Below the pieces are notes generated by a model. It did no database searches. It saw nothing but the letters and a program-made list of their open reading frames with translations, and had not been told where the DNA came from. From Evansella cellulosilytica DSM 2522 (lineage in GTDB: Bacteria; Bacillota; Bacilli; Bacillales; Salisediminibacteriaceae), in contig NC_014829.1 in NCBI RefSeq assembly GCF_000177235.2, positions 4,588,001 through 4,652,000 of the forward strand: DNA of 64,000 nucleotides, in the 5' to 3' direction. Positions 1-64,000 of this stretch are shown here, piece after piece. Position 1 is the stretch's first letter. Every line of letters starts with the position of its first letter. Position numbers and translations under genes: made by a program.

Positions 1-203
1 GTAAATATATGCAAACTATATAAATAGTCTTACTTCATCTAATTTGATAACCTAAATATAGCTATGCTCCTGTTTATTTTTTAATTGACTGTTTCCGTAT
101 AATTTTTTAGTTTTTTCAGACTTGGGTAAACGAAAGGTGAACTGTCCATTAAACATGTATGTAAAAGACCCTTTTCATTTTATATTTTTATTGGAGGTAA
201 AAC

Positions 204-1118
204 ATGAAGGTTACGTTTTTAGGAACTGGTGCGGGTATTCCTGCAAAAGAGAGAAATGTCTCTTCTATCGCACTACACTTACATAATGATAGCTTGTTTT
301 GGTTGTTTGATTGTGGAGAAGCAACGCAGCACCAAATATTACATACACCTATAAAGCTAAGAAAAATAAATAGCATTTTTATTAGTCATTTGCATGGCGA
401 TCATATCTTTGGCCTCCCAGGATTATTAGGAAGTCGCTCATTTCAAGGCGCTGAAACACCTTTAACGGTATATGGACCTGTTGGAATACAACATTTTATT
501 GAAACATCTTTAAAGGTGAGCACCACTTATTTAAAGTATCCTATTCATTTTAAAGAGCTCGAGAATGATGGCGTCATATATGAAGATAATGAGTACATTG
601 TTACTACTCAACTACTGGAGCATGGGATTGACTCCTATGGCTTTAGGGTTGATCAAAAGGAACAGGCTGGTTCTTTACTCATGGATAAAGTGGTTGCTGC
701 CGGTATTCCTCCCGGGCCAATATTAAAGGATTTAAAAGTTGGTCGTTCTGTAACGTTACAGGACGGGAGAGTGTTTCATGGCGAAGACTTTATCGGTCCG
801 CCGAAAAAGGGTAAATCTGTAGCGGTTTTAGGAGACACGAGATTTTCTTCTCGTTCGATAGCGCTTTGTAAAGGCGTTCATACGTTAGTACACGAAGCGA
901 CTTTTGCACATAAAGACGAGCAGATCGCACACGAGTACTTTCACGCGACTACAGAAGAAGCTGCTAAAGTAGCAAAGCTATCTCGTGTCGAGCAGCTTAT
1001 CCTTACTCATATTAGCTCTCGATATCAAAAGGATGATATGAAACAGCTATTGTTAGAAGCAAAGGAAGTCTTTCCTCAGACTTATATAGCTGAAGATTTA
1101 AAAACCTTTCAAATTTAA
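204..1118 (+). CDS. rnz: Ribonuclease Z (tRNA 3'-end endonuclease)
   Basis: This is a metallo-beta-lactamase-fold endonuclease that trims the 3' trailer of tRNA precursors in the cytoplasm. The zinc motif H-x-H-x-D-H is present as HLHGDH at residues 62-67, and later family motifs are seen, including a GDTR segment near residue 210 and HEATF near 230. The protein has 304 residues, about the usual 305-310 of Bacillus RNase Z, so it looks complete. The start is chosen because TTGGAGG lies a few bases upstream. It is a single gene, followed by a shared terminator at about 1197-1230. Confidence 0.95.
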   Translation: MKVTFLGTGAGIPAKERNVSSIALHLHNDSLFWLFDCGEATQHQILHTPIKLRKINSIFISHLHGDHIFGLPGLLGSRSFQGAETPLTVYGPVGIQHFIETSLKVSTTYLKYPIHFKELENDGVIYEDNEYIVTTQLLEHGIDSYGFRVDQKEQAGSLLMDKVVAAGIPPGPILKDLKVGRSVTLQDGRVFHGEDFIGPPKKGKSVAVLGDTRFSSRSIALCKGVHTLVHEATFAHKDEQIAHEYFHATTEEAAKVAKLSRVEQLILTHISSRYQKDDMKQLLLEAKEVFPQTYIAEDLKTFQI

Positions 1119-1196
1119 AAATTTTACTGGAGGATAGTAAAGATTGTAGCTGACTGAGATCCAATTGGTGGCGTTATTTCCATTTTTGATATAGAA

Positions 1197-1230
1197 AAAA
1201 AACTATTCCAGTTTTGGAATAGTTTTTTGT
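1197..1230. terminator. Bidirectional terminator between rnz and the next gene
   Basis: An inverted repeat with arms AAAACTATTCC and GGAATAGTTTT has a short loop and U-rich flanks on both sides. It lies between two converging genes and can serve both. Confidence 0.8.
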
Positions 1231-1238
1231 TCATTTTA

Positions 1239-1556
1239 TTATGCAGCGCTTGGCTTGTTAGCTGAAGCGTTGTCTGGTTGAGATGCATTGATCATTAAGA
1301 AGATCGCTGTAAGAACGTGCATCACCCATCCAACGAAAGGAATCCAACCAACACAAGAAGTAACGATACCTAAAATACTTCCAGTTGTTTTTCCACCATC
1401 TTTTTTAGTCAAGATAAGTGTAATGATGTGCAACACTAACATAACAAATAAAGGAATCCATAAAAGTCCGATAATGATAGAAGCACCTAAAACTGGAATT
1501 GCTAGAATCGCTTCAAGTCCGCCTGTAACCCACTTCAAAATTCTTGAAGGTGACAT
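1239..1556 (-). CDS. Small membrane protein, unknown function
   Basis: This 105-residue protein has three predicted membrane segments (about residues 8-28, 30-50 and 60-85) and a short polar tail ending SANKPSAA. A longer reading frame exists upstream, but the ATG at 1556 is preferred because AAAGGGGG lies 7 bases before it. Two-TM proteins of similar size are common in Bacillus, and I do not recognise a named family. It stands alone and shares its terminator with rnz. It is probably an integral membrane protein; no function can be given. Confidence 0.7.
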   Translation of the reverse strand: MSPSRILKWVTGGLEAILAIPVLGASIIIGLLWIPLFVMLVLHIITLILTKKDGGKTTGSILGIVTSCVGWIPFVGWVMHVLTAIFLMINASQPDNASANKPSAA

Positions 1557-1619
1557 GTGAAAACCCCCTTTTAAATAAGTAAATAATCTTATAAAAACTA
1601 ACCTTTTACATTGTAGCAC

Positions 1620-2209
1620 TAATTACCTAATTTGTCTCCACTAAATTTAGCTTTGCTAAAGATTCTCTCATTTTAATAATAATTACCTATATAACCCGTT
1701 AATTCCTTAAGAAAATTAGGTTCAATTTTCTACAAATGTAAGGCTAACTTTTTCACAAGATGATATGATCATATTCCAAATAGAAGTTCGATAGAAGTGT
1801 CTTTTTTGTTTATTGGAAATCATCTGAATGAATTTCATCATTTTCGTCCCTTACAGGCCAAGGGTCTCAAAACATGAAAAAAGGAGTACCTACATGAATG
1901 TCGAATTTAGTATTCAGTAGCAAGTATAATTACCCGGTTTTGTACAAAGTATTGTTGATTGAAACGAAGGGTACGAGACGCCTGCGGGAAAAGCAAGAGC
2001 GGAAGATCCATCGGGGTGGGGTTCCCCCGATTAGCTGAAGCCTTGCCCGAGGCAAGCGAGTGTCCTGAAGTGAAAATCAACAACAAAGTTAAGGTAACAA
2101 TAAAATTTATTAATGAGAATATACTTTTGATAGTATGATGTTTTATAAAAGTGAATGATGAAATTGATTTATCTAAATTATTAATAAAAAAATTCTATTT
2201 TTCTCGATT
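1620..2209. other. Intergenic stretch with one palindromic repeat
   Basis: I see no gene in this 590-base stretch. It contains the palindromic repeat described at 1952-2083. The rest is AT-rich sequence without a supported reading frame. Confidence 0.6.
1952..2083. repeat. Palindromic dispersed repeat (REP/MITE-like)
   Basis: The unit is bounded by the inverted ends TTGTTGATT (1952-1960) and AATCAACAA (2075-2083). The interior contains the GC-rich blocks GAGACGCCTGCGGGAAAAGC and GGCAAGCGAGTGTCCTGAAG, which stand out from the AT-rich surroundings. Similar GC-rich blocks (CTCCCGCAGGAGTCTCGCTTG) sit inside the repeats at 9.5 and 12.7 kb. Such elements are common between genes in Bacillaceae; mobility is inferred only. 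Confidence 0.7.
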
Positions 2210-3259
2210 TCATTGTCCTTTTTCCCATTTGGCTATTTCTTCTCGTACAATAGGCGCAACCTCTGTTCCTAATAATTTGATTGCATTCATGACATCTTCA
2301 TGCGGCATTGATCCTACCGGAACGTGTAGCATAAATCTTGTAATTCCAACATTTTTTCGCAAATGAATAATTTTTTCGGCTACTGTTTTAGGATCGCCAA
2401 CATAAAGTGCTCCTTCAAAGCTACGGGCAGCATCATATGTAGCACGCCCATAATGGCTCCACCCACGCTCTCTACCGATGACATTCATGACATATTGGGT
2501 TGGTGCAAAGAACTTATCTGCAGCAGTTTCTGTATTTTCTGCAATAAATCCGTGAGAGTGAGATGCTACGGGTAAGGTATCTGGGTCATAACCAGCTTCA
2601 GCTGCAGCTCTTTTATACAACTCGACTAACGGTGCAAACTGCATGGGACTTCCACCTATTATAGCTAAAACAAGTGGTAACCCAAGTCGCCCAGCACGAA
2701 TAACCGATTCAGGGTTCCCACCACTTCCTATCCATACAGGTAGTGGGTTTTGAATTGGGCGAGGATATACACCGAGATGATCAATTGCTGGACGGTGTTT
2801 CCCTTTCCAAGTGACCTTTTCCGAATCCCTTATCTTTAAAAGGAGCTCCAGCTTCTCGTCAAAAAGCTCATTATAGTCATGAAGGTCGTAGCCAAATAAC
2901 GGAAATGATTCGATAAACGAACCCCTCCCTGCCATAATTTCTGCTCTTCCATTAGATATTCCGTCGACAGTTGCAAAGTCTTGAAATACCCTGACCGGAT
3001 CAGCGGAAGAAAGTACTGTTACAGCACTTGTTAAGCGAATATTTTTAGTTTGTGATGCTGCTGCTGCCAAAATGACTGCTGGTGAAGATGCGGCAAAATC
3101 CTCTCGGTGATGTTCTCCGACACCAAATACATCTAACCCTACTTCATCAGCTAGCTTTATTTCCTCAATTACATTTCGTAAACGCTTTGCATGACTAATC
3201 ACTTCACCTGTCACAGTATCAGGTGTCGTTTCTACAAACGTACTAATCCCGATTTCCAT
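2210..3259 (-). CDS. LLM-class flavin-dependent oxidoreductase (luciferase-like)
   Basis: This 349-residue TIM-barrel protein belongs to the bacterial luciferase-like monooxygenases, which use reduced flavin (FMN or F420) to oxidise organic substrates. Visible family features are the N-terminal strand with GVGEHHREDFAASSP (about residues 46-60), RLTSAVTVLSSADPVRVFQ (about 77-95) and IMAGRGSFIESFPLFGYDL (about 108-126). The start has GGGGGAG upstream. It is a single gene facing away from ahpC. The substrate cannot be told from sequence; a flavin enzyme next to peroxide defence genes may only be coincidence. Confidence 0.85.
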   Translation of the reverse strand: MEIGISTFVETTPDTVTGEVISHAKRLRNVIEEIKLADEVGLDVFGVGEHHREDFAASSPAVILAAAASQTKNIRLTSAVTVLSSADPVRVFQDFATVDGISNGRAEIMAGRGSFIESFPLFGYDLHDYNELFDEKLELLLKIRDSEKVTWKGKHRPAIDHLGVYPRPIQNPLPVWIGSGGNPESVIRAGRLGLPLVLAIIGGSPMQFAPLVELYKRAAAEAGYDPDTLPVASHSHGFIAENTETAADKFFAPTQYVMNVIGRERGWSHYGRATYDAARSFEGALYVGDPKTVAEKIIHLRKNVGITRFMLHVPVGSMPHEDVMNAIKLLGTEVAPIVREEIAKWEKGQ

Positions 3260-3603
3260 TCAACACTCCCCCTAACGAAAGTTAAGATACTATATTTTAG
3301 TATGTATCTATTGTGCTGCTTTTCCTTTTTATTTTCAAGTTGTTTGTTTGGAAATATTCTTTATATCATTGCAGATTATTTTATTATTTTTTTACACAAA
3401 TCGACTACATGAAGCATATTTCTTGAACAGTGAGAAAAACATAATTACAATTGAGAATGTTCAGTAGTAATCAATGTTTTAATTTTTGAACGTTACTTCT
3501 TTGCGCGTTCTTAAAACGAATAACTACCATTTTATTCTTTCTCGCTTTTTCTTTACATAGTGTGTAAAGTTTTTGAACGAATAAAAAAATACACCGATAC
3601 TAC

Positions 3604-3630
3604 TTGACAAAACATTCAATTCTATATAAT
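3604..3630 (+). promoter_or_regulatory. Promoter of ahpCF
   Basis: A perfect -35 box TTGACA (3604-3609) and a -10 box TATAAT (3625-3630) lie about 110 bases before ahpC. The spacing is 15, slightly short; TAATAA just downstream gives a 17-18 spacing as an alternative. Confidence 0.65.
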
Positions 3631-3643
3631 AATAAGTATCGAA

Positions 3644-3658
3644 TTAGAATTATTATCG
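3644..3658 (+). promoter_or_regulatory. Probable PerR operator
   Basis: TTAGAATTATTATCG matches the 15-base PerR consensus TTATAATNATTATAA at about 11-12 of 14 defined positions. It lies just downstream of the -10 box, where a repressor would block transcription. PerR control of ahpCF is established in Bacillus subtilis; assignment here is by match and position. Confidence 0.55.
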
Positions 3659-3737
3659 ATAAAGAATTTTTTACAGCAATTTTGGGAATGCTAATAAAAG
3701 TTCTTAAAACTACAATATTTTTAGGAGGATTTTATCT

Positions 3738-4301
3738 ATGTCTTTAATCGGAAAAGAAGTACTACCATTCGCAGCAACAGCTTTTAAAAACGGTGAATTT
3801 ATCGATGTAACGGAGGAAAGCTTCAAAGGTCAGTGGAGCGTATTATGCTTTTACCCAGCAGACTTCACATTCGTTTGTCCAACTGAGCTAGAAGATCTTC
3901 AAAATGAGTATGCTACATTAAAAGATTTAGGAGTTGAAGTGTACTCTGCATCAACAGACACACACTTTACACATAAAGGTTGGCACGATAGCTCAGAAAC
4001 TATCGGAAAAATTACTTACGCGATGATTGGTGACCCATCTCAAACACTTTCTCGTAACTTTGAAGTTTTAAATGAAGAAAGTGGTCTTGCTGATCGTGGA
4101 ACATTCATCATTGATCCAGACGGTGTTATTCAAACTGTAGAAGTAAACGCTGGAGGTATTGGCCGTGACGCTAGTACAATAGTGAATAAAATTAAAGCAG
4201 CACAATATGTTCGTAACAATCCAGGTGAAGTATGCCCTGCTAAATGGCAAGAAGGTGGAGAAACACTTAAGCCAAGCCTTGATCTTGTAGGGAAGATTTA
4301 A
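3738..4301 (+). CDS. ahpC: Alkyl hydroperoxide reductase subunit C (peroxiredoxin)
   Basis: This cytoplasmic two-cysteine peroxiredoxin reduces hydrogen peroxide and organic peroxides and is recharged by AhpF. The peroxidatic cysteine is Cys47 in FTFVCPTE and the resolving cysteine is Cys166 in GEVCPAKW. Length is 187 residues, the normal AhpC size. It starts after TTAGGAGG and is followed by ahpF only 13 bases later, with ahpF's own AGGAG, so the pair is an operon. A PerR-like box upstream suggests peroxide induction. The assignment is secure. Confidence 0.98.
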
Positions 4302-4314
4302 GGAGTCGATATCG

Positions 4315-5841
4315 ATGCTAGAAGCTGAAATAAAGCAACAATTAGAGCAATACTTACAATTACTAGAAAACGACATCGTTTTAAAGGTAAGCGTGAGCGA
4401 TGATAACGTTTCAAAAGAAATGTTATCGTTAGTGAATGAAATCGCTGATATGTCGTCAAAAATTACTGTTGAACAAGTTGAGCTATATAGAACACCAAGC
4501 TTTAGCGTCAACCGTGTTGGTGAAGATACTGGTGTTACATTCGCTGGTATTCCTTTAGGACATGAGTTTACTTCATTAGTGCTAGCTCTACTCCAAGTTA
4601 GTGGTAGAGCACCTAAGGTTGATCAAAGTGCTATTGATCAAATTAAAAGCATTGAAGGAGAATTCCATTTTGAATCATACGTAAGCTTAAGCTGTCACAA
4701 CTGTCCTGACGTTGTACAAGCACTTAACGTCATGAGCGTCCTTAACCCAGGAATTACACACACTATGATTGATGGTGCTGCATTTAAGCATGAGGTTGAA
4801 AGTAGAGACGTCATGGCTGTGCCAACAGTATATTTAAATGGTGAATTTTTAACGAGTGGCCGTGCATCACTTGAGGAGCTTCTTGCAAAAATCACGGATG
4901 CACCAGATGCATCTCATTTTGAGGATAAAGATCCATTCGATGTCCTCGTTGTTGGTGGTGGTCCAGCAGGTTCAAGTGCGGCTATTTATGCAGCGAGAAA
5001 AGGTATTCGTACTGGTATTGTTGCAGAGCGCTTCGGTGGTCAAATTATGGATACACTTAGTATTGAAAACTTCATTAGTCAAAAATATACTGAAGGTCCT
5101 AAGCTTGCAGCTAGTCTTGAGGAGCATGTGAAGGAATATAATATTGATGTAATGAATTTACAGCGTGCAAAACGCTTAGAGAAAAAAGACCTTGTTGAAC
5201 TTGAACTTGAAAATGGTGCAGTTCTTAAAAGTAAGAGTGTCATCATTTCAACTGGTGCTCGCTGGCGTAATGTTGGTGTCCCTGGTGAAGCAGAGTTTAA
5301 AAACAAGGGCGTAGCATATTGCCCTCACTGTGACGGTCCGTTATTTGAAGGTAGAGACGTAGCTGTTATCGGCGGTGGTAACTCTGGTATCGAAGCTGCA
5401 ATTGATCTTGCAGGTATCGTAAAGCATGTAACAGTACTTGAGTTCATGCCTGAGCTAAAGGCTGATGAAGTTTTACAAGAGCGCCTATATAGCTTACCAA
5501 ATGTAACTGTCGTTAAAAATGCACAAACGAAGGAAATCATAGGGGACGATAAAGTGAACGGTATTACGTATATTGATCGTGATACAGAAGAAGAGCATCA
5601 CGTTGAATTAGCAGGTGTTTTTGTTCAAATCGGTCTTGTCCCTAATACCGAATGGCTAGATGGTGTCATAGAACGTAACCGCTTTGGTGAAATTCTAGTG
5701 GATCGCCACGGTGCTACAAACGTTCCAGGTGTTTTTGCAGCTGGTGATTGTACGGATAGTGCATATAAGCAAATCATTATTTCTATGGGATCAGGTGCAA
5801 CAGCAGCATTAGGTGCTTTTGACCACCTTATCCGAAATTAG
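4315..5841 (+). CDS. ahpF: Alkyl hydroperoxide reductase subunit F
   Basis: This NADH-dependent flavoprotein disulfide reductase recycles AhpC. The N-terminal part has two thioredoxin-like folds with the active CxxC as CHNC (about residues 127-130). The FAD-binding motif [11 protein letters not shown] is at about 212-222, the redox CxxC as CPHC at about 337-340, the NADH-binding motif [10 protein letters not shown] at about 352-361, and the final FAD motif [10 protein letters not shown] near 475. At 508 residues it is full length. It forms an operon with ahpC, and a strong terminator follows. Confidence 0.98.
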
Positions 5842-5848
5842 TATAAGA

Positions 5849-5884
5849 AAAACAAAAAACGAGCTTGCTAAAGCTCGTTTTTTG
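5849..5884 (+). terminator. Rho-independent terminator after ahpF
   Basis: Arms AAAACGAGCTT and AAGCTCGTTTT with a four-to-five-base loop, followed by a T run, directly after the ahpF stop codon. Confidence 0.9.
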
Positions 5885-5955
5885 TCTTTTCTTAGAAGCA
5901 ATCGCATGTCGTCTTATCTCTTAAAGTACTAGCGAACGCTTTTTTCACTATTACT

Positions 5956-6423
5956 TCAGTAATCATCTACATTCCAAAGGGTGATTTGCCAAAATTCACG
6001 ATCTTCTAAAACTAAGTCATGCGGTTTTTTTAAATCCATCCAATGAATATTTCTCTTTTTTGATAGTGGATTATCCTCTTCACCATTTAATGAAGTGAAA
6101 TACTCTACAACTCCACTATTTTGAATTGCTTCTTCAAGGTAGGAATAGAGTATGGTTAAACACTTTTCTTGTTCTGCCGTTCCCTTTATTTGATTGGTTA
6201 GAGGAATATGATTAGAGAATGCTGCCACTTGATGTTTGAAAGAAAAATGTGGACTATATGAAAACCTTCGTTTTAAGTTGCTATCGTAGTTATTTTCAAA
6301 ATATAAATGTGTAAAATCTAATTCACTATTAAAAACATTCGGTTGCTCTGACGATACCGGATTTTCACCGAATGATCCCCCAGGTAACCTCATTGGTGAA
6401 GAAATATAAATATACTGAGTCAT
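5956..6423 (-). CDS. Hypothetical protein
   Basis: I do not recognise this 155-residue protein. It has no signal peptide or membrane segment and is rich in aromatic and acidic residues. Near the end, the stretch HWMDLKKPHDLVLEDREFWQ suggests a folded alpha/beta protein. GGGAGAA precedes the ATG, so translation is likely. It is a single gene between ahpF and a membrane protein gene, converging on ahpF. No function is offered. Confidence 0.6.
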   Translation of the reverse strand: MTQYIYISSPMRLPGGSFGENPVSSEQPNVFNSELDFTHLYFENNYDSNLKRRFSYSPHFSFKHQVAAFSNHIPLTNQIKGTAEQEKCLTILYSYLEEAIQNSGVVEYFTSLNGEEDNPLSKKRNIHWMDLKKPHDLVLEDREFWQITLWNVDDY

Positions 6424-6560
6424 ATCTAATTCTCCCTTGATGTTTCTTCATTTAGGAAGTTCTCTCTCTGTTCAAGAACCCTGTTGTAGTAGAAAAGCAA
6501 CAGCAGCTTGCTTTTTGCTCCAAACACTCTCATTCATTGACTAGCAACGTTAAAACAGTA

Positions 6561-7133
6561 TCAGTAATGCTCAACTATACTTTCTCTATTACGAAGAAAC
6601 ACATTATAAAATCCAAATAAAAATATTACCTTCAAAAACAATAAAATACCCATCATCATTTGAGGTATTTCTGGAGTCAGTGGGAATAAGAAATAGCTTA
6701 CTCCTGTTAAAAAAAATGTAATCATCATTGCCGCACACACCAATTCTAACTTTCTTGCACTAACAGTTTTACTTGTTTCAACCTTCAGTACTTCAATAAG
6801 TTTAGAGATAATGATAAATACCAAAAACGTACCTACAATGATAAAACCTAACCCAATTAAAGATATAACAGCCATGTAAGAGGACATTTCAATAGTTAAA
6901 GGAGAATTACCAGAAACATTCAAAAGTAAAAAGATAATACTGTGAATCATCATGAAGATAACGTATGGTTGGACCTTTACGATACCGTTATATTTTCTTG
7001 CCAATTCCTTTACTCCAAAAAATATTGAAATATATCCAATGATGTTGGTTATATAATATGCAATACCTATGTCCAAGAAGCTTAGATTTGGTTTGAAGAA
7101 TATAAACAGTAAACCAAGAAAAATATTGATCAT
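6561..7133 (-). CDS. Integral membrane protein, unknown
   Basis: This protein of about 190 residues is made almost entirely of membrane helices: five or six segments (about residues 3-20, 24-42, 55-73, 85-110, 130-150, 160-180). Two positive loops, around KYNGIVK and SARKLE, suggest topology. The ATG at 7133 is favoured because GGAGGTGGAG precedes it; a GTG two codons upstream is possible. Its length and lack of conserved polar residues do not point to a transporter family I know. Single gene. Confidence 0.6.
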   Translation of the reverse strand: MINIFLGLLFIFFKPNLSFLDIGIAYYITNIIGYISIFFGVKELARKYNGIVKVQPYVIFMMIHSIIFLLLNVSGNSPLTIEMSSYMAVISLIGLGFIIVGTFLVFIIISKLIEVLKVETSKTVSARKLELVCAAMMITFFLTGVSYFLFPLTPEIPQMMMGILLFLKVIFLFGFYNVFLRNRESIVEHY

Positions 7134-7296
7134 GAACACTCCACCTCCCTTAATAGTATTTTCTTACTCAATCTCTCCGATATAATAGCATTTTTTTACA
7201 ATAAATTTCTTTACTATTTAATTGTATCATAAATTTTTCCACTCTTTTTCCAAATCAAGAAAAATATGAACGTAGCTAACATGAGTATTATGATAA

Positions 7297-7341
7297 AAAA
7301 CGAGACAGCTTCTTCACTTTCTAAAACTGTCTCGTTTTTAC
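7297..7341 (-). terminator. Terminator after mqo
   Basis: Arms AAAACGAGACAG and CTGTCTCGTTTT flank a loop of about 17 bases, with T/A runs on both outer sides. It lies about 150 bases beyond the mqo stop codon and can act in both directions. Confidence 0.8.
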
Positions 7342-7493
7342 TATATAATTATTAATCATTTATCTCTAATAGTCCCATATGCTACTCGCCGGGCAATCAC
7401 TAACAACCCAAATTAACAGTAGTGATTTATGTGGATCATTACATGACTTTAAAGTTAAAAATCATCGTTATTTTGTTATATCTGTTGAGACAA

Positions 7494-8993
7494 CTAACTA
7501 TAAACAGGTTCTTTTTCACAAAGACCGAGCGTCTCATCTGTATGTTTATGAATTTCTCTGAACAGCTCTCGGTTTTCTACTAAAGATTCACCGTAGGATG
7601 GAATCATTTCTTTAATTTTCCCTTCCCATCCAATCATGTGCTCTGGGAAGCATTTTTCTAATACTTCTAGCATAACGTTGACTGCTGTTGATGCACCTGG
7701 TGAAGCACCGAGCAATGCAGCAATCGAGCCATCCTCTGCACTAACGACTTCCGTCCCAAACTGTAAAGTTCCTTTTCCTTTTTCCGTATCCTTTATCACT
7801 TGCACACGCTGACCAGCAACAACAATTTCCCAGTCATCATTTTTAGCGTTAGGAATAAACTCTCTTAATTCTTCCATCCGCTTTTCATGTGAGAGCATAA
7901 CTTGCTGAATCAAGTATTTTGTCAATGACATTTCCTTTGCTCCAGCAGCTAGCATCGTAAGCACATTATTAGGCTTTATTGAAGTTAGCAAATCGAACAC
8001 TGAACCATATTTTAAAAACTTAGGTGAAAAGCCTGCAAAAGGTCCGAATAGAAGTGACTTTTCATTATTTATATACCTAGTGTCTAGATGTGGGACTGAC
8101 ATTGGTGGCGCACCAACTTTAGCTTTTCCATACACCTTCGCATGATGTTGCTCAACAACAAATGGATTATTGCATACTAAGAACAAGCCGCTTACAGGGA
8201 ATCCTCCAATTTGCTTTGATTCAGGTATGCCAGATTTTTGTAATAAATGTAGGCTTCCTCCGCCGCCCCCAATAAAGACGAATTTTGCTTTATGATATTC
8301 TTTTTTATTCGTGTGTAGGTCTTTCACTTTTAATTCCCAAGAGCCATCACTTGTACGTTTCAAATCTTCAACACTATGTTTGTAGTGAAACTCTACATTT
8401 TTACTCTTTAAGTGATCAAACAGTGTCCGTGTCAATGCACCAAAGTTTACATCTGTTCCTGAATCTATTTTTGTTGCAGCTATCGGTTCATTAGACGTAC
8501 GACCTTCCATCGCAAGAGGGATCCACTCTTTCAGTTTTTCATCGTCCTCGGTATATTCCATTCCTTCAAATAAGGGATTATTTGAGAGCGCTTCAAATCT
8601 TTTCTTTAAAAATGTTACATTTTTTTCCCCCTGGACTAAACTCATATGAGGTATTGGCATAATAAAGTCTTGAGGATTACGAATGAGATTACTGTTAACT
8701 AAATAAGACCAAAATTGCCTCGATATCTGAAACTGTTCATTGATTTTTACTGCTTTACTAATATCTATAGACCCGTCAGGCTGTTCGGATGTATAGTTTA
8801 GCTCGCACAATGCTGCATGCCCTGTTCCAGCATTGTTCCATTCATTAGAGCTTTCTTCCCCTGCTTTTTCAAGCTTCTCAAATACTTTAATGTTCCATTC
8901 CGGTGCTAGCTCTTTTAATAATGATCCTAAAGTCGCACTCATGACTCCAGCACCAATTAAAATAACGTCTGTTTCTTCTTGAATGCTGCTCAT
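7494..8993 (-). CDS. mqo: Malate:quinone oxidoreductase
   Basis: This peripheral membrane FAD enzyme oxidises malate to oxaloacetate and passes electrons to the quinone pool, bypassing soluble malate dehydrogenase. The dinucleotide motif [13 protein letters not shown] is near the N-terminus. Family blocks include [17 protein letters not shown] (about residues 50-67), [19 protein letters not shown] in the middle and [12 protein letters not shown] near the C-terminus. The ATG at 8993 (499 residues) is chosen because AAAGGAAGA precedes it; the frame stays open 14 codons further upstream without a better ribosome site. Single gene. Confidence 0.95.
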
Positions 8994-9226
8994 TATATAA
9001 TCTTCCTTTCCCCCTAAAATCTGCAAAAAAGACATAGGTACTTCTGGTTGAATTATTTTATTAACAAGCTGCTACCTAAAAACAATCCTTTTTTGTGCCA
9101 AACTTCACGATACCTTCCTCTATTATAGTTTTTAATAGGTTAAAATATCTACTATTATCTGATAATTATAAACTATTTATTTCCCTTAAAAAAGTGAGAA
9201 CTCCTTCCAAGTAAGGACGGCAAGAA

Positions 9227-9295
9227 GGGACGGTTCTCGTTTGCCTATTGTCCTACCTCGTTTTTCAATGATAAAAATTGCCAAACGAGAACCCT
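9227..9295. repeat. Short inverted-repeat element
   Basis: GGTTCTCGTTTG on the left pairs with CAAACGAGAACC on the right, 12 bases perfect, around a loop of about 40 bases. It belongs to the same sequence family as the ends of the longer repeats at 9.4, 10.8 and 12.6 kb. Confidence 0.7.
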
Positions 9296-9395
9296 ACAGT
9301 TATATAAAGATACTAAATTAAACTATGAAATGAGAGTGGGCAGTTATGAATAAAAAGATAAAGAATTTAGTGTTGGCTAACAGGGACTGCTAACA

Positions 9396-9742
9396 GGGAC
9401 GGTTCTCATTTGCATGAGTAATGAGATATTTTTAATTTGGCAAACAAGAACCGTCCGGAACCAGTGAAAAAGTACTTGCATTTAGTGAGCTCCCTAATAA
9501 ATATAAGGTTATTAGTATAGAGGAGTTGAAGAGACCTATGCAAACTCGCTTTCCGCGGGCGGCTGGTAAGCCTCCTCTATGCTGCGCATCTGCGGGGTCT
9601 TACCTCTGCCTTTGCTCCCGCAGGAGTCTCGCTTGCTTCGGTCTCATCAACTCTTTCTATAAATCTATAAATAAGGTACTTTGAATAATAATGCAATAAT
9701 ATATTAATTTTTACACTTTTTCAGCGGTCTCGAACCGTCCCC
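9396..9742. repeat. Nested palindromic dispersed repeat, copy 1
   Basis: This is a set of nested palindromes. A left hairpin is GACGGTTCTCATTTG / CAAACAAGAACCGTC. An inner pair is GAAAAAGT / ACTTTTTC. A GC-rich core runs from GAGTTGAAGAGACC to GGTCTCATCAACTC and includes CTTTCCGCGGGCGGCTGG. The outer end is GAACCGTCCC. A nearly identical copy in the same orientation lies at 12594-12939. There is no coding capacity. It looks like a non-autonomous element or a composite of two repeat types. Confidence 0.75.
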
Positions 9743-9754
9743 ATTAGTCTCCCC

Positions 9755-10735
9755 TTATAGGTGTGGGGATGGTTTTCCAAATAAATATCCTTGAAACAAT
9801 TCATATCCTATCTTTTTCAACCATTGATAGTCGTTTGTTTCCTCTACACCTTCTGCTAAAGGTGTGGCTCCTATCTCTTTGGCCTTTTGTAAAAACTTTT
9901 TAGCCACCTGTTGTTTCTTCTCATCTTCAAAAACTCCTTGTACATATTGCATGTCTAGCTTCATATACTGTGGTGAAATATCCTCCAGCATTGTATAAGT
10001 GTTATAACCTTCACCTACATCATCCAATGCATACTCGAATCCTTTTTCTTTGTAGTAAGACAGTATTGTTTTCAAGTGAGCAATATCATCAACTTTCTCC
10101 GTTTCTACTACTTCGAATACTAATTGGTGGGGATCCAGGTTTAATTCGCTGGCTAACTTTACTGTTGAACGTAGACAGAACTCCGGTGAGTAAATCGACG
10201 TCGGAAGAAAGTTAATAAATGCTTTTTTATCTTGTATTCTGGCTGCAAACTTCACTGCTGTCATTCTACATAATTTATCTAATGCATATAAACGCCCTCT
10301 TTTTCTTGCAGCGTCAAAAATCTCACCAGGATATATTAAACTTCCATCTTCTTTCTGAAATCTTGCCAAAATTTCATATCCAAATATCTCTTCTTCTTGA
10401 TTTACAATTGGTTGAAAATAACAAGTAAGACGTTCATTTTCAATTACGTCATCAATCCACCTTAACTTGTATGCTTCTTTAATCTCTAAAAACGGACGCC
10501 ACTCTCCACCATTCGTTCGAAAAGATACATGATGTGCGGGCATATGATCCATGATGAAATCAAATAGGTCAATTACTCCTGTCTCCTCTAGCTTGATAAT
10601 ATTACTTGCAAAGGAGACTTTAAAATTATTACGCCTAAAGTGCTCTACAACTTCACCAATGAAAGATACATTCTCATCCCCATCAATTTTAATTTCATAA
10701 ATCACTTCATCTATTAAACAACTTTTACATGTCAT
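9755..10735 (-). CDS. EAL-domain protein (cyclic-di-GMP phosphodiesterase type)
   Basis: The C-terminal two thirds form an EAL domain, which in active members cleaves cyclic di-GMP. The signature is YEILARF (about residue 124, EIL in place of EAL). Other catalytic-site motifs are FINFLP, the metal-binding DDVGEGYN (DDFG equivalent), KLDMQYV and AEGVEE. The first 90 residues form an unassigned sensory-like region with a CKSC motif at its very start. No membrane segment is seen, so it is cytoplasmic. AGGA lies 8 bases before the ATG. The metal ligands look complete, so activity is plausible. Confidence 0.85.
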   Translation of the reverse strand: MTCKSCLIDEVIYEIKIDGDENVSFIGEVVEHFRRNNFKVSFASNIIKLEETGVIDLFDFIMDHMPAHHVSFRTNGGEWRPFLEIKEAYKLRWIDDVIENERLTCYFQPIVNQEEEIFGYEILARFQKEDGSLIYPGEIFDAARKRGRLYALDKLCRMTAVKFAARIQDKKAFINFLPTSIYSPEFCLRSTVKLASELNLDPHQLVFEVVETEKVDDIAHLKTILSYYKEKGFEYALDDVGEGYNTYTMLEDISPQYMKLDMQYVQGVFEDEKKQQVAKKFLQKAKEIGATPLAEGVEETNDYQWLKKIGYELFQGYLFGKPSPHL

Positions 10736-10774
10736 AAGTTTATCCTGCTTTCTCTTATTAGTAAGCTGGCTAAA

Positions 10775-11047
10775 GGGGACGGTTCTTCCTTGCCTTCTAT
10801 GTTTATTATAATAGAGTAAAAGGTACTGACTGGCTACCCTTCTCGGACGTCTATTTTTTACCGATTAACAATGGTGGAAAGTTATTGTTTATTAATTGGA
10901 AAACGAGAACTGTCCGGTACCCGTGGAAGTTTACTTATGTTTAGTGGGAGAACTTATAAAAATAAGGTTCACACATCGAACGGAGCCATTGCCATTGAGT
11001 TTATTGGCACGGAAAAAGTTGCTCTGTACTTTTTCAGCGGTCTCTAA
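10775..11047. repeat. Divergent copy of the nested dispersed repeat
   Basis: It begins with GGGGACGGTTCTTCCTTGCC, continues with a GGAAAACGAGAACTGTCCGG block, and ends with ACTTTTTCAGCGGTCTC, in the same order as the elements at 9.4 and 12.6 kb. The GC-rich core of those copies is missing and replaced by an AT-rich segment. Confidence 0.65.
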
Positions 11048-11167
11048 GTGTCTCCGACATTCATATTTCCCCCAATCAGTAATTTTTGGTAGAATTAAAT
11101 TTAGAAAGTTTTGAAATCTATTAGGTTAACCTCCTAATAAATAAAAATCGTGAACAGGCGGAATGCT

Positions 11168-12418
11168 ATGTTGGGTTTACAGGAACTTTTATTAAATTTT
11201 CTTTTTTTAATTGTTTTCTTACTTTTTATACCTATTATTTCCGAATTAAATTGCAAATTAATGACGTACCGTAAGAAAAAATGGATATATATCATATCCG
11301 CTTCATTAGCCATTATTAGTTGCATGTCCTTTCCTATACCTGTAATGGACGGTTATTTTTTTGATTTAAGATTAGTAGCACTTACAATAGCTGGATTATA
11401 TGGTGGTATTCCATCTATTCTTATATTAGGTGGCGTTATTATCATTTGTCGCTTCATAATTGGTGGTTTAGGTGCAACAGCTACAATCATTGTCATCACT
11501 TTATTAACAATTTTATTAAGTACAATGTACAAATCTTTTAATCAATCTACACGTACAAAAAAAGTAATACTAGGAACTGCGCTTTCTCTAACAGCTGCAA
11601 TTTTAGCATTGTTAAACTCCATTTTCATTTTCAGTATGCCATTTAGTGCCACGCTTTTTTTCTTATACATCATACTTACAATAATCTCAACAGCATTGCT
11701 TATTTATTTTTCTGAAGTTTTCAATGAAAGTCTTTTTATCAATAAGCGACTAGCTAAAGCAGAAAAATTGGAAGTAGTAAGTCATCTTGCATCTTCTGTA
11801 TCACATGAAGTTAGAAATCCACTCACTGTTGTAAAAGGCTTTTTGCAATTAATGATGCAAAATGATTTACCCGATAGTCAAAGAAAAGGTTATTTAAAAA
11901 TTGCTATTGATGAAGTTAATCGGGCAAATGAAATAATTAGTGATTATTTAACTTTTGCAAAACCTGCCCCTGAAAATGTAAAAACATTGAATATAAAAGA
12001 AGAGATACAACACACCCTTAACCTCATTTTACCGTTAGCCAATATGAAAGGGGTTAAAGTAGAAACCGAATTAGAGGAAGTATACACTAAAGGTGATGAC
12101 CAACTTTTCCAACAATGTTTATTGAATATAACAAAAAACTGTATTGAGGCAATGCCCGCCACAGGCACGCTTAAAATAAATGCAGAAATAACGAATGAAC
12201 AAATTATGCTAATAATATCTGATAATGGTAAAGGCATGACGAAAGAACAACTAGCACGTTTAGGCGAACCTTACTTTACAACTAAAGGAAGTGAAGGCAC
12301 CGGTCTCGGAATGATGGTAGCCATCAAGATAATAGCGTCAATGAATGGAAAGCTAAGTGTAAAAAGCGAAGTTAATAAAGGAACAAACTTTTACATTCGC
12401 CTACCTTATTTGAAGTAA
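11168..12418 (+). CDS. Membrane sensor histidine kinase
   Basis: This 416-residue kinase has six membrane helices in the first 190 residues that resemble the 5TMR-LYT type sensor seen in LytS and sporulation kinase KinB. A dimerisation/phosphoacceptor domain follows with SHEVRNPL (His about 213), then an ATPase domain with the N box (NITKNCIEAM), G1 (DNGKGM), F (PYFTTK) and G2 (GTGLGM). No response regulator gene is adjacent, which fits orphan kinases of the sporulation phosphorelay type. ATG at 11168 is chosen because AGGCGG precedes it. The KinB-like role is inference. Confidence 0.85.
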   Translation: MLGLQELLLNFLFLIVFLLFIPIISELNCKLMTYRKKKWIYIISASLAIISCMSFPIPVMDGYFFDLRLVALTIAGLYGGIPSILILGGVIIICRFIIGGLGATATIIVITLLTILLSTMYKSFNQSTRTKKVILGTALSLTAAILALLNSIFIFSMPFSATLFFLYIILTIISTALLIYFSEVFNESLFINKRLAKAEKLEVVSHLASSVSHEVRNPLTVVKGFLQLMMQNDLPDSQRKGYLKIAIDEVNRANEIISDYLTFAKPAPENVKTLNIKEEIQHTLNLILPLANMKGVKVETELEEVYTKGDDQLFQQCLLNITKNCIEAMPATGTLKINAEITNEQIMLIISDNGKGMTKEQLARLGEPYFTTKGSEGTGLGMMVAIKIIASMNGKLSVKSEVNKGTNFYIRLPYLK

Positions 12419-12593
12419 TGGCAAATGGGGACAGTTCTTGCTTGCCGAGTACTAGGTGTTTAATTATAAACTTCCTAGATCGTACTTGATTTGTATACAT
12501 AATTACGTTTTATTTTTGCAATAAAATTATGTTTTAATGCATTCCAGAGTGATGATGTATCTCCTCATGATTGCATAAGTGATCGCCAAAAGG

Positions 12594-12939
12594 AAGACGG
12601 TTCTCATTTGTCAGAAATAATTGTAGAATACGTACATAATTAATTGGCAAATGAGAACCGTCCGGAACCAGTGAAAAAGTACTTTCATTTTAAGTATAGA
12701 CTAATAAATATAAAGTTATCTGAATATAGAAGTTGATGAGACCTTTGCAAACTCGCTTTCCGCGGGCGGCTGGTGAGCCTCCTTGATGCTTTGCATCTAC
12801 GTAGTCTCACCCCTGCCTTTTCTCCCGCAGGAGTCTCGCTTGCTCCGGTCTCATCAACCTATTCTATAATCAGATATATTGAATATTAATACAATAAAAT
12901 ATCAAGGTTTCTACTTTTTCAGCGGTCTCGAACCGTCCC
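12594..12939. repeat. Nested palindromic dispersed repeat, copy 2
   Basis: It has the same layout as the copy at 9396-9742 and is highly similar across about 345 bases: the GACGGTTCTCATTTG hairpin, CCGGAACCAGTGAAAAAGTAC, the GC-rich core with CGCTTTCCGCGGGCGGCTGG and CTCCCGCAGGAGTCTCGCTT, then ACTTTTTCAGCGGTCTCG and AACCGTCCC. Both copies are in the same orientation. Confidence 0.75.
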
Positions 12940-12964
12940 GATTAACTTAAAACAATAGAAAAAA

Positions 12965-12992
12965 GACCGTATTCGATAGAATACGACCTCCT
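12965..12992 (-). terminator. Terminator of the YeeE-type transporter gene
   Basis: Read on the minus strand, GGTCGTATTC and GAATACGGTC form a stem around a TATC loop, followed by a run of T residues. It sits just past the stop codon. Confidence 0.85.
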
Positions 12993-12998
12993 TCGTTC

Positions 12999-14246
12999 TT
13001 AACAGAAGTTATCAGTAGATTTAGGATTTTTCAACCCAAATAGTGGGCGAATAAACAGAGCAATATATGTTCCTATCATCGCAAATATCATCCAAACCCA
13101 ACCGTGAACACTAAACGATGCTATACCACCGAAATAAGCTCCGATGTTACATCCGTATGCAAGCCTTGCACCATATCCCATTAATAATCCACCAATTAAT
13201 GAGGCCATGATGATCTTAAATGGAATTTTCTTTTTAAAACTTAATATTCCACCTGCTGCAGCTGCCATAAATGCGCCCGCTATAACTCCGAAGTTCATCA
13301 CACTTGTTGTTTCTTGGAAAACTGATTGTTCAAGCTGAATCTCTCGGCCGCCAGACCAGTACCCCCATTGCAATACATCAATTCCAATAAATTGAGCAAT
13401 TTTTGATCCCCATAGAGCAAATGCCCCCGTAACACCCCATGGAGCACCACTGACCATTAACGTTAAAGCATTAAAAACAGCTAAAATGACTGCTGCCACC
13501 CATAAAGGCCAAGCACCACGAATAATTTTTTTCCAGCCTGCTGCTGTCGGAAGTACTGCCATTTTTGGAGAGCGACGTCTCTTCGCTACAATAATCGTTA
13601 GTAAAATGATTCCTCCGAAAATTGCTAATTGCAATATCCATGCACCAATAAAACCTAAACTAGTATCCTCAGCAAGTGAAATTGGAGGTAAGTTAGGTGC
13701 TGTTACTGTCCAAAACTCAAAGTGCCAAGCACCGAACACAGAACCAATAATAAAGCCAATTAGAACAATAATGGCAGACGTTCGACCACCACCAATTTGG
13801 TATAACGCTCCCGAAGCACAGCCATTTCCAAGCTGCATACCAATACCAAACAAGAAAGAACCAACAATAACACTTGTTCCAACTGGAGAAACATATCCTG
13901 ATGGATCAACACCAAAAAACCCAATTCCCAAATGTAAAATTGGTGCAAATAAAGTAATTGCGACTGCCAACATAATCATATGCGCACGTAAAGCCTCACC
14001 ATTTCCAACGGCCATAAATCGGCGAAACGCTGACGTAAACCCGAATCGAGCGTGAAAAAGCGTGTATCCTAATATAAGTCCAAATGATAAAAGAATCAAC
14101 ATTTGTAAGCCAGCAATTGTGTATGTGACCACACCTAAAATAATAAATGCGATAAATCCAATAATAAATTGATTCAACTGCATAGGTGGTAATGGTGTTT
14201 CAGTTTGGACATTCGTTTTCTGTTCTTTTAATGACTGCAAAGCCAT
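12999..14246 (-). CDS. YeeE/YedE-family sulfur-compound transporter
   Basis: This 415-residue protein has about ten membrane helices and two copies of the YeeE/YedE (Sul_transp) unit. The signature cysteine-containing loops are GNGCASGALYQIGGG (about residues 140-155) and GYGARLAYGCNIGAYFGG (about 360-378). Characterised YeeE proteins import thiosulfate through such conserved cysteines. The thiosulfate substrate is inferred from family; tellurite or other sulfur compounds are alternatives. No rhodanese or TusA gene is adjacent. The start has AGGTGATTGG before ATG, and it sits in the cytoplasmic membrane. Confidence 0.85.
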   Translation of the reverse strand: MALQSLKEQKTNVQTETPLPPMQLNQFIIGFIAFIILGVVTYTIAGLQMLILLSFGLILGYTLFHARFGFTSAFRRFMAVGNGEALRAHMIMLAVAITLFAPILHLGIGFFGVDPSGYVSPVGTSVIVGSFLFGIGMQLGNGCASGALYQIGGGRTSAIIVLIGFIIGSVFGAWHFEFWTVTAPNLPPISLAEDTSLGFIGAWILQLAIFGGIILLTIIVAKRRRSPKMAVLPTAAGWKKIIRGAWPLWVAAVILAVFNALTLMVSGAPWGVTGAFALWGSKIAQFIGIDVLQWGYWSGGREIQLEQSVFQETTSVMNFGVIAGAFMAAAAGGILSFKKKIPFKIIMASLIGGLLMGYGARLAYGCNIGAYFGGIASFSVHGWVWMIFAMIGTYIALFIRPLFGLKNPKSTDNFC

Positions 14247-14568
14247 CCAATCACCTCATATCTTATAAAAATAGTCGGAATTACTATGATATTATAATTC
14301 ATTTTATTAATATAGTAAATATAAAAATAAAGTTTCCTAGAATGGAATAATTTGTAGGCCTTCAAATCACGAGCTTGAAGAAGTAGTGACAAGTAGCTAT
14401 CTTCTAAAGAGACTATTTAAATATAGTTTACAAAACGGAGGAAACGTAAAATAATATGCTTTTTTAATGACTATGCAAAAAATAATTAACAAATTATACA
14501 TATTTTATGGAAAAGCAATCATGTAATGTTGTATAGAATGTACTTATAAATATGAAAGGTTGTGACCT
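14247..14568. other. Intergenic stretch without a recognised feature
   Basis: AT-rich divergent promoter region between the YeeE-type gene and the NERD gene. I see no further gene or repeat in it. Confidence 0.5.
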
Positions 14569-15477
14569 ATGATTCTTAAGAAGAGGTTTGAGTCGGATGA
14601 ATTACTCATTTTACGTTATTTAAATAGACGAATAAAGTTAAATGAGAAGGACAAGTTTCGCTATTTAAATCTTGAAAAAGGATTCGAAGGTGAAATCAAA
14701 TTTGATCAACTAATCGAAAATATTCAAGAAGAAAGACTAATTCTAAATGATTTGTTATTAGAAGTTAATAATTCATATTTTCAAATTGATACGTTGATTA
14801 TTTCACAGGGGATTATTTATCTTATTGATATAAAAAATTTTGAAGGCGATTGTTACATGGAATCTGATAAAATATTTTCTGTAAAAACACGATGGGAATA
14901 TAAGAATCCCATTAACCAGTTAAAAAGAAGTGAAACTCTCTTCTCCCAACTACTTAGGATCCTCAAATGTAATTATCTTGTTGAATCGACCGCTATTTTT
15001 ATCAATCCTCATTTTACCCTATATCAAGCTTCCATGGATAATTCTATTATACTTCCATCCCAAGTAAATCGTTTTATATCTAATTTAAACAATGTGCCTT
15101 CTAAGCTAACTAATAGTGACAAACAATTAGCGAAAAAGTTACTATCATTACATCATCCAAAGACCCCTTTCTCTTTACCTCCTAGCTATCATTATGATCA
15201 GTTACAAAAAGGCGTTTATTGTAATAAATGTATCTCCTATTATATGTCAATTGAAAAGTATAACTTTGTTTGCGGTAATTGCGGGGAACGTGAAAAAATA
15301 AGCAAAGTCATTCTTCGTCATATTAACGAATTCAAACTGCTATTACCAGGACAAAAAATTACTACTAAAATCATTTCTGAATGGTGCAATACAGAATTAA
15401 ATAGAAGGACAATTTGTAGGGTATTAAAGAACAACTTTGAAGCAGTTGGAAAGACAAAAGAAACATATTATAGATAA
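14569..15477 (+). CDS. NERD-domain protein (nuclease-related)
   Basis: Residues about 25-140 match the NERD domain, a predicted restriction-endonuclease-like fold found in many Bacillaceae. The core is LLEVNNSYFQIDTLIIS followed by IYLIDIKNFEGD, giving D-x(n)-D-x-K type putative catalytic residues. A zinc-ribbon follows, with pairs CNKC and CGNC at about residues 218-240. The last 50 residues (KKITTKIISEWCNTELNRRTICRVLKNNF) look like a winged-helix or HTH DNA-binding part. This suggests a DNA-acting protein, but substrate and role are unknown. It ends shortly before the tandem hairpin array. Confidence 0.8.
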   Translation: MILKKRFESDELLILRYLNRRIKLNEKDKFRYLNLEKGFEGEIKFDQLIENIQEERLILNDLLLEVNNSYFQIDTLIISQGIIYLIDIKNFEGDCYMESDKIFSVKTRWEYKNPINQLKRSETLFSQLLRILKCNYLVESTAIFINPHFTLYQASMDNSIILPSQVNRFISNLNNVPSKLTNSDKQLAKKLLSLHHPKTPFSLPPSYHYDQLQKGVYCNKCISYYMSIEKYNFVCGNCGEREKISKVILRHINEFKLLLPGQKITTKIISEWCNTELNRRTICRVLKNNFEAVGKTKETYYR

Positions 15478-15610
15478 ATTACTATTGGAAAATGTATAAA
15501 AGCGTATGGTATCATCAACAACATGTTTTTTACTGATTTAAGTTTCTGATTTGCTTACATTCTCGATTCTTCATACTATCAGTGAGTGTTTCTGAGAAGC
15601 TTTATCATTT

Positions 15611-16452
15611 CTGTCTGATTGCTTCTCTTTTTCGGACAGAGTTCCTTGTTCATTACTCAACTCTGTCCAATTGCTTCTCTTTTTCGGACAGAGTTCTTTG
15701 TTTCTTATTCAACTCTGTCTGATTGCTTCTCTCTTTCGGACAGAGTTCCTTGTTTATTATTCAACTCTGTCTGATTGCTTCTCTTTTTCGGACAGAGTTC
15801 CTTGTTTATTATTCAACTCTGTCTGATTGCTTCTCTTTTTCGGACAGAGTTCCTTGTTCATTATTCTACTCTGTCCGATTGCTTCTCTTTTTCGGACAGA
15901 GTTCCTTGTTTATTATTCAACTCTGTCTGATTGCTTCTCTTTTTCGGACAGAGTTCCTTGTTCATTACTCAACTCTGTCTGATTGCTTCTCTTTTTCGGA
16001 CAGAGTTCCTTGTTCATTACTCAACTCTGTCTGATTGCTTCTCTTTTTCGGACAGATTTCCTTGTTCATTATTCTACTCTGTCTGATTGCTTCTCTTTTT
16101 CGGACAGAGTTCCTTGTTTATTATTCAACTCTGTCTGATTGCTTCTCTTTTTCGGACAGAGTTCCTTGTTTCTTATTCAACTCTGTCTGATTGCTTCTCT
16201 TTTTCGGACAGAGTTCCTTGTTTATTACTCAACTCTGTCCAATTGCTTCTCTTTTTCGGACAGAGTTCCTTGTTCATTACTCAACTCTGTCCAATTGCTT
16301 CTCTTTTTCGGACAGAGTCTCTTGCTCATTACTCAACTCTGTCCGATTGCTTCTCTTTTTCGGACAGAGTTCCTTGTTCATTACTCAACTCTGTCTGTAT
16401 CATTCTCTTTTCCAGACAGATACCCTTGTTCATTCATTACTCAACTCTGTCC
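15611..16452. repeat. Tandem array of 16 palindromic 52-bp units
   Basis: The motif CGGACAGA recurs at 15633, 15685, 15737 and so on up to 16361, exactly every 52 bases; a sixteenth, degraded unit is at 16413. Within each unit CGGACAGAGTT pairs with AACTCTGTCCG (or TG variant) across a loop of about 15 bases, so the array can fold as a row of hairpins. Between hairpins lies ATTGCTTCTCTTTTT. Because 52 is not a multiple of three, all three frames stay open for long stretches, but no ribosome site or start supports coding. Confidence 0.9.
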
Positions 16453-16507
16453 GAACCCTAAAAAGTGCGAATTAATTATTGCAAATGAGAACCGTCCCTA
16501 ATAGTGT

Positions 16508-16672
16508 TTATCTTTTGATAGCACTACCAATGAGGGAAATGATAAACAATACGACGAAAATATAGAATATAAATTTAGCAATTTCAATTGCTGCACCAGC
16601 TATTCCAATAAAGCCGAAGAATGCTGCTATAATTGCAATGATAAAAAATATAATTGACCATCTTAACATCAT
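16508..16672 (-). CDS. DUF1328-type small membrane protein (YtjA-like)
   Basis: This 54-residue protein has two hydrophobic helices and the family pattern of DUF1328: [20 protein letters not shown], then [21 protein letters not shown]. Function is unknown; relatives are stress-induced in several bacteria. The start is set at 16672 because the SigB-type promoter ends at about 16705, so the longer frame to 16705 would begin upstream of the likely transcription start. AAAGG precedes the chosen ATG. It is a single gene. Confidence 0.8.
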
Positions 16673-16704
16673 ACCAACGCCTTTCTTTGTTTGTATACAT
16701 TTCA

Positions 16705-16729
16705 ATACCCACCATTTTGTGAGGTAAAC
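16705..16729 (-). promoter_or_regulatory. SigB-type general stress promoter
   Basis: On the minus strand GTTTAC (16724-16729), a spacer of 13 bases, then GGGTAT (16705-16710). This matches the SigB consensus GTTTAA-N12-14-GGGTAT with one difference. It points at the DUF1328 gene. Confidence 0.7.
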
Positions 16730-16999
16730 ATGTTATAAAAAGTCGTCAGATCATGACGTACATTCTAATATTGCTTTACACTGAACATGCTGCCCTCTCA
16801 TTTATAACTTTGTTTCTTCCACATCCTTCTCGCTTGAAAACATAATAATCTGCTCTGCTCCCTTATTCTTGTCCCAACCCTAAAAAGTTCAGATTCATAA
16901 ACAGTGACTGAAAATTATAAGGACATAAGACAAATACCCAGCCAAATAGGCTACTTAAGCATATCCTTTAGTGTATGAAATTATTAGGAGGGGTTTGTT

Positions 17000-17386
17000 T
17001 TGACAATTGGTTATTCATATCACCGTTACCCTGAAGCAATGAATCAGGAATTAATTGATGGTAATGATCAACGAATTTTAAGTCCTGGATTTGGAGTAGG
17101 TAGTCCTGGTCTTGGAGTAGGTAGTCCTGGACTTGGAGTAGGTAGTCCTGGACTTGGAGTAGGAAGGCCAGGATTTGGTTATGGCAGACCGGGCTATGGG
17201 GTTGGAAGACCTGGTTTCGGTTATGGTAGACCAGGCTATGGGATTGGTAGACCTGGGGTTGGAGTTGGATTGGGATTAGGATTTTTAGGAGGACTTGCTA
17301 CTGGGGCACTTTTAGCACCAAGACCTGGTATTGGATACTATTACCCACCTTATCCTTATTATCCACCTTACCCATACTACCGTTAA
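17000..17386 (+). CDS. Glycine-rich repeat protein, possibly surface or coat related
   Basis: The 128 residues contain a short polar N-terminus (YSYHRYPEAMNQELIDGNDQ), then about ten repeats of a G-x-G-x-P-G-x-G type unit (GVGSPGLGVGSPGLG, then GRPGFGYGRPGYG), a hydrophobic stretch (LGFLGGLATGALLA) and a tyrosine/proline tail (YYPPYPYYPPYPYYR). Start is TTG with TAGGAGGGG upstream. Low-complexity Gly/Pro/Tyr proteins of this kind occur in spore coats and cell surfaces; that role is a guess. The repeats are near-identical at DNA level, so copy number may vary. Confidence 0.65.
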   Translation: MTIGYSYHRYPEAMNQELIDGNDQRILSPGFGVGSPGLGVGSPGLGVGSPGLGVGRPGFGYGRPGYGVGRPGFGYGRPGYGIGRPGVGVGLGLGFLGGLATGALLAPRPGIGYYYPPYPYYPPYPYYR

Positions 17387-17559
17387 AAAACATAGTAAAA
17401 CGGAGAGCCAATTCTTTGGTACTTCGTTTTTTTACTAATAGGGACGGATCTCCTTTGCCTTTTAAACTACAAATTTTTCAATGATGAAGTTGGTTAACTA
17501 GACCCGTTTTAGTTACTTTTAGAATCTCCACAATTTTATACAACATTACTACAACCACA

Positions 17560-17596
17560 AAAAACAAGCATAAAGAACATTCTCCATGCTTGTTCG
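17560..17596 (-). terminator. Terminator of the ABC exporter operon
   Basis: On the minus strand AACAAGCAT and ATGCTTGTT form the stem, followed by TTTTTT. It sits just past the permease stop codon. Confidence 0.85.
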
Positions 17597-17607
17597 TAAG
17601 AACCGAA

Positions 17608-20220
17608 TTAAATATTTTCTTGTTTCAAAGCTTCAATGATATTCTCTTTTTTCACTTTTGATATAGAGTAAAGCATTGCAGATCCGACAATGACAAAAAC
17701 AGCGATCACGACAACAAGAATACTCATCCAGGGAACCTCAAAACGATATTCAAATGTGTTCATCATTGCTTTGTACAGAAGATACATGATACCAATGCTT
17801 ATCGGTATACCATACAGTAACGATTTAATCCCGTAAAAAATACTTTCATAGTTCATCATTTTATTAAATGACTTAGGCGTCATTCCAACCGACTTCAACA
17901 TTGCAAATTCCCGTTTACGTAAAGAGATACTCGTGGAAATAGTATTAAAAATATTAGCAATTGAAATAACTGTAATCAACACGATAAAACCATATATAAA
18001 CACAGACATCAGTAAAACTAACTGTTCACTTTGCTGACGAGATTGATACACATTGTAAATATATAAGTTCTCGTCAATGTCCTCGATTTCTTCCTGTGTT
18101 TTTAATGGGTCTGAGCTATTCAAATAGATGTAGTCCCGAGAGATAGCCCTGCCTTCAAGATCTATGAGATTCTGGAATACTGCTTCTGAGACAAAGACTT
18201 TTATCTCTGATATGCCACCGCCAGTTGTAACTCCCATAGGTAGCTGATCCGTTAGTGCCTCAATCGTCAATGTACTTACGAAATCTTTCTTGTCATTTTC
18301 CCAATCATCAAAATATATATCTAATTGCTCTCCTTCAGATGTATGAATAGAATGAAACTCAACAAACCTTCCTGCCTGAACATCCTCATATACACCTCTA
18401 TCTACAACGATGGCCGAAAATGTTTTCTCGTCCAATAAAGGCGACACATTCATTCCAATTTCCTGCGCATATGTCTTTAAACTTTCATCATCCAATGCAT
18501 GAATTTCTGTAAAATATGGATAGTGGCCATCCTCTAATATACTAGGGTCATCTTCTACTATTTCCTTTAATCTTTCAGAGATATCCCCTTCTTCTACCAT
18601 CGCATAAAAGGAATATGTCTCTTGCATCATAGAAAAACTAGTAACATCTTCTAAACTAGTAATCGCCTCCACCGACAGTTCATTGAATTCCATATTACCT
18701 GAAGTCGTCAATTGTATATCATAATTAATTTGTTGTTGTGATAGCTCAATGGACTTTTCTAGTGAGTACGTAAAGAACGAGACGACTAGAAATAAAATAA
18801 TACTAACAGTCAGCGAGAAAACAGTGACTTTGTATTTCCGCTTATTTCTTTTTATGTTTTTCAAGCCTATTTCCGCTTCCATTCCAAATAATTTACGTAT
18901 GAGTGTAGACGTCTTTACCGCTTTACCTGTTAGCTTTACATCTGTCGTTTGACGAATTGCATCAATGGCTGATATTTTTGATGCTTTTCTCGCTGGTAGA
19001 TAAGTGGAAATAAATATCGTTAAGGTAGAGACTAAAACTGCTGTCAAAACAGACATCGGTGTCACAACAACAATTAATTTCTCAGTAACATTTAATGCAC
19101 CTTGCAGCAACCTATTAATAAACCAAAATGTTACACCCATTCCGACTAGCCCAGAAATAATACCTAGTGGAATACTGACTAAACCAATCATGGCACCTTC
19201 AAAGAAAACTGAGTTTCTCTTTTGGCTTTTCGTTGCTCCAACACTCGATAGCATTCCTAAATGTCTCGCGCGCTCGGATACCGAAATAGCAAAAGCATTG
19301 TATATTAAAGCAACAGAACCAACAATGATTACTGTCATAATAATGGCAGCCAAAGAGTACATCGTGACTTGTAAATTATCGTTATCTGTTATTCCATGAT
19401 AGCGAAGTAATTCATGATTAAAACTAAGATTATCCGATCCGAGATGAATTTGTTTTGCTAATTCTTCTGCATGAAAAAACAAGGAATTCTGCACATCATT
19501 CAGTATTACAGAGGCAGTAGTAGGATGGTTATCTGAAATTAACGACACATCTGTATACGTTACTGCTGTGTAACCCGGAGACCATGAATATTCCCAATTC
19601 GGACGATCAATAATCCCAACAATCTCATACGTTTCCGTTTTTGTATTCTCTATCGATTCAGTAACTTCACCGTCCAGTATCTCCAGTGAATACTGCTGAT
19701 CAATGAAACTTTCAAGGTGTGCTTCAGTATTTTGTAAAACCCGATTACCTACTTCAAACGAAATCGTATCTCCTATCCGATATGCAACATCTGTATTCTC
19801 CAATATCTCTGAGGATAGTACAATTTCATCGGGCTCCTCAGGAAATCTTCCTTCCCTCAAACTTATTGGCACTTTTTCAAAAGCATTTTCATTGTATTCT
19901 TTAATAAAGATATATGGTTTATATTGATTGTGAGCTCCCTCTAAATAGCTATATCCTCGGTCACCTGACAGAATAAGTAGCTCCGTCGATGGATCATTTT
20001 CGATTGTTTCCGCTTGTTCTGCACTCACATGAAAATAGCTAACATGCCATTCTCCTTTATCGGCAATTAATTGCCGCTGCATGAGATCAAGGAAGGAGAT
20101 TGCTAACGTAGCAACAGCGGTAACCATCGCTACAGAAATGATAGTCCCTATGATTGTTACGAGCGTTCTTCGTTTGTTCTCTTTTAAATGTCTTAATGTA
20201 AGCTTATGCATGATGTTCAT
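17608..20220 (-). CDS. ABC transporter permease with two FtsX domains
   Basis: This 870-residue permease has a first membrane helix near residues 15-40, a large extracellular domain, an FtsX block of three helices (about 290-420), a fifth helix near 465 after a cytoplasmic linker, a second extracellular domain, and a second FtsX block (about 745-860). This is the layout of MacB/BceB/YknZ-like exporters of peptides or lipids. Its ATG overlaps the ATPase gene stop by 4 bases (ATGA), so both proteins are made together. No sensor kinase/regulator pair is adjacent, so a bacitracin-type detox role is only possible. Confidence 0.88.
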   Translation of the reverse strand: MNIMHKLTLRHLKENKRRTLVTIIGTIISVAMVTAVATLAISFLDLMQRQLIADKGEWHVSYFHVSAEQAETIENDPSTELLILSGDRGYSYLEGAHNQYKPYIFIKEYNENAFEKVPISLREGRFPEEPDEIVLSSEILENTDVAYRIGDTISFEVGNRVLQNTEAHLESFIDQQYSLEILDGEVTESIENTKTETYEIVGIIDRPNWEYSWSPGYTAVTYTDVSLISDNHPTTASVILNDVQNSLFFHAEELAKQIHLGSDNLSFNHELLRYHGITDNDNLQVTMYSLAAIIMTVIIVGSVALIYNAFAISVSERARHLGMLSSVGATKSQKRNSVFFEGAMIGLVSIPLGIISGLVGMGVTFWFINRLLQGALNVTEKLIVVVTPMSVLTAVLVSTLTIFISTYLPARKASKISAIDAIRQTTDVKLTGKAVKTSTLIRKLFGMEAEIGLKNIKRNKRKYKVTVFSLTVSIILFLVVSFFTYSLEKSIELSQQQINYDIQLTTSGNMEFNELSVEAITSLEDVTSFSMMQETYSFYAMVEEGDISERLKEIVEDDPSILEDGHYPYFTEIHALDDESLKTYAQEIGMNVSPLLDEKTFSAIVVDRGVYEDVQAGRFVEFHSIHTSEGEQLDIYFDDWENDKKDFVSTLTIEALTDQLPMGVTTGGGISEIKVFVSEAVFQNLIDLEGRAISRDYIYLNSSDPLKTQEEIEDIDENLYIYNVYQSRQQSEQLVLLMSVFIYGFIVLITVISIANIFNTISTSISLRKREFAMLKSVGMTPKSFNKMMNYESIFYGIKSLLYGIPISIGIMYLLYKAMMNTFEYRFEVPWMSILVVVIAVFVIVGSAMLYSISKVKKENIIEALKQENI

Positions 20221-20900
20221 GGTCGAATCACCTCGTCCTTAGCAACCTTGCCGTCTTCTATCGCAATAACGCGATCAGCCTGGAGGGCAATTTGTTCATC
20301 ATGTGTAATTACAATTAAAGTTTGGTTAAACGTTCTATTAAACATTTTAAAGAGCGCCATAATCTCCTGACTATTTTTACTATCGAGATTACCCGTTGGC
20401 TCATCCGCTAACATAATTGCCGGATTACTAATGAGCGCACGTCCTATTGAAACACGTTGCTGTTGACCACCTGACAGCTGATTAGGCAGATGTTTCAATC
20501 GTGTAGATAAATTAAGTATTTTAACAATATCATCAAATTGTGCCTTGTCTACTTTATGCTCATCTAATAGCAGCGGCAGTGTAATATTTTCCTCGACCGT
20601 TAAAATTGGAATAAGATTATAAAATTGATAAATTAAACCGATTTGTCTTCTTCGAAAAACTGCTAACTGCGTTTCATCCAACTTATAAATATCGGTATTA
20701 TCTACAAATACCTTACCCCCTGATGGCCGATCTACTCCCCCAAGCAAATGAAGCAGTGTTGATTTACCAGAACCAGAAGGACCAATAATCGCGACAAACT
20801 CACCTTTTTTCACACTAAACGATACATCATCAAGTGCTTTTACTACTGTGTCACCAGTTCCGTACACTTTAGACAGATTTTCTATTTTTAAGATTTCCAT
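20217..20900 (-). CDS. ABC transporter ATP-binding protein (MacB/LolD type)
   Basis: This 227-residue ATPase drives the downstream permease. Walker A is IGPSGSGKST (about 39-48), the signature is LSGGQQQR (about 141-148), Walker B is ImLADEPTGNLDS (about 161-173), and the switch histidine is in VITHD. The ADEPTGNLDS form is typical of the MacB/LolD group working with FtsX-type permeases. GGAGG precedes the ATG. Just upstream is a three-part 11-bp spaced repeat that may bind an OmpR-type regulator. Confidence 0.93.
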   Translation of the reverse strand: MEILKIENLSKVYGTGDTVVKALDDVSFSVKKGEFVAIIGPSGSGKSTLLHLLGGVDRPSGGKVFVDNTDIYKLDETQLAVFRRRQIGLIYQFYNLIPILTVEENITLPLLLDEHKVDKAQFDDIVKILNLSTRLKHLPNQLSGGQQQRVSIGRALISNPAIMLADEPTGNLDSKNSQEIMALFKMFNRTFNQTLIVITHDEQIALQADRVIAIEDGKVAKDEVIRP

Positions 20901-21377
20901 ATCTCATAACCTCCATTTATTCTTGCTGACTTTACTATAACTGGCTAAAATGACTGTCCGGTGACTCTTAAGTGACAATTTAGTCATATTACATATAAAA
21001 AACTAGTTTGTAAAAATTTATTCTATTTTCTATTCCCTTCCTTCCTTAGCTTTACCTTCTTGTTGAAAGTTAAAAATGTATTCACTGCTACTTTAATTCG
21101 TGATTTTTCTTAAACGAACTTAACAACTCATGAAGTTACACTCTGTACTTATTGGAAACATGATAAAATGAAAGTGTTCCCGCAGTGTCATCCCCATACA
21201 TATGATTCGAGGCCTTGAATGGCCTTATAACTTCAATGATAATTTCCAATGTCAGTTGGCGCATGGATTACGTCTCATGCGTGACTTCTTATGCTAGTGC
21301 TTTTTATACTCCTCTTTAATAAATGTTTGACCCTGAAGTATAGATGAGGGTTGATAATAAATATATGATGGAAGATC
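20901..21377. other. Divergent intergenic region
   Basis: No gene is seen. It holds the promoter and the three TGAC half-sites of the ABC operon near its left end. The remainder upstream of the MerR gene shows no clear feature to me. Confidence 0.5.
20934..20976 (-). promoter_or_regulatory. OmpR/PhoB-type triple half-site with -10 box
   Basis: TGAC occurs at 20951, 20962 and 20973, an exact 11-base period. On the minus strand these read GTCA boxes ending about 11 bases upstream of a TATAGT -10 box (20934-20939). This spacing is typical of OmpR/PhoB-family activators that replace a -35 box. The regulator is not encoded in this window. Confidence 0.5.
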
Positions 21378-21398
21378 TTGAGAAAAGGAGGAATGACA

Positions 21399-21833
21399 AT
21401 GGGTGGGCTCACTATCGGCCGTATTGCACAATTATCCCAGGTGAGTATTGAGACCGTGAGATACTACGAGAAACGTGGGCTTATTTCTGAAGCAACGAGA
21501 TCTGAGTCAGGATATAGGCTTTTTACACATAAGACAATTGAGGATATTCGATTTATAAAATCCGCACAGGCGTTAGGGCTAACACTAGAAGAAATTCGAC
21601 AAGTTTTAATGATTTTTTATTCTTCCGAAGAAGTGGAGACATCGACTATGTTTGCACTAGCTGAGGAAAAATTGAAGCAAATCGAATCTAAAATAGCTCA
21701 GCTACAACACCAAAAGCACCTATTGAAAAAGGTCTTACTCAAATCTCATACTCCTCATCCTATTCTCAAAGATCAATGTCCCGTCATACAATCAATAATG
21801 AAAGGAGATCATGACAATAGCCATGAAGATTGA
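21399..21833 (+). CDS. MerR-family transcriptional regulator
   Basis: The N-terminal winged helix-turn-helix has the MerR signature GRIAQLSQVSIETVRYYEKRGLI, followed by the usual coiled-coil dimerisation helix (about residues 75-115). The C-terminal segment HPILKDQCPVIQSIM resembles the metal-binding loop of mercury-type MerR proteins, but only one of their three cysteines is present, so the effector is uncertain. The ATG at 21399 is chosen since AAAGGAGG lies 9 bases upstream. It overlaps the next gene by 23 bases, so the two are co-expressed. Confidence 0.85.
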   Translation: MGGLTIGRIAQLSQVSIETVRYYEKRGLISEATRSESGYRLFTHKTIEDIRFIKSAQALGLTLEEIRQVLMIFYSSEEVETSTMFALAEEKLKQIESKIAQLQHQKHLLKKVLLKSHTPHPILKDQCPVIQSIMKGDHDNSHED

Positions 21834-22068
21834 AGTGTTTATACAAAACCTTGAGTCCGACCACTGCTTCATCGAGGATGTAAAAGCAACAGCATGTTCA
21901 GATTGTGAAATAAAACTATATCATGAAAGAGACAACGAATTTGCTGAGAAACGTGATTTCTATTCGATTCAACATTTACCATCCGTAGTCATTAACGGAA
22001 AAATTGTAGATCATGACAAATTGATTAAAGCCAATAAAGGTAAATCATGCCGAGAAAAAACTGAATGA
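21811..22068 (+). CDS. Small thioredoxin-fold protein
   Basis: This protein of about 85 residues has a thioredoxin-like layout: strand KIEVFIQ, cysteine pair ATACSDCEIKLY (CxxC as CSDC), and a cis-proline type strand HLPSVVINGKIV. It may bind metal or serve as a small disulfide carrier for a stress sensed by the MerR protein in front. The ATG at 21811 has a very close AGGAG; the ATG at 21823 is an alternative. It is translationally coupled to merR-like gene by overlap. Exact role unknown. Confidence 0.7.
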   Translation: MTIAMKIEVFIQNLESDHCFIEDVKATACSDCEIKLYHERDNEFAEKRDFYSIQHLPSVVINGKIVDHDKLIKANKGKSCREKTE

Positions 22069-22085
22069 ACATATGTTTCACGAAA

Positions 22086-22121
22086 AAAGACATCCCTGTT
22101 CTCTTTCCAGGGATGTCTTTT
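22086..22121 (+). terminator. Terminator after the MerR/thioredoxin-like pair
   Basis: AAAAGACATCCCTG and CAGGGATGTCTTTT form a 14-base perfect stem around a nine-base loop. Confidence 0.92.
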
Positions 22122-22162
22122 GCCTGTTTTCAGGCAGCTTTCTATATTAACTAAACTTTGGC

Positions 22163-24940
22163 TTATAAATTTCTCATACTAAAGGAATTTGCTAATTTAA
22201 ATGTTATTTCCTTCACTTCAAGACCGCCAAGTGAGAAATAGAGCTTTAGATAATTATGTTGATTTACAAAAAACATTTGCTTCGTTTGAGATACCCATTC
22301 CCCTCCGGTACCGTTAAATGTGAGCGTCGCTACTGGCATATTATTTGCAAATATTGTAACAGGCATCTGAGCAAGTTCACCCGCGAAGGAACGTACCGTT
22401 AGTGTCACCTCGTACATACCAGACTGATCAACCGAGATTGCGAAAGCATGTGAACTGCCTGTAGATGTATCAACATCCATAAGATTGATACTTTCACCGT
22501 CTTTTACATGCTGATATGAAACGTCAAAATCCAGCTCTTCTTCCACCTCTTCATCTAAACCAATTACGTCAATCGCGCCATCATTTAAACCAAGCGTACG
22601 TTCCATGACAGGAGAACGCATAATAAATTTACAGATATTAGCTGCACTCCGTAATAGTTCGCCTCTTGTTAATGTACCATCCTCAATGGATGAAATAGTG
22701 TTATCTTCAAATGGATTTGCCTCAGGCTCTCCAACAACCATGTACAAATCATTTTGAGAACGAACCATCGCAGCAGTATTTTCCCGATTCGCTTTTTCAC
22801 CCTCTTGATTAACTTTAGCCCACCAATCAGTCATAACAATTCCGTCGAATCCCCACTCGTCACGTAGAATACGGGTATTTTGATCATAAAGTCCGGCAGT
22901 CCAAATACCATTGACTCCACCATATGTTGTCATCATTGAGTAGGCTTTACCTTCTTTAACTGCCATTTCAAACCCTTTTAAATATATTTCCCTTAGTGCT
23001 CTTTCAGAGACGATACAGTTGATGTCGTGCCTGTGGAATTCTTGATTATTTGCACTAAGGTGTTTTAGTGTACCTGTTACACCTACTCGATGCATACCGT
23101 TTAGCTGGGCAACAGCCATCTTTCCAGTGAGATACGGATCTTCAGAAAAATATTCGAAGTTACGTCCGTTTAATGGATTACGATGAATATTCATGCCAGG
23201 TCCAAGAAGTGTATCAACTCGGTTTTTACGCATTTCAAGTCCAGTCATTTCAAATAGATCCTCGATTAACTCCAAGTTAAAGGTTGAGGCTAAAAGCGTA
23301 CCATTAGGTAATGAAAATGCTTTTGTACCTATGTCCATGCGAATGCCAGATGGACCATCCGCACAGCAAACTGCTGGAATGCTAAAATCATTAAGTTTAT
23401 CTGAAATCCCTCCAAAGGCACCGGCAGTACCTGGTGTGACTCTAGGGGAGTTCATTCCTTGTCCACGAACGATGCTCGCAAGATCTTCATCCGATAACTG
23501 ATCAAGGAAAGTATCGAGTGAAACTTTACCATGATAAACGTCTGTTAGCTTATGCCCACGGTTACCCGTGTATTCACGACTCGTTGGACGTTCACTTAAA
23601 TATCTTTCCTGTACATCGATTGTACGCAATGGCACATTCTCATAAGCTACCTCGTACCCATTTTCATTTGCAATTGGTTTTATTCTTTGGAATGGCGTGA
23701 CAGGTGCCATATTTTCACTTAACGATTCTATCACCTGTAATGCATCTATATTGTAATCAAAGACAGGGCTTGCAGATCTGACGTCTGTCCCAGCATAAAT
23801 ACGGTAAGTTCCCTTTTCTAATATGTAAGACGATTTATATCCGGTAACTCCGTTATCATCATAGCATGCAAAATCATTAACAGGGATGGATATATCGAGT
23901 GTTTGGCGTTTGCCAGCTTCAAGTAGCATGGTTTTAGCAAAAGAAACGAGTGAACGTGAAGGATTTCCGAGGAGACCCTGCGGCTTTTCAACGTAAACCT
24001 GAACTACTTCTTTACCACTTATCTTACCTGTATTTGTAACATTGACTTTTAAGTTGATTATTCCTTCACTTTCTGTAGCTTCAATAACCTCGGTTGCAAA
24101 GCTTGTATAGGATAAACCAAATCCAAATGGGTACAGAACTTTATCTTTTGCGAAGGTTTCAAAATAACGATAACCTACATAAATATCTTCCTGATAAATG
24201 CCTATATCCTCATGGCCAAAGTTTTCAGTTGACGGATTATCATTAATAGAATAGGAAATGGTATCCGTTAATTTACCAGATGGGCTAACTTTTCCTGTCA
24301 GGACGTCAATCAGTCCATTTCCGCCTTCCATACCACCTTGCCATCCATAGACAATAGCACTTGGATTAAAGTCGATTGCCCATTTCATATCGATAATATT
24401 TCCAACATTTAAAATAACTGCTGTCTTTGAAAATGCCTTCGTGACCATTTCAATCATCTTATTTTCTACATCCGTTAATAGAAAGCTCCCGGGATCTGCA
24501 GTATTATCACGGTCTTCACCAGCTGTTCTTCCAATCATGATTAACGCCATATCAGAGTTTACTGCTGCATCAGCAACCATCTCTTCGGTTACAGGCATTT
24601 CTTTTTGAGACCACGGCTCGCCTGCCCAACCTTCACCTTTATCAAACGGATTTTCCTCTAGCCAATCCTCATAAACTTGAAGTAAAGATTGATTTAAATG
24701 AATATCAGGACAATCTTTCAAAGCATCAAGCGGACTTGACACATACGATACGTTTACCATACCACCTGAGCCTGTCCCACTCTTGAAATAATTAAACTGA
24801 TTACGTCCGAAAATGGAAATAGTCGTTCCTGCCTTTATTGGCAGTGTCTCTTTTTCATTTTTCAATAAAACGGCACCTTCTGCAACTGCAGTTCGCGCCA
24901 AGTCAGTATATCGATTCCAATCAAGTGTATATTTTTTCAT
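22163..24940 (-). CDS. Beta-glucosidase, glycoside hydrolase family 3, permuted domains
   Basis: This 925-residue enzyme removes beta-linked glucose or related sugars. Domain order is unusual: the GH3 C-domain comes first (AVLLKNEKETLPI, about residues 25-250), then a fibronectin-III-like domain (about 280-400), then the catalytic TIM barrel (about 470-800) with KHLSANNQE and the nucleophile Asp in GFDGIVMTDWW (about residue 704), then a C-terminal beta domain. Permuted GH3 enzymes are known, for example in Ruminococcus albus. No signal peptide, so it acts inside the cell. AAGGAGGAC precedes the ATG. Confidence 0.9.
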   Translation of the reverse strand: MKKYTLDWNRYTDLARTAVAEGAVLLKNEKETLPIKAGTTISIFGRNQFNYFKSGTGSGGMVNVSYVSSPLDALKDCPDIHLNQSLLQVYEDWLEENPFDKGEGWAGEPWSQKEMPVTEEMVADAAVNSDMALIMIGRTAGEDRDNTADPGSFLLTDVENKMIEMVTKAFSKTAVILNVGNIIDMKWAIDFNPSAIVYGWQGGMEGGNGLIDVLTGKVSPSGKLTDTISYSINDNPSTENFGHEDIGIYQEDIYVGYRYFETFAKDKVLYPFGFGLSYTSFATEVIEATESEGIINLKVNVTNTGKISGKEVVQVYVEKPQGLLGNPSRSLVSFAKTMLLEAGKRQTLDISIPVNDFACYDDNGVTGYKSSYILEKGTYRIYAGTDVRSASPVFDYNIDALQVIESLSENMAPVTPFQRIKPIANENGYEVAYENVPLRTIDVQERYLSERPTSREYTGNRGHKLTDVYHGKVSLDTFLDQLSDEDLASIVRGQGMNSPRVTPGTAGAFGGISDKLNDFSIPAVCCADGPSGIRMDIGTKAFSLPNGTLLASTFNLELIEDLFEMTGLEMRKNRVDTLLGPGMNIHRNPLNGRNFEYFSEDPYLTGKMAVAQLNGMHRVGVTGTLKHLSANNQEFHRHDINCIVSERALREIYLKGFEMAVKEGKAYSMMTTYGGVNGIWTAGLYDQNTRILRDEWGFDGIVMTDWWAKVNQEGEKANRENTAAMVRSQNDLYMVVGEPEANPFEDNTISSIEDGTLTRGELLRSAANICKFIMRSPVMERTLGLNDGAIDVIGLDEEVEEELDFDVSYQHVKDGESINLMDVDTSTGSSHAFAISVDQSGMYEVTLTVRSFAGELAQMPVTIFANNMPVATLTFNGTGGEWVSQTKQMFFVNQHNYLKLYFSLGGLEVKEITFKLANSFSMRNL

Positions 24941-25340
24941 CTTTATGTCCTCCTTAGCTTTCTGAATCCATTACTCAAATTTTGTTAGGTTTTAAAATAT
25001 TCACTTACTCCATCTTATCTCTTACTTCTAATTGGGTAAATGCTTTTTCACAAACTTTTACATATATTGCAAAAAAATTCACTGAATGTTGTTACATTGA
25101 CATAATAATAGCTGTAACAATATTATTTGTAAGATATTTTGAGGTAGTCACAAAAACTGACTTTTTATTTAAACCTGCTTCACCATCTCAGGGTTAATGT
25201 TAATCTCACGCATGTCATTAACAATGATCGCAACTTAATTTGTTTGCTTCCTTTACTTACTAATATTTTTTCGCTATGATAATAACATACACAAAACGAA
25301 ACGGTTACGATTTATAACCGTTAAGGAGGATAAAAGATTT
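24941..25340. other. Intergenic region with an operator-like palindrome
   Basis: No gene with a ribosome site is seen. The left part must carry the GH3 promoter on the minus strand; the right end carries the palindrome described at 25300-25322. Confidence 0.5.
25300..25322 (+). promoter_or_regulatory. Operator-like inverted repeat before rpsN2 (possible Zur site)
   Basis: AACGGTTA and TAACCGTT form a perfect 8-base inverted repeat with a 7-base spacer, placed between a TATGATAAT -10-like box and the ribosome site of the S14 gene. Zinc-independent S14 genes are normally repressed by Zur in Bacillus. The sequence does not match the 7-1-7 Zur consensus well, so the identity of the regulator is inference. 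Confidence 0.45.
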
Positions 25341-25610
25341 ATGGCTAAAAAATCAATGGTAGCTAAGGAAAGAAAACGACAAGCTTTAGTTGCTCAATAT
25401 GCGGAGTTAAGAAAAGAATTAAAAGCTAAGGGAGATTACGAGGCGTTACGAAAGCTTCCTAAGGATTCAAACCCTAACCGTCTTGCTAGACGATGTGAAA
25501 TGACAGGGAGACCGAGAGGTGTTCTTCGCAAATTTAAACTCTCAAGAATTGCATTTAGAGAATTAGCACATAAGGGACAAATTCCTGGTGTCAAAAAATC
25601 CAGTTGGTAA
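25341..25610 (+). CDS. rpsN2: 30S ribosomal protein S14, zinc-independent form
   Basis: This 89-residue S14 lacks the four zinc-binding cysteines of the short S14 form and is of the long type ([23 protein letters not shown] at the start, ending [17 protein letters not shown]). The long form replaces the zinc form when zinc is scarce, freeing zinc. AAGGAGG precedes the ATG. It is followed 96 bases later by a CobW-like gene, which fits a zinc-limitation unit. One cysteine remains ([11 protein letters not shown]), which is normal for the long form. Confidence 0.95.
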
Positions 25611-25706
25611 TAGGAAAGCGCAGCTGTCTGTGTTAAAGAATCTCAGACTTTTGGAGTTCTCCTTTTATAGAGGCTATTGATGTAAGTTACCAGAAGGGAG
25701 GTAACA

Positions 25707-26756
25707 ATGACAGCGGAAAAACAAGTTCCCATTACATTAGTAACGGGGATGTCTGACAGTATAAAATCTTCTTTAATTCAGAACATGAAATTACAAAACA
25801 AGTCTAAAGTTATTCTTTTTCGAGACCGTACTGTAGAAAATCGAGAAATTTTTGAGGAAGAGTTTATTCAAGATAATATACTAACCGAAGTAGTGCACGA
25901 TATAGAGATATTCACTGAAAAGGATCTACTTTCTATTCTAATGGAACGAACTAATAAGAAAATGGACTCGATCATTATTGATCTAGAAAGGTTTTCAAAT
26001 ATCAAACTTCACTTTCCTCATTATTTCAAATTGGAAGACGATGATCCCGTAAACGTGGCACATGTCCATGTTGTTGATGCGGTTACTTTCTGGTTTCAAT
26101 ATTCTTCTACAAAGTATGTTGCATCATCGGACGGGAGAGAAACATATGAATCATCAATTGGAGAACTTTTAATTGCACCATTAGAAATGGCAGACACCAT
26201 TGTCATCGGAAACAATGACAAGATTAACCAAGAACGTTTAGCTGAGTTACAATGGTTTTTAAATAAGCTAAATCCACTAGCTACAATTGTTACTCTGAAT
26301 GATTTCAAAAGGGATAGTAAGCTTTTCGAGGAAAAAAACATGAGAAAGTGGCGTAACCCTCATGAGCTTTACACTTTTCAATTACAATTATTTGAGCAGA
26401 AAAAAACACTCATGCTCGTTAGTGATTATGGAATTGATACGTATATTTATCGTAGTCCTTTTCCCGTTTCTATGGAAGGTCTTGAAGAGTTTTTCAAACA
26501 ACTTCCTGATGGAATATTACGTACAAAGGCAGTATGTTATAGTCCTTCAGAAAAACAAACGTATTATTTTTCACAAATCGGGTCTTCTATCGAAGTATTT
26601 TCAGAGGAAGAAACTTATGTTGAACAAATTCCAAGCAAAACGCTATCAGAATTTCTATTTATTGGTGACCATTTAGACCCACTTACTATTCAAAACGAAC
26701 TGGATAATTCTTTACTTAAATATGAGACCCCTTCAGTTCGTAAAATGTCTAAATAG
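25707..26756 (+). CDS. CobW/YciC-like protein with degraded P-loop
   Basis: The 349 residues align along the whole length with COG0523 GTPases such as YciC: start PITLVTGM, VNVAHVHVVDAVTFWFQY, the C-terminal domain DTYIYRSPFPVSMEGLEEFFKQLPDGILRTKAVCYSPSE, and the end FLFIGDHLDPLTIQNELDNSLL. The Walker A is broken, however: GMSDSIKSS where G-x4-G-K-S/T is expected, and the CxCC metal motif is missing. Either the protein has lost GTP hydrolysis and acts as a partner, or it is decaying. The neighbour is zinc-independent S14, so a zinc-starvation role is likely. GGGAGG precedes the ATG. Confidence 0.75.
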   Translation: MTAEKQVPITLVTGMSDSIKSSLIQNMKLQNKSKVILFRDRTVENREIFEEEFIQDNILTEVVHDIEIFTEKDLLSILMERTNKKMDSIIIDLERFSNIKLHFPHYFKLEDDDPVNVAHVHVVDAVTFWFQYSSTKYVASSDGRETYESSIGELLIAPLEMADTIVIGNNDKINQERLAELQWFLNKLNPLATIVTLNDFKRDSKLFEEKNMRKWRNPHELYTFQLQLFEQKKTLMLVSDYGIDTYIYRSPFPVSMEGLEEFFKQLPDGILRTKAVCYSPSEKQTYYFSQIGSSIEVFSEEETYVEQIPSKTLSEFLFIGDHLDPLTIQNELDNSLLKYETPSVRKMSK

Positions 26757-26768
26757 CATGCATACGCA

Positions 26769-26800
26769 AAAATCCCCTTACTTTTTGTAGGGGGATTTAA
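26769..26800 (+). terminator. Terminator after the CobW-like gene
   Basis: AAAATCCCC and GGGGATTT form a stem around TTACTTTTTGTAG, with T-rich sequence after it. It lies about 100 bases before the left boundary of the island. Confidence 0.85.
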
Positions 26801-26897
26801 ATTTACCTTCTTTAATTAAATGTCCATTGGCAAGCCGGGCATATAGGAGCAGCCTCTTTTATTTTTTACTAAGTTACCAAGTTTTCTAATATTTTTT

Positions 26898-26920
26898 CAT
26901 CACTTATGATACGGTTCTCC
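26898..26920. other. Left attachment site (attL)
   Basis: The minus strand shows GAACCGTATCA (11 bases) identical to the site in rlmH, flanked by AAGTGATG, also shared. It overlaps the last codons of the recombinase gene. Compared with the staphylococcal SCC site (GAAGCATATCATAAATGA, from memory), the sequence GAACCGTATCATAAGTGA differs at three positions. Confidence 0.85.
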
Positions 26921-28481
26921 GAACTTTACTAGGTGGTAAACCATTTGGTGGCTTGGGACCATTGCCTTCTGCAAACCAGAAAGCAATGTGTTTTATTTCT
27001 TTTCTGTCTTTTTCCATTTCTACATTCTTTATTAAAGACCTAATCAAAAGTTTCTTTTCCTCTCCATTTGCCTTTTCAAACAAATTATCAAAGTTCTTTA
27101 AGGTATCTATGATTATCTCCTTGGTTATAAAATTATTTAAATTGTTTCTTTCAATTTGCCTTTCAATATTCTCTATACTTTGATTTAACTCATTTAATCT
27201 ATCCTGAATTTGGTCTGAAACACGATTATAATGTTCTATTTTTAATCCGCATAATAATTGCTTATCTAGGTTCAGCTGTTCTTCCTTGTATTTTTTTATT
27301 TCCCTCTTTAAAAGGGCTAAATTACTAGTTAAATCTGCGACACCACTCTTTTTTTCCAACTCTAATTTTGTAATTACTTCATTTATTAAATCTGGGTCAC
27401 AAATAACTTCTTTTATCGCTTCTAAAACTTTATTTTCTACTATTTCTTTCTTTATAAGATTTGGTTTACAAACTGTTTTACCTTTACTGTGATAATTTTG
27501 ACACATATAGTAAATGTGATATCCATTTCCATTTCTTTTTTTCGTTTTACTCATAACTGTTCCAGCGCCACATACAGGACATTTTAACAGTCCTGTTAAA
27601 AATAAGTTCCCATTAAAATTTCTATTTGTAGAATAGGTATTATTATTAATCCTCTTAATCTCTTGTACTCTATTCCAAAGCTCTATATCAATAATTGCAT
27701 CGTGCTTATTCTCAACCTTAATGGGGCTGTTATTCTTTCCACCACGTCTTTTTTCTTCCCAATTACGATATTTACCCCAAACTTTGGTTCCGATATAAAC
27801 TTCATTCTCTAAAATCAGTTTAATGGCTGGAATACTAAACGAATTATCCTTTTTTGTCTTTTTTCCTTTAGAATTTAGATTATCAGCTATTTTTTTATAC
27901 CCAAGTCCTTCAGCCCTCATATTATATATTTCTTTAACAATTTTACTTTCTTCTTCATTAATCACTAGCTGTTTATCTTCTGAATCATACCCCAAAACTT
28001 TGCCGCCATTCCATTCTCCGTCCCTAGCGACCTTTTCCATACCCGCAGTTACCCTTTCGATTATGACGGCTCTCTCGTATTCCGCAAATGTACCTAATAG
28101 AGAAATAAACATATATCCGTTTGTTGTGCTACTATCTATATCACAAGTTTTCACCAAAAGTTTCATATTTCTAGGTTTTAGTTCGTCATCTATTAAACTT
28201 AAAACATCTTTATTACTTCTCGATATTCTATCAACTTTCCATACAATGATTACGTCAAATTTATTATTTGACATATCCCTGAACATTCTTTGTACTTCTG
28301 GTCTATTGAAGTTCTTCCCAGAATAACCACCGTCAGAATAAACGTCAAATACTTCATAGCCTTTTTGTTTAGCATACTCTTTCAATTCTTCTGCTTGCCC
28401 ACTTAATGAATACCCATGTTTTTTTTGTTCTTCAGTTGAAACTCTTATATACAATGCAGCTTTTAATGTTGATTTTGACAT
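26904..28481 (-). CDS. Large serine recombinase of the element (Ccr-like)
   Basis: This 525-residue site-specific recombinase is likely to integrate and excise the island. The resolvase domain starts YIRVSTEEQ (catalytic Ser15), with YSDGGYSGKNFNRP and VWKVDRISRS further on. Then come the recombinase domain, a zinc ribbon (CPVC, about residue 302, to C-x-N-Y-H and VCKP) and a coiled coil (about 380-460). ATG at 28481 follows GGAGGGATATAAA. The stop codon TAA lies inside attL and comes from the host side of the junction. In the excised circle the frame should run on for 23 more codons. A single gene, unlike the ccrA/ccrB pair; nearest to ccrC in that sense. Confidence 0.92.
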   Translation of the reverse strand: MSKSTLKAALYIRVSTEEQKKHGYSLSGQAEELKEYAKQKGYEVFDVYSDGGYSGKNFNRPEVQRMFRDMSNNKFDVIIVWKVDRISRSNKDVLSLIDDELKPRNMKLLVKTCDIDSSTTNGYMFISLLGTFAEYERAVIIERVTAGMEKVARDGEWNGGKVLGYDSEDKQLVINEEESKIVKEIYNMRAEGLGYKKIADNLNSKGKKTKKDNSFSIPAIKLILENEVYIGTKVWGKYRNWEEKRRGGKNNSPIKVENKHDAIIDIELWNRVQEIKRINNNTYSTNRNFNGNLFLTGLLKCPVCGAGTVMSKTKKRNGNGYHIYYMCQNYHSKGKTVCKPNLIKKEIVENKVLEAIKEVICDPDLINEVITKLELEKKSGVADLTSNLALLKREIKKYKEEQLNLDKQLLCGLKIEHYNRVSDQIQDRLNELNQSIENIERQIERNNLNNFITKEIIIDTLKNFDNLFEKANGEEKKLLIRSLIKNVEMEKDRKEIKHIAFWFAEGNGPKPPNGLPPSKVRRTVS

Positions 28482-28508
28482 TTTATATCCCTCCAAAATT
28501 ATATTAAA

Positions 28509-28527
28509 AGGCAGATCATTAAATCTG
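28509..28527 (-). terminator. Terminator between a cargo gene and the recombinase
   Basis: On the minus strand GGCAGAT and ATCTGCC form a stem followed by TTTTAATAT. It ends transcription from the cargo operon just before the recombinase, which must then use its own promoter. Confidence 0.75.
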
Positions 28528-28536
28528 CCCTAACAA

Positions 28537-29055
28537 CTAAAATGGTAAGTCACTATCTACGTCAGGATATTGTACCTCTAATTGTTTAGCCTGAATATCC
28601 TTAACCGCTTTATCTGGAATATTATGATTGCTAATGCATTTTATATAACCTATAACCTTTTTCAAAGAATCAATTTTACTAATTTTTAGTAAATCTGTAC
28701 TTTCAAGGACAAGTGTTTCAAAATATATATCTACATTTCTACGAGAAGCTAAATTCCAACAGTTTTTAGCAAACCAGTCAAAACTAAATTCTTGAAAGGA
28801 TACTTCTTCACCGTTGCCATTATAATAATTGCGTGTATATGTATAGGCTCTATGGTCTAAATAATCTATAATATAGACTTGGTATACACTTTTATTTGTT
28901 GCTAACTCGATAGCCTCTTTATATGGGTTTTTCATAACATTATCGGTATTATCGTTTTTTAAATAAAATAGCAATCCATTATCATTCATTTTTACTCCAA
29001 AATCTCTTTTATTACTGTTGTTATTTATTCTCATTAAGAACTGTTCAATATTCAT
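28537..29055 (-). CDS. Unknown island protein with SSB-like C-terminal tail (family A, copy 1)
   Basis: I do not recognise the fold of this 172-residue protein. It is a clear paralogue of the protein at 32011-32928: both have a KxPYK(A/E) motif, a (L/Y)TYxRxYxxGxGxxVSF block and LLKISK/LIKISK followed by a helix. It ends in acidic residues and DSDLPF, strikingly like the tip of Bacillus SSB (DDDLPF), which docks repair and replication proteins. ATG at 29055 follows AGGGG. Last gene of the leftward cargo run. Confidence 0.6.
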   Translation of the reverse strand: MNIEQFLMRINNNSNKRDFGVKMNDNGLLFYLKNDNTDNVMKNPYKEAIELATNKSVYQVYIIDYLDHRAYTYTRNYYNGNGEEVSFQEFSFDWFAKNCWNLASRRNVDIYFETLVLESTDLLKISKIDSLKKVIGYIKCISNHNIPDKAVKDIQAKQLEVQYPDVDSDLPF

Positions 29056-29128
29056 TTTTATTACCCCTTTTATAAAATTGGGACTAAGTGCTTGATAAGG
29101 CACTTATCCCATAATAATCAGTATGAAA

Positions 29129-29260
29129 CTATTTTTGTTGAGCGTATTTTTTTAACAAGCTTGCAAGTGTACTTATTAGTTCTTGTTTTTTTATTTCTTC
29201 TGTTGTTGGTTTTATAAACCTACTTTTACATTCTGTATTTTTTTCCTCTTTAAAAGACAT
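29129..29260 (-). CDS. Small hydrophilic peptide (43 residues)
   Basis: This short frame starts at an ATG with AAGGTG upstream and encodes a charged helical peptide ending STLASLLKKYAQQK. It lies 10 bases after the stop of the gene at 29271 and before the family A gene, in the same direction, so it is likely read with them. No cysteine pair or membrane helix. Function unknown; it could also be a chance frame. Confidence 0.45.
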   Translation of the reverse strand: MSFKEEKNTECKSRFIKPTTEEIKKQELISTLASLLKKYAQQK

Positions 29261-29270
29261 TTTAATCACC

Positions 29271-29777
29271 TTATTCTTTATGTATTATTGAAATTAAGTC
29301 GTTACTTAAGTTATCAGGGTTATTTGCACGAAGTTGGTACCCACCAAACTTTACCCATTCACCTTTTGGTAAGCCAACGGTATTTATCTTGTTTTTAGAA
29401 ATGTCTTGGAATGTTTGATAACATACAGTTAATCCATACTCAGGATTCTCAAAAAATCGCTGTACCCTTCTAAATGGGTATAATGTTATTTTTTCTCCTT
29501 GAGAGTTTGATAGAGTTATATGGACATCCCAGTGAGTTTCACATTCTTCAGTAACCCATTTTGCTTTTTTAAAATTACGGACCAATACTTCTCCTAGAAA
29601 AAGAGCAACATAAGTTTGCAAATAAATATCAGCCTGAACCATAGGGTACAATTCCAGCATTCTTTTCTCTAATAGGCTCAATGATTGATATGTGTACTTA
29701 TTTGGTATGCTTAGTAAATTTAAAACCATATTTGCTTTAGTAGGAAACTCATTAATCATTTTTCTATATTCATTCAT
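29271..29777 (-). CDS. Hypothetical protein next to the methyltransferase
   Basis: This 168-residue soluble protein has a helical first half and a beta-rich second half (HWDVHITLSNSQGEKITLYPFRRVQRFFE). The pattern LFLGEVLVRNFKKAKWV followed by a strand and P-F-x-R-V-x-R resembles a loose group of small immunity-like or accessory proteins, but I cannot name it. It shows no PD-(D/E)xK pattern that would make it the restriction partner of the neighbouring methyltransferase. GAGGGGATAA precedes the ATG; 75 bases separate it from the methyltransferase stop. Confidence 0.55.
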   Translation of the reverse strand: MNEYRKMINEFPTKANMVLNLLSIPNKYTYQSLSLLEKRMLELYPMVQADIYLQTYVALFLGEVLVRNFKKAKWVTEECETHWDVHITLSNSQGEKITLYPFRRVQRFFENPEYGLTVCYQTFQDISKNKINTVGLPKGEWVKFGGYQLRANNPDNLSNDLISIIHKE

Positions 29778-29852
29778 TTTAAATTATCCCCTCATAGTTA
29801 TTATTTGGGTGATTCTTTTGATATGTATGTATATTTAAAAGAGATTGGTAGA

Positions 29853-30617
29853 TTAGCTTACGTCACATATATCGTCTAACCTGTTATTTGCGAGTACTAT
29901 GTATTCAGGTTTCGTTTCAAAAGATATAAAATCTCTTCCGTACATTTTTGCAACGACACACTCAGTTCCACTTCCACAAAAAGGAACAAGAATAATATCA
30001 CCTTTAAGTGAATGAAGTTTAACTAAATGGTCTGTTAAACCCTCAATACGTTTTTGACAAGGAAATCTACCTTTTTTCTTTTCCTTTGGTGGAGTTAAAC
30101 TTGTTTTAAAAACGTTTTTTATGTTTTTGCCATTATTGATTGATTTTGCATAGTCCAAGTTATAAGTCCAGTTTTTTCCTTTAGTACCCCATAGTAGATA
30201 CTCTGTACTAGTTGTTGGAAGTCTCCCGCTCCAAGAAGGAGCAGGATTAGATTTTTCCCATATATAAAAGGGCTTCATATCATATCCTGTTTGTTCCATT
30301 AATTGAGCAATAATATGTATATTATGGTGACTACCCCAAGCTAATAATGAACCACCTGGCTTTAAAACTCTGAAGCATTCATTTATCCAATCATTATTAA
30401 ACTTTTCAAATTCATTGAGTGGTATATTATCCCAATCTTCTCTGATTGTATGGTGGTGCTTATCTTTTGCTTCTATGAAACTACCTTTTTTGCCAATATT
30501 ATAAGGTGGGTCAGCTATAACAAGAGAAATACTTTCACCAGGTATCATTTTCATTCCTTCAGTACAATTGCGTTGATATATACGATTTAGTTCTATTTGT
30601 CCTAATAATTTTTTCAT
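29853..30617 (-). CDS. DNA methyltransferase, N4/N6 amino type, beta class
   Basis: This 254-residue enzyme transfers a methyl group from SAM to adenine or cytosine amino groups in DNA. The catalytic motif IV is DPPY (residues 36-39) and the SAM motif I is FCGSGTE near residue 220, that is order IV before I, the beta class. A target region lies between (PAPSWSGRLPTTSTEYLLWG). It is one base after the stop of the 30619 gene, whose last codons carry its GGAGG site, so the two are coupled. No partner nuclease is evident; a solitary or anti-restriction role is likely. Confidence 0.9.
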   Translation of the reverse strand: MKKLLGQIELNRIYQRNCTEGMKMIPGESISLVIADPPYNIGKKGSFIEAKDKHHHTIREDWDNIPLNEFEKFNNDWINECFRVLKPGGSLLAWGSHHNIHIIAQLMEQTGYDMKPFYIWEKSNPAPSWSGRLPTTSTEYLLWGTKGKNWTYNLDYAKSINNGKNIKNVFKTSLTPPKEKKKGRFPCQKRIEGLTDHLVKLHSLKGDIILVPFCGSGTECVVAKMYGRDFISFETKPEYIVLANNRLDDICDVS

Positions 30618-30618
30618 T

Positions 30619-31092
30619 TTAAATACCTCCCATATCTGGATACAATGAGTCTACAATTGTAACTCCCACAGATCCTTGTACTTCTAGGCTATCTTTGCGC
30701 TTTACAGAATGCTTTAATGCTGAAAATATAACCTTATTAGATAGGCTCTCGTTATATTTAATTTTATAGATAACTCTATCCCCGTTTGTACTAAATTCCT
30801 CAAATTCCGACATAGCCATATATATATCTTGTGAAGTATGTTCACACAAATAATAAAAAATGTGTGGTTTATTCTTAAACAATCTCCTAGCCCATTTTTT
30901 AAATTCTATATTTTTATAAATTTCTGTTGCTTCTTCATACTTATAACCCCTATATACAAACATAATCTTATTTGCCAATTGGACTTGTTTCTTTTTTTCT
31001 AATGCTGTAAATAATTTTAAATAACTTAAAATATGTCCTCTATCAATATCACTTCGATTAACCTCAACACAAAAATTTTCTTTATTAATCAT
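30619..31092 (-). CDS. Unknown island protein (family B, copy 1)
   Basis: This 157-residue soluble protein is a paralogue of the one at 32986-33513. Shared blocks are RGxIxxxLxFxxxLEKxK, a WxxRLFKxKPHIFYYL motif in the middle, and ALxHSxKRxDSxExQ near the end. Fold and function are unknown to me. It is directly coupled to the methyltransferase gene that follows (gap of one base), so it may modulate or accompany it. GGGGGTAGAAC precedes the ATG. Confidence 0.6.
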   Translation of the reverse strand: MINKENFCVEVNRSDIDRGHILSYLKLFTALEKKKQVQLANKIMFVYRGYKYEEATEIYKNIEFKKWARRLFKNKPHIFYYLCEHTSQDIYMAMSEFEEFSTNGDRVIYKIKYNESLSNKVIFSALKHSVKRKDSLEVQGSVGVTIVDSLYPDMGGI

Positions 31093-31449
31093 TTTGTTCT
31101 ACCCCCGTATATTTTTATAAAAATCAACTTATGGCTTATTACTTCCGTAGATTTCAGGGTAACTGTACATTGGATCTCAATGTCCAAAGTACAGCTCCCT
31201 AAAAATCTTATTTTATAAAGGTGCTAATATTCTATCTAGCATTTCTTGCAATTCTTTCGAGTTCTCCTTATGCATTACCAATTCGAATTTCAACGCTTCT
31301 TTCCTAATTTGATTAGCTTTAGGTCTTGTTTCCGATTTAATAAAGTCAATATTTCCTATAGCCTTATTGCTAGTTTTCTTATAAATTTACTCAGTTTTAG
31401 GTGATCATTATTTTACATTTAAATACTTTTATTAATGTTTATAGGGGGA
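31093..31449. other. Intergenic stretch with a possible gene remnant
   Basis: On the minus strand, about 31217-31390, a frame without a proper start reads GNIDFIKSETRPKANQIRKE and ends MLDRILAPL; it may be a decayed small gene. ACATTG / CAATGT form a small palindrome near 31165. Nothing else is recognised. Confidence 0.35.
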
Positions 31450-31917
31450 TTAATATGCTAAAATGGCAATATTGTTAATGATTTTCCAACCCTCAGCGTC
31501 TAAATCTCGTGCTATTTTATCGAAGCTAATATAGCGCAATACTTCCTCGCTTAAATCATTCGTACCTAAATATCCTAGCTTCACCATTTCTTCCGCTACT
31601 TCAACTAAACTAGAAACACCACTTTTATACTGATACCTATATTCCTCCAAACAAACGAAGGTTTCATATAAACAACCAGTATACTCATACATTGCTTCAA
31701 CCAGTGCTGTATCATATCTTTCTAATCTTTCTGCAATTAAGTTGATATCGGCAATACTTAAATTCACCTTATTTTTGATACTCTTATTAAATTGGATTGA
31801 ATAACAATCCGTTCCTACAATTTCATTGATTTCCTCTTCTAAATATGGTGAAGGTAGCTTAATATGTGTGTATTCATTTTTGTTATTATCTTTTATTACT
31901 TTAATTTCTAAATGCAT
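31450..31917 (-). CDS. ardA: ArdA-like antirestriction protein
   Basis: ArdA proteins are acidic DNA mimics that bind and block type I restriction enzymes. This 155-residue protein shows the ArdA pattern: LPSPYLEEEINEIVG in the first domain, NLSIADINLIAERLERYD in the second, and the typical end LGYLGTNDLSEEVLRYISFDKIARDLDAEGW (family form: LP..L..YIDYE..GRDL). It is strongly acidic. ATG at 31917 follows AGGGGAAAT. Its presence on an island that itself carries a type I system fits protection on entry into a new host. Identification is by motif memory and should be good. Confidence 0.72.
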   Translation of the reverse strand: MHLEIKVIKDNNKNEYTHIKLPSPYLEEEINEIVGTDCYSIQFNKSIKNKVNLSIADINLIAERLERYDTALVEAMYEYTGCLYETFVCLEEYRYQYKSGVSSLVEVAEEMVKLGYLGTNDLSEEVLRYISFDKIARDLDAEGWKIINNIAILAY

Positions 31918-32010
31918 GATTAATTTCCCCTTTACTAGATTATTTGTTTTAACTTGATTAGTTTGAACATAGAGCTTCTCCACTTTCGTTTCATTGAAGA
32001 TTCAGTTCTT

Positions 32011-32928
32011 TTAAAATGGAAGTATCTCTTCGTCTTCAACACAGTTTTCCAATAAATTTTCTTGCGTATATCTTGCTGGTGGATTTTTTAAGTACTCTAG
32101 CACTTGTTCAGTATCTGCCATTTCTCTAATATTTTTTAAGTCTTCGATATCCAATGAGCACCAAAGTATTACGTGAGTGTTATCCACCTTTAATTTTGGT
32201 TTTAGTGGGTATGGAGTGGGTAAATCATTGGCATTACCAATGGTGTTATAACTTCCTTCCTCATTAAGAAGTGCGCCAAGTGCAGCTGAACTACAATCTA
32301 TTATTTCTTTCAATACTTCTTTGGAGTTCCCCTTGACATGGGCTTCTAATTCAAAGCATTCATGAAAACCGTCGTCATTTATTACTTCAGAGATTTTAAA
32401 GCTTTCTTTTTCGTAATTAATTAACTCCACTAACTCCTTCTCTGACAGAGGTTCACTAGTTTTCGGTTTAGGTTTTGTAACTGGATATAGATTCTGAATA
32501 TAATCCATTACTTGCTCGAATTGAGCCAGTTTACTAATTTTTATCAAGTCTTCTTGAACGATATCCAAAGTGCTTAACATTACATAAATATTGCTTGTAT
32601 TTAGCTCATTAACAAATGAATTTACGTATTTTCCAAATTCTTCATATTCAAAAGAAACTCTGTTTCCATGCCCTGTATCATAGTCACGGTAGTAGGTAAG
32701 AACTTTACAGCTTTCTAAATCAAAAATTCGAGCTTCGTAAACTATTTCAGTAGAAGAGATTAGCTCTACAACTGCTTTATATGGGTCTTTCACAGAGTTA
32801 GGTATTTCTTGTGAAAAATAATATCCCTTATATCCACAGGCTGTTATTTCTTCTCTTCTTACACTGTACTGACTAACACTATTTTCATTTATGCTCTTAA
32901 CTAATTCCTCGATTGTTTTTTCAGTCAT
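32011..32928 (-). CDS. Unknown two-domain island protein with SSB-like tail (family A, copy 2)
   Basis: The first 155 of 305 residues match the family A protein at 28537-29055 (KDPYKAVVEL, LTYYRDYDTGHGNRVSF, LIKISKLAQFEQVMDYI). The second half looks like a divergent repeat of the same domain, with DLKNIREMADTEQVLEYL matching the end of the first. It closes with an acidic tail, DEEILPF, again like the SSB tip. This suggests a fused duplication. Function unknown; a link to single-stranded DNA or SSB partners is inferred only from the tail. Confidence 0.6.
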   Translation of the reverse strand: MTEKTIEELVKSINENSVSQYSVRREEITACGYKGYYFSQEIPNSVKDPYKAVVELISSTEIVYEARIFDLESCKVLTYYRDYDTGHGNRVSFEYEEFGKYVNSFVNELNTSNIYVMLSTLDIVQEDLIKISKLAQFEQVMDYIQNLYPVTKPKPKTSEPLSEKELVELINYEKESFKISEVINDDGFHECFELEAHVKGNSKEVLKEIIDCSSAALGALLNEEGSYNTIGNANDLPTPYPLKPKLKVDNTHVILWCSLDIEDLKNIREMADTEQVLEYLKNPPARYTQENLLENCVEDEEILPF

Positions 32929-32985
32929 TTTTCTCGCCCTCTCTTAATTTGATTGGCAAAGGAGGTTACACAACACCCCTCTGCC

Positions 32986-33513
32986 TTACATTGAATTTTT
33001 AATTATTCCAAATAGTATTGTTGATTCCACTTCTTCCTGCTTTTCTATGCTGTCTCCACGCTTTCTTGAGTGTGCAATAGCTGAGGTCATTATTTTCGTT
33101 ATTATGTGATTCTCTAAAGTAATCTCATATGTAGCTGTTTGATTGTCGGATTTAACTATTTTAGATTTACTTATACATAGAAGGAAGATACTAATCGTTT
33201 CATTATCTGACAGATAATAGAAGATATGTGGCTTTTTCTTAAAGAGCCTGGATACCCATTTTCTGACTTCTGGAATTTCAATTATCTCTCTAGCGTCATT
33301 TTCATATCCGTCAAAGAAAATCATTAAGCTGTTATTCCGTATATCTTTATTTTTTTCTAGCTGGTTTACAAAATTCAGGTGCTTTTGTATCCTTCCACGT
33401 TCTACATTTTCTCTACTAACCTTTAAAGATATGTTTGCATATCCTTCTAAGTTAGATAATTCTCGGTCAATTTCTCTTATTTCTACTTTTATTTGCTCGT
33501 TATTTTGATACAT
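32986..33513 (-). CDS. Unknown island protein (family B, copy 2)
   Basis: This 175-residue paralogue of the 30619-31092 protein has an extra N-terminal segment (EQIKVEIREIDRELSNLEGY). The shared core includes RGRIQKHLNF, WVSRLFKKKPHIFYYL and AIAHSRKRGDSIEKQ. ATG at 33513 is chosen because GAGGGTG lies just upstream. It heads the leftward cargo run, followed by family A copy 2, ArdA, family B copy 1 and the methyltransferase; so families A and B occur as a repeated pair. Confidence 0.6.
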   Translation of the reverse strand: MYQNNEQIKVEIREIDRELSNLEGYANISLKVSRENVERGRIQKHLNFVNQLEKNKDIRNNSLMIFFDGYENDAREIIEIPEVRKWVSRLFKKKPHIFYYLSDNETISIFLLCISKSKIVKSDNQTATYEITLENHIITKIMTSAIAHSRKRGDSIEKQEEVESTILFGIIKNSM

Positions 33514-34283
33514 GATAATCACCCTCGTAAATTATTTTTGCGGAATTTAAAACTCCTTCCTACTTTGGGTATTGCTTATTCAGCGTGCTATGAAAGCCAC
33601 TATGTCAAAGAACAGTCAGAATCCCACAAAAAAAAGAGACTCCCGTATGCTTTGCAGACGAAAATCTCTAAAAAACAAAAAAGCTAGAGATTTCGAATAA
33701 CTATCTGCGACACATTTACACAATAACAAGAATTTTGATTGTAATACTGAATTGTTAAAATAGAACATACTTATCCTATTAATTCAGTATTCAAAACTTA
33801 GCTACCTTAACAAGTGAAGATACTCTTCAAATGTAAGTGCTAAAAACAATCAATGTTCTTCTTGGAACGGAAAGGTTATAGTAAATATATAAACTTCCTT
33901 GCATTCCAATTTGTGTAAATGCTTATCATACAGATAAGGCATTCGAAATATCTAGCTAACAATTAATAATTAATTTTAACCTTCTTCTTTATCCTATAAA
34001 ATCACTTCCCTTCTTTTTTAGTAAATCTACCAACTACCAACATTTGTTAGAATGTAGAATGTAAAAATAATACTAGCATGTAATTCAACACAATGCAATA
34101 GTTTTTTAAAAAAACTTTTTTCGCATCCTTTTGAAGTAGGAATTTCCTCCTTCAAATAATTACTTGATAATAACTCTAGTATATCTTATTGCTACTTGTC
34201 AACATTTTTTTTATTATTTTGCATTTTTTTATAATTCACCTATTCATTTACTAATACATCATGTAACCATCAAATAAACCTAC
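33514..34283. other. Long intergenic stretch
   Basis: No gene is supported in these 770 bases. A 9-base inverted repeat, AAATCTCTA / TAGAGATTT, lies near 33655-33695. The rest is AT-rich. It must hold the promoter of the leftward cargo run. Confidence 0.5.
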
Positions 34284-34562
34284 CTATACCAAGGCAGGTT
34301 CTCTCACACCTAAAATTACCGCTGTCATATTTTCACTAACTTGTTGCATTTGATATGTACTCAATTGCCCCACACGTTTGATTAACCTACTCTTATCTAT
34401 TGTTCGTAACGAAAAGTAATCAATTTTTGTATCCTTAATCTCCAATACTATTGTAGTAGGGCTGAAAAGATTCCCCCTGTTGTTCTGAACAATCAATACT
34501 CCCTGAACATCTGTATCCATATTAGCAAGATAAACTTCCCCTCGCTTTACTGTTTTAATCAC
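34284..34562 (-). CDS. MazF/PemK-like protein, shortened and lacking catalytic parts
   Basis: The 92 residues carry clear MazF family blocks: KRGEVYLANMD at the start, VLIVQNNRGNLFSPTTIV, and LRTIDKSRLIKRVGQLS followed by the final helix. Normal MazF ribonucleases have about 115 residues; here the GG-x-RP segment with the catalytic arginine is missing, and the strand with the catalytic threonine region and the following PTHV loop is shortened. It is therefore probably inactive, or has a new role. No antitoxin gene lies in front. Start is a GTG, 9 bases after AAGGAG. Confidence 0.65.
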   Translation of the reverse strand: MIKTVKRGEVYLANMDTDVQGVLIVQNNRGNLFSPTTIVLEIKDTKIDYFSLRTIDKSRLIKRVGQLSTYQMQQVSENMTAVILGVREPALV

Positions 34563-34892
34563 TATCTCCATCTCCTTTTTAAATCAAGTGATGGATGATA
34601 GCACGGAAACTTTGATTCTAAAAAATGAATAGTAAAATAACATTCTGTTAAATTTGATAATTGGTCTGTGTAGGAAATGGCGATCTGTTCTGGATAATAA
34701 AAAACCTAAATGCATTAAATGATTATTATTCTTCCAAAAACCACATACTTAACCTGCTATTTCCATATAACCTCATTAAAACAACTATAGGAATCTTGCT
34801 ACATCCAAAATAAAGCTTGGCGCTCCTATTCTGTTACTATACAATTTAACTACAGAAAAAACTGGTATAAATAACCAAAGGGAGCGATTAAT
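34563..34892. other. Divergent intergenic stretch
   Basis: No gene or repeat recognised. It separates the MazF-like gene (leftward) from the gene at 34893 (rightward) and should contain both promoters. Confidence 0.45.
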
Positions 34893-35291
34893 ATGACTGC
34901 TGCACAATTTGATTTTTTTGACTACGGCAAAAATAAAACAACAAGAGAATCACCATTTCCAACAATCAACATTAGTAAAGCTGGCAGAATTAATCTCAAT
35001 AAAAAATTCGTTAATACTCTAATGAAAGACAATAATTTCATTCAATTAGGTTATAACGCTAAAACGAAACAAATAGCTATTAAGCTGTGCAAAACTAATA
35101 ACGACGAGAAAGCATTGAAGATAAACCAAACCAGCAAAGGGAATGCCACTTACACATCAGCTATCTCCTTTTTCAAATTCAACAAAATTGATTTGGATTC
35201 CGTACACGGAACTTATGAGGTAACAGCAGAGAAAGAGTTGATTGTTGCTAAATTGGAGAAGGAAGAGGATTTATTGGCTACTGCCAAGTAG
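34893..35291 (+). CDS. Hypothetical protein, possible beta-rich DNA-binding fold
   Basis: This 132-residue basic protein was not recognised. Its middle, TINISKAGRINLNKKFVNTLM then FIQLGYNAKTKQIAIKLC, has the look of a swapped-hairpin AbrB-type domain (strand, short turn, strand, helix), but this is only a resemblance. An AbrB-like role as a transcription factor of the island would fit the position. AGGGAG precedes the ATG and a strong terminator follows, so the gene is a single unit. Confidence 0.55.
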   Translation: MTAAQFDFFDYGKNKTTRESPFPTINISKAGRINLNKKFVNTLMKDNNFIQLGYNAKTKQIAIKLCKTNNDEKALKINQTSKGNATYTSAISFFKFNKIDLDSVHGTYEVTAEKELIVAKLEKEEDLLATAK

Positions 35292-35302
35292 TGTATTAAA
35301 AG

Positions 35303-35350
35303 AAAGGGTAGTTATTATATGGAGGAATATCCTTTAATAACTACCCTTTT
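35303..35350 (+). terminator. Terminator after the 34893 gene
   Basis: AAAGGGTAGTTATTA and TAATAACTACCCTTTT form a 14-15 base stem with a loop of about 16 bases. Confidence 0.9.
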
Positions 35351-35431
35351 GACCATGGATTCAACTATATCCTCGTAACGGGGAATAAGTGTTAAATTGG
35401 ACAAGGTAATTTAAGCCCTTATCTTATATCG

Positions 35432-36496
35432 TTACTCATTAGAATAATTTGAATCTGTATAATATTTACAGATATTGTGTTCTTTGTAACACGAAGAACA
35501 ATAAACACTCCATCTATCTACCATCTCATCTAATACTTCCAAAGTTAATTTTATATTTTCCTCGCAATGTTCACATTTAAATTTATATACTATTCCACTA
35601 TCCTTCATTGTTTTATAAAGTATATTAGGTTGACTCTTCAGCTCTTTAAGTAAATCAACACTTGGATAAACATCTGCATATTTAGCGTACCGAATACATC
35701 GATTGAGGAATAAATTAAAGCTATCAACCTTCACCGCTTTAACAAACAATGACTCACAGATCTCTAAGACATATGCCATTAATTGTGGGAGTGTAAAATA
35801 ATAGTATCGCCAATAATCGTTCCAAACTTCCTCATCCGCAAAAACAAAATTAAGGTTATTTTTCTCCGTCTTGTAATTAGGTGATGTTGTAACTAAATGC
35901 ATCGATTGATTCCAGATTCTCTGTAAACCTATTTCTTCTTTACCATTAAATCTAAACGTATAAACAAGATTATTATAATTAATAGCTTCACCCATATGGG
36001 TCTTTTCACCAGCTTCTTTTATGATTTTTTTTATTCTATCCCTTGTAAAAATTTTATAATTAGAAACATCATACTCTTCTATGGGCTTATGTAAAAATGT
36101 GTGGTAAAATTCTTCATGATCTGCCAATAACCATTCCATATATAATAAATTATCCCTTATTGGTTTTCGGAGTAATGAGTAAGCAACTGTTACTTTTCCC
36201 CGTTCGGCACAACTTATCGATTCGTATATATAGTAACAAAAATCCTTTAATAGAAGAAAGAAAATATGGTTACTAAATAAATTTAATGCCTTATCGTGAT
36301 AACCATTAAAATCCAACCACTTAAAAATATCATCCGTTTTTTCAAATGATTGCGTTTCCTTTATATCATTAAATTTTATAGTTACATTGGAAAGCTTCTT
36401 ACTATCTGCTTGTTTTAACATATCTCTCAAAACATCATAAGCGTAAAGCAGATAATCTTGTTTTTTCCAATATTCTTTCGGTAATATTTCATACAT
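35432..36496 (-). CDS. Hypothetical protein with C-terminal zinc ribbon
   Basis: This 354-residue mostly helical protein resembles in style the DUF5677-type proteins often found in defence islands (helical core with RKPIRDNLLYMEWLL, then RIWNQSMHLVTTSPNY). The C-terminus has four cysteines in two pairs (CEHC and CSSC) that should bind zinc. No membrane segment. Function unknown. It is a single gene reading left, with AAGGATG some 12 bases before the ATG. Confidence 0.55.
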   Translation of the reverse strand: MYEILPKEYWKKQDYLLYAYDVLRDMLKQADSKKLSNVTIKFNDIKETQSFEKTDDIFKWLDFNGYHDKALNLFSNHIFFLLLKDFCYYIYESISCAERGKVTVAYSLLRKPIRDNLLYMEWLLADHEEFYHTFLHKPIEEYDVSNYKIFTRDRIKKIIKEAGEKTHMGEAINYNNLVYTFRFNGKEEIGLQRIWNQSMHLVTTSPNYKTEKNNLNFVFADEEVWNDYWRYYYFTLPQLMAYVLEICESLFVKAVKVDSFNLFLNRCIRYAKYADVYPSVDLLKELKSQPNILYKTMKDSGIVYKFKCEHCEENIKLTLEVLDEMVDRWSVYCSSCYKEHNICKYYTDSNYSNE

Positions 36497-36804
36497 CGTT
36501 TATTTCACATCCTTACATACAATTTGCTAAATAATCACAGTAAATAGAAAATCTCAACATTAAAGTACACTAGTTGGACCTTAAAAGTAATGCTAAACAT
36601 CATGCTGCGGTCATTTAGTGTTTCTTTGTTTTTATTCCAACATAATTAGCCCATTTTACCTCTTCAAGAAATTATCCCTGCTCTTTAATCATGAAAATAC
36701 TATTTTCAACCTAATAACCACTTTTAATTTAATAGATAGATACTAGCTTAAGAAACTAAGATATACTACCTTAAACGAATGAAAATCTTACGTTTTCATT
36801 TTAC
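36497..36804. other. Intergenic stretch without a recognised feature
   Basis: AT-rich; no gene, repeat or strong hairpin was seen. Confidence 0.45.
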
Positions 36805-37164
36805 TTACTCAAAGAATGCCTCTAACATCTTTTCCCTGTCTAGGTAGAACTTGATTTCTTCATTTGACCCATCTCCATTGAATGACGCTTTGTAAGTCTT
36901 AATCACCAAATTATCTTCTTCCCTTACATAAAATAATATTAAAAATTCAGGGTCACTAAATCCGTCATCTATATAATCAAAGATAACATAATTTATTTTA
37001 TTCCCTTTATCTGATTGAGTATTTTCAAATGATTTTATAAATCTACTAACATCTTTAATAACATTCTCGTGCTCTTCTTCTTGGAATAACTCAACAAACA
37101 CTTCTAAGCTCTCAATATCGTTTAATTTCATGTTAAACAATTTTTTGTAATCATTAATGTTCAC
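36805..37164 (-). CDS. Small acidic hypothetical protein
   Basis: This 119-residue, acidic soluble protein has a helical start (DYKKLFNMKLNDIESLEVFVELF) and beta-rich end (VIFDYIDDGFSDPEFLILFYVREEDNLVIKTYKASFNGDG). I do not recognise it. Start is a GTG with AGGAGG 8 bases upstream, a good ribosome site. It lies 77 bases after the stop of the gene at 37242 and reads the same way, so the two may form a pair. Immunity-type proteins have a similar size and charge, but no toxin is adjacent. Confidence 0.55.
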   Translation of the reverse strand: MNINDYKKLFNMKLNDIESLEVFVELFQEEEHENVIKDVSRFIKSFENTQSDKGNKINYVIFDYIDDGFSDPEFLILFYVREEDNLVIKTYKASFNGDGSNEEIKFYLDREKMLEAFFE

Positions 37165-37241
37165 TTTCGTAACCTCCTAATACTTGTCCTATATATAATA
37201 TTATATAAATAGACTGGTGAAACCCACCAGCCTATATTATA

Positions 37242-37685
37242 TTATTTATCCACCACGAAAATCCCGTATAAGTCAGCAAATCCATTGTCATTTCGTGCGT
37301 TAATTTTGAACTCATAAGCAATATTCGTCCCGTCATAATCAGCTTCCCACTTACAAGCGTCATAGTCTTTTGAGAAATAACAATCTGTGATGGAGAAATC
37401 TTCGTCATCTATATCTCCAGTTATGCGTAACCCTTCAAAGAAGCTCGGGTCATCTAACTTACAATCTCCTAAATTATCACCTTCCGAAAAGTAGCAAGAA
37501 CCATGGTTCAAATAAATTACGTATGTGTCTTTAGCAAACAATGTGGAATTACCTGTTACCTTAATAACTATATATTGTTCCTCTTGATTTGTGTATTCCT
37601 CTAACTGGCTTTCTGAAATTCTTATGTATAAATTACGTTCTAATAAATAGTCTTCTAGTGTTAAGTCTAAATCTTCTAATTTCAT
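37242..37685 (-). CDS. Acidic hypothetical protein
   Basis: This 147-residue, very acidic protein is dominated by beta strands, with aromatic and aspartate-rich segments such as CYFSEGDNLGDCKLDDPSF and CYFSKDYDACKWEADYDGTN. Not recognised. ATG at 37685 follows GAGGT. It begins about 100 bases downstream of the end of the first structured RNA, on the same strand, so readthrough from the RNA promoter could express it. Confidence 0.55.
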   Translation of the reverse strand: MKLEDLDLTLEDYLLERNLYIRISESQLEEYTNQEEQYIVIKVTGNSTLFAKDTYVIYLNHGSCYFSEGDNLGDCKLDDPSFFEGLRITGDIDDEDFSITDCYFSKDYDACKWEADYDGTNIAYEFKINARNDNGFADLYGIFVVDK

Positions 37686-37785
37686 TATTGAGTACCTCAC
37701 TTCTTTTTGATTGTTTGATATATATTTGAATATTCAATTGTCAATTTTCTCAAATCAGTCTGTATTTTTTTGTAAAGCTCTAATG

Positions 37786-38187
37786 TTTGTATCTTTTCAA
37801 CTTCCAAAATGGAGGAGTGAAAACGAGTGAGGGAATAGAGCCCACCCCTTATAAAAAGGGTGGACAAGTTTCTTCCAAAACGGTGTCGTTCAACTCGTTC
37901 GGTCATCTTCTAAGTAGGTTAAATTCACACATAAATTAAGTTCCCAGGTCTAGCTTTACAACTCTTGCAATCACGCAATAACCTACCCCCACCTCGCCTT
38001 TCAGCGACTAGTACGGGCAATTCCTTTCAAATGTATATGAAAGGCATCTGGGTGTGTTATGAGCCTTTAACGCTTCCCACCCTGTGATTAATAGGGGAAC
38101 CAGAACCATCGAAGGTGTTTACCTTCTCCTAAACTGCTCATTTTAAATGGTTTAAAAAAGTAAAACTTTATTCAATTGTAAATGTGT
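37786..38187 (-). ncRNA. Structured RNA, copy A (about 400 nt, unassigned class)
   Basis: A second copy lies at 53420-53813. Conserved blocks include CCCAGGTCTA, CTTTACAACTCTTGCA, TAGTACGGGCAATTCCT, GAAAGGCATCTGGG and CCTTTAACGC (plus-strand spelling). Minus-strand pairings seen in both copies: AACCAU/AUGGUU; a hairpin GAAGGU/ACCUUC here and GAGGGU/AUUCUC in copy B; GUAGGUUA/UAACCUAC; UCGC/GCGA; an 8-bp 3' hairpin with a UUUUUA loop. Differences keep pairing, often as G-U on the minus strand, which fixes the direction. The 3' end is not sharply defined. Confidence 0.8.
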
Positions 38188-38193
38188 TACATC

Positions 38194-38221
38194 ATTATAT
38201 AACCAATATTTCCAAAGTCAA
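38194..38221 (-). promoter_or_regulatory. Promoter of structured RNA copy A
   Basis: On the minus strand TTGACT (38216-38221), 16 bases, TATAAT (38194-38199). Copy B has the same boxes with the same spacing and the same GGTTATATAATGATGTAACAC context, while the spacer itself differs. Confidence 0.85.
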
Positions 38222-38356
38222 ATTCGGCTCAAACCATTGATATTACTTACATTTCCCACAATAAAAAACACCGTAAACTTTTACGGTGGTGAAATTTGTC
38301 TATTATGCTTTTTCGTATTATAACTAGATATTCATATTATTTAGGAGGTTCTAATA

Positions 38357-38686
38357 ATGATAAGTAAAAAAATATATACAACCCAACAGCACTATAAAAA
38401 AGTAGTAGAAGAACTTACAATAAATCAACCTACCGATAAAATTGAAATACGTAAGAAAAGCCATTGTATCTATTTCCCTAATGGAGTAAGCATTCGTATT
38501 TTTGCAATTCAAGAAGGTACAAAAATCACTGTAGCAAAGCGACCTAACCGAAATAATCAGCATCACTTTACTGATGTAACTGATTTCGTTGAGAAGAGAT
38601 TAGGAGTTAAAAATTTAAAATTTAAAAACTTTGGAGAAATCTATTCTACCGTTTATGACAATAAGTTGTTGAGTAAAAAACAATAA
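38357..38686 (+). CDS. Hypothetical basic protein
   Basis: This 109-residue basic protein is mainly beta strands with a KIEIRKKSHCIYFPNGVSIRIFAIQEGTKITVAKRP core. Not recognised; no cysteine cluster or membrane segment. AGGAGG lies well placed before the ATG and a strong terminator follows, so it is likely expressed. It starts about 135 bases from the divergent promoter of structured RNA A, and the two could share control. Confidence 0.55.
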   Translation: MISKKIYTTQQHYKKVVEELTINQPTDKIEIRKKSHCIYFPNGVSIRIFAIQEGTKITVAKRPNRNNQHHFTDVTDFVEKRLGVKNLKFKNFGEIYSTVYDNKLLSKKQ

Positions 38687-38702
38687 TAGCCCCTTCATGT
38701 AG

Positions 38703-38745
38703 AAAAGACCCCCTAATAATTCAATCAATTATTCATGGGGGTCTT
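38703..38745. terminator. Terminator between the 38357 gene and the SieB-like gene
   Basis: AAAGACCCCC and GGGGGTCTTT pair around a 23-base AT-rich loop, with T-rich tails. It serves both converging genes. Confidence 0.88.
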
Positions 38746-38756
38746 TATTGTGTTTT

Positions 38757-39338
38757 TTACCAGTAATCTATTTGTTCTTTACTCCTATTAAACTCTTTTT
38801 CGTAGAGTGCATTATAAGCGTCATTGAAGTCTTTTAATAATCCAGGCTTATTATTTAACTCATCTACAACCCACGGATGAAGTAAATATGGAAATGATGC
38901 AGTGTTTAAATCACTAACCATATATTCTGAAGTTGCTTTTCCAATCATTATGTGTTGCTCTAATTCTAAAACAGCACCATCATGTAACGGCAACGGCAAC
39001 GTTCTGTTATCTTGTTGATATAATTCATAAATAATAGCCTTTTGATAGTTGTTTAGTTTTAGTAATCGTTTTTCGGCTGTTGCATAAAAGTCCCTCTTGG
39101 CTTTAGCATCAGAAATTGATTTTGCTATCTTGTATATTAAATTTACTATGAGAATTGATAAAGATACAATAAATACTATTCCAATAATAAAGCCATAATT
39201 ATCCCTAAAATCAATCATAAACATTTTTTCTAAAATAGTTGTTGGAGAGAAGAGAAGAATTCCACTTGCTAATGTTAATGCAGCCATTATTGTTGTTGGT
39301 AGCGTTAAAATCTCCTTAATATTAAAATCTATTTTCAT
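38757..39338 (-). CDS. SieB-like membrane protein (possible superinfection exclusion)
   Basis: This 193-residue protein has two membrane helices (about residues 10-30 and 45-70) and a soluble C-terminal domain. The layout and segments such as LASGILLFSP followed by YGFIIGIVFIVSLSILIVNLIY match the SieB family, named after a phage P22 protein that stops infection by other phages. The family match is from pattern memory and moderate. ATG at 39338 follows GGAGGG. A phage-exclusion function would fit the island, but is not shown by the sequence alone. Confidence 0.55.
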   Translation of the reverse strand: MKIDFNIKEILTLPTTIMAALTLASGILLFSPTTILEKMFMIDFRDNYGFIIGIVFIVSLSILIVNLIYKIAKSISDAKAKRDFYATAEKRLLKLNNYQKAIIYELYQQDNRTLPLPLHDGAVLELEQHIMIGKATSEYMVSDLNTASFPYLLHPWVVDELNNKPGLLKDFNDAYNALYEKEFNRSKEQIDYW

Positions 39339-39525
39339 AATACCCTCCGTAAAATAAACATTCAATTTCCTTAATTGGTACTATTAATTATACATTATTG
39401 TAAGCAATCATACTGCCAACAATATATAAGTTTAATGCTATTATTAATCAAATTTGACTTATTAAAAATCCATAATAAGATGTTACTACAATAAAACATA
39501 AATGATTATTAAGGAGTAGAGACTA

Positions 39526-39597
39526 ATGGGAATTTTTAATAATAAGCAAGCAAAATTTGATACGCAGCATAGGAGTACCTTATATGGCAGTAATTAA
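39526..39597 (+). CDS. Leader peptide of the RuvC-like operon (23 residues)
   Basis: The frame has a good AAGGAG site 9 bases before its ATG and encodes MGIFNNKQAKFDTQHRSTLY plus three residues. Its stop codon lies 11 bases after the next ATG (39584), so the two genes overlap and are probably coupled. Too short for a predicted function; it could be a translational coupling device. Confidence 0.45.
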   Translation: MGIFNNKQAKFDTQHRSTLYGSN

Positions 39598-39820
39598 TCA
39601 ACTAAGCCTTCTTGCTGTTATTCAACTACCTAATCAATCAATGGTGAAGTATTTATTCTATGATGCTAAGCATGTAGAAGCTAAGAATAATAAACCAGAA
39701 GAATATGATTTTCAAATCCCTGAATTAGATGAATTAGAAGAAATGTTTTATCAGGAGTTACTTGCTGAAAATACATATAATGAAGTCGATTATGAACAGT
39801 TATTCTGGGGTGACATCTAA
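39584..39820 (+). CDS. Small acidic protein in front of the RuvC-like nuclease
   Basis: This 78-residue protein starts with a hydrophobic beta region (AVINQLSLLAVIQLPNQSMVKYLFYDAKHVEA) and ends strongly acidic (ELDELEEMFYQELLAENTYNEVDYEQLFWGDI). ATG at 39584 has AGGAG 8 bases upstream and overlaps the leader frame. Its TAA overlaps the ATG of the nuclease gene (TAATG), so the two are made together and may form a complex. Not recognised. Confidence 0.6.
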   Translation: MAVINQLSLLAVIQLPNQSMVKYLFYDAKHVEAKNNKPEEYDFQIPELDELEEMFYQELLAENTYNEVDYEQLFWGDI

Positions 39821-40332
39821 TGCCTCGGCTGTTATCACTCGACCAGTCAATCACTTCCTGCGGTTATTCCATATTCGAAATACATAATAATCAATCCGAA
39901 CTGATTGATTACGGAACGATTAAACTTAATACCAAATTAGATTATTTCGAAAGGATAATCTGCTTAGAAAATATATTAAATGAAATGGTAAAGGATTATA
40001 ATATCAAACTTGCAATTGTAGAAGATATCCAAAAGCATAGAGGAACTGGACTAACGACATACAAGAAATTATCTTCCTTATTATTCTTTCTACAATACTT
40101 CTTTTATTATAGAAATATTGAATGCCAAGTTGTCCACGTTAACACTTGGCGAAACGGTTATAGGAACGTTTTTGGATTACCACGAATCAACAAGGATATA
40201 GTATATGAGCATATATTTAACATCTTAGGAGAACCTTCCGACTTTGATAATCATCAAAGTGACAGCATAGCAATGGGGTTATTCCACTGTCATCATAATC
40301 TAGTCTTAAGAAATGGATTATTTAATTTATAG
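39820..40332 (+). CDS. RuvC/RNase H-fold nuclease (Holliday junction resolvase-like)
   Basis: The 170 residues fit the RuvC-like fold with acidic residues in the expected order: Asp8 in LSLDQSITSCGYSIFE, Glu68 in LAIVEDIQ, and Asp148 in HQSDSIAMG. This pattern is typical of Holliday junction resolvases, including short phage and mobile-element versions. It may cut branched DNA during movement or replication of the island. Its start overlaps the stop of the small acidic gene (TAATG). Confidence 0.75.
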   Translation: MPRLLSLDQSITSCGYSIFEIHNNQSELIDYGTIKLNTKLDYFERIICLENILNEMVKDYNIKLAIVEDIQKHRGTGLTTYKKLSSLLFFLQYFFYYRNIECQVVHVNTWRNGYRNVFGLPRINKDIVYEHIFNILGEPSDFDNHQSDSIAMGLFHCHHNLVLRNGLFNL

Positions 40333-40500
40333 AATATAGACATTAACCACTATTATCTTAGTAGATATCGGTGGTTTTTTAGCATTCCTTTCCACATAAA
40401 AAAATATTTTTTTAAAAAAACTAGAGCTTGAGACCCATACCCATAATTGGTATAATTATCCTGCAGTAAAAGTAAAAGAATAATAGAGAGGATGTTGAAT

Positions 40501-40773
40501 ATGTTGTTTAATGGTCTTTCAGATACATTCTTAGAAAACTTTGCACTTATTTACGGCTTAATATGTATTCTAATTTCTTCAATATATTTGGTTAACCTTC
40601 ACTTCTATTCAAAATTGGTCTATACAAACCCTTCCCAGTTTTCAGCAGATAGGCTTACAAAAGATATTAAACGAATTCTTTTAAAAAAGTATGGAGATAA
40701 AATGAACTACACTCATTCACACCTTTTTATAAATGACCCTCTTATCTATAAAAGACTTCAAAGAACATTTTAA
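40501..40773 (+). CDS. Small membrane-anchored protein
   Basis: This 90-residue protein has one long membrane helix (FALIYGLICILISSIYLVNL, about residues 12-31) and a basic soluble tail with LTKDIKRILLKKYGDKMNYTHSHLFINDP. The ATG at 40501 is chosen since GAGAGG lies 9 bases before it. Not recognised; single gene in an AT-rich stretch. Confidence 0.5.
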   Translation: MLFNGLSDTFLENFALIYGLICILISSIYLVNLHFYSKLVYTNPSQFSADRLTKDIKRILLKKYGDKMNYTHSHLFINDPLIYKRLQRTF

Positions 40774-41240
40774 TACCTTTCTAATTAAGACTAATGTAAA
40801 AACTCCTTTTTAATAATATTTTAGACTTAGAATATCTTGTCTAATTTTTTTAGTATTTTTGGTTATTTGTACTTTTTTTTAATGTATACACATACTTTTT
40901 TATATTATTTAATCTATACATTTCTCCTTTGTTATTAATAACTACTTTATAAATGAGCATTCAAGTAAAATTTATGTATATTCAATCTTAAGTAGCTTGG
41001 TTATCCAAAGCATCAATAAATACCTTCTGTTGTTCAATATAATGAATATATCTTTTTGTTATATTTGTTATTACCAATCGGTCCATAATTACCAATGGAT
41101 ACTTTCTATTTTTTCTAACATATATATCATATATATAAGCTATATCGGAGCTGAATGAGAATTATATATTATATTGTTTAGCCTTTACACAATTACAGAT
41201 CATTGCTAGAATCGGACCACATTATTTTAGGGGTGGGATT
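40774..41240. other. AT-rich intergenic stretch
   Basis: Very AT-rich, with short repeated ATATAT tracts near 41120-41140. No gene is supported. Confidence 0.5.
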
Positions 41241-41546
41241 ATGAGGAAATACGCTTTTTACTGCTATGGAGATACTCAGGAATTTTTGGATTACTATTTT
41301 TTAAATCTATTTTTTTTCGCAATTGAAGAGTTATCTTTAGATATTAATGATTGTGTGTTTTTTACAGATACTCGAGGGTCTTTTAAAGAAATGTTTAAAT
41401 TAGTGGGTAACTTAGAGGAAATACAATGCCTTGTTGTTCCAAGTATGAAACATTTTCGAGACTATGATGAACTGTGTTCCCTATTCATAGATAATGGTAT
41501 CTATGTTATTGATATTTCAAAGGAGGATTGTTGCTTTCAATACTAA
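41241..41546 (+). CDS. Hypothetical small protein
   Basis: This 101-residue protein has alternating strands and helices (a start with YAFYCYGDTQEFLDYYFLNLFFFAIEEL; an end with YDELCSLFIDNGIYVIDISKED). The pattern of a short Rossmann-like or resolvase-like core is vague; I cannot name it. AGGGGTGG precedes the ATG. Its end overlaps the next reading frame, and an AAAGGAGG lies near its stop, so a second product is likely translated from the same message. Confidence 0.5.
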   Translation: MRKYAFYCYGDTQEFLDYYFLNLFFFAIEELSLDINDCVFFTDTRGSFKEMFKLVGNLEEIQCLVVPSMKHFRDYDELCSLFIDNGIYVIDISKEDCCFQY

Positions 41547-41934
41547 TATTTATGTTGGTAAATTTGATTATACTATAAATAGAATAATAGTTATGTTTTT
41601 AGGGCTCGGATTCCTAGCAATATTTTTATATCTAGAACATTCAAAGATTAGTGTACCTTTAGTTATATCACTCACACCAGCTACAGTAGCATTTTTGCTC
41701 TATTTCAATTTGATAATTAATGAAAAGTGTTCTTTTGTAGAGATTCATAATAAAGGGAAAAAAGTGATATATAATAAAACATATTTATTTGGGCTAATAC
41801 AAATTAAAAAAACGCTTGGATATACAGGAAATTACATGAATGAAATCTTAAGTTTTTATGATAATGAAAAGAACTTTTCTATTGATTGTATTAATGATTT
41901 AGTTAGTGCAAAAGTTATTTTTAATAGAGATTAA
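41494..41934 (+). CDS. Small membrane protein, start uncertain
   Basis: The frame encodes two membrane helices (IIVMFLGLGFLAIFLYLEH and VPLVISLTPATVAFLLYFNLII) followed by a soluble beta domain (KGKKVIYNKTYLFGLIQIKKTLGYTGNY). The listed start overlaps the previous gene; a perfect AAAGGAGG at 41518 has no standard start codon at a good distance in this frame, so the true start may be further in, near 41590. Function unknown. Confidence 0.45.
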   Translation: MVSMLLIFQRRIVAFNTNIYVGKFDYTINRIIVMFLGLGFLAIFLYLEHSKISVPLVISLTPATVAFLLYFNLIINEKCSFVEIHNKGKKVIYNKTYLFGLIQIKKTLGYTGNYMNEILSFYDNEKNFSIDCINDLVSAKVIFNRD

Positions 41935-42011
41935 TCTATATACGATATATAGCATATATACTTTACCTTTACTATTATGGATATATCTTAATTATTTGTT
42001 AGCCCTTAGAA

Positions 42012-42042
42012 AAAAGTAGGAGGCTCACTTCCCCCTACTTTT
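42012..42042 (-). terminator. Terminator at the end of the type I restriction operon
   Basis: On the minus strand AAAAAGTAGGGGG pairs with CCTCCTACTTTTTTC around a short loop. It overlaps the end of hsdR and also serves the converging small genes. Confidence 0.85.
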
Positions 42043-44948
42043 TAGTAATACTCTTTGATATAGTTATAGGCTTTTTCAAAGAGTTCCTGATCCTTATGCA
42101 ATTGGTACTTTGCTAATGTTTTTCTAAGGGCTCTCTTTACTTCACGTTCTCCAGCATTAGTATTTTGCCAACCATCAAATCTTACAACATTAACAATACT
42201 ATCAATGTCATTTACGATTCTTTCAACAATGATGTGGGTTTTTTGAGACTTAATATCATTAAATAATTCTGTTAAAGCCGCTTTACCTGTCTTTACATCT
42301 TCATTCAGGTCTGTTTCTTTTTCAGCCCTTAGTACTTCTTTAGCTAGTTCCAAGAGTTCCTTTAAGAAATTTAAACTAGTCTTAAAATTCTCTTCATATT
42401 TTTCTTTTAATTCTTCAAGTTTTTGTGCTAATTCTTTAAACCTAGAGTTTTTATTAATGTTTCTTTTAATTCTTGCCGATATCTTAAACTCAATCTCTTT
42501 CACTTTTTGAGAATCTTGGTTTTTAAGAACTTCTTCAACTAATTCCTCATCTAAAACAATCTCTTCTAAATTATCCTCAATTTCTGAAACATGTATATTA
42601 CGATTAATGATATCCATTGTTTTTGGTCCAAGCGTATGCCAAACTAATGCTCCTTGACCACTTGAGGGTTTAACTGATTCATATACTTGAGAAAGCCATC
42701 TGTAATCGCCTTTATATTGGTTTAAAACTGGATTGGGAGAGATAGCTTCCCATAGTTTAGACAAATAAGAAAAGTCCGAAGCAAACTGATCTCTAGTTTC
42801 ATTATTAGGTAAACATTCTTGAGCTCTTATTAGTCCCTCATACCCTTCAAGATTTCGGTCAATATCTTGAAAATATGATAACGATTTATCTAGTGCTACT
42901 GGGAACTCCTTTATATATTCATCGATATTTTCAATAACTTTTTTCATTGAATTTTGGTCAAAGTTTAGCGCCTTACCAACCTCATCAAAAACTCCTATAT
43001 AATCAACAATTAGACCAAATTCTTTATCTTTATATACTCGGTTCGTCCTACAAATTGCTTGTAATAGTGTATGTTCTTTTAAAGGTTTATCTAAATACAT
43101 TGTCTGCAATATAGGAGCATCAAATCCAGTTAATAATTTTGCAGTAACAATAAGAACTTTTAAAGGGTGTTCCTCTATGTTGAAATTATCTAATACTTTT
43201 TTCTCTTCGTCTGGGGTACGGTCATAATTTTTATATTCTTCTTCCCCACTATTAACAGTCATTACAATTTCACAGGCATCTTTACCTAATAATCTGTCTA
43301 ATTCTTCTTTATACTTAATACAGCATTCTCTATCATAACAGACCACCATTGCCTTAAACTTATTGGGTTCAATAATCTCTTTATAGTGATTTGCTATATC
43401 TTTACTTACCATCTCTATTCTTTCAGGTGCTTTAACGAAGGTGGATACTCTTCCTGCTCGTTTTATTAGTTCCTCCCTTTCTAAATCACCAATTGTATCT
43501 GTTAAGTTATCAAACTCTTCCTTCATAGTCTCTTTATCAATATGTAACCTTACCAGACGTGGCTCAAATTTTAATTTTCTTGTTGCCCCATCCTTTATCG
43601 AGTCCTCAAAAGAATATTTACTCATATACCCTTGTTCATCAACTTCAGCACCAAAGGTGGCAAATGTATTTCTATCACGCTTGTTAATAGGAGTTCCTGT
43701 TAGTCCAAAGAAAAATGCATTTGGTAAAGCATTTCTCATTTTAATACCCAAATCTCCCTCTTGAGTACGGTGTGCTTCATCTACTAAGACAATGATATTT
43801 TCTCTATCATTAAGGACTTCTTCCACTTCTTTAAATCTAAATATTGTTGTTATTATTATTTTACGTGTATCTTGGATTAATAACTGTTCTAAACTACTGA
43901 TTGTTTTAGCAGGGACCATATTTGGAACATCCGCTGAGGAAAATGTTCCTGTTATTTGTGAATCCAAATCCTTCCTATCTACAACTATTAAGACAGTCGG
44001 ACTTTTTAACTTCTCGTGCATACGTAATTTTAACGCTGCAAATAACATTAATAATGATTTTCCTGAACCTTGAAAGTGCCAGATTAATCCTTTCTTTATC
44101 TTACCATTCACTACACGTTCTACAATCTTATTAACAGTGTCATATTGTTGAGAACGACATATTACTTTTATTCTTCTTTTTTTATCATCAGTAGTAAATA
44201 TCACAAAGTTTTGCAATAGATCTAGTAATACTCTTCTATTCAACATTTCCTTAATAGGAAATTGTAATGCAGACAGCTCTGAATGCTTTCCTTTATTAAA
44301 ATCTCTCCAAGGGAACCATTTATTGATTGGTGATTTGACTGTCCCATACCTAAACTCTTTTCCATCAGTAGCAAAATTAAATACATTGGAGACAAAAAGT
44401 TCTGGAACGTTGTTTTCATAATCCTCTGAGATTTGCTTTGCACCATCAACCCAAGAGATTGCTGGGCGAACAGGTGTTTTACACTCACCTATAACTAGAG
44501 GAATTCCGTTAACTAAAAGGTACAAATCTGTTCTTCGACTTTCTTGAGTTTTAAACTTATACTCTGTAGTTACTATAAATTCATTATTTTTCACAACGTC
44601 AAAGTCAATTAGTTTCACGGGAACATGTTCATTGTTTCTCCCAAATGGCATAGACTTTTCACCTCTAAGCCATTTGGAAAACTCTTCATTTGCTCTAACT
44701 AAACCTTCATATTTTACACTTAACACAATGGCTCTTAATTTATAAATTACTTCATCAGCACGACTCGGTTCTGCTTTTATTTCTGGATTTAATTTTTTTA
44801 GTGCATTTACTAAATGTTCTTCAATAAATGGATTATTCAATTCTCGATTAAATTTATTAGAGGGAACGAACTTCCAACCATTTTCAACAAGTAAATCTCT
44901 GATGTAATCTCTAACAGAATTTCCTTCATTGAACTTGCTTACAGACAT
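42042..44948 (-). CDS. hsdR: Type I restriction enzyme, R subunit (HsdR)
   Basis: This 968-residue motor-nuclease is the cutting subunit of the type I complex. The N-terminal nuclease domain has RTDLYLLVNGIPLVIGECKTP (motif E-x-K, about residue 155). Helicase domains follow, with Walker A HFQGSGKSLL (about 292), DEAH box VLVDEAHRTQ (about 392) and GLTGTPI (about 415), then a helical C-terminal part that docks to HsdM. The length is normal and there is no break. AAAGGAGGG precedes the ATG; it is last in the operon, 20 bases after hsdS. Confidence 0.96.
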   Translation of the reverse strand: MSVSKFNEGNSVRDYIRDLLVENGWKFVPSNKFNRELNNPFIEEHLVNALKKLNPEIKAEPSRADEVIYKLRAIVLSVKYEGLVRANEEFSKWLRGEKSMPFGRNNEHVPVKLIDFDVVKNNEFIVTTEYKFKTQESRRTDLYLLVNGIPLVIGECKTPVRPAISWVDGAKQISEDYENNVPELFVSNVFNFATDGKEFRYGTVKSPINKWFPWRDFNKGKHSELSALQFPIKEMLNRRVLLDLLQNFVIFTTDDKKRRIKVICRSQQYDTVNKIVERVVNGKIKKGLIWHFQGSGKSLLMLFAALKLRMHEKLKSPTVLIVVDRKDLDSQITGTFSSADVPNMVPAKTISSLEQLLIQDTRKIIITTIFRFKEVEEVLNDRENIIVLVDEAHRTQEGDLGIKMRNALPNAFFFGLTGTPINKRDRNTFATFGAEVDEQGYMSKYSFEDSIKDGATRKLKFEPRLVRLHIDKETMKEEFDNLTDTIGDLEREELIKRAGRVSTFVKAPERIEMVSKDIANHYKEIIEPNKFKAMVVCYDRECCIKYKEELDRLLGKDACEIVMTVNSGEEEYKNYDRTPDEEKKVLDNFNIEEHPLKVLIVTAKLLTGFDAPILQTMYLDKPLKEHTLLQAICRTNRVYKDKEFGLIVDYIGVFDEVGKALNFDQNSMKKVIENIDEYIKEFPVALDKSLSYFQDIDRNLEGYEGLIRAQECLPNNETRDQFASDFSYLSKLWEAISPNPVLNQYKGDYRWLSQVYESVKPSSGQGALVWHTLGPKTMDIINRNIHVSEIEDNLEEIVLDEELVEEVLKNQDSQKVKEIEFKISARIKRNINKNSRFKELAQKLEELKEKYEENFKTSLNFLKELLELAKEVLRAEKETDLNEDVKTGKAALTELFNDIKSQKTHIIVERIVNDIDSIVNVVRFDGWQNTNAGEREVKRALRKTLAKYQLHKDQELFEKAYNYIKEYY

Positions 44949-44968
44949 CTCAACATCCCTCCTTTAAA

Positions 44969-46213
44969 TTAAACTTTTGCTATATTATTTTGATAAAACT
45001 TTGGGTCAAAAAGGAAAATAAGCAATTCTTCTTTAACCTTTTTGGTATTCTTTATGTTACTTTCAATATTTGAGATAACATTTTCTAGACCATCAAGTAT
45101 TTCAACAATTTTTCTCTGTTCTGTTAATGGTGGAATTCCTATTTTGAACCCTTCTAAAAATTCCTTTGGAACCCTTTTCTGTCCCGCAGATCCCGTCATA
45201 TTCCACTCACCTAAAGTCCTAAATAACTTGTTTGTTGTGTGATAGTAGATATATTTGGGGAGGACTTCATCCTTAGCCCGAAGTATATGAAATTCCGTGC
45301 TCCCAAAACCTATAGAATTTTTTAAATTTTGAGCCAATGCTCCTTTACCATTTTCGAAGCAAGGTGTTATTTTTGCTACTATAACGTCATTTTCTCTAAA
45401 TGATGTAAAACCACTAGAAACCTCAGAGTATTTTCGTTCCCTTAAGTTAATTATCTTAGCGTCATTTGATATATCTTCCATAGTAAGAAAAGATATTTCT
45501 GTATCAGTATCCGCTATTTTTTCTTTCTGAGGATTAATATTACAAACATCATCGATTCTTTTTAATTCCCAATCTTTTGGAATTTCCCCGATGGATGATG
45601 GCTTATAATTAGAATGATTTACCCCTCTTGTTAATAGCTTATTAACTAATTTTTCTTTATATTTTAATGTTTTCTCTAACAATATCTCCTTACAATTAAT
45701 ATTGTCTTCAGTTGCATTCAGTTTTTCTATGATATCTCTTTGAATATTTTTAGGAGGTATAATGAATTTTTCCTCTGCTAACACCTTCCATTTGATAGTA
45801 GGTGATAAAGAACCTTCTGATATTTTAAGTGATCGATTATAAAATTCTTGTGATTGCATAAAAAATGGTAGTAATTCTTTAATAATTACTTCTTCTTGTG
45901 CTCGTAATACCATTGAGTGCGCTGATACAATAGCGTCCCACTCACATATTGCAACCTTACCTTGATACGCTCTTCTTTTCCCAAAAATAATGTCACCTGG
46001 TTTAGCCACTAATTTAGTTCCTTGAACATCTTCAGGGGTTCCGTGCCTTTTTATCTTAAGAGTTTTAGAATCTAGGTGCTCTAATCCAATGTAATATTTT
46101 AGTTTTGTTTCCTTTGGTTCAACTCGTTTTGAAATGTGTTCAGCCATTAGTTTAAAAGGAACTAAACGCCATCCATCACCAAGTTGAATAATATCCCCTT
46201 TCTCTTTTATCAC
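44969..46213 (-). CDS. hsdS: Type I restriction enzyme, specificity subunit (HsdS)
   Basis: This 414-residue subunit reads the target DNA through two target recognition domains: the first about residues 10-150, the second beginning GEIPKDWELKRIDDVC at about 210. Each is followed by a conserved helix (QRDIIEKLNATEDNI and EQRKIVEILDGLENVI) that sets the spacing between half-sites. Both halves are complete. The GTG start overlaps the hsdM stop (GTGA) and has AGGAGG upstream. Only this one hsdS is seen, so no inverting partner exists in the window. Confidence 0.93.
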   Translation of the reverse strand: MIKEKGDIIQLGDGWRLVPFKLMAEHISKRVEPKETKLKYYIGLEHLDSKTLKIKRHGTPEDVQGTKLVAKPGDIIFGKRRAYQGKVAICEWDAIVSAHSMVLRAQEEVIIKELLPFFMQSQEFYNRSLKISEGSLSPTIKWKVLAEEKFIIPPKNIQRDIIEKLNATEDNINCKEILLEKTLKYKEKLVNKLLTRGVNHSNYKPSSIGEIPKDWELKRIDDVCNINPQKEKIADTDTEISFLTMEDISNDAKIINLRERKYSEVSSGFTSFRENDVIVAKITPCFENGKGALAQNLKNSIGFGSTEFHILRAKDEVLPKYIYYHTTNKLFRTLGEWNMTGSAGQKRVPKEFLEGFKIGIPPLTEQRKIVEILDGLENVISNIESNIKNTKKVKEELLIFLFDPKFYQNNIAKV

Positions 46214-47676
46214 TTAAATGATACCTCCTGAACCAATTTAAAAAGTTCTGTAAAAGAGTCGTCTATACTTGAACTATCGATTTGATACTCTTCTACAGTT
46301 TCATTAATTGTAAAATTTTTATATTGCTTGTTATCTATTACATACAAAGGAATGTTTAGATTGGCATTATTTTTCAACACTTCATCAACCTCAACTACAT
46401 TTGAAAAACCGTTTATACTCTTAAATTCATCATATACACCTTTTATTTCTTCGATATGTTCAGGGTCTATATAACTCATTGTTCTTTCTCTTCGAACTTG
46501 ATTGATAGCATTAATAAATAATATTTTCCCTTTTCTATCTTCTTTTTTATTTGTTCTACAAAATATTACACAGGCTTCCATTGGGGAATTATAGAATAAG
46601 TTTGAACCTAGCCCTAAAATACACTCAATAACATCACTTTTTACTAAGTTCTCTCTCATTTCTTGTTCTGCATCCCTAAATAACACACCATGTGGAAATA
46701 ATATTGCACATCTTCCAGTATCTGCTTTCAAACTCTTAATAATATGTTGTAAAAAGGCATAATCCGCTCTTGATTTTGGTGGAGTACCATATATGTTACG
46801 TCCATAAGGATCTGTTTCCCACCTCTCACGGTTCCATCTTTTAATTGAATATGGAGGATTAGCTAGTACAATGTCAAATTGCCTTAATTTATCATTCTTA
46901 ATAAATGCTGGATTTTCTAGTGTGTCACCCCTTAATATTTCAAAGTCCTCTATTCCGTGTAAAAACATATTCATTTTAGCTATTGAGGATGTAATTAAGT
47001 TTATTTCTTGCCCAAATAATCTTAAGCTTCTATACTCTTTCCCTTTTTCCTTTAAGTGTAGTGCTGAAAGTAACAGCATCCCCCCACTACCACATGTTGG
47101 GTCATAAACACTCTCTTTGGGATTGGGTTCCAACAATTCAGTCATCAGTCTTACGATTGTTCTATTTGAATAAAATTCTTGTGCAGTATGCCCACTATCA
47201 TCAGCAAATTTCTTTATTAAATACTCATAAGCTTGTCCTAATTCATCCTCCGACACATTTTGAAGTGATAAAGTTTGCTGTGAGAAATGTTCAATTAAAT
47301 CTTTTAATAATGAATCAGGCAATCTATCTTTATTCGTCCACTGTGCATCACCAAAAATGCCTTCTAACCTACCAATGTTTGCTTTCTCTATTTCAGCCAT
47401 TGCAGTTTGAATAGCTGTTCCTATATTATTTACTTTCTTCCTAATATCGTTCCAGTGATGACCTTTTGGAATAATAAATCTATGATTTTCGTCGAAATCC
47501 TCACCTAATGTATTAAGCGAATCATTATATTCTTCATCATAAACATCGCATAATCTCTTTAGAAATAATAACGGGAAAATAAATTGCTTATAATCTCCTG
47601 CATCAATATGACCTCTTAGAAAATTTGCAGAACCCCATAAATACCTCTCTAGCTTTTCTAAAGATATTCTACCCAC
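46210..47676 (-). CDS. hsdM: Type I restriction enzyme, methyltransferase subunit, second copy (HsdM)
   Basis: This 488-residue adenine methyltransferase subunit has SAM motif DPTCGSGGMLL and catalytic NPPY. It is a clear paralogue of the next gene upstream, with matching blocks throughout (FIIPKG-HW, FGDxQW, YEYLIKKFAD, NIPLYV). It differs at the usually invariant AGEFYTP, here AQEFYSN, a region close to the cofactor. Both catalytic motifs remain, so it may be active or may have become a structural partner in a mixed M1M2S enzyme. GTG start 3 bases after the previous stop. Confidence 0.93.
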   Translation of the reverse strand: MGRISLEKLERYLWGSANFLRGHIDAGDYKQFIFPLLFLKRLCDVYDEEYNDSLNTLGEDFDENHRFIIPKGHHWNDIRKKVNNIGTAIQTAMAEIEKANIGRLEGIFGDAQWTNKDRLPDSLLKDLIEHFSQQTLSLQNVSEDELGQAYEYLIKKFADDSGHTAQEFYSNRTIVRLMTELLEPNPKESVYDPTCGSGGMLLLSALHLKEKGKEYRSLRLFGQEINLITSSIAKMNMFLHGIEDFEILRGDTLENPAFIKNDKLRQFDIVLANPPYSIKRWNRERWETDPYGRNIYGTPPKSRADYAFLQHIIKSLKADTGRCAILFPHGVLFRDAEQEMRENLVKSDVIECILGLGSNLFYNSPMEACVIFCRTNKKEDRKGKILFINAINQVRRERTMSYIDPEHIEEIKGVYDEFKSINGFSNVVEVDEVLKNNANLNIPLYVIDNKQYKNFTINETVEEYQIDSSSIDDSFTELFKLVQEVSFK

Positions 47677-47679
47677 AGA

Positions 47680-49137
47680 TTACACATCCATTTCTTTTAA
47701 AAAACTGTTTAATACATTCTCTGACTCATTAGTTTCCTTTAATGCTTGGACCATTTCATTATATGCTTGCTCTAATGATATTCCGTCGTCCTCTATAATT
47801 GGCTTTACATAAAGTGGAATGTTTAAATTAAAATTATTAGATTTAATATCATCAAGAGTTGCTATACTGGTCTTTCCTTTTGTAGTATTGTATTCATTAT
47901 AAAGTTTAAAAATCTCGTTAACATGCTCTAATAATAATGTATTTTGATTTCTTTCTTTTTTAAATAATTGTGATGCATCTATAAATTGTACTTTCCCTTT
48001 TCTATCTACGGGTTTATCTTTTCTGAAAAATAAAATACAAGCAGATATATTTGTTCCGTAAAATAAGTTTGGTGCTAATCCAATAACAGTATCTAATAAA
48101 TCCTGTTGAAGTAATTCCCTTCTAATTTTACCTTCTGCCCCAGCTCTAAATAAAACACCTTGGGATAAAACCACAGCCATACGTCCAGTGTACATTTCCA
48201 TAGACTTAATCATATGTTGCACCCAAGCGTAATCTCCATTTGTTTTTGGTGGAATGCCAGCTATATTCCTTCCATAAGGGTCATCTTTCCATTCTTCATA
48301 CCCCCAACTTTTCAAGGAAAAAGGTGGATTCGCAATAACACAGTCAAAGGTCATTAGCTTATCCTCTTCAAAGTATGCAGGATTTTTAAGAGTATCATTT
48401 CTTACAATTTTAAAATCCTCTAAACCATGTAAAAACAAATTCATTCTTGCTATAGAAGAAGTTGTAAGGTTCTTTTCTTGACCATAAAGTTTTAAAGTCC
48501 TAGCATCTCTACTCGTATCATTCAAATGATCTACTGCCTCCAACAACATCCCACCCGTTCCACAAGCTGGGTCGTAAATACTCTCATTTTCTTCAGGATC
48601 TAATAGCATTGTCATTAACTTTACAATTTCTCTAGGAGTATAAAACTCTCCTGCCTTCTTATTTGCAACATCAGCAAATTTTTTTATTAAATATTCATAT
48701 GCCTGTCCCATTGTATTTGATTTTACGTTTTTATTCCCTAAGTTATATTGGGAAAAATGCTCAATCAATTCTATTAGTATTTCATCAGTTAATTTATCTT
48801 TATTTGACCATTGTGTATCACCAAAAATACCATACAAGCTCTCAGGATTTGCCTTTTCTATTTCCCTTATTGAACTTAAAATTTTTATACCTACATTTTT
48901 AGTAACACTTCTAACCTCATTCCAATGGCAACCTTTTGGTATGATGAATCTATGTTCTTCATCAAAATCCTCTCCATAAATTTCCATAGATTCTTGGAGT
49001 TCTTCATCGTATACATCAGATATCCTTTTAAAGAATAACATTGGAAATATGTATGATTTAAAGTCGGATTGATCTACAGGTCCCCTAAGAATATTTGCTG
49101 CTCCCCATAACCAAGATTCCAGTTCTTCTAATTTCAT
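47680..49137 (-). CDS. hsdM: Type I restriction enzyme, methyltransferase subunit, first copy (HsdM)
   Basis: This 485-residue subunit carries the canonical AGEFYTPREIVKLM, DPACGTGGMLL (SAM binding) and NPPF (catalytic) motifs, plus the N-terminal helical domain seen in HsdM. It is first in the operon hsdM-hsdM-hsdS-hsdR. It is about half identical to the second hsdM by eye. The usual type I complex has two copies of one HsdM per HsdS, so two different HsdM proteins may pair as a heterodimer. The start has only a weak ribosome site. Confidence 0.95.
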   Translation of the reverse strand: MKLEELESWLWGAANILRGPVDQSDFKSYIFPMLFFKRISDVYDEELQESMEIYGEDFDEEHRFIIPKGCHWNEVRSVTKNVGIKILSSIREIEKANPESLYGIFGDTQWSNKDKLTDEILIELIEHFSQYNLGNKNVKSNTMGQAYEYLIKKFADVANKKAGEFYTPREIVKLMTMLLDPEENESIYDPACGTGGMLLEAVDHLNDTSRDARTLKLYGQEKNLTTSSIARMNLFLHGLEDFKIVRNDTLKNPAYFEEDKLMTFDCVIANPPFSLKSWGYEEWKDDPYGRNIAGIPPKTNGDYAWVQHMIKSMEMYTGRMAVVLSQGVLFRAGAEGKIRRELLQQDLLDTVIGLAPNLFYGTNISACILFFRKDKPVDRKGKVQFIDASQLFKKERNQNTLLLEHVNEIFKLYNEYNTTKGKTSIATLDDIKSNNFNLNIPLYVKPIIEDDGISLEQAYNEMVQALKETNESENVLNSFLKEMDV

Positions 49138-49349
49138 CTCTATTTCTTCCTTCCTAGGTCATTTCAACGAATTAATAAACATCTTTTTAATCTTTGTCTT
49201 TATAAATATAATAACACAATGTATATTACAAATTTTACTATACTAATAATTGGCATTACTTCCTATAGGTTGCTGGACACATAATTATTATTAAGTGGCT
49301 AGTTCTTTTTGAAAACTTGGTTTTTGGTGCTAAAATTTAATGTTCTCAT

Positions 49350-49387
49350 CGTATAACACTATAAAAAAACTGAGCGTATAACACTAT
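49350..49387 (+). repeat. Two 13-bp direct repeats before the tyrosine recombinase gene
   Basis: CGTATAACACTAT occurs at 49350-49362 and 49375-49387, a 25-base period. It lies in the divergent region between hsdM and the recombinase gene and just before the latter's ribosome site, so it may be an operator or arm-type binding site. Confidence 0.65.
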
Positions 49388-49408
49388 TTAAAGGGAGTGG
49401 TTTCACAA

Positions 49409-50284
49409 ATGAATTATTTAAAGGGTTTTAATAATTATTTAGAGGACATGGATAAAAGTGAAAGGACTATTGTTAGTTATCTAAACACTATTTCTCAATT
49501 TTCAAATTGGTTAATCAAAGAAAAGTTTATAGATGATTTATCAATAGTGGCAACCAGAGAAATTAAAGCATACAGACAAATATTATTAGAAAAGTATTCT
49601 CCAGCTACTGTAAATCAGAAATTAGCCTGTATCAAAACGTTTTATAAGTTTATGACACAAACACATATTATAAAAGAAGACCCTGCAAAATATATTAAAC
49701 TACAAAAAGTTGATAATATAAAAAGTCAATATATGACTAGAGCAGAAGAGTTAAGAGTAATGAGTAAAGCTAAAGAAAAGGGAATCAAAGCATATGCCAT
49801 ACTAATGGTTTTACTAAAATGTGGTTTGCGCCCAAGTGAATTAAGTAGCCTTACATTAGATTGTCTATTTTTAGATAAGGAACCTACTCTTTTAGTAAAG
49901 GATTCTAAGAGAAACAAATCTCGCTATGTTCCAATTCCAATGGATACCTGTAAAGCATTAAATGCTTGGATAGACGAAAGAAATAAATCAGATAAGATAT
50001 ATCACACCCGAAGTAAGTATGTTTTTACTTCTCAACGTCAGGATAGATTAGAGGTACGTGCTATTCAAAGGGTAGTTGAAGTGATTGGAATAGAGGCTGG
50101 GGTCGAACTATATTGCATTAGGCTTCGTGCTACTTATGCTAACTCTTTAATCCAGAATGCTAATATTCCTTTAAGTGCACTTGCAACGTTAATGGGACAC
50201 GATAGTATTCAAACTACTAGTCGCTATACCACTATCAACGAACAAGATAAGAGACGTTATGTTAATTCAATTTCTGAAATATAA
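49409..50284 (+). CDS. Tyrosine site-specific recombinase (XerC/D-like)
   Basis: This 291-residue recombinase has an N-terminal core-binding (SAM-like) domain (YLNTISQFSNWL, RQILLEKYSPATVNQKLACIKTFYKFM) and a catalytic domain with Arg in KCGLRPSELSSL, Lys in KDSKRNKSRYVPI, LRATY (second Arg), LMGHDS (His) and the nucleophile in TTSRYT. The first His of the usual H-x-x-R box is replaced by Ile. It is divergent from the hsd operon; in other bacteria such genes invert hsdS, but only one hsdS is present here. ATG at 49409 follows AAGGGAG. Confidence 0.88.
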   Translation: MNYLKGFNNYLEDMDKSERTIVSYLNTISQFSNWLIKEKFIDDLSIVATREIKAYRQILLEKYSPATVNQKLACIKTFYKFMTQTHIIKEDPAKYIKLQKVDNIKSQYMTRAEELRVMSKAKEKGIKAYAILMVLLKCGLRPSELSSLTLDCLFLDKEPTLLVKDSKRNKSRYVPIPMDTCKALNAWIDERNKSDKIYHTRSKYVFTSQRQDRLEVRAIQRVVEVIGIEAGVELYCIRLRATYANSLIQNANIPLSALATLMGHDSIQTTSRYTTINEQDKRRYVNSISEI

Positions 50285-50293
50285 GCTAATTAA

Positions 50294-50325
50294 AAGAGCA
50301 CCTATACAAGTGGGTGCTCCTTTAT
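50294..50325. terminator. Terminator after the tyrosine recombinase gene
   Basis: AAGAGCACC and GGGTGCTC pair around a nine-base loop, followed by CTTTATACTTT. It lies between two converging genes. Confidence 0.8.
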
Positions 50326-50333
50326 ACTTTCAT

Positions 50334-52289
50334 TTATCTCTTTCTACATGACGGGCAAAAAGTTCTTGTTAAAAGATGGTCACTTCGGATCTGCCACTCA
50401 TATCCACAACTGATACATTGCGCCGTTACTTTTTCTCTACTTGAAATGTATTTTAGTACATTAATAGCATTATTAGATTTTTTTAATATTTTTTGCTTAT
50501 AAGCTTCAGCTCGTGAAACCTTATTATCTACCTTCAAGTCTCTCGAATTATTTATTGCTTTTTTAGAGGCTTTTCTTTTTTTCTTAACTTTAGGTAATTT
50601 TTTTGCAAGTAATTTTTCTACCCAAGAATTATTACTTAATCTTTCATTCAACATACAAAGTTCTAAGCATCTTTGCGATTCTGAAGCACCAACACTAAAT
50701 CGAGTATCTTCAACAACTAATTGTTGAATTTCTTCCAAAACAGCTGATAATTTTACCAACTTTTTATTTTTTATCGTGTAATCGTTAATCCCATGCTTGT
50801 ATTCAGCTAGAACAGAAATAAAAGAGTTGTCTATTTCATTATTTATTATACTAGAAACTTTAAACCTTTCTTTCTTTATAGCCCAAAAATCATAGTAATC
50901 TTTTTCAATATATTCTATGCCAGACTGACAATTTCTTGTAGTTTCATTATCAATATAATGATTCACTTCTATTTTATTTCCTTCATTATCTATGTAACAA
51001 TAATCAAATCTAATAATAAAAGGTTCCTTACTGTATTCAACACTTTTATTAATGGCATTATTTGATATGTATATATTAATATGACATGTGTTCAATAAAT
51101 CATTTTCTTCGTTTATTTCTATTACAAAATGGTTTGACCTAGCTCTTAAAGAAAAAGATTCAAAGTGATGTGAAGGAAAAATTAATTTGTATCTTTCTGG
51201 TCTCATTGTATCTTCGTTATTTAAATATATGTCCAAAATTTCTTGATAAGGAATATTCTTATTTTCTTTTTCTTCTAATTTTTTGTTTACAACTTTAATT
51301 TGGTTATCAAAAATCTTATAAAAATTTAATTTACACTTTTTTGATTTAAGATACTTATGGAAAAGTTCTTTGTACTTAGGGTTAGCTTTATACTCTATAC
51401 TATTTATAAAATTATTAATTGCTTCCTCGCTATAGATGTTCATATCTACAAATTTTTCGCTAATCAACCTTTTCAGCAAGTCTAATTCCTCATTAAATTG
51501 TTCTCTAGCGACTTTATACACTTCATATAATTTATTTTTCTTTTCATTCAATTTTTTTATTTCTTCAAAATTAGGTATGTATCGTTCACACAATTCATTG
51601 AGCTTTAGATTTACTTCTTCAAACTTTAATAATATGTCACTATCTAAATGTTCTTTGTCTTTCAATAAAGAGATATCTTTTGGTACCGAATGTTCAAAAT
51701 TAAATTTTGTAAATCCATATTCATAATAAGTGGCTATATTATTAACATCCTCCAGTAATATCCTCAAATAATCCCTTATTTCCGATTGTGAATCTGAAAA
51801 ACGCAACTTAAACTGTTTAAGTAAAGAATTCAGTTGATTAAATCCAAAAAATGCGGGTAATAATCTTTGAAAATATTCCTCTTCTTTTCCATCTAACATT
51901 TCTTCTTCTACCTCTTCTAAGACAATCATATGAAAGTCTTGTAGAGAACAATCATGTTCTAGCATATATTTAAAAATTTTACACGCTTTAAACTTACCTT
52001 CATAAAAAGATCTAGTTTTAGAAAAGAAATATTTGTTATATTCCTCATAAGAAAGTCTATTCAAAGCCAGTATTTCAGTAAAATGTTGTTTATATCTTCT
52101 TTGTATATCCTTTGCTTGTCCTATATAAATGGGGACAATTTCCTCTGAAGTAAAATGGTCAATGTAAATCATATAGATGCCTGATATATTATGTTTTGTT
52201 TCTGGTGTAACTTCTCTATATAAATTCTCCTGTAATAGGTGTCTAACTTGGGATTTTATATTATCGATTGTTCTTCCCCCGTTATCCAT
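50334..52289 (-). CDS. GIY-YIG nuclease-domain protein with C-terminal zinc finger
   Basis: This 651-residue protein starts with a GIY-YIG nuclease domain: GIYMIYIDHFTSEEIVPIYIG, then the Arg in KDIQRRYKQH, and a candidate catalytic Glu in KEEEYFQRLLPAFFGFNQLN. A long charged coiled-coil and beta region follows (about 180-560). The last 40 residues form a treble-clef-like zinc finger, CISCGYEWQI...FCPSC. The nuclease-plus-zinc-finger layout suggests site-specific DNA cutting. It lies beside the hsd operon in a defence-rich island. ATG at 52289 follows GGAGG. A defence role is inferred. Confidence 0.75.
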   Translation of the reverse strand: MDNGGRTIDNIKSQVRHLLQENLYREVTPETKHNISGIYMIYIDHFTSEEIVPIYIGQAKDIQRRYKQHFTEILALNRLSYEEYNKYFFSKTRSFYEGKFKACKIFKYMLEHDCSLQDFHMIVLEEVEEEMLDGKEEEYFQRLLPAFFGFNQLNSLLKQFKLRFSDSQSEIRDYLRILLEDVNNIATYYEYGFTKFNFEHSVPKDISLLKDKEHLDSDILLKFEEVNLKLNELCERYIPNFEEIKKLNEKKNKLYEVYKVAREQFNEELDLLKRLISEKFVDMNIYSEEAINNFINSIEYKANPKYKELFHKYLKSKKCKLNFYKIFDNQIKVVNKKLEEKENKNIPYQEILDIYLNNEDTMRPERYKLIFPSHHFESFSLRARSNHFVIEINEENDLLNTCHINIYISNNAINKSVEYSKEPFIIRFDYCYIDNEGNKIEVNHYIDNETTRNCQSGIEYIEKDYYDFWAIKKERFKVSSIINNEIDNSFISVLAEYKHGINDYTIKNKKLVKLSAVLEEIQQLVVEDTRFSVGASESQRCLELCMLNERLSNNSWVEKLLAKKLPKVKKKRKASKKAINNSRDLKVDNKVSRAEAYKQKILKKSNNAINVLKYISSREKVTAQCISCGYEWQIRSDHLLTRTFCPSCRKR

Positions 52290-52757
52290 ACGCTCCCCTC
52301 CACTTAACATAATATTATTTAAAGTACATTCTATATATTTCTTATCTCAATAAATTTACTTGAGACTTATTAATTCAATATACAGTTACGGTTAGTGTAT
52401 CAAATTGTTAATAAAAGATATACCTTGGGGCAAAACATAGGACTTTGAGTATTGCGGACAATAGAGCCCATGAGTGCGGGTGAGTGAGCCACTTGTGTAG
52501 CTTATAAATGAGGTTTGTTCATAAGCACCTCCCAAACCCACATGTTACAATAAGTAATAAGAACCCAATTTGCCAAAAGAGGGATCAAAATGGGTTCTTA
52601 TCGAGCAGATATAAGATTGTTTTTTCAAAAAAAGATTGATTGTTTCGGAAAGCGAATATACTATAGCACCCAAAATAGTAAGCAAAGAAAGAAATAATAA
52701 AAAATCTTAACCAACTATATTGAGGTCGGTCTATTCTTAATACTTCTGTTATTTTAG
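52290..52757. other. Intergenic stretch with 22-bp repeat units
   Basis: No gene seen. It contains the first group of GAGCC-type units at about 52451-52514; the rest shows no feature. Confidence 0.5.
52451..52514 (+). repeat. 22-bp degenerate direct repeats, group 1
   Basis: GAGCC starts units at 52464 and 52486 (period 22), with TTGCGG/GTGCGG in fixed positions, and a weaker GAGG at 52510. The same unit type recurs at 53224-53330. Confidence 0.65.
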
Positions 52758-52946
52758 TTAACGTCCATTTTTGTCCCAGTCGTCATACGAATCAAAATTA
52801 TGATTAGGATCTACAAAGTCTCTTCCAGCTTCCATTAAGCTGCTAGCACATCCTTTGCAGAGAGACTCACCATCTACCAGTAATTCTGAATCGAGTTGAT
52901 TTTTGGAGAATTCTCCTCCACACTCGTTACAAATATACTTTTTCAT
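52758..52946 (-). CDS. Small zinc-ribbon protein
   Basis: This 62-residue protein has two cysteine pairs, CNEC near the N-terminus and CKGC near residue 35, which should form one zinc site, followed by an acidic tail (DFVDPNHNFDSYDDWDKN). AAAGGAGG lies 6 bases before the ATG at 52946, an excellent ribosome site that rules out the longer frame. It stands alone between two groups of 22-bp repeats. Function unknown. Confidence 0.65.
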   Translation of the reverse strand: MKKYICNECGGEFSKNQLDSELLVDGESLCKGCASSLMEAGRDFVDPNHNFDSYDDWDKNGR

Positions 52947-53223
52947 AAGTTTCCTCCTTTTCCAATTTAAATTGCGTATCAAAATATTGATTATCCAGCA
53001 ATAGTAAATTAGCTTTTAATGAGTTGCAATTATAATACAATACTTACATTATTCGGACAACTATGAATTTATCTACTATAAATTATGTAAATTCAGTTTA
53101 CACTGAACTACTTAAATATGTAAGCCTTTTACAACGAAAAACCACTATTTAAGAGTTTAACCCGAAGTTGATAATTGAAATGACTCCTTCTCTAAATTAT
53201 TTCCAATGTATAGCATTAGAAAA

Positions 53224-53335
53224 GCCTGATTATTATTGCGGCTGAAGAGAGCCACTTGTGCGGAGTTTTGAGCCATTGATTGCGTAAGATAGAGCCGCTG
53301 TTTGCGGATGGGAGAGCCAGTTATATAAATAAGAA
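53224..53335 (+). repeat. 22-bp degenerate direct repeats, group 2
   Basis: GAGCC occurs at 53249, 53270, 53292 and 53314 (steps 21, 22, 22), each followed by a TTG(T/A)TTGCGG-like block: GAGCCACTTGTGCGGAG, GAGCCATTGATTGCGTAAG, GAGCCGCTGTTTGCGGATG, GAGCCAGTTATAT. Same orientation as group 1 about 780 bases to the left. Iteron-like in spacing, but no replication initiator gene is near. Confidence 0.7.
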
Positions 53336-53419
53336 CAACCACTTTTAGAATAAGAATTGCGAATCTATACCCCCTTGGTTTTTTTATCTAGAGGGTGATT
53401 CACTAAGTATTTTTATTTA

Positions 53420-53813
53420 TAAACTCCAAAATGGAGAAGGAGGAATGAGGGAAGGACAGATCTACCCCCTAAAAAGGGGCAGAGAAAAACTGTTCAAAAC
53501 GGATATAGTTATCACTCAGTCAGTCATTTTTAGTAGGTTAAATTAACACACAATATTAATTAAGTCCCCAGGTCTAACTTTACAACTCTTGCATCACTGC
53601 AATAACCTACCTCTACCTCGCTATTAGCGATTAGTACGGGCAATTCCTCTCAAAATAATCTTGAAAGGCATCTGGGAAAACTACTAGCCTTTAACGCATC
53701 CCACCCTCCTGATTAAGAGGGGAGCCAGAACCATTGAGAATATTTCACCCTCTCCAAAACTGCCTATTTTATATGGTTTAATAATTATTTTTCTATTCAA
53801 TTTTCAATTGTGT
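53420..53813 (-). ncRNA. Structured RNA, copy B (about 395 nt, unassigned class)
   Basis: Homologue of the RNA at 37786-38187, with the core (about 53531-53715) most conserved. Pairings on the minus strand: AACCAU/AUGGUU; GAGGGU/AUUCUC; CCUUUCAA/UUGAGAGG, where one pair is G-U only on this strand; UUGCA/UGCAA closing a GUGA (GNRA) tetraloop; GUAGGUUA-type long stem around it; CCCAG/CUGGG long range; and the 8-bp 3' hairpin UCUGCCCC/GGGGGUAGA with a U-rich loop. CUCC-AUUUU-GGAG then a U/A-rich run may end the transcript. Confidence 0.8.
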
Positions 53814-53819
53814 TACATC

Positions 53820-53847
53820 ATTATATAACCGTTTTTTTTGAAGTCAA
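53820..53847 (-). promoter_or_regulatory. Promoter of structured RNA copy B
   Basis: On the minus strand TTGACT (53842-53847), 16-base spacer, TATAAT (53820-53825). Boxes, spacing and the start region are the same as for copy A although the spacer sequence differs. Confidence 0.85.
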
Positions 53848-54055
53848 ATTTGGCTTTTTACTATTATTTAATCGTAAAACATAATAAAAAATACTTTGAC
53901 AACATTCTTGTCAAAGTATCTTGATTATAAATCTCCAAAATTCTAATTAAAACTGTTATATCTCTAATTGCATCTTTTATTGTTATTGGAGTATAAAAGC
54001 AATTGTATTCCCCTTCCTAATATTAGAGAAAAAGACACGCCACTTGCCTGTAAAA

Positions 54056-55798
54056 TCATTTATCATATGGTAAATCTATTGTCATACCTAACAGTTTATC
54101 TTCATCTGATTTATCAGTCAGAGTTAGAATAGTATTCATATCTATTAATTTCTTGTAATACAGATATTCTTCTTCATTCGTAACATCTCTAATAGTAGAA
54201 ATCATATCTTCGTTAATTGATGTGATATATTGAATTTTCTCATCCTTTGCTTCCTGCTTTACTATTTTCAGTAAAGATAAGCGCTGTCTCGGGTCCATAT
54301 TTGAAAACAATCTACTATCGTGGAAAATAAAATTAACATTATGATTTTTCAACTTCAATAAAGTCATGTCAAAACAAAAAATACACACTTCGCTTATTCC
54401 ATCAGATGAATCACCCGTAATTTTTGCATTTATTTCAAATCTTATCTGATTAAGACCATCATTTATTTTAATGTCTAAACCACTCGCTTTATTCTTATAA
54501 AAAGCTTTTGAATATGACCTGAAAGTACCCATAATATCTTCTAGCATTTCTTTATGTTCTTTTAAGTATTTGCTTGTTTCTAATTTTTGTTGTTCTATAT
54601 CTATTTTTGCTTGTGCTGATCTATCGTCATAAGTTTCAAGTAAATTCTTATAATCCATTACTTTTTCTAAATTATTTCGTAAGCTTGATAATTTATCATG
54701 TAATGCATTGTACTCTTCAAGCGCACCGTATCCTCCAAGATACTTCATTTTTTTGTCTAATTCATTACCTTTTTCAATAATTCTTTCCTGAATCTCTTCT
54801 TTTTCCTTTTCGAAGGATTTTTTTTGTCTCTCTAACCGTTCATTTCTACTTAAAAGTAATTTATTATGAAACTCTGTTACCTCAGATAAAGTCTTTTTAA
54901 CTTTATCTTCAAAGAGTAATCTTGCTTCACCGTACATTTCTAGTATCATATCTAATTCAATTTCTGGCTTTAGACTTAAGCTTTTCTCTATTTTCCTAAT
55001 TGAATTTTCAATAAGCGTACCCTTATTTTTTAATTCTCTTATATGGTAAGAAAGTCTATCTGCTTCTTGTTGAATTTCCCGATAGTTTTCTGCGACTTTA
55101 AATTCCCTTGCTTTTTTCTCTAATTCCTTTACCTCTTCTTTTAAATCTATAATTTCAAAGTCTAGATCATCATTACCAATAAAATACTCTTTTAAAATTG
55201 GGTCTTTTTCAACTATTTTTTTGTTTTTCTCCAATTCATCAATACTTTTTTTTAATATCATTTTAGTTTCTATTAGATCTATATCTAATCCTAATAAATA
55301 TGCATTGTTTAATAATTTTGCATAATCCGTTTCTTTATCTTGGTATTTATCATACTTTGTATAGCTGGACTTACTTCTCCTTATAAAACGTGAAATTAAA
55401 CTTCTAAATGTCAGATATTTTATTTTATTATCTTCTTCAAATCCAAAAACTTTTTCCAATAACAGTTTTGTATATTTTCCAACAGAAATTTTTTTACCAT
55501 TAAGTATTACATTATTTTGCTCTGAACAATTTCTAGAAACAATATATTCTTCACTATCTATCTCAAATTCTAAAGTAAAAATCCAACCTTCTAAATTTTC
55601 TTCAAAAACATCTATTTTTTTACTTCCTAAACAAAAGTGTATTAGTTCAATTGCCAATGATTTTCCAACACCGTTATAGGTGTTTTTCAAATCCTTCTCT
55701 TCTGGATTTTCTCTTTTCCCAACAATAAAATTAAGACCATCCTTAAACTTTATTGTATGGAAGCCTGACCTATTTGCACTTAACTTTCTTAAATACAT
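54056..55798 (-). CDS. ABC-3C system ATPase (DUF2326 type)
   Basis: This 580-residue SMC/RecN-like ATPase has an N-terminal half with Walker A NTYNGVGKSLA (about residue 40) after a KDGLNFIVG strand, a long coiled coil (about 170-410), and a C-terminal half with the ABC-like core (NVNFIFHDSRLFSNMDPRQRLSLL). This matches DUF2326 proteins, the ATPase of ABC three-component systems, predicted anti-phage conflict systems. It overlaps the small middle gene by 10 bases and has AAAGGAGG before its ATG. The DUF2326 label is from memory of motifs and gene order. Confidence 0.82.
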   Translation of the reverse strand: MYLRKLSANRSGFHTIKFKDGLNFIVGKRENPEEKDLKNTYNGVGKSLAIELIHFCLGSKKIDVFEENLEGWIFTLEFEIDSEEYIVSRNCSEQNNVILNGKKISVGKYTKLLLEKVFGFEEDNKIKYLTFRSLISRFIRRSKSSYTKYDKYQDKETDYAKLLNNAYLLGLDIDLIETKMILKKSIDELEKNKKIVEKDPILKEYFIGNDDLDFEIIDLKEEVKELEKKAREFKVAENYREIQQEADRLSYHIRELKNKGTLIENSIRKIEKSLSLKPEIELDMILEMYGEARLLFEDKVKKTLSEVTEFHNKLLLSRNERLERQKKSFEKEKEEIQERIIEKGNELDKKMKYLGGYGALEEYNALHDKLSSLRNNLEKVMDYKNLLETYDDRSAQAKIDIEQQKLETSKYLKEHKEMLEDIMGTFRSYSKAFYKNKASGLDIKINDGLNQIRFEINAKITGDSSDGISEVCIFCFDMTLLKLKNHNVNFIFHDSRLFSNMDPRQRLSLLKIVKQEAKDEKIQYITSINEDMISTIRDVTNEEEYLYYKKLIDMNTILTLTDKSDEDKLLGMTIDLPYDK

Positions 55799-56040
55799 TT
55801 TGTTAGACCTCCTTTCTCATTAGAGTTTATAATACCAATAGTAAATAAATAATCTAATGAGATAATAAACTTATCAAACGAATAATTATCAATTATTTTC
55901 TCATTTTGGTTTTTGCTTTTAAGTCTTTCCCATAACTCATCTACACCTACAGATTTGTTATCATCAAGTAAACTATATATGATAGCTCCCATTGCAAATA
56001 TAGATTCCGATAGTTTTATGTGTTTTTGAGGTAGAATCAT
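55789..56040 (-). CDS. ABC-3C system middle component
   Basis: The 83 residues form a small winged-helix-like protein: MILPQKHIKLSESIFAMGAI, then VDELWERLKSK, then FDKFIISLDYLFTIGIINSN. This is the typical small middle protein (MC6 type by my reading) that lies between effector and ATPase in ABC-3C systems and is thought to link them. Its ATG shares a base with the stop of the upstream gene (TAATG) and its end overlaps the ATPase gene, so all three are tightly co-translated. Confidence 0.78.
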   Translation of the reverse strand: MILPQKHIKLSESIFAMGAIIYSLLDDNKSVGVDELWERLKSKNQNEKIIDNYSFDKFIISLDYLFTIGIINSNEKGGLTKCI

Positions 56041-57002
56041 TATTTTTCAACCTCCTCTAAGATGTGCTGTTCAAATATATCGCAACTTTCAAAGTAAAAT
56101 GCCATTAAACATTCAGTTGCTTGTTGTACAGAGTTATTACTGTTTTTAGGCATACTTTTCTCTAATATATACATATACCTGCGGTCTGAATAATTTTCCT
56201 CATCTTCCTTAATTTTTTCTTTAGACTCTTCATATAGATCTACAAATTTATTCTTTATTTCATTTCTAAGAAAATCTCCTTGATACTTAAAATATGTTTC
56301 AACATCACCATAATTGATTGCTGCTGCATCTAATCTACGTTCAATTATTTTGCTTAGATTGTTAAACTCAATTTTTTTATTGAAATCTGGAACAAATAAA
56401 TCTTCCTCTATATAATTTTTTGAAGGGAGATTTAATATATGTTGTATAACATCATTTAAGCAATTGTAATCAACATTATATATAGAATGAGTTCTTGGTA
56501 TTAATCCAACAACTGCGATAATATCGTCTTCATTTAGTTCAAATAATAAATTTTCTAAATTTCTTGCTACAATTAATCCTGTCTTTATTTTTCTGCTTTC
56601 TCCAAGAGAGTCTATGATATCTTGGAGCTTCATTATTTTTTTATGTACCTCTACAAATGCACCTTTATATTTATCATTTACAACAAAATAAAATTCTTCG
56701 ATTTTGACTTCAGCAGACCATTTGTTAATTAGTCCATCAAAATCGTCCTCTAGTTTTGAAATTGCATTTTCGATACTAGTAGATATATTTTCAGGTCCAT
56801 ACACTTGGTAAAACTGACCAGTATCTAAAATATATCCATCATTCTTCATATCTCCTAATCTACCTTGAGGTTTAACTGCTCTAAAATCTTTATGTCTGAA
56901 TCCCATAATTTTTGTAAAGAGATCCTCAAAATTTTGACCATCACTAGAATATATCTTATTTTGAAACATTATTCTTGATAAATACTTATCGTCTCTATCC
57001 AT
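56040..57002 (-). CDS. ABC-3C system effector with REase-like N-terminus
   Basis: The first 100 of 320 residues resemble a restriction-endonuclease fold: FEDLFTKIMGF (Glu26), QGRLGDMKNDGYILDTGQFYQVYGPE (Asp51 and Q-x-Y in place of Q-x-K). The remainder is a helical domain typical of the third ABC-3C protein (ALEKSMPKNSNN type end with ECLMAFYFESCDIFEQH). In these predicted systems this protein is the likely toxic effector, switched on by the ATPase. AGAGGAG precedes the ATG. First gene of the operon. Confidence 0.78.
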   Translation of the reverse strand: MDRDDKYLSRIMFQNKIYSSDGQNFEDLFTKIMGFRHKDFRAVKPQGRLGDMKNDGYILDTGQFYQVYGPENISTSIENAISKLEDDFDGLINKWSAEVKIEEFYFVVNDKYKGAFVEVHKKIMKLQDIIDSLGESRKIKTGLIVARNLENLLFELNEDDIIAVVGLIPRTHSIYNVDYNCLNDVIQHILNLPSKNYIEEDLFVPDFNKKIEFNNLSKIIERRLDAAAINYGDVETYFKYQGDFLRNEIKNKFVDLYEESKEKIKEDEENYSDRRYMYILEKSMPKNSNNSVQQATECLMAFYFESCDIFEQHILEEVEK

Positions 57003-57193
57003 AAAATATAATTCTCCTCTTAAAAGGTTTCTATTAACATTTTACATTATTATCCTAATATTAACATAAATATTTCCTTATGCTATTCAATTATCGGAAT
57101 TTCCAATAACTAATAAAATAACGGAGCCCTTTGTATATTTTTGTATAATAACCTACTATTATCTAGTAAAATTTTATTTGGAGGTGTTCAATT

Positions 57194-58075
57194 TTGATAT
57201 TTGATATGACAGATTTTGATAACACTATTAAATCACTAGCAGTTTTTTTAGACTTAACTAAAGAAGAAATTTCAGAATTTGTTTTAAACAGCACAGATAT
57301 AGAAGTAGTGAAATTTTTGGAAGCATTTAATATAACAGATGAAAAACTATTAGAAAAGGATATGGAATTAGTAAGCTTACATAGTACCACCAGTTTTGAT
57401 AATTGCCAGTCAATCAAAGAGATAGGCATAATTAATCTACAGGATGCTGTATCGCAAGAAACGCCATTAAAGGCTTATTTAGAAGATAAGAATATCAAAA
57501 TTAGTATAGAAGAAATGTACATTTTGTTTAATGGTAATAAATTTGATATAAGTAAGAAAACTGAAGGTTTTTGCTTAAGTGACGAAGATGAAAATAAAAA
57601 TCGTGTAATTCATAAATTTTATGGTGATTATCAAGTTAACGGGTTCTTATGTCACGAAAATGTCCTTACATACGGTGGCTATACAAAGGATAGACCAGAG
57701 ATTCTTTACGATTTAGCATATTTGTTAGGGGATGAAAAGATTGAGCTAGATTGGATTAAAGATAAAAATAAAAAACATTATATTATTAAATTTAAGCAAC
57801 CACTGAACTACTATAAGTGGTTCACATTTGAAGTTGAATATGAGGATAATGATTACGGAATTACAAAAGGTAATTTAGAATATTTACCTAATAATGTAAT
57901 AGAGGCAAAGGTAAAGAAATGGGTAATCCATAAATCACTTTATATTCTAAAGTACGGCAAATACGAGCTTTACTCATATGTACATCCTGAATGGAGAATA
58001 CCCCCAAAAGAAATTATGGAAATTATGACAGAACAAGAATATAAAGTTAAGTATAGCGTTAACAATAATTATTAA
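57194..58075 (+). CDS. Hypothetical protein, possible ADP-ribosyltransferase-like core
   Basis: This 293-residue acidic protein has a helical start (KSLAVFLDLTKEEISEFVL) that resembles a small capping or HTH-like domain. Then VSLHSTTSFDNCQSIKEIGIINLQDAV resembles the LH-x-TT...SI...GI..L core of some ADP-ribosyltransferase-like or phage-defence proteins; this is a faint similarity. Start is TTG, 9 bases after GGAGGTG; the next ATG is too far away. It is the last gene before the right boundary and is followed by a terminator. No named family. Confidence 0.5.
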   Translation: MIFDMTDFDNTIKSLAVFLDLTKEEISEFVLNSTDIEVVKFLEAFNITDEKLLEKDMELVSLHSTTSFDNCQSIKEIGIINLQDAVSQETPLKAYLEDKNIKISIEEMYILFNGNKFDISKKTEGFCLSDEDENKNRVIHKFYGDYQVNGFLCHENVLTYGGYTKDRPEILYDLAYLLGDEKIELDWIKDKNKKHYIIKFKQPLNYYKWFTFEVEYEDNDYGITKGNLEYLPNNVIEAKVKKWVIHKSLYILKYGKYELYSYVHPEWRIPPKEIMEIMTEQEYKVKYSVNNNY

Positions 58076-58100
58076 AATCTTCTATATTAATTATTTTAGA

Positions 58101-58131
58101 AAAAGGTTTGGTTAATTTAACTAACCAAACC
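58101..58131 (+). terminator. Terminator after the 57194 gene
   Basis: GGTTTGGTTA and TAACCAAACC form a 10-base perfect stem around ATTTAAC or similar, followed by TCCCTTTCT. It sits about 80 bases inside the right boundary. Confidence 0.8.
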
Positions 58132-58212
58132 TCCCTTTCTAACTTATTTTCATTTTTTGAGAATTTTTTTTAGAACAGATTTATCTAATATAATCTCAAC
58201 TTTTTGCTTTAC

Positions 58213-58235
58213 CATCACTTGTGATACGGTTCACC
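58213..58235. other. Right attachment site (attR) in rlmH
   Basis: Contains the last codons of rlmH (GGT GAA CCG TAT CAC AAG TGA on the minus strand). Compared with the left site, one base differs on each side of the shared GAACCGTATCA. After excision the rlmH end would read CAT instead of CAC, still His, so RlmH is unchanged. Confidence 0.85.
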
Positions 58236-58694
58236 CCTATTAATCCGAAAAGCACGATAGATCTGCTCCACTAGGATGAGTCTCATGAGTTGGTGGGGGA
58301 AGGTCATGTTGGAGAAGGAGAGCTGTGCTTGTGAGCGCTGCATGATTTCTTTGCTTAATCCGAGTGAGCCTCCTATGATGAAGGCAACTTTACTTTTTCC
58401 GTGGAGAGCTAATTGGTCTAGCTGCTTTGCTAGTTTTTCAGAGCTCCATTTTTCTCCTTCAATGGCTAGCGCGATAACATATGTATCTGGGGATAACTTG
58501 CTTAATATTCTTTCCCCTTCTTTTTGTTTAATTTGTTCCATTTCTGTATTGCTTAAATTTTCTGGTGCTTTTTCATCAGCAACCTCAACTATTTGTATAT
58601 TTGCGTAGGCTGATAGACGTTTTTTATATTCATCTATGCCTTGCTTCAAATATTTTTCTTTTAACTTTCCAACCGAAATAATAGATATATTCAC
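58215..58694 (-). CDS. rlmH: 23S rRNA (pseudouridine1915-N3)-methyltransferase
   Basis: This 159-residue SPOUT-class methyltransferase methylates pseudouridine 1915 in helix 69 of 23S rRNA on the assembled ribosome. Family blocks are [47 protein letters not shown] (SAM-binding knot) and the invariant end [10 protein letters not shown]. Full length. Start is GTG with AGGAG 8 bases upstream. Its 3' end is the integration site of the island and is left intact. A group of DnaA boxes lies just upstream of the start. Confidence 0.97.
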
Positions 58695-58706
58695 AATTTA
58701 GTCTCC

Positions 58707-59023
58707 TCATCCACATTTATCCACAATAGTTATCCACATATCCACAAAAAACCTGTTAATTATCCACTGATTTTATACGTAGCCTCCGAATTACAAAAAG
58801 AACAATGTCTCTCTTCTTTTTCCGCTTCGTTTACTAATTGTAAATCTGGCGGCATTCCAGTTTCATCAACCATCTCTTCCATCGCTATATCTATGTGATC
58901 TTTACAGCTATAATACATCGTAATCAAACACCCTTCATGTATGTCATTTTATTTACTTTTATTATTTCCTCCGACATTATATCATACCCAATCATTTAAA
59001 ACGTTCACACGACTTGTGGATAA
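58707..59023. promoter_or_regulatory. DnaA-box cluster upstream of rlmH
   Basis: Perfect TTATCCACA boxes are at 58717-58725 and 58730-58738, and a reverse one (TGTGGATAA) at 59015-59023. One-mismatch boxes are at 58707, 58738 and 58760. The first five lie within about 60 bases between rlmH and the CxxH/CxxC gene. I recall that an oriC-proximal DnaA-box cluster near this gene (yydA) is known in B. subtilis. Confidence 0.75.
58760..58918 (-). CDS. CxxH/CxxC zinc-motif small protein
   Basis: This 52-residue protein was read by hand. It has CKDH (residues 5-8) and CSFC (39-42), the two halves of a zinc site that define a small Bacillus family (YyzF-like) conserved between htrA and rlmH. Function is unknown. 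GAAGGGTG lies 9-10 bases before the ATG. Its stop codon overlaps one of the DnaA-like boxes. The conserved position supports that it is real. Confidence 0.85.
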   Translation of the reverse strand: MYYSCKDHIDIAMEEMVDETGMPPDLQLVNEAEKEERHCSFCNSEATYKISG

Positions 59024-59035
59024 CTGATAAAAATA

Positions 59036-59071
59036 AAAAACTAAGGGAAGATTTTTCCCCTAGTTTTTTAA
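59036..59071. terminator. Hairpin between htrA region and the CxxH/CxxC gene
   Basis: AAAAAACTAAGGGAA and TTCCCCTAGTTTTTT pair with one or two bulges and have T/A runs on both sides. Confidence 0.8.
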
Positions 59072-59157
59072 AATAAGCTAGAACTTGGCAATGGGTACAC
59101 TAGACGCGCGCCCACTATAATCAATCCACTTATAGTAGCAATACAGTACATTGCTTA

Positions 59158-59198
59158 AGGACACTAAAGTGAAAGAACATCACTTTTTCAGTGTCCTT
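59158..59198 (-). terminator. Terminator of the wal operon after htrA
   Basis: GGACACTAAAGTGA and TCACTTTTTCAGTGTCC form a long imperfect stem around AAGAACA, just past the htrA stop codon. The U tract is weak. Confidence 0.65.
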
Positions 59199-59223
59199 GA
59201 AAAACCAACCTTTTAAGTCAACC

Positions 59224-60447
59224 TTATGACACTTGCGCATCTAGTGTTATTTCGACTTCCTGTTTTTCACCTTGGCGATAAAAGCCAACCGTTAACGTAT
59301 CGCCAATCTTCTTTTCTGTGTATAAATATCTTCTTAATTCATTGGCGCCTTTTACTTTTTCGCCATCTAACTCTACGATAACATCACCAGCTTGTATACC
59401 AGCTTTTGCTGCTGGTGTATCTGGGATAACATCTTCTATATATATACCACCTTTAATGTCCTCTGGAAGGTTAAGTGCACCTTTCCAATAAGAGCTTGGT
59501 ATTTCTTGAAGTGAGTGTAAATAAACACCGATTTGCGGACGACGAACTTCACCAAACTGTTCTAAATCCTCTATGACAGGTAAAGCAATATTTGATGGAA
59601 TGGCAAACCCAATACCTTCAACAGAGTGCTGCGCTATTTTCATAGAGTTAATACCAATGACTTCGCCGTTTATATTTAGTAATGCCCCACCACTGTTACC
59701 TGGATTAATTGCAGCATCTGTTTGTAGCACTTCAGCTTCCCAATCAGGCTGACCGTTTCCAGATAAATCTATCGGGATACTTCTCTCAATTGCACTAATA
59801 ATTCCTAACGTAACAGATCCTTCAAAGGAAAGTGGGTTTCCTATTGCAATTGCTGGTTCACCTGCTCTTAGCATTTCTGAGTTTCCAAAGTCAGCAACCG
59901 TTGATACTTCATGAGCATCAATCGTTAACACGGCAAGATCTGTTAATTCATCTGAGCCGACGACTTCTGCTGATACGCGAGCGCCATTCGTTAACGTAAC
60001 ATCTATTTCGTTTGCCCCTTCTATTACGTGGTGATTTGTAACGACATATGCAAGATCACCTTCTACTTTATAAATAACGCCAGAGCCTGTACCTTCTCCT
60101 CCCGCTCCAAAAATACTAGTAGACTGCCTCATGTTGACAACACCTACGACAGCATCTGAAACTTTATCAACAGCCTCCATCACCTCTGATGTCATAGAAA
60201 TATTGACCGTATTAGTAGGTACATCACTTAAAACCTCTTGTGCTTCCTCAGTTGTGCTTCCAGTTTGAGTTGCTCCCTTTGGAGCTATATCATAAGGAAG
60301 AAAGCCATAATTGGATAACACCGGGATCGAAAAAACTACGATAAGTGCTCCCATGATTGCACCAAAAAAGGAATATAGACCAATTCGTCTAGCACTTTGG
60401 CGATTTGCTTGTCTTGATGATTGATAATGCCCGTCATAATATCCCAT
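59224..60447 (-). CDS. htrA: HtrA-like serine protease (DegP/HtrC family)
   Basis: This 407-residue membrane-anchored protease handles misfolded proteins at the outer face of the membrane. An N-terminal basic cytoplasmic tail and one membrane helix (about residues 24-48) precede the protease domain, with His in VTNHHVIEG, Asp in DLAVLTI and Ser in NPGNSGGALL. A PDZ domain follows (IEDVIPDTPAAKAGIQAGD). Position after walJ is as in B. subtilis (yyxA). GAGGAGGG precedes the ATG. Confidence 0.96.
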   Translation of the reverse strand: MGYYDGHYQSSRQANRQSARRIGLYSFFGAIMGALIVVFSIPVLSNYGFLPYDIAPKGATQTGSTTEEAQEVLSDVPTNTVNISMTSEVMEAVDKVSDAVVGVVNMRQSTSIFGAGGEGTGSGVIYKVEGDLAYVVTNHHVIEGANEIDVTLTNGARVSAEVVGSDELTDLAVLTIDAHEVSTVADFGNSEMLRAGEPAIAIGNPLSFEGSVTLGIISAIERSIPIDLSGNGQPDWEAEVLQTDAAINPGNSGGALLNINGEVIGINSMKIAQHSVEGIGFAIPSNIALPVIEDLEQFGEVRRPQIGVYLHSLQEIPSSYWKGALNLPEDIKGGIYIEDVIPDTPAAKAGIQAGDVIVELDGEKVKGANELRRYLYTEKKIGDTLTVGFYRQGEKQEVEITLDAQVS

Positions 60448-60616
60448 AAAAACCCTCCTCTTTTTGTTTAAATATGGAGAAAAGTCTTAATGAAAGACCT
60501 ATGAATATTTTATTAAACTACTATTTGTTTCGTCTATACTATCGATTATTTTATACAATTTTTCACACATCCATATTATTTCCCACAAATAGCAAAAATA
60601 AAACAAGCATATTTCA

Positions 60617-61411
60617 TTATACTGCTGTTAGAGCTGTTGGCTTTAATGGATCCGTATCAAACAATTTCACTTGCTTTCCTACATGGATTCCTTGTTCCTC
60701 TAACGTTTGGTGTACAGTCATTCGTGCTAATTCCTTCATATTATTATCTAAGCTCAAATGTGCTAAATACACGTTTGCTGAGGAGTCCATTATAATATCT
60801 GATAAAGCTAAAGCAGCATCTACATTGGAAACGTGGCCTTCATCTCCTAAAATTCTTCGTTTCACACTCCACGGATATTTTCCCATTCGGAGCATATCCA
60901 TATCATGGTTAGATTCGAAAATGAACGTATTTGCCTCTTTTGTCGTCCCTTTTATTCGATCACTTACATAACCTGTGTCTGTTACAAGTGCTAGCTTTCT
61001 TCCACTATGCTGAAATGTAAAAAACATTGGTTCTGCTGCATCATGCGAAACACCAAACGATTCTACGTCAATGTCTCCGAAAAGTTTTGTTTCACCTATT
61101 TCAAAATGAAATCGCTGTTCGATAGGAATGTTACCAAGTAACCCTTCCATCGCCTTCCACGTTTTATCATTTGCATAAATAGGTAAATCGTAGCGTCGTG
61201 CAAGTATGCCGACGCCTTTAATATGGTCACTGTGCTCATGTGTCACAAGAATACCATCGAGACTTTCTGGTGAAATATTGATTTGTTTAAAGCAGTTTTC
61301 TATCTTTTTTCCACTTAATCCTGCATCTATTAATAGCTTTTGATTTCCCGTTTCTACGTATATGGCATTCCCCGTACTGCCACTTGCTAGCACACTAAAC
61401 CTTAGCGTCAT
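60617..61411 (-). CDS. walJ: WalJ (YycJ) metallo-beta-lactamase-fold exonuclease
   Basis: This 264-residue MBL-fold protein has the zinc motif [10 protein letters not shown] (about residues 57-66), [16 protein letters not shown] and HLSLDNN. YycJ homologues have been described as 5'-to-3' DNA exonucleases with a role in mismatch repair and as part of the wal operon. Full length. TTGGAGTG precedes the ATG; 28 bases separate it from walI. Confidence 0.95.
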
Positions 61412-61439
61412 AAAGCTTCACTCCAATTTTAAACTCATA

Positions 61440-62213
61440 CTATTGTGATGTTATTGATCCATCAATGGCATCTACTAATTGAAAGGTATCATTTACCTCT
61501 ACTTTCCACATTGGTGTATACACTTGATTTTGTCCTATTGAAGGAAGCAAACTATAGTAGCCCAACTCAACATAATCAATGACCGTATCTCTCGGTATCT
61601 TCCCTTCAATATATAAACGTTCAATCGCTTCAAGCGGTAATAGTATTTCTTGTTGTCTTTCACCTTCTGAAATAACCCAATACTCCTGTTGATATGACTG
61701 AATTTCAAAATCGTCATTCATAAATAACTTTATATGTGATTCTTGCTCTTGATTACTAATTGGGTTTCCTTCGTACAGCTGTTGTAGATGAATCACATTA
61801 TCTTCCTCATCAAACCGGTGAAATCGGTACTGCTCTCCTCTATACACATATTCCTGAAGAAACGTTTCCACTCCAAGTTCTATAGTATCTCTATTTAATG
61901 GATATGGGGAAACGAGCTGTGACGAAAGCATTTGTCCAAAAATTTCAATATCCTGAATCTGCCGATCAAAGTGTAATGTCTCTTCATTGAATGATTGTAG
62001 CGAGCCAAGAATTGGAGAACCAGTAATTGGCTCCTCTGGATTTGATACATTAATTTCAATATTTTCCTGCAAAAGCTCCTGCATGGACTCATGGAGTAAT
62101 TCACTAAAATGACTGTGTTGCTGCTTTTCCATTAATTGATATGCTAAAAATACATTTAAAAAAAGAAAGATGATAATGAATATTGTCTTCGTATTACTCC
62201 AATCCACTATCAT
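61440..62213 (-). CDS. walI: WalI (YycI), regulator of the WalK kinase
   Basis: This 257-residue protein has one N-terminal membrane helix (TKTIFIIIFLFLNVFLAYQLM) and an external beta-rich domain. Together with WalH it binds WalK in the membrane and lowers its activity. The start MIVDWSNTK at 62213 fits the family start (MDWS-K-K) and has GGGAGAG before it, whereas the frame extends 16 codons further. It overlaps the end of walH by 20 bases. Confidence 0.92.
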   Translation of the reverse strand: MIVDWSNTKTIFIIIFLFLNVFLAYQLMEKQQHSHFSELLHESMQELLQENIEINVSNPEEPITGSPILGSLQSFNEETLHFDRQIQDIEIFGQMLSSQLVSPYPLNRDTIELGVETFLQEYVYRGEQYRFHRFDEEDNVIHLQQLYEGNPISNQEQESHIKLFMNDDFEIQSYQQEYWVISEGERQQEILLPLEAIERLYIEGKIPRDTVIDYVELGYYSLLPSIGQNQVYTPMWKVEVNDTFQLVDAIDGSITSQ

Positions 62214-63567
62214 CACTCTCCCTTGCTTGGCTTCTAGACTGTGCTTGTTCACTCGTATCAATTCTTCTCCAGCTACTTGAACCCCTTTCCTTTACAAACC
62301 AGGATGGTTCAAAAAACACATACGTTGCAATTCTCATGTAGTAGCCAATTCTTGCATCTTCAATATTACTCGTTTCTAAAATTTCCTTTTGCTCAATAAT
62401 CGAAATGAGATCATCATATGACGGCAAGGTCACTGTATCGTAATGGCCATCAAATAAGTCTTCATTTTCAAAATGAAATAACGGACGGACGTATTCTGAG
62501 ATTTGACTACCTTGTCTTGTAATATTAAATGTTAGAATATCTTGATTCGAAAAATTTGTTGATAAAGTTGGCAATCCTTTTACATGTAACCGATATGTGA
62601 CTCGGTCATTAATTAATGAATCTCTCCATTGATCTAATTGATAATTTCCTGTCCATCCAGCATGACCATTAATGAAATCAATACTAGCATCTACAATCGA
62701 TCGCTCTCCAGCACCTGGCTGCAAGCTTTGTGACGTTTGTCCATATTTGAGAAGATAGCCATCGTTTTCAACACTCATCATCCGAATACCATCTGCAAAT
62801 ACTTCGTCATTTCCTAGGGAATATTGTTTAACAAACTCAGGATCATTAAATAAACCATTCTTAAAAGCTTCTATAGACAGCTCCGTAGCAGTATAGAAAT
62901 ACTTATTTGCTTCTACTTCTTCTACTGGCATATAGTTGACTGTGTAAAGCCCACCTGCACTTCCTAGTAACGACCTTTCTTCCACTAACGTCTTATGTGT
63001 ATCCTCATACTGTTCATACAGCGAAATGAGGCTAGTAGCTGATAAGTTCGTATTCGCCTGATATAATACATCCTCTGAAGTTGACATAAAACGCACAGAT
63101 ACTTCAGTCTCCGACGATTGTTCATTAATAAAAATAATGATTCTATCTAATCCTTCCATCGGGAATGGCTCTTCCTGGTCCATTTCAAAAAAACGATGGA
63201 TCCATTCTCCTTTTATTTCGTGTGAAAAAAGGAGTTCTATTCCTTGAACATCGTTGATAGTTCTAGCAAAGGAATTTGATCCCCTTCGTATCTCTTGAAT
63301 GTTTACTTGCTTTAATTCTTCCATTAAAAGGAGATAATGGTTATTTGTCGGTTGTATCCAAAAGCTATTATCCTCTTCATGCGTAATCACTTGTTTCGGT
63401 TGAATTAATTCCTCTAATGACCGTTCTTCACCAATTTGCTCACTCTCATAATACTCTGTTTCATTAATGAAATTATAGTCATGTTGGTAAGTCCATATTT
63501 GCCAAGTGAATAGAACACTAGTAATAATGAGAACCCATAAAATGAACGTCTTTATGTTTTCAATCAT
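62194..63567 (-). CDS. walH: WalH (YycH), regulator of the WalK kinase
   Basis: This 457-residue protein has a single N-terminal membrane helix (TFILWVLIITSVLFTWQIW) and a long extracytoplasmic part with three subdomains, as in YycH. It acts with WalI to hold the essential cell-wall kinase WalK in check. The ATG overlaps the walK stop by 8 bases. Length is normal for the family (about 450). Nothing unusual. Confidence 0.93.
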   Translation of the reverse strand: MIENIKTFILWVLIITSVLFTWQIWTYQHDYNFINETEYYESEQIGEERSLEELIQPKQVITHEEDNSFWIQPTNNHYLLLMEELKQVNIQEIRRGSNSFARTINDVQGIELLFSHEIKGEWIHRFFEMDQEEPFPMEGLDRIIIFINEQSSETEVSVRFMSTSEDVLYQANTNLSATSLISLYEQYEDTHKTLVEERSLLGSAGGLYTVNYMPVEEVEANKYFYTATELSIEAFKNGLFNDPEFVKQYSLGNDEVFADGIRMMSVENDGYLLKYGQTSQSLQPGAGERSIVDASIDFINGHAGWTGNYQLDQWRDSLINDRVTYRLHVKGLPTLSTNFSNQDILTFNITRQGSQISEYVRPLFHFENEDLFDGHYDTVTLPSYDDLISIIEQKEILETSNIEDARIGYYMRIATYVFFEPSWFVKERGSSSWRRIDTSEQAQSRSQARESDDSGLE

Positions 63568-64000
63568 TTACATTCACCGCCTCGTCAAATGGGAGACTAA
63601 ATGAAATCGTTGTACCTCTTCCCCAATCACTACTTACCCAAATAGATCCTCCGTGAGCATGTACAATCTCTTTTGCTATTGCTAGCCCTAGACCGGTTCC
63701 CCCTAAATTCCTAGAACGCGCTTTATCGACACGGTAAAATCTATCAAACACATAAGGAATATTTTCCTTAGGAATACCAACACCTTCATCCTTAATGCTA
63801 ACGATAACGTTATCCTTCGCTATCTTTAAAGAGCAAAGAATCGTTCCACCTTCTGGTGAATATTTAACGGCATTTGATAGAATGTTATCTAGTAGCTGTG
63901 TCAATTTATCTCGATCACCAAAAACGATAATATCCGTATTCACTGTTAATCTTCTTTTGAAGGATATGGATTCATTTTTTGTCGCCATTTCAAAGCGTTC
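63560..64000 (-). CDS. walK: WalK sensor kinase, C-terminal part (runs off the window)
   Basis: Only the ATPase domain is inside the window. Visible boxes are the N box (QLLDNILSNAVKYSP), G1 (DEGVGIP), F (FDRFYRVDKARSR) and G2 (GGTGLGLAIAKEIVHAHGG). The gene continues upstream beyond base 64000, so the ATG at 63988 within it is internal, not a start. WalK phosphorylates WalR and controls wall hydrolases. The following genes walH, walI, walJ and htrA are in the usual order. Confidence 0.95.
   Translation of the reverse strand, partial: ERFEMATKNESISFKRRLTVNTDIIVFGDRDKLTQLLDNILSNAVKYSPEGGTILCSLKIAKDNVIVSIKDEGVGIPKENIPYVFDRFYRVDKARSRNLGGTGLGLAIAKEIVHAHGGSIWVSSDWGRGTTISFSLPFDEAVNVND

Follow-up and report, generated by a model that had tools for sequence, protein, structure and literature searches.

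EGFOA RNA genes in an SCC-like element of Evansella cellulosilytica and the association of this RNA family with serine-recombinase elements

Two minus-strand regions of the 64,000-nucleotide stretch of Evansella cellulosilytica DSM 2522 DNA analysed here (the window), 37786-38187 and 53420-53813, are genes for EGFOA RNA, a known family of unexplained function. A cmscan search against Rfam 15 places RF02955 (EGFOA) in both, in each case over the full 108 positions of the model (1-108) and above the gathering cut-off of 37.7 bits. The core of copy 1 lies at 37912-38057 (72.6 bits, E 3.9e-11) and that of copy 2 at 53531-53681 (59.2 bits, E 4.1e-8), both on the minus strand, and the conserved GUAAAG...ACCUGGG loop within a 5-bp stem, a criterion for EGFOA, is found in each. 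The family reportedly goes back to Breaker-laboratory surveys of candidate structured RNAs. A first-pass annotation, made from the sequence alone, had seen no recognisable class in these RNAs and had proposed an Rfam scan in which a strong match would make them known rather than new; the RNA can be placed, and on that reckoning it is known. The raiA, ROOL, GOLLD, OLE and HEARO models that the annotation had put forward give no match up to E = 1, and no other Rfam family does so in the 37-54.5 kb region of the window. The core agrees with the Rfam model from end to end and has the same stems, whereas the conserved structure continues ~130 nt upstream and ~105 nt downstream of it, and two helices, pseudoknot 1 (PK1) and pseudoknot 2 (PK2), join positions that are unpaired in the Rfam structure line. 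These 5' and 3' domains and the two covarying pseudoknots are new relative to the model. The serine-recombinase context described below is likewise new relative to the model; our search of the accessible literature found no report tying EGFOA to serine recombinases.

Transcription unit and architecture of the RNA

The two regions align over ~390 nt with 76.6% identity, from the -10 box as far as a common ATTTTGG, and no conserved ORF shared by them was found, in keeping with the annotated picture of two non-coding copies aligning over about 400 bases. The sole ORF of at least 60 aa that reaches into copy 1 (37697-37906, minus strand) is without a counterpart in copy 2. The stretch from the -10 box to ATTTTGG is kept in copy 1, copy 2 and an independent third copy from another genome (G276a), and with the consensus fold it places the gene of copy 1 at 37806-38194 and that of copy 2, with its putative ends, at 53424-53813, both on the minus strand; the predicted transcript of copy 1 would run from ~38188 to ~37806. 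Each gene has a TTGACT-16-TATAAT promoter that matches at 11/12 positions (38194-38221 for copy 1 and 53820-53847 for copy 2, minus strand). As first noticed, the promoter is identical in the two copies while its spacer sequence differs, and the hexamers, spacing and distance are again identical in G276a. A strong terminator-like hairpin lies directly upstream of each window promoter (38288-38269 and 53922-53888), so each RNA gene appears insulated from upstream transcription. A general sigma-70 promoter for all EGFOA genes was rejected, as the only convincing ones belong to the two window copies, G276a and some phage contigs (L013, L012 and L057). A CGTATA box common to the upstream regions of EGFOA and recombinase genes was tested and is not significant.

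To collect relatives we used covariance-model and pattern searches because BLASTN with copy 1 found nothing in plasmid and phage records, and about 40 EGFOA genes were gathered from genomes and viral contigs. The RNA occurs in 9 of 397 sampled genomes from the window's order, 12 of 300 from its class and 2 of 398 from its phylum, with the window's own genome included in each count. An exact 17-base motif gave eight matches in genome contigs, none of them EGFOA, and looser-pattern matches in viral contigs were mostly due to chance. Folding energy by itself is weak evidence for a structured RNA here (z = -2.5 for copy 1 and -0.9 for copy 2); the main evidence, which is strong, is the Rfam match together with significant covariation across ~37 loci.

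PK1 pairs CCCAG (38048-38052 in copy 1, minus strand) with CUGGG (37947-37943). Over 36 loci, 97.2% of the cells are paired and 32 helices are full, with the compensated forms CUCAG/CUGAG, CCUAG/CUAGG and CCCAU/AUGGG. PK2 is a 4-bp helix joining CCGUN-[NNNN] and GUAAAG-[NNNN]-ACCUGGG, and it differs by a compensated change within the window itself: CUAG (38008-38011) pairs with CUAG (37953-37950) in copy 1, and CUAA (53631-53634) with UUAG (53577-53574) in copy 2, all on the minus strand. Among 37 loci PK2 is 98.6% paired and full in 35, with 13 distinct 5' arms, while the best of 2000 shuffles reached 75% paired and 13 full helices; the shuffles for PK1, PK2 and stem P1 ignore the relatedness of the loci. 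P1 (GAGUU/AACUU; 37938-37964 in copy 1, minus strand), which closes the GUAAAG-NNNN-ACCUGGG loop, is 98.4% paired with 23 distinct 5' arms, and the result for PK2 and P1 is unchanged when limited to distinct combinations. These pairs were counted on arms extracted at conserved anchors, since in a MAFFT alignment of 38 cores the variable left part came out misaligned.

Upstream of the Rfam core, a hairpin AGC-GUUAAAG-GCU (38062-38074 in copy 1, minus strand) generalises to NNN-GUURRAG-NNN, which is fully paired over 3 bp in 20 of 30 loci against a shuffle maximum of 12; from its sequence, the loop may be a T-loop of the UUNRA type. Beyond this hairpin lies a further 5' domain, and downstream of the core a 3' domain ends in a terminal hairpin that we do not regard as mere flank, since each of the three close copies (1, 2 and G276a) retains it. 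On the promoter-bearing minus strand, G-U pairs occupy 26 cells and A-C pairs 3, and this excess points to the minus strand, as RNA, as the functional molecule. The three compensated stems quoted in the first-pass annotation are present in the sequence of both copies. Its GNRA loop, UUGCA-GUGA-UGCAA, holds for copy 2 only; copy 1 reads UUGC-GUGAUU-GCAA, and G276 has a similar six-base loop. The broader proposal of a long, complex, independently transcribed structured RNA in a mobile island is supported by the sequence evidence, and the covariation and recurrence on mobile elements that it was expected to show were both found.

EGFOA in SCC-like and other recombinase elements

Both window copies sit in a 31-kb SCC-like element inserted in rlmH (58215-58694, minus strand; a SPOUT methyltransferase, PF02590, E 4.6e-62). 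Its ends are clear: the right att repeat, GAACCGTATCACAAGTGA (58215-58232, minus strand), is the 3' end of rlmH, and the left one, GAACCGTATCATAAGTGA (26900-26917, minus strand), has 1 mismatch in 18 relative to it, which gives the consensus GAACCGTATCA(C/T)AAGTGA. A large serine recombinase with Resolvase, Recombinase and Zn_ribbon_recom domains is encoded at 26904-28496 on the minus strand, its stop codon located at the left element end, and is the only PF07508 protein found in a search of the 4.68-Mb genome. SCC and ECC cassette chromosomes are inserted at the 3' end of rlmH between flanking repeats and carry a large serine recombinase and variable cargo (PMC6222049, PMC10061031). The window element is like them in its site, in repeats matching the rlmH end, in its recombinase and in its variable cargo. 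It differs in lacking a helicase or CcPol-type gene among the element ORFs scanned with Pfam, and in carrying EGFOA. The same scan found no replicative helicase operon of the SCC type before the recombinase, although a divergent one could escape it, and the one helicase match is a type I restriction subunit. A literature search found no report of an EGFOA-like RNA on cassette chromosomes. In the G276 genome, a similar rlmH element has a likely ortholog of copy 1 in matching surroundings, along with another EGFOA that is divergent.

Copies 1 and 2 are not a recent duplication, being as distant from each other as from G276a, which is 78.2% and 78.7% identical to the two window copies. Several copies in one region are also seen elsewhere: G103 has three in 63 kb, G1116 has two that lie 11.7 kb apart and each adjoin a recombinase fragment, and G954 has two tandem recombinase elements. 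Such multiplicity is likely the result of successive elements stacked at one site; no third att repeat was found within the window.

Across 23 EGFOA-bearing genomes, a large serine recombinase is found no more than 3 kb from 13 of 29 EGFOA copies (expected 0.17) and no more than 20 kb from 20 of them (expected 1.15), the expectation being for random placement, which takes no account of both residing in mobile DNA. That the association goes beyond shared mobile DNA is indicated by seven delimited elements, a bait search and a correlation of similarities. The seven elements, 4.7-9.7 kb in size, are bounded at both ends by CATGTGGAG or a close variant, which corresponds to the codons of an HVE motif close to the 3' terminus of a gene for a TrmA-family methyltransferase (PF05958, RlmCD-like). 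All seven hold EGFOA and a recombinase gene whose 3' end faces the att site, whole in some and truncated or interrupted in others, and in several of them one or two small helix-turn-helix genes (HTH_17, excisionase-like) lie directly before EGFOA. The cargo differs from element to element and consists mostly of anti-phage genes: a TIR protein, a NO-VEIN-domain protein, a caspase, HamAB with a TIR protein, an AAA-ATPase resembling that of a Toprim-type defence pair, a type II restriction-modification system, and a nucleotidyltransferase with an IS21-type insertion. Because recombinase and EGFOA are constant while the other genes differ, EGFOA behaves as backbone and not as cargo. When one of these recombinases was used as bait and the RNA ignored, previously unseen EGFOA genes came to light in G1207 and G1209, the latter counting among the seven. 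Similarity of the recombinases and of the RNAs is correlated over 18 loci (rho 0.47, Mantel p 0.001), a correlation that may in part reflect host phylogeny. The empty site of the G1209 element was sought once in relatives and not found, with the flank present there; in one relative, G1180, the match reaches the G1209 junction, where another element apparently ends.

EGFOA is optional to the recombinase: of 28 related recombinase loci, inspected for 1.5 kb to each side, only about 8 carry EGFOA or what is left of it. EGFOA also occurs on contigs without a recombinase in G323, G353, G505, G807 and, for one copy, G398. Its carriers include mobile elements unrelated to one another; in viral contigs its neighbours are terminase, major head protein, DNA polymerase and ParA-like genes, and no serine recombinase was seen nearby in phage contigs. 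Over the ~40 loci we found no constant protein partner other than mobility genes.

Candidate roles of EGFOA

We consider it probable, with moderate confidence, that EGFOA is a trans-acting double-pseudoknot RNA of ~390 nt belonging to the mobile-element backbone and working, as proposed for GOLLD and ROOL, as a folded RNA or RNP in the life cycle of the element. Action in trans is suggested by the gene arrangements, because the downstream genes differ and can be convergent and the orientation to the recombinase varies; the folded RNA or RNP particle is proposed by analogy. EGFOA would be transcribed on its own to give an RNA whose double-pseudoknot core is framed by a 5' and a 3' domain. Its place in Bacilli would be in the backbone of site-specific cassette elements alongside the recombinase and, often, two small helix-turn-helix genes. 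As a stable RNA or RNP it may serve the element within its host while the element becomes established, is maintained, or exists in excised or induced form; the RNA is found in phages as well.

GOLLD and ROOL are large, pseudoknotted non-coding RNAs of phages and prophages whose function is unexplained and which have no constant protein partner (PMC12286853). EGFOA resembles them in its large size, pseudoknots, carriage by phages and want of a constant protein partner, and its particle form is predicted. It has no sequence or Rfam relation to them, it is shorter (~390 nt against 659 to over 800), and, unlike them, it is linked to serine-recombinase elements; the window is without a tRNA gene.

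Among the other readings, the one that survives best, though still unlikely, is that EGFOA is a defence, antitoxin or anti-defence RNA, a cargo gene that happens to stay near the recombinase. The adjoining cargo is indeed mostly anti-phage systems, and phage-borne copies could be counter-defence; that cargo changes between elements, however, while EGFOA remains near the recombinase, and no protein partner is constant among the loci. A little less probable again is that EGFOA works within the serine-recombinase module itself, aiding or controlling excision, integration or establishment with the recombinase and its helix-turn-helix partners. Direct participation in recombination is an attractive conjecture; because phage copies exist, the role seems more general. 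We know of no earlier case of a structured RNA in a serine-recombinase system.

EGFOA might instead prime replication of the excised circle as an RNA-based origin, which we hold to be a rather remote prospect. This would explain its presence in small elements without an obvious replication gene, and no replication protein was found among the scanned ORFs of the small TrmA-site elements. EGFOA occurs in many replicon types, and there is precedent in the RNA-based origins described in extrachromosomal mycobacterial prophages (PMC7157519). Against this, EGFOA is also present in phage contigs that have their own DNA polymerase (L013), and its structure is conserved far past the needs of priming.

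A cis-acting leader or riboswitch of a downstream gene or of the recombinase is very unlikely. A codirectional gene (37242-37700) does follow copy 1 after ~100 nt, and no terminator-like site intervenes, but the two copies have different downstream genes, copy 2 has no sizeable gene nearby, and in several relatives the gene that follows is convergent. In addition, EGFOA is divergent from the recombinase in G1010, G985, G1046 and G955 and codirectional with it in G954, G971 and G1209, and it has its own promoter. Hardly better, and in our view slightly worse, is the idea that the conserved molecule is structured single-stranded DNA, such as a transfer origin, single-strand origin or recombination site. 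Mobile elements do use folded single-stranded DNA and the copies recur in one element, yet the 26-to-3 excess of G-U pairs and the sigma-70 promoter conserved in three loci fall on the same strand, and the att sites are located elsewhere. We give almost no credence to the idea that EGFOA guides a RuvC-like nuclease: a gene of the RuvC family (170 aa) is found close to both copy 1 and G276a, and the gene pair 38357-38686 / 39820-40332 is also kept beside EGFOA in G276, but the RuvC-like gene recurs in these two rlmH elements only, has the size and Pfam match of a Holliday-junction resolvase, and is accompanied by no variable guide-like segment that we could see.

For an RNA in which particle formation and action in trans are our preferred reading, these findings tie an orphan family to a defined small element, with a recombinase, att sites and a length of 4.7-9.7 kb, and so provide a biological setting in which its role can be tested. 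With the double-pseudoknot core and the full-length boundaries, experimenters know what RNA to synthesise and where to alter it. EGFOA also gives the SCC-like elements by which anti-phage systems spread among Bacilli a non-coding component in their backbone.

Neighbours of EGFOA in the rlmH elements

The structured RNA EGFOA (copy 1) is adjoined in the window by a 109-aa gene (38357-38686), with a 170-aa RuvC-family gene nearby (39820-40332), and both genes are also conserved alongside EGFOA in the rlmH element of a second genome, G276 (locus L030). A short MazF/PemK-like protein of the window (34284-34571) has homologs around EGFOA in G276 and in another EGFOA-bearing genome, G103. The window's serine-recombinase element also contains a tyrosine recombinase (49397-50284), which adjoins a type I RM operon in which hsdM occurs twice (46210-47676 and 47680-49137). 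An ABC-three-component (ABC-3C) defence module, PDC-M68-like (54056-57002), is flanked by EGFOA copy 2 on one side and rlmH on the other.

Elements in a TrmA/RlmCD-type gene

Serine-recombinase elements of 4.7-9.7 kb form a group (L161:2627-7412, L163:7643-15068, L157:7005-13900, L158:6415-16131, L166:7878-14351, L167:8301-12986 and L199:2023-9401) that occupies a TrmA/RlmCD-type gene at its 3' end; their att core, CATGTGGAG, lies at the HVE codons of that gene, and most of their cargo is anti-phage systems. In L163, the right element end is followed directly by a second recombinase, giving tandem elements.

Other settings of EGFOA

In three genomes (L044, L159, L162), two of which carry recombinase fragments, EGFOA adjoins genes for Rhs/wall-associated repeat proteins. 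A truncated EGFOA remnant, comprising only the 5' part and scoring under the Rfam threshold, lies upstream of the recombinase on the opposite strand in L187 (genome G954). Some EGFOA genes (L159, L162, L165, L166, L167) lack a sigma-70-type promoter; upstream of them is a TTAAC-like motif with CGTATA ∼17 nt later, an arrangement that resembles an ECF-sigma promoter and is overall without significance.

Range of the family

Three viral contigs with EGFOA (L138, L144, L087) are apparently GC-richer than the Bacilli loci, which suggests that the family may extend beyond Firmicutes.
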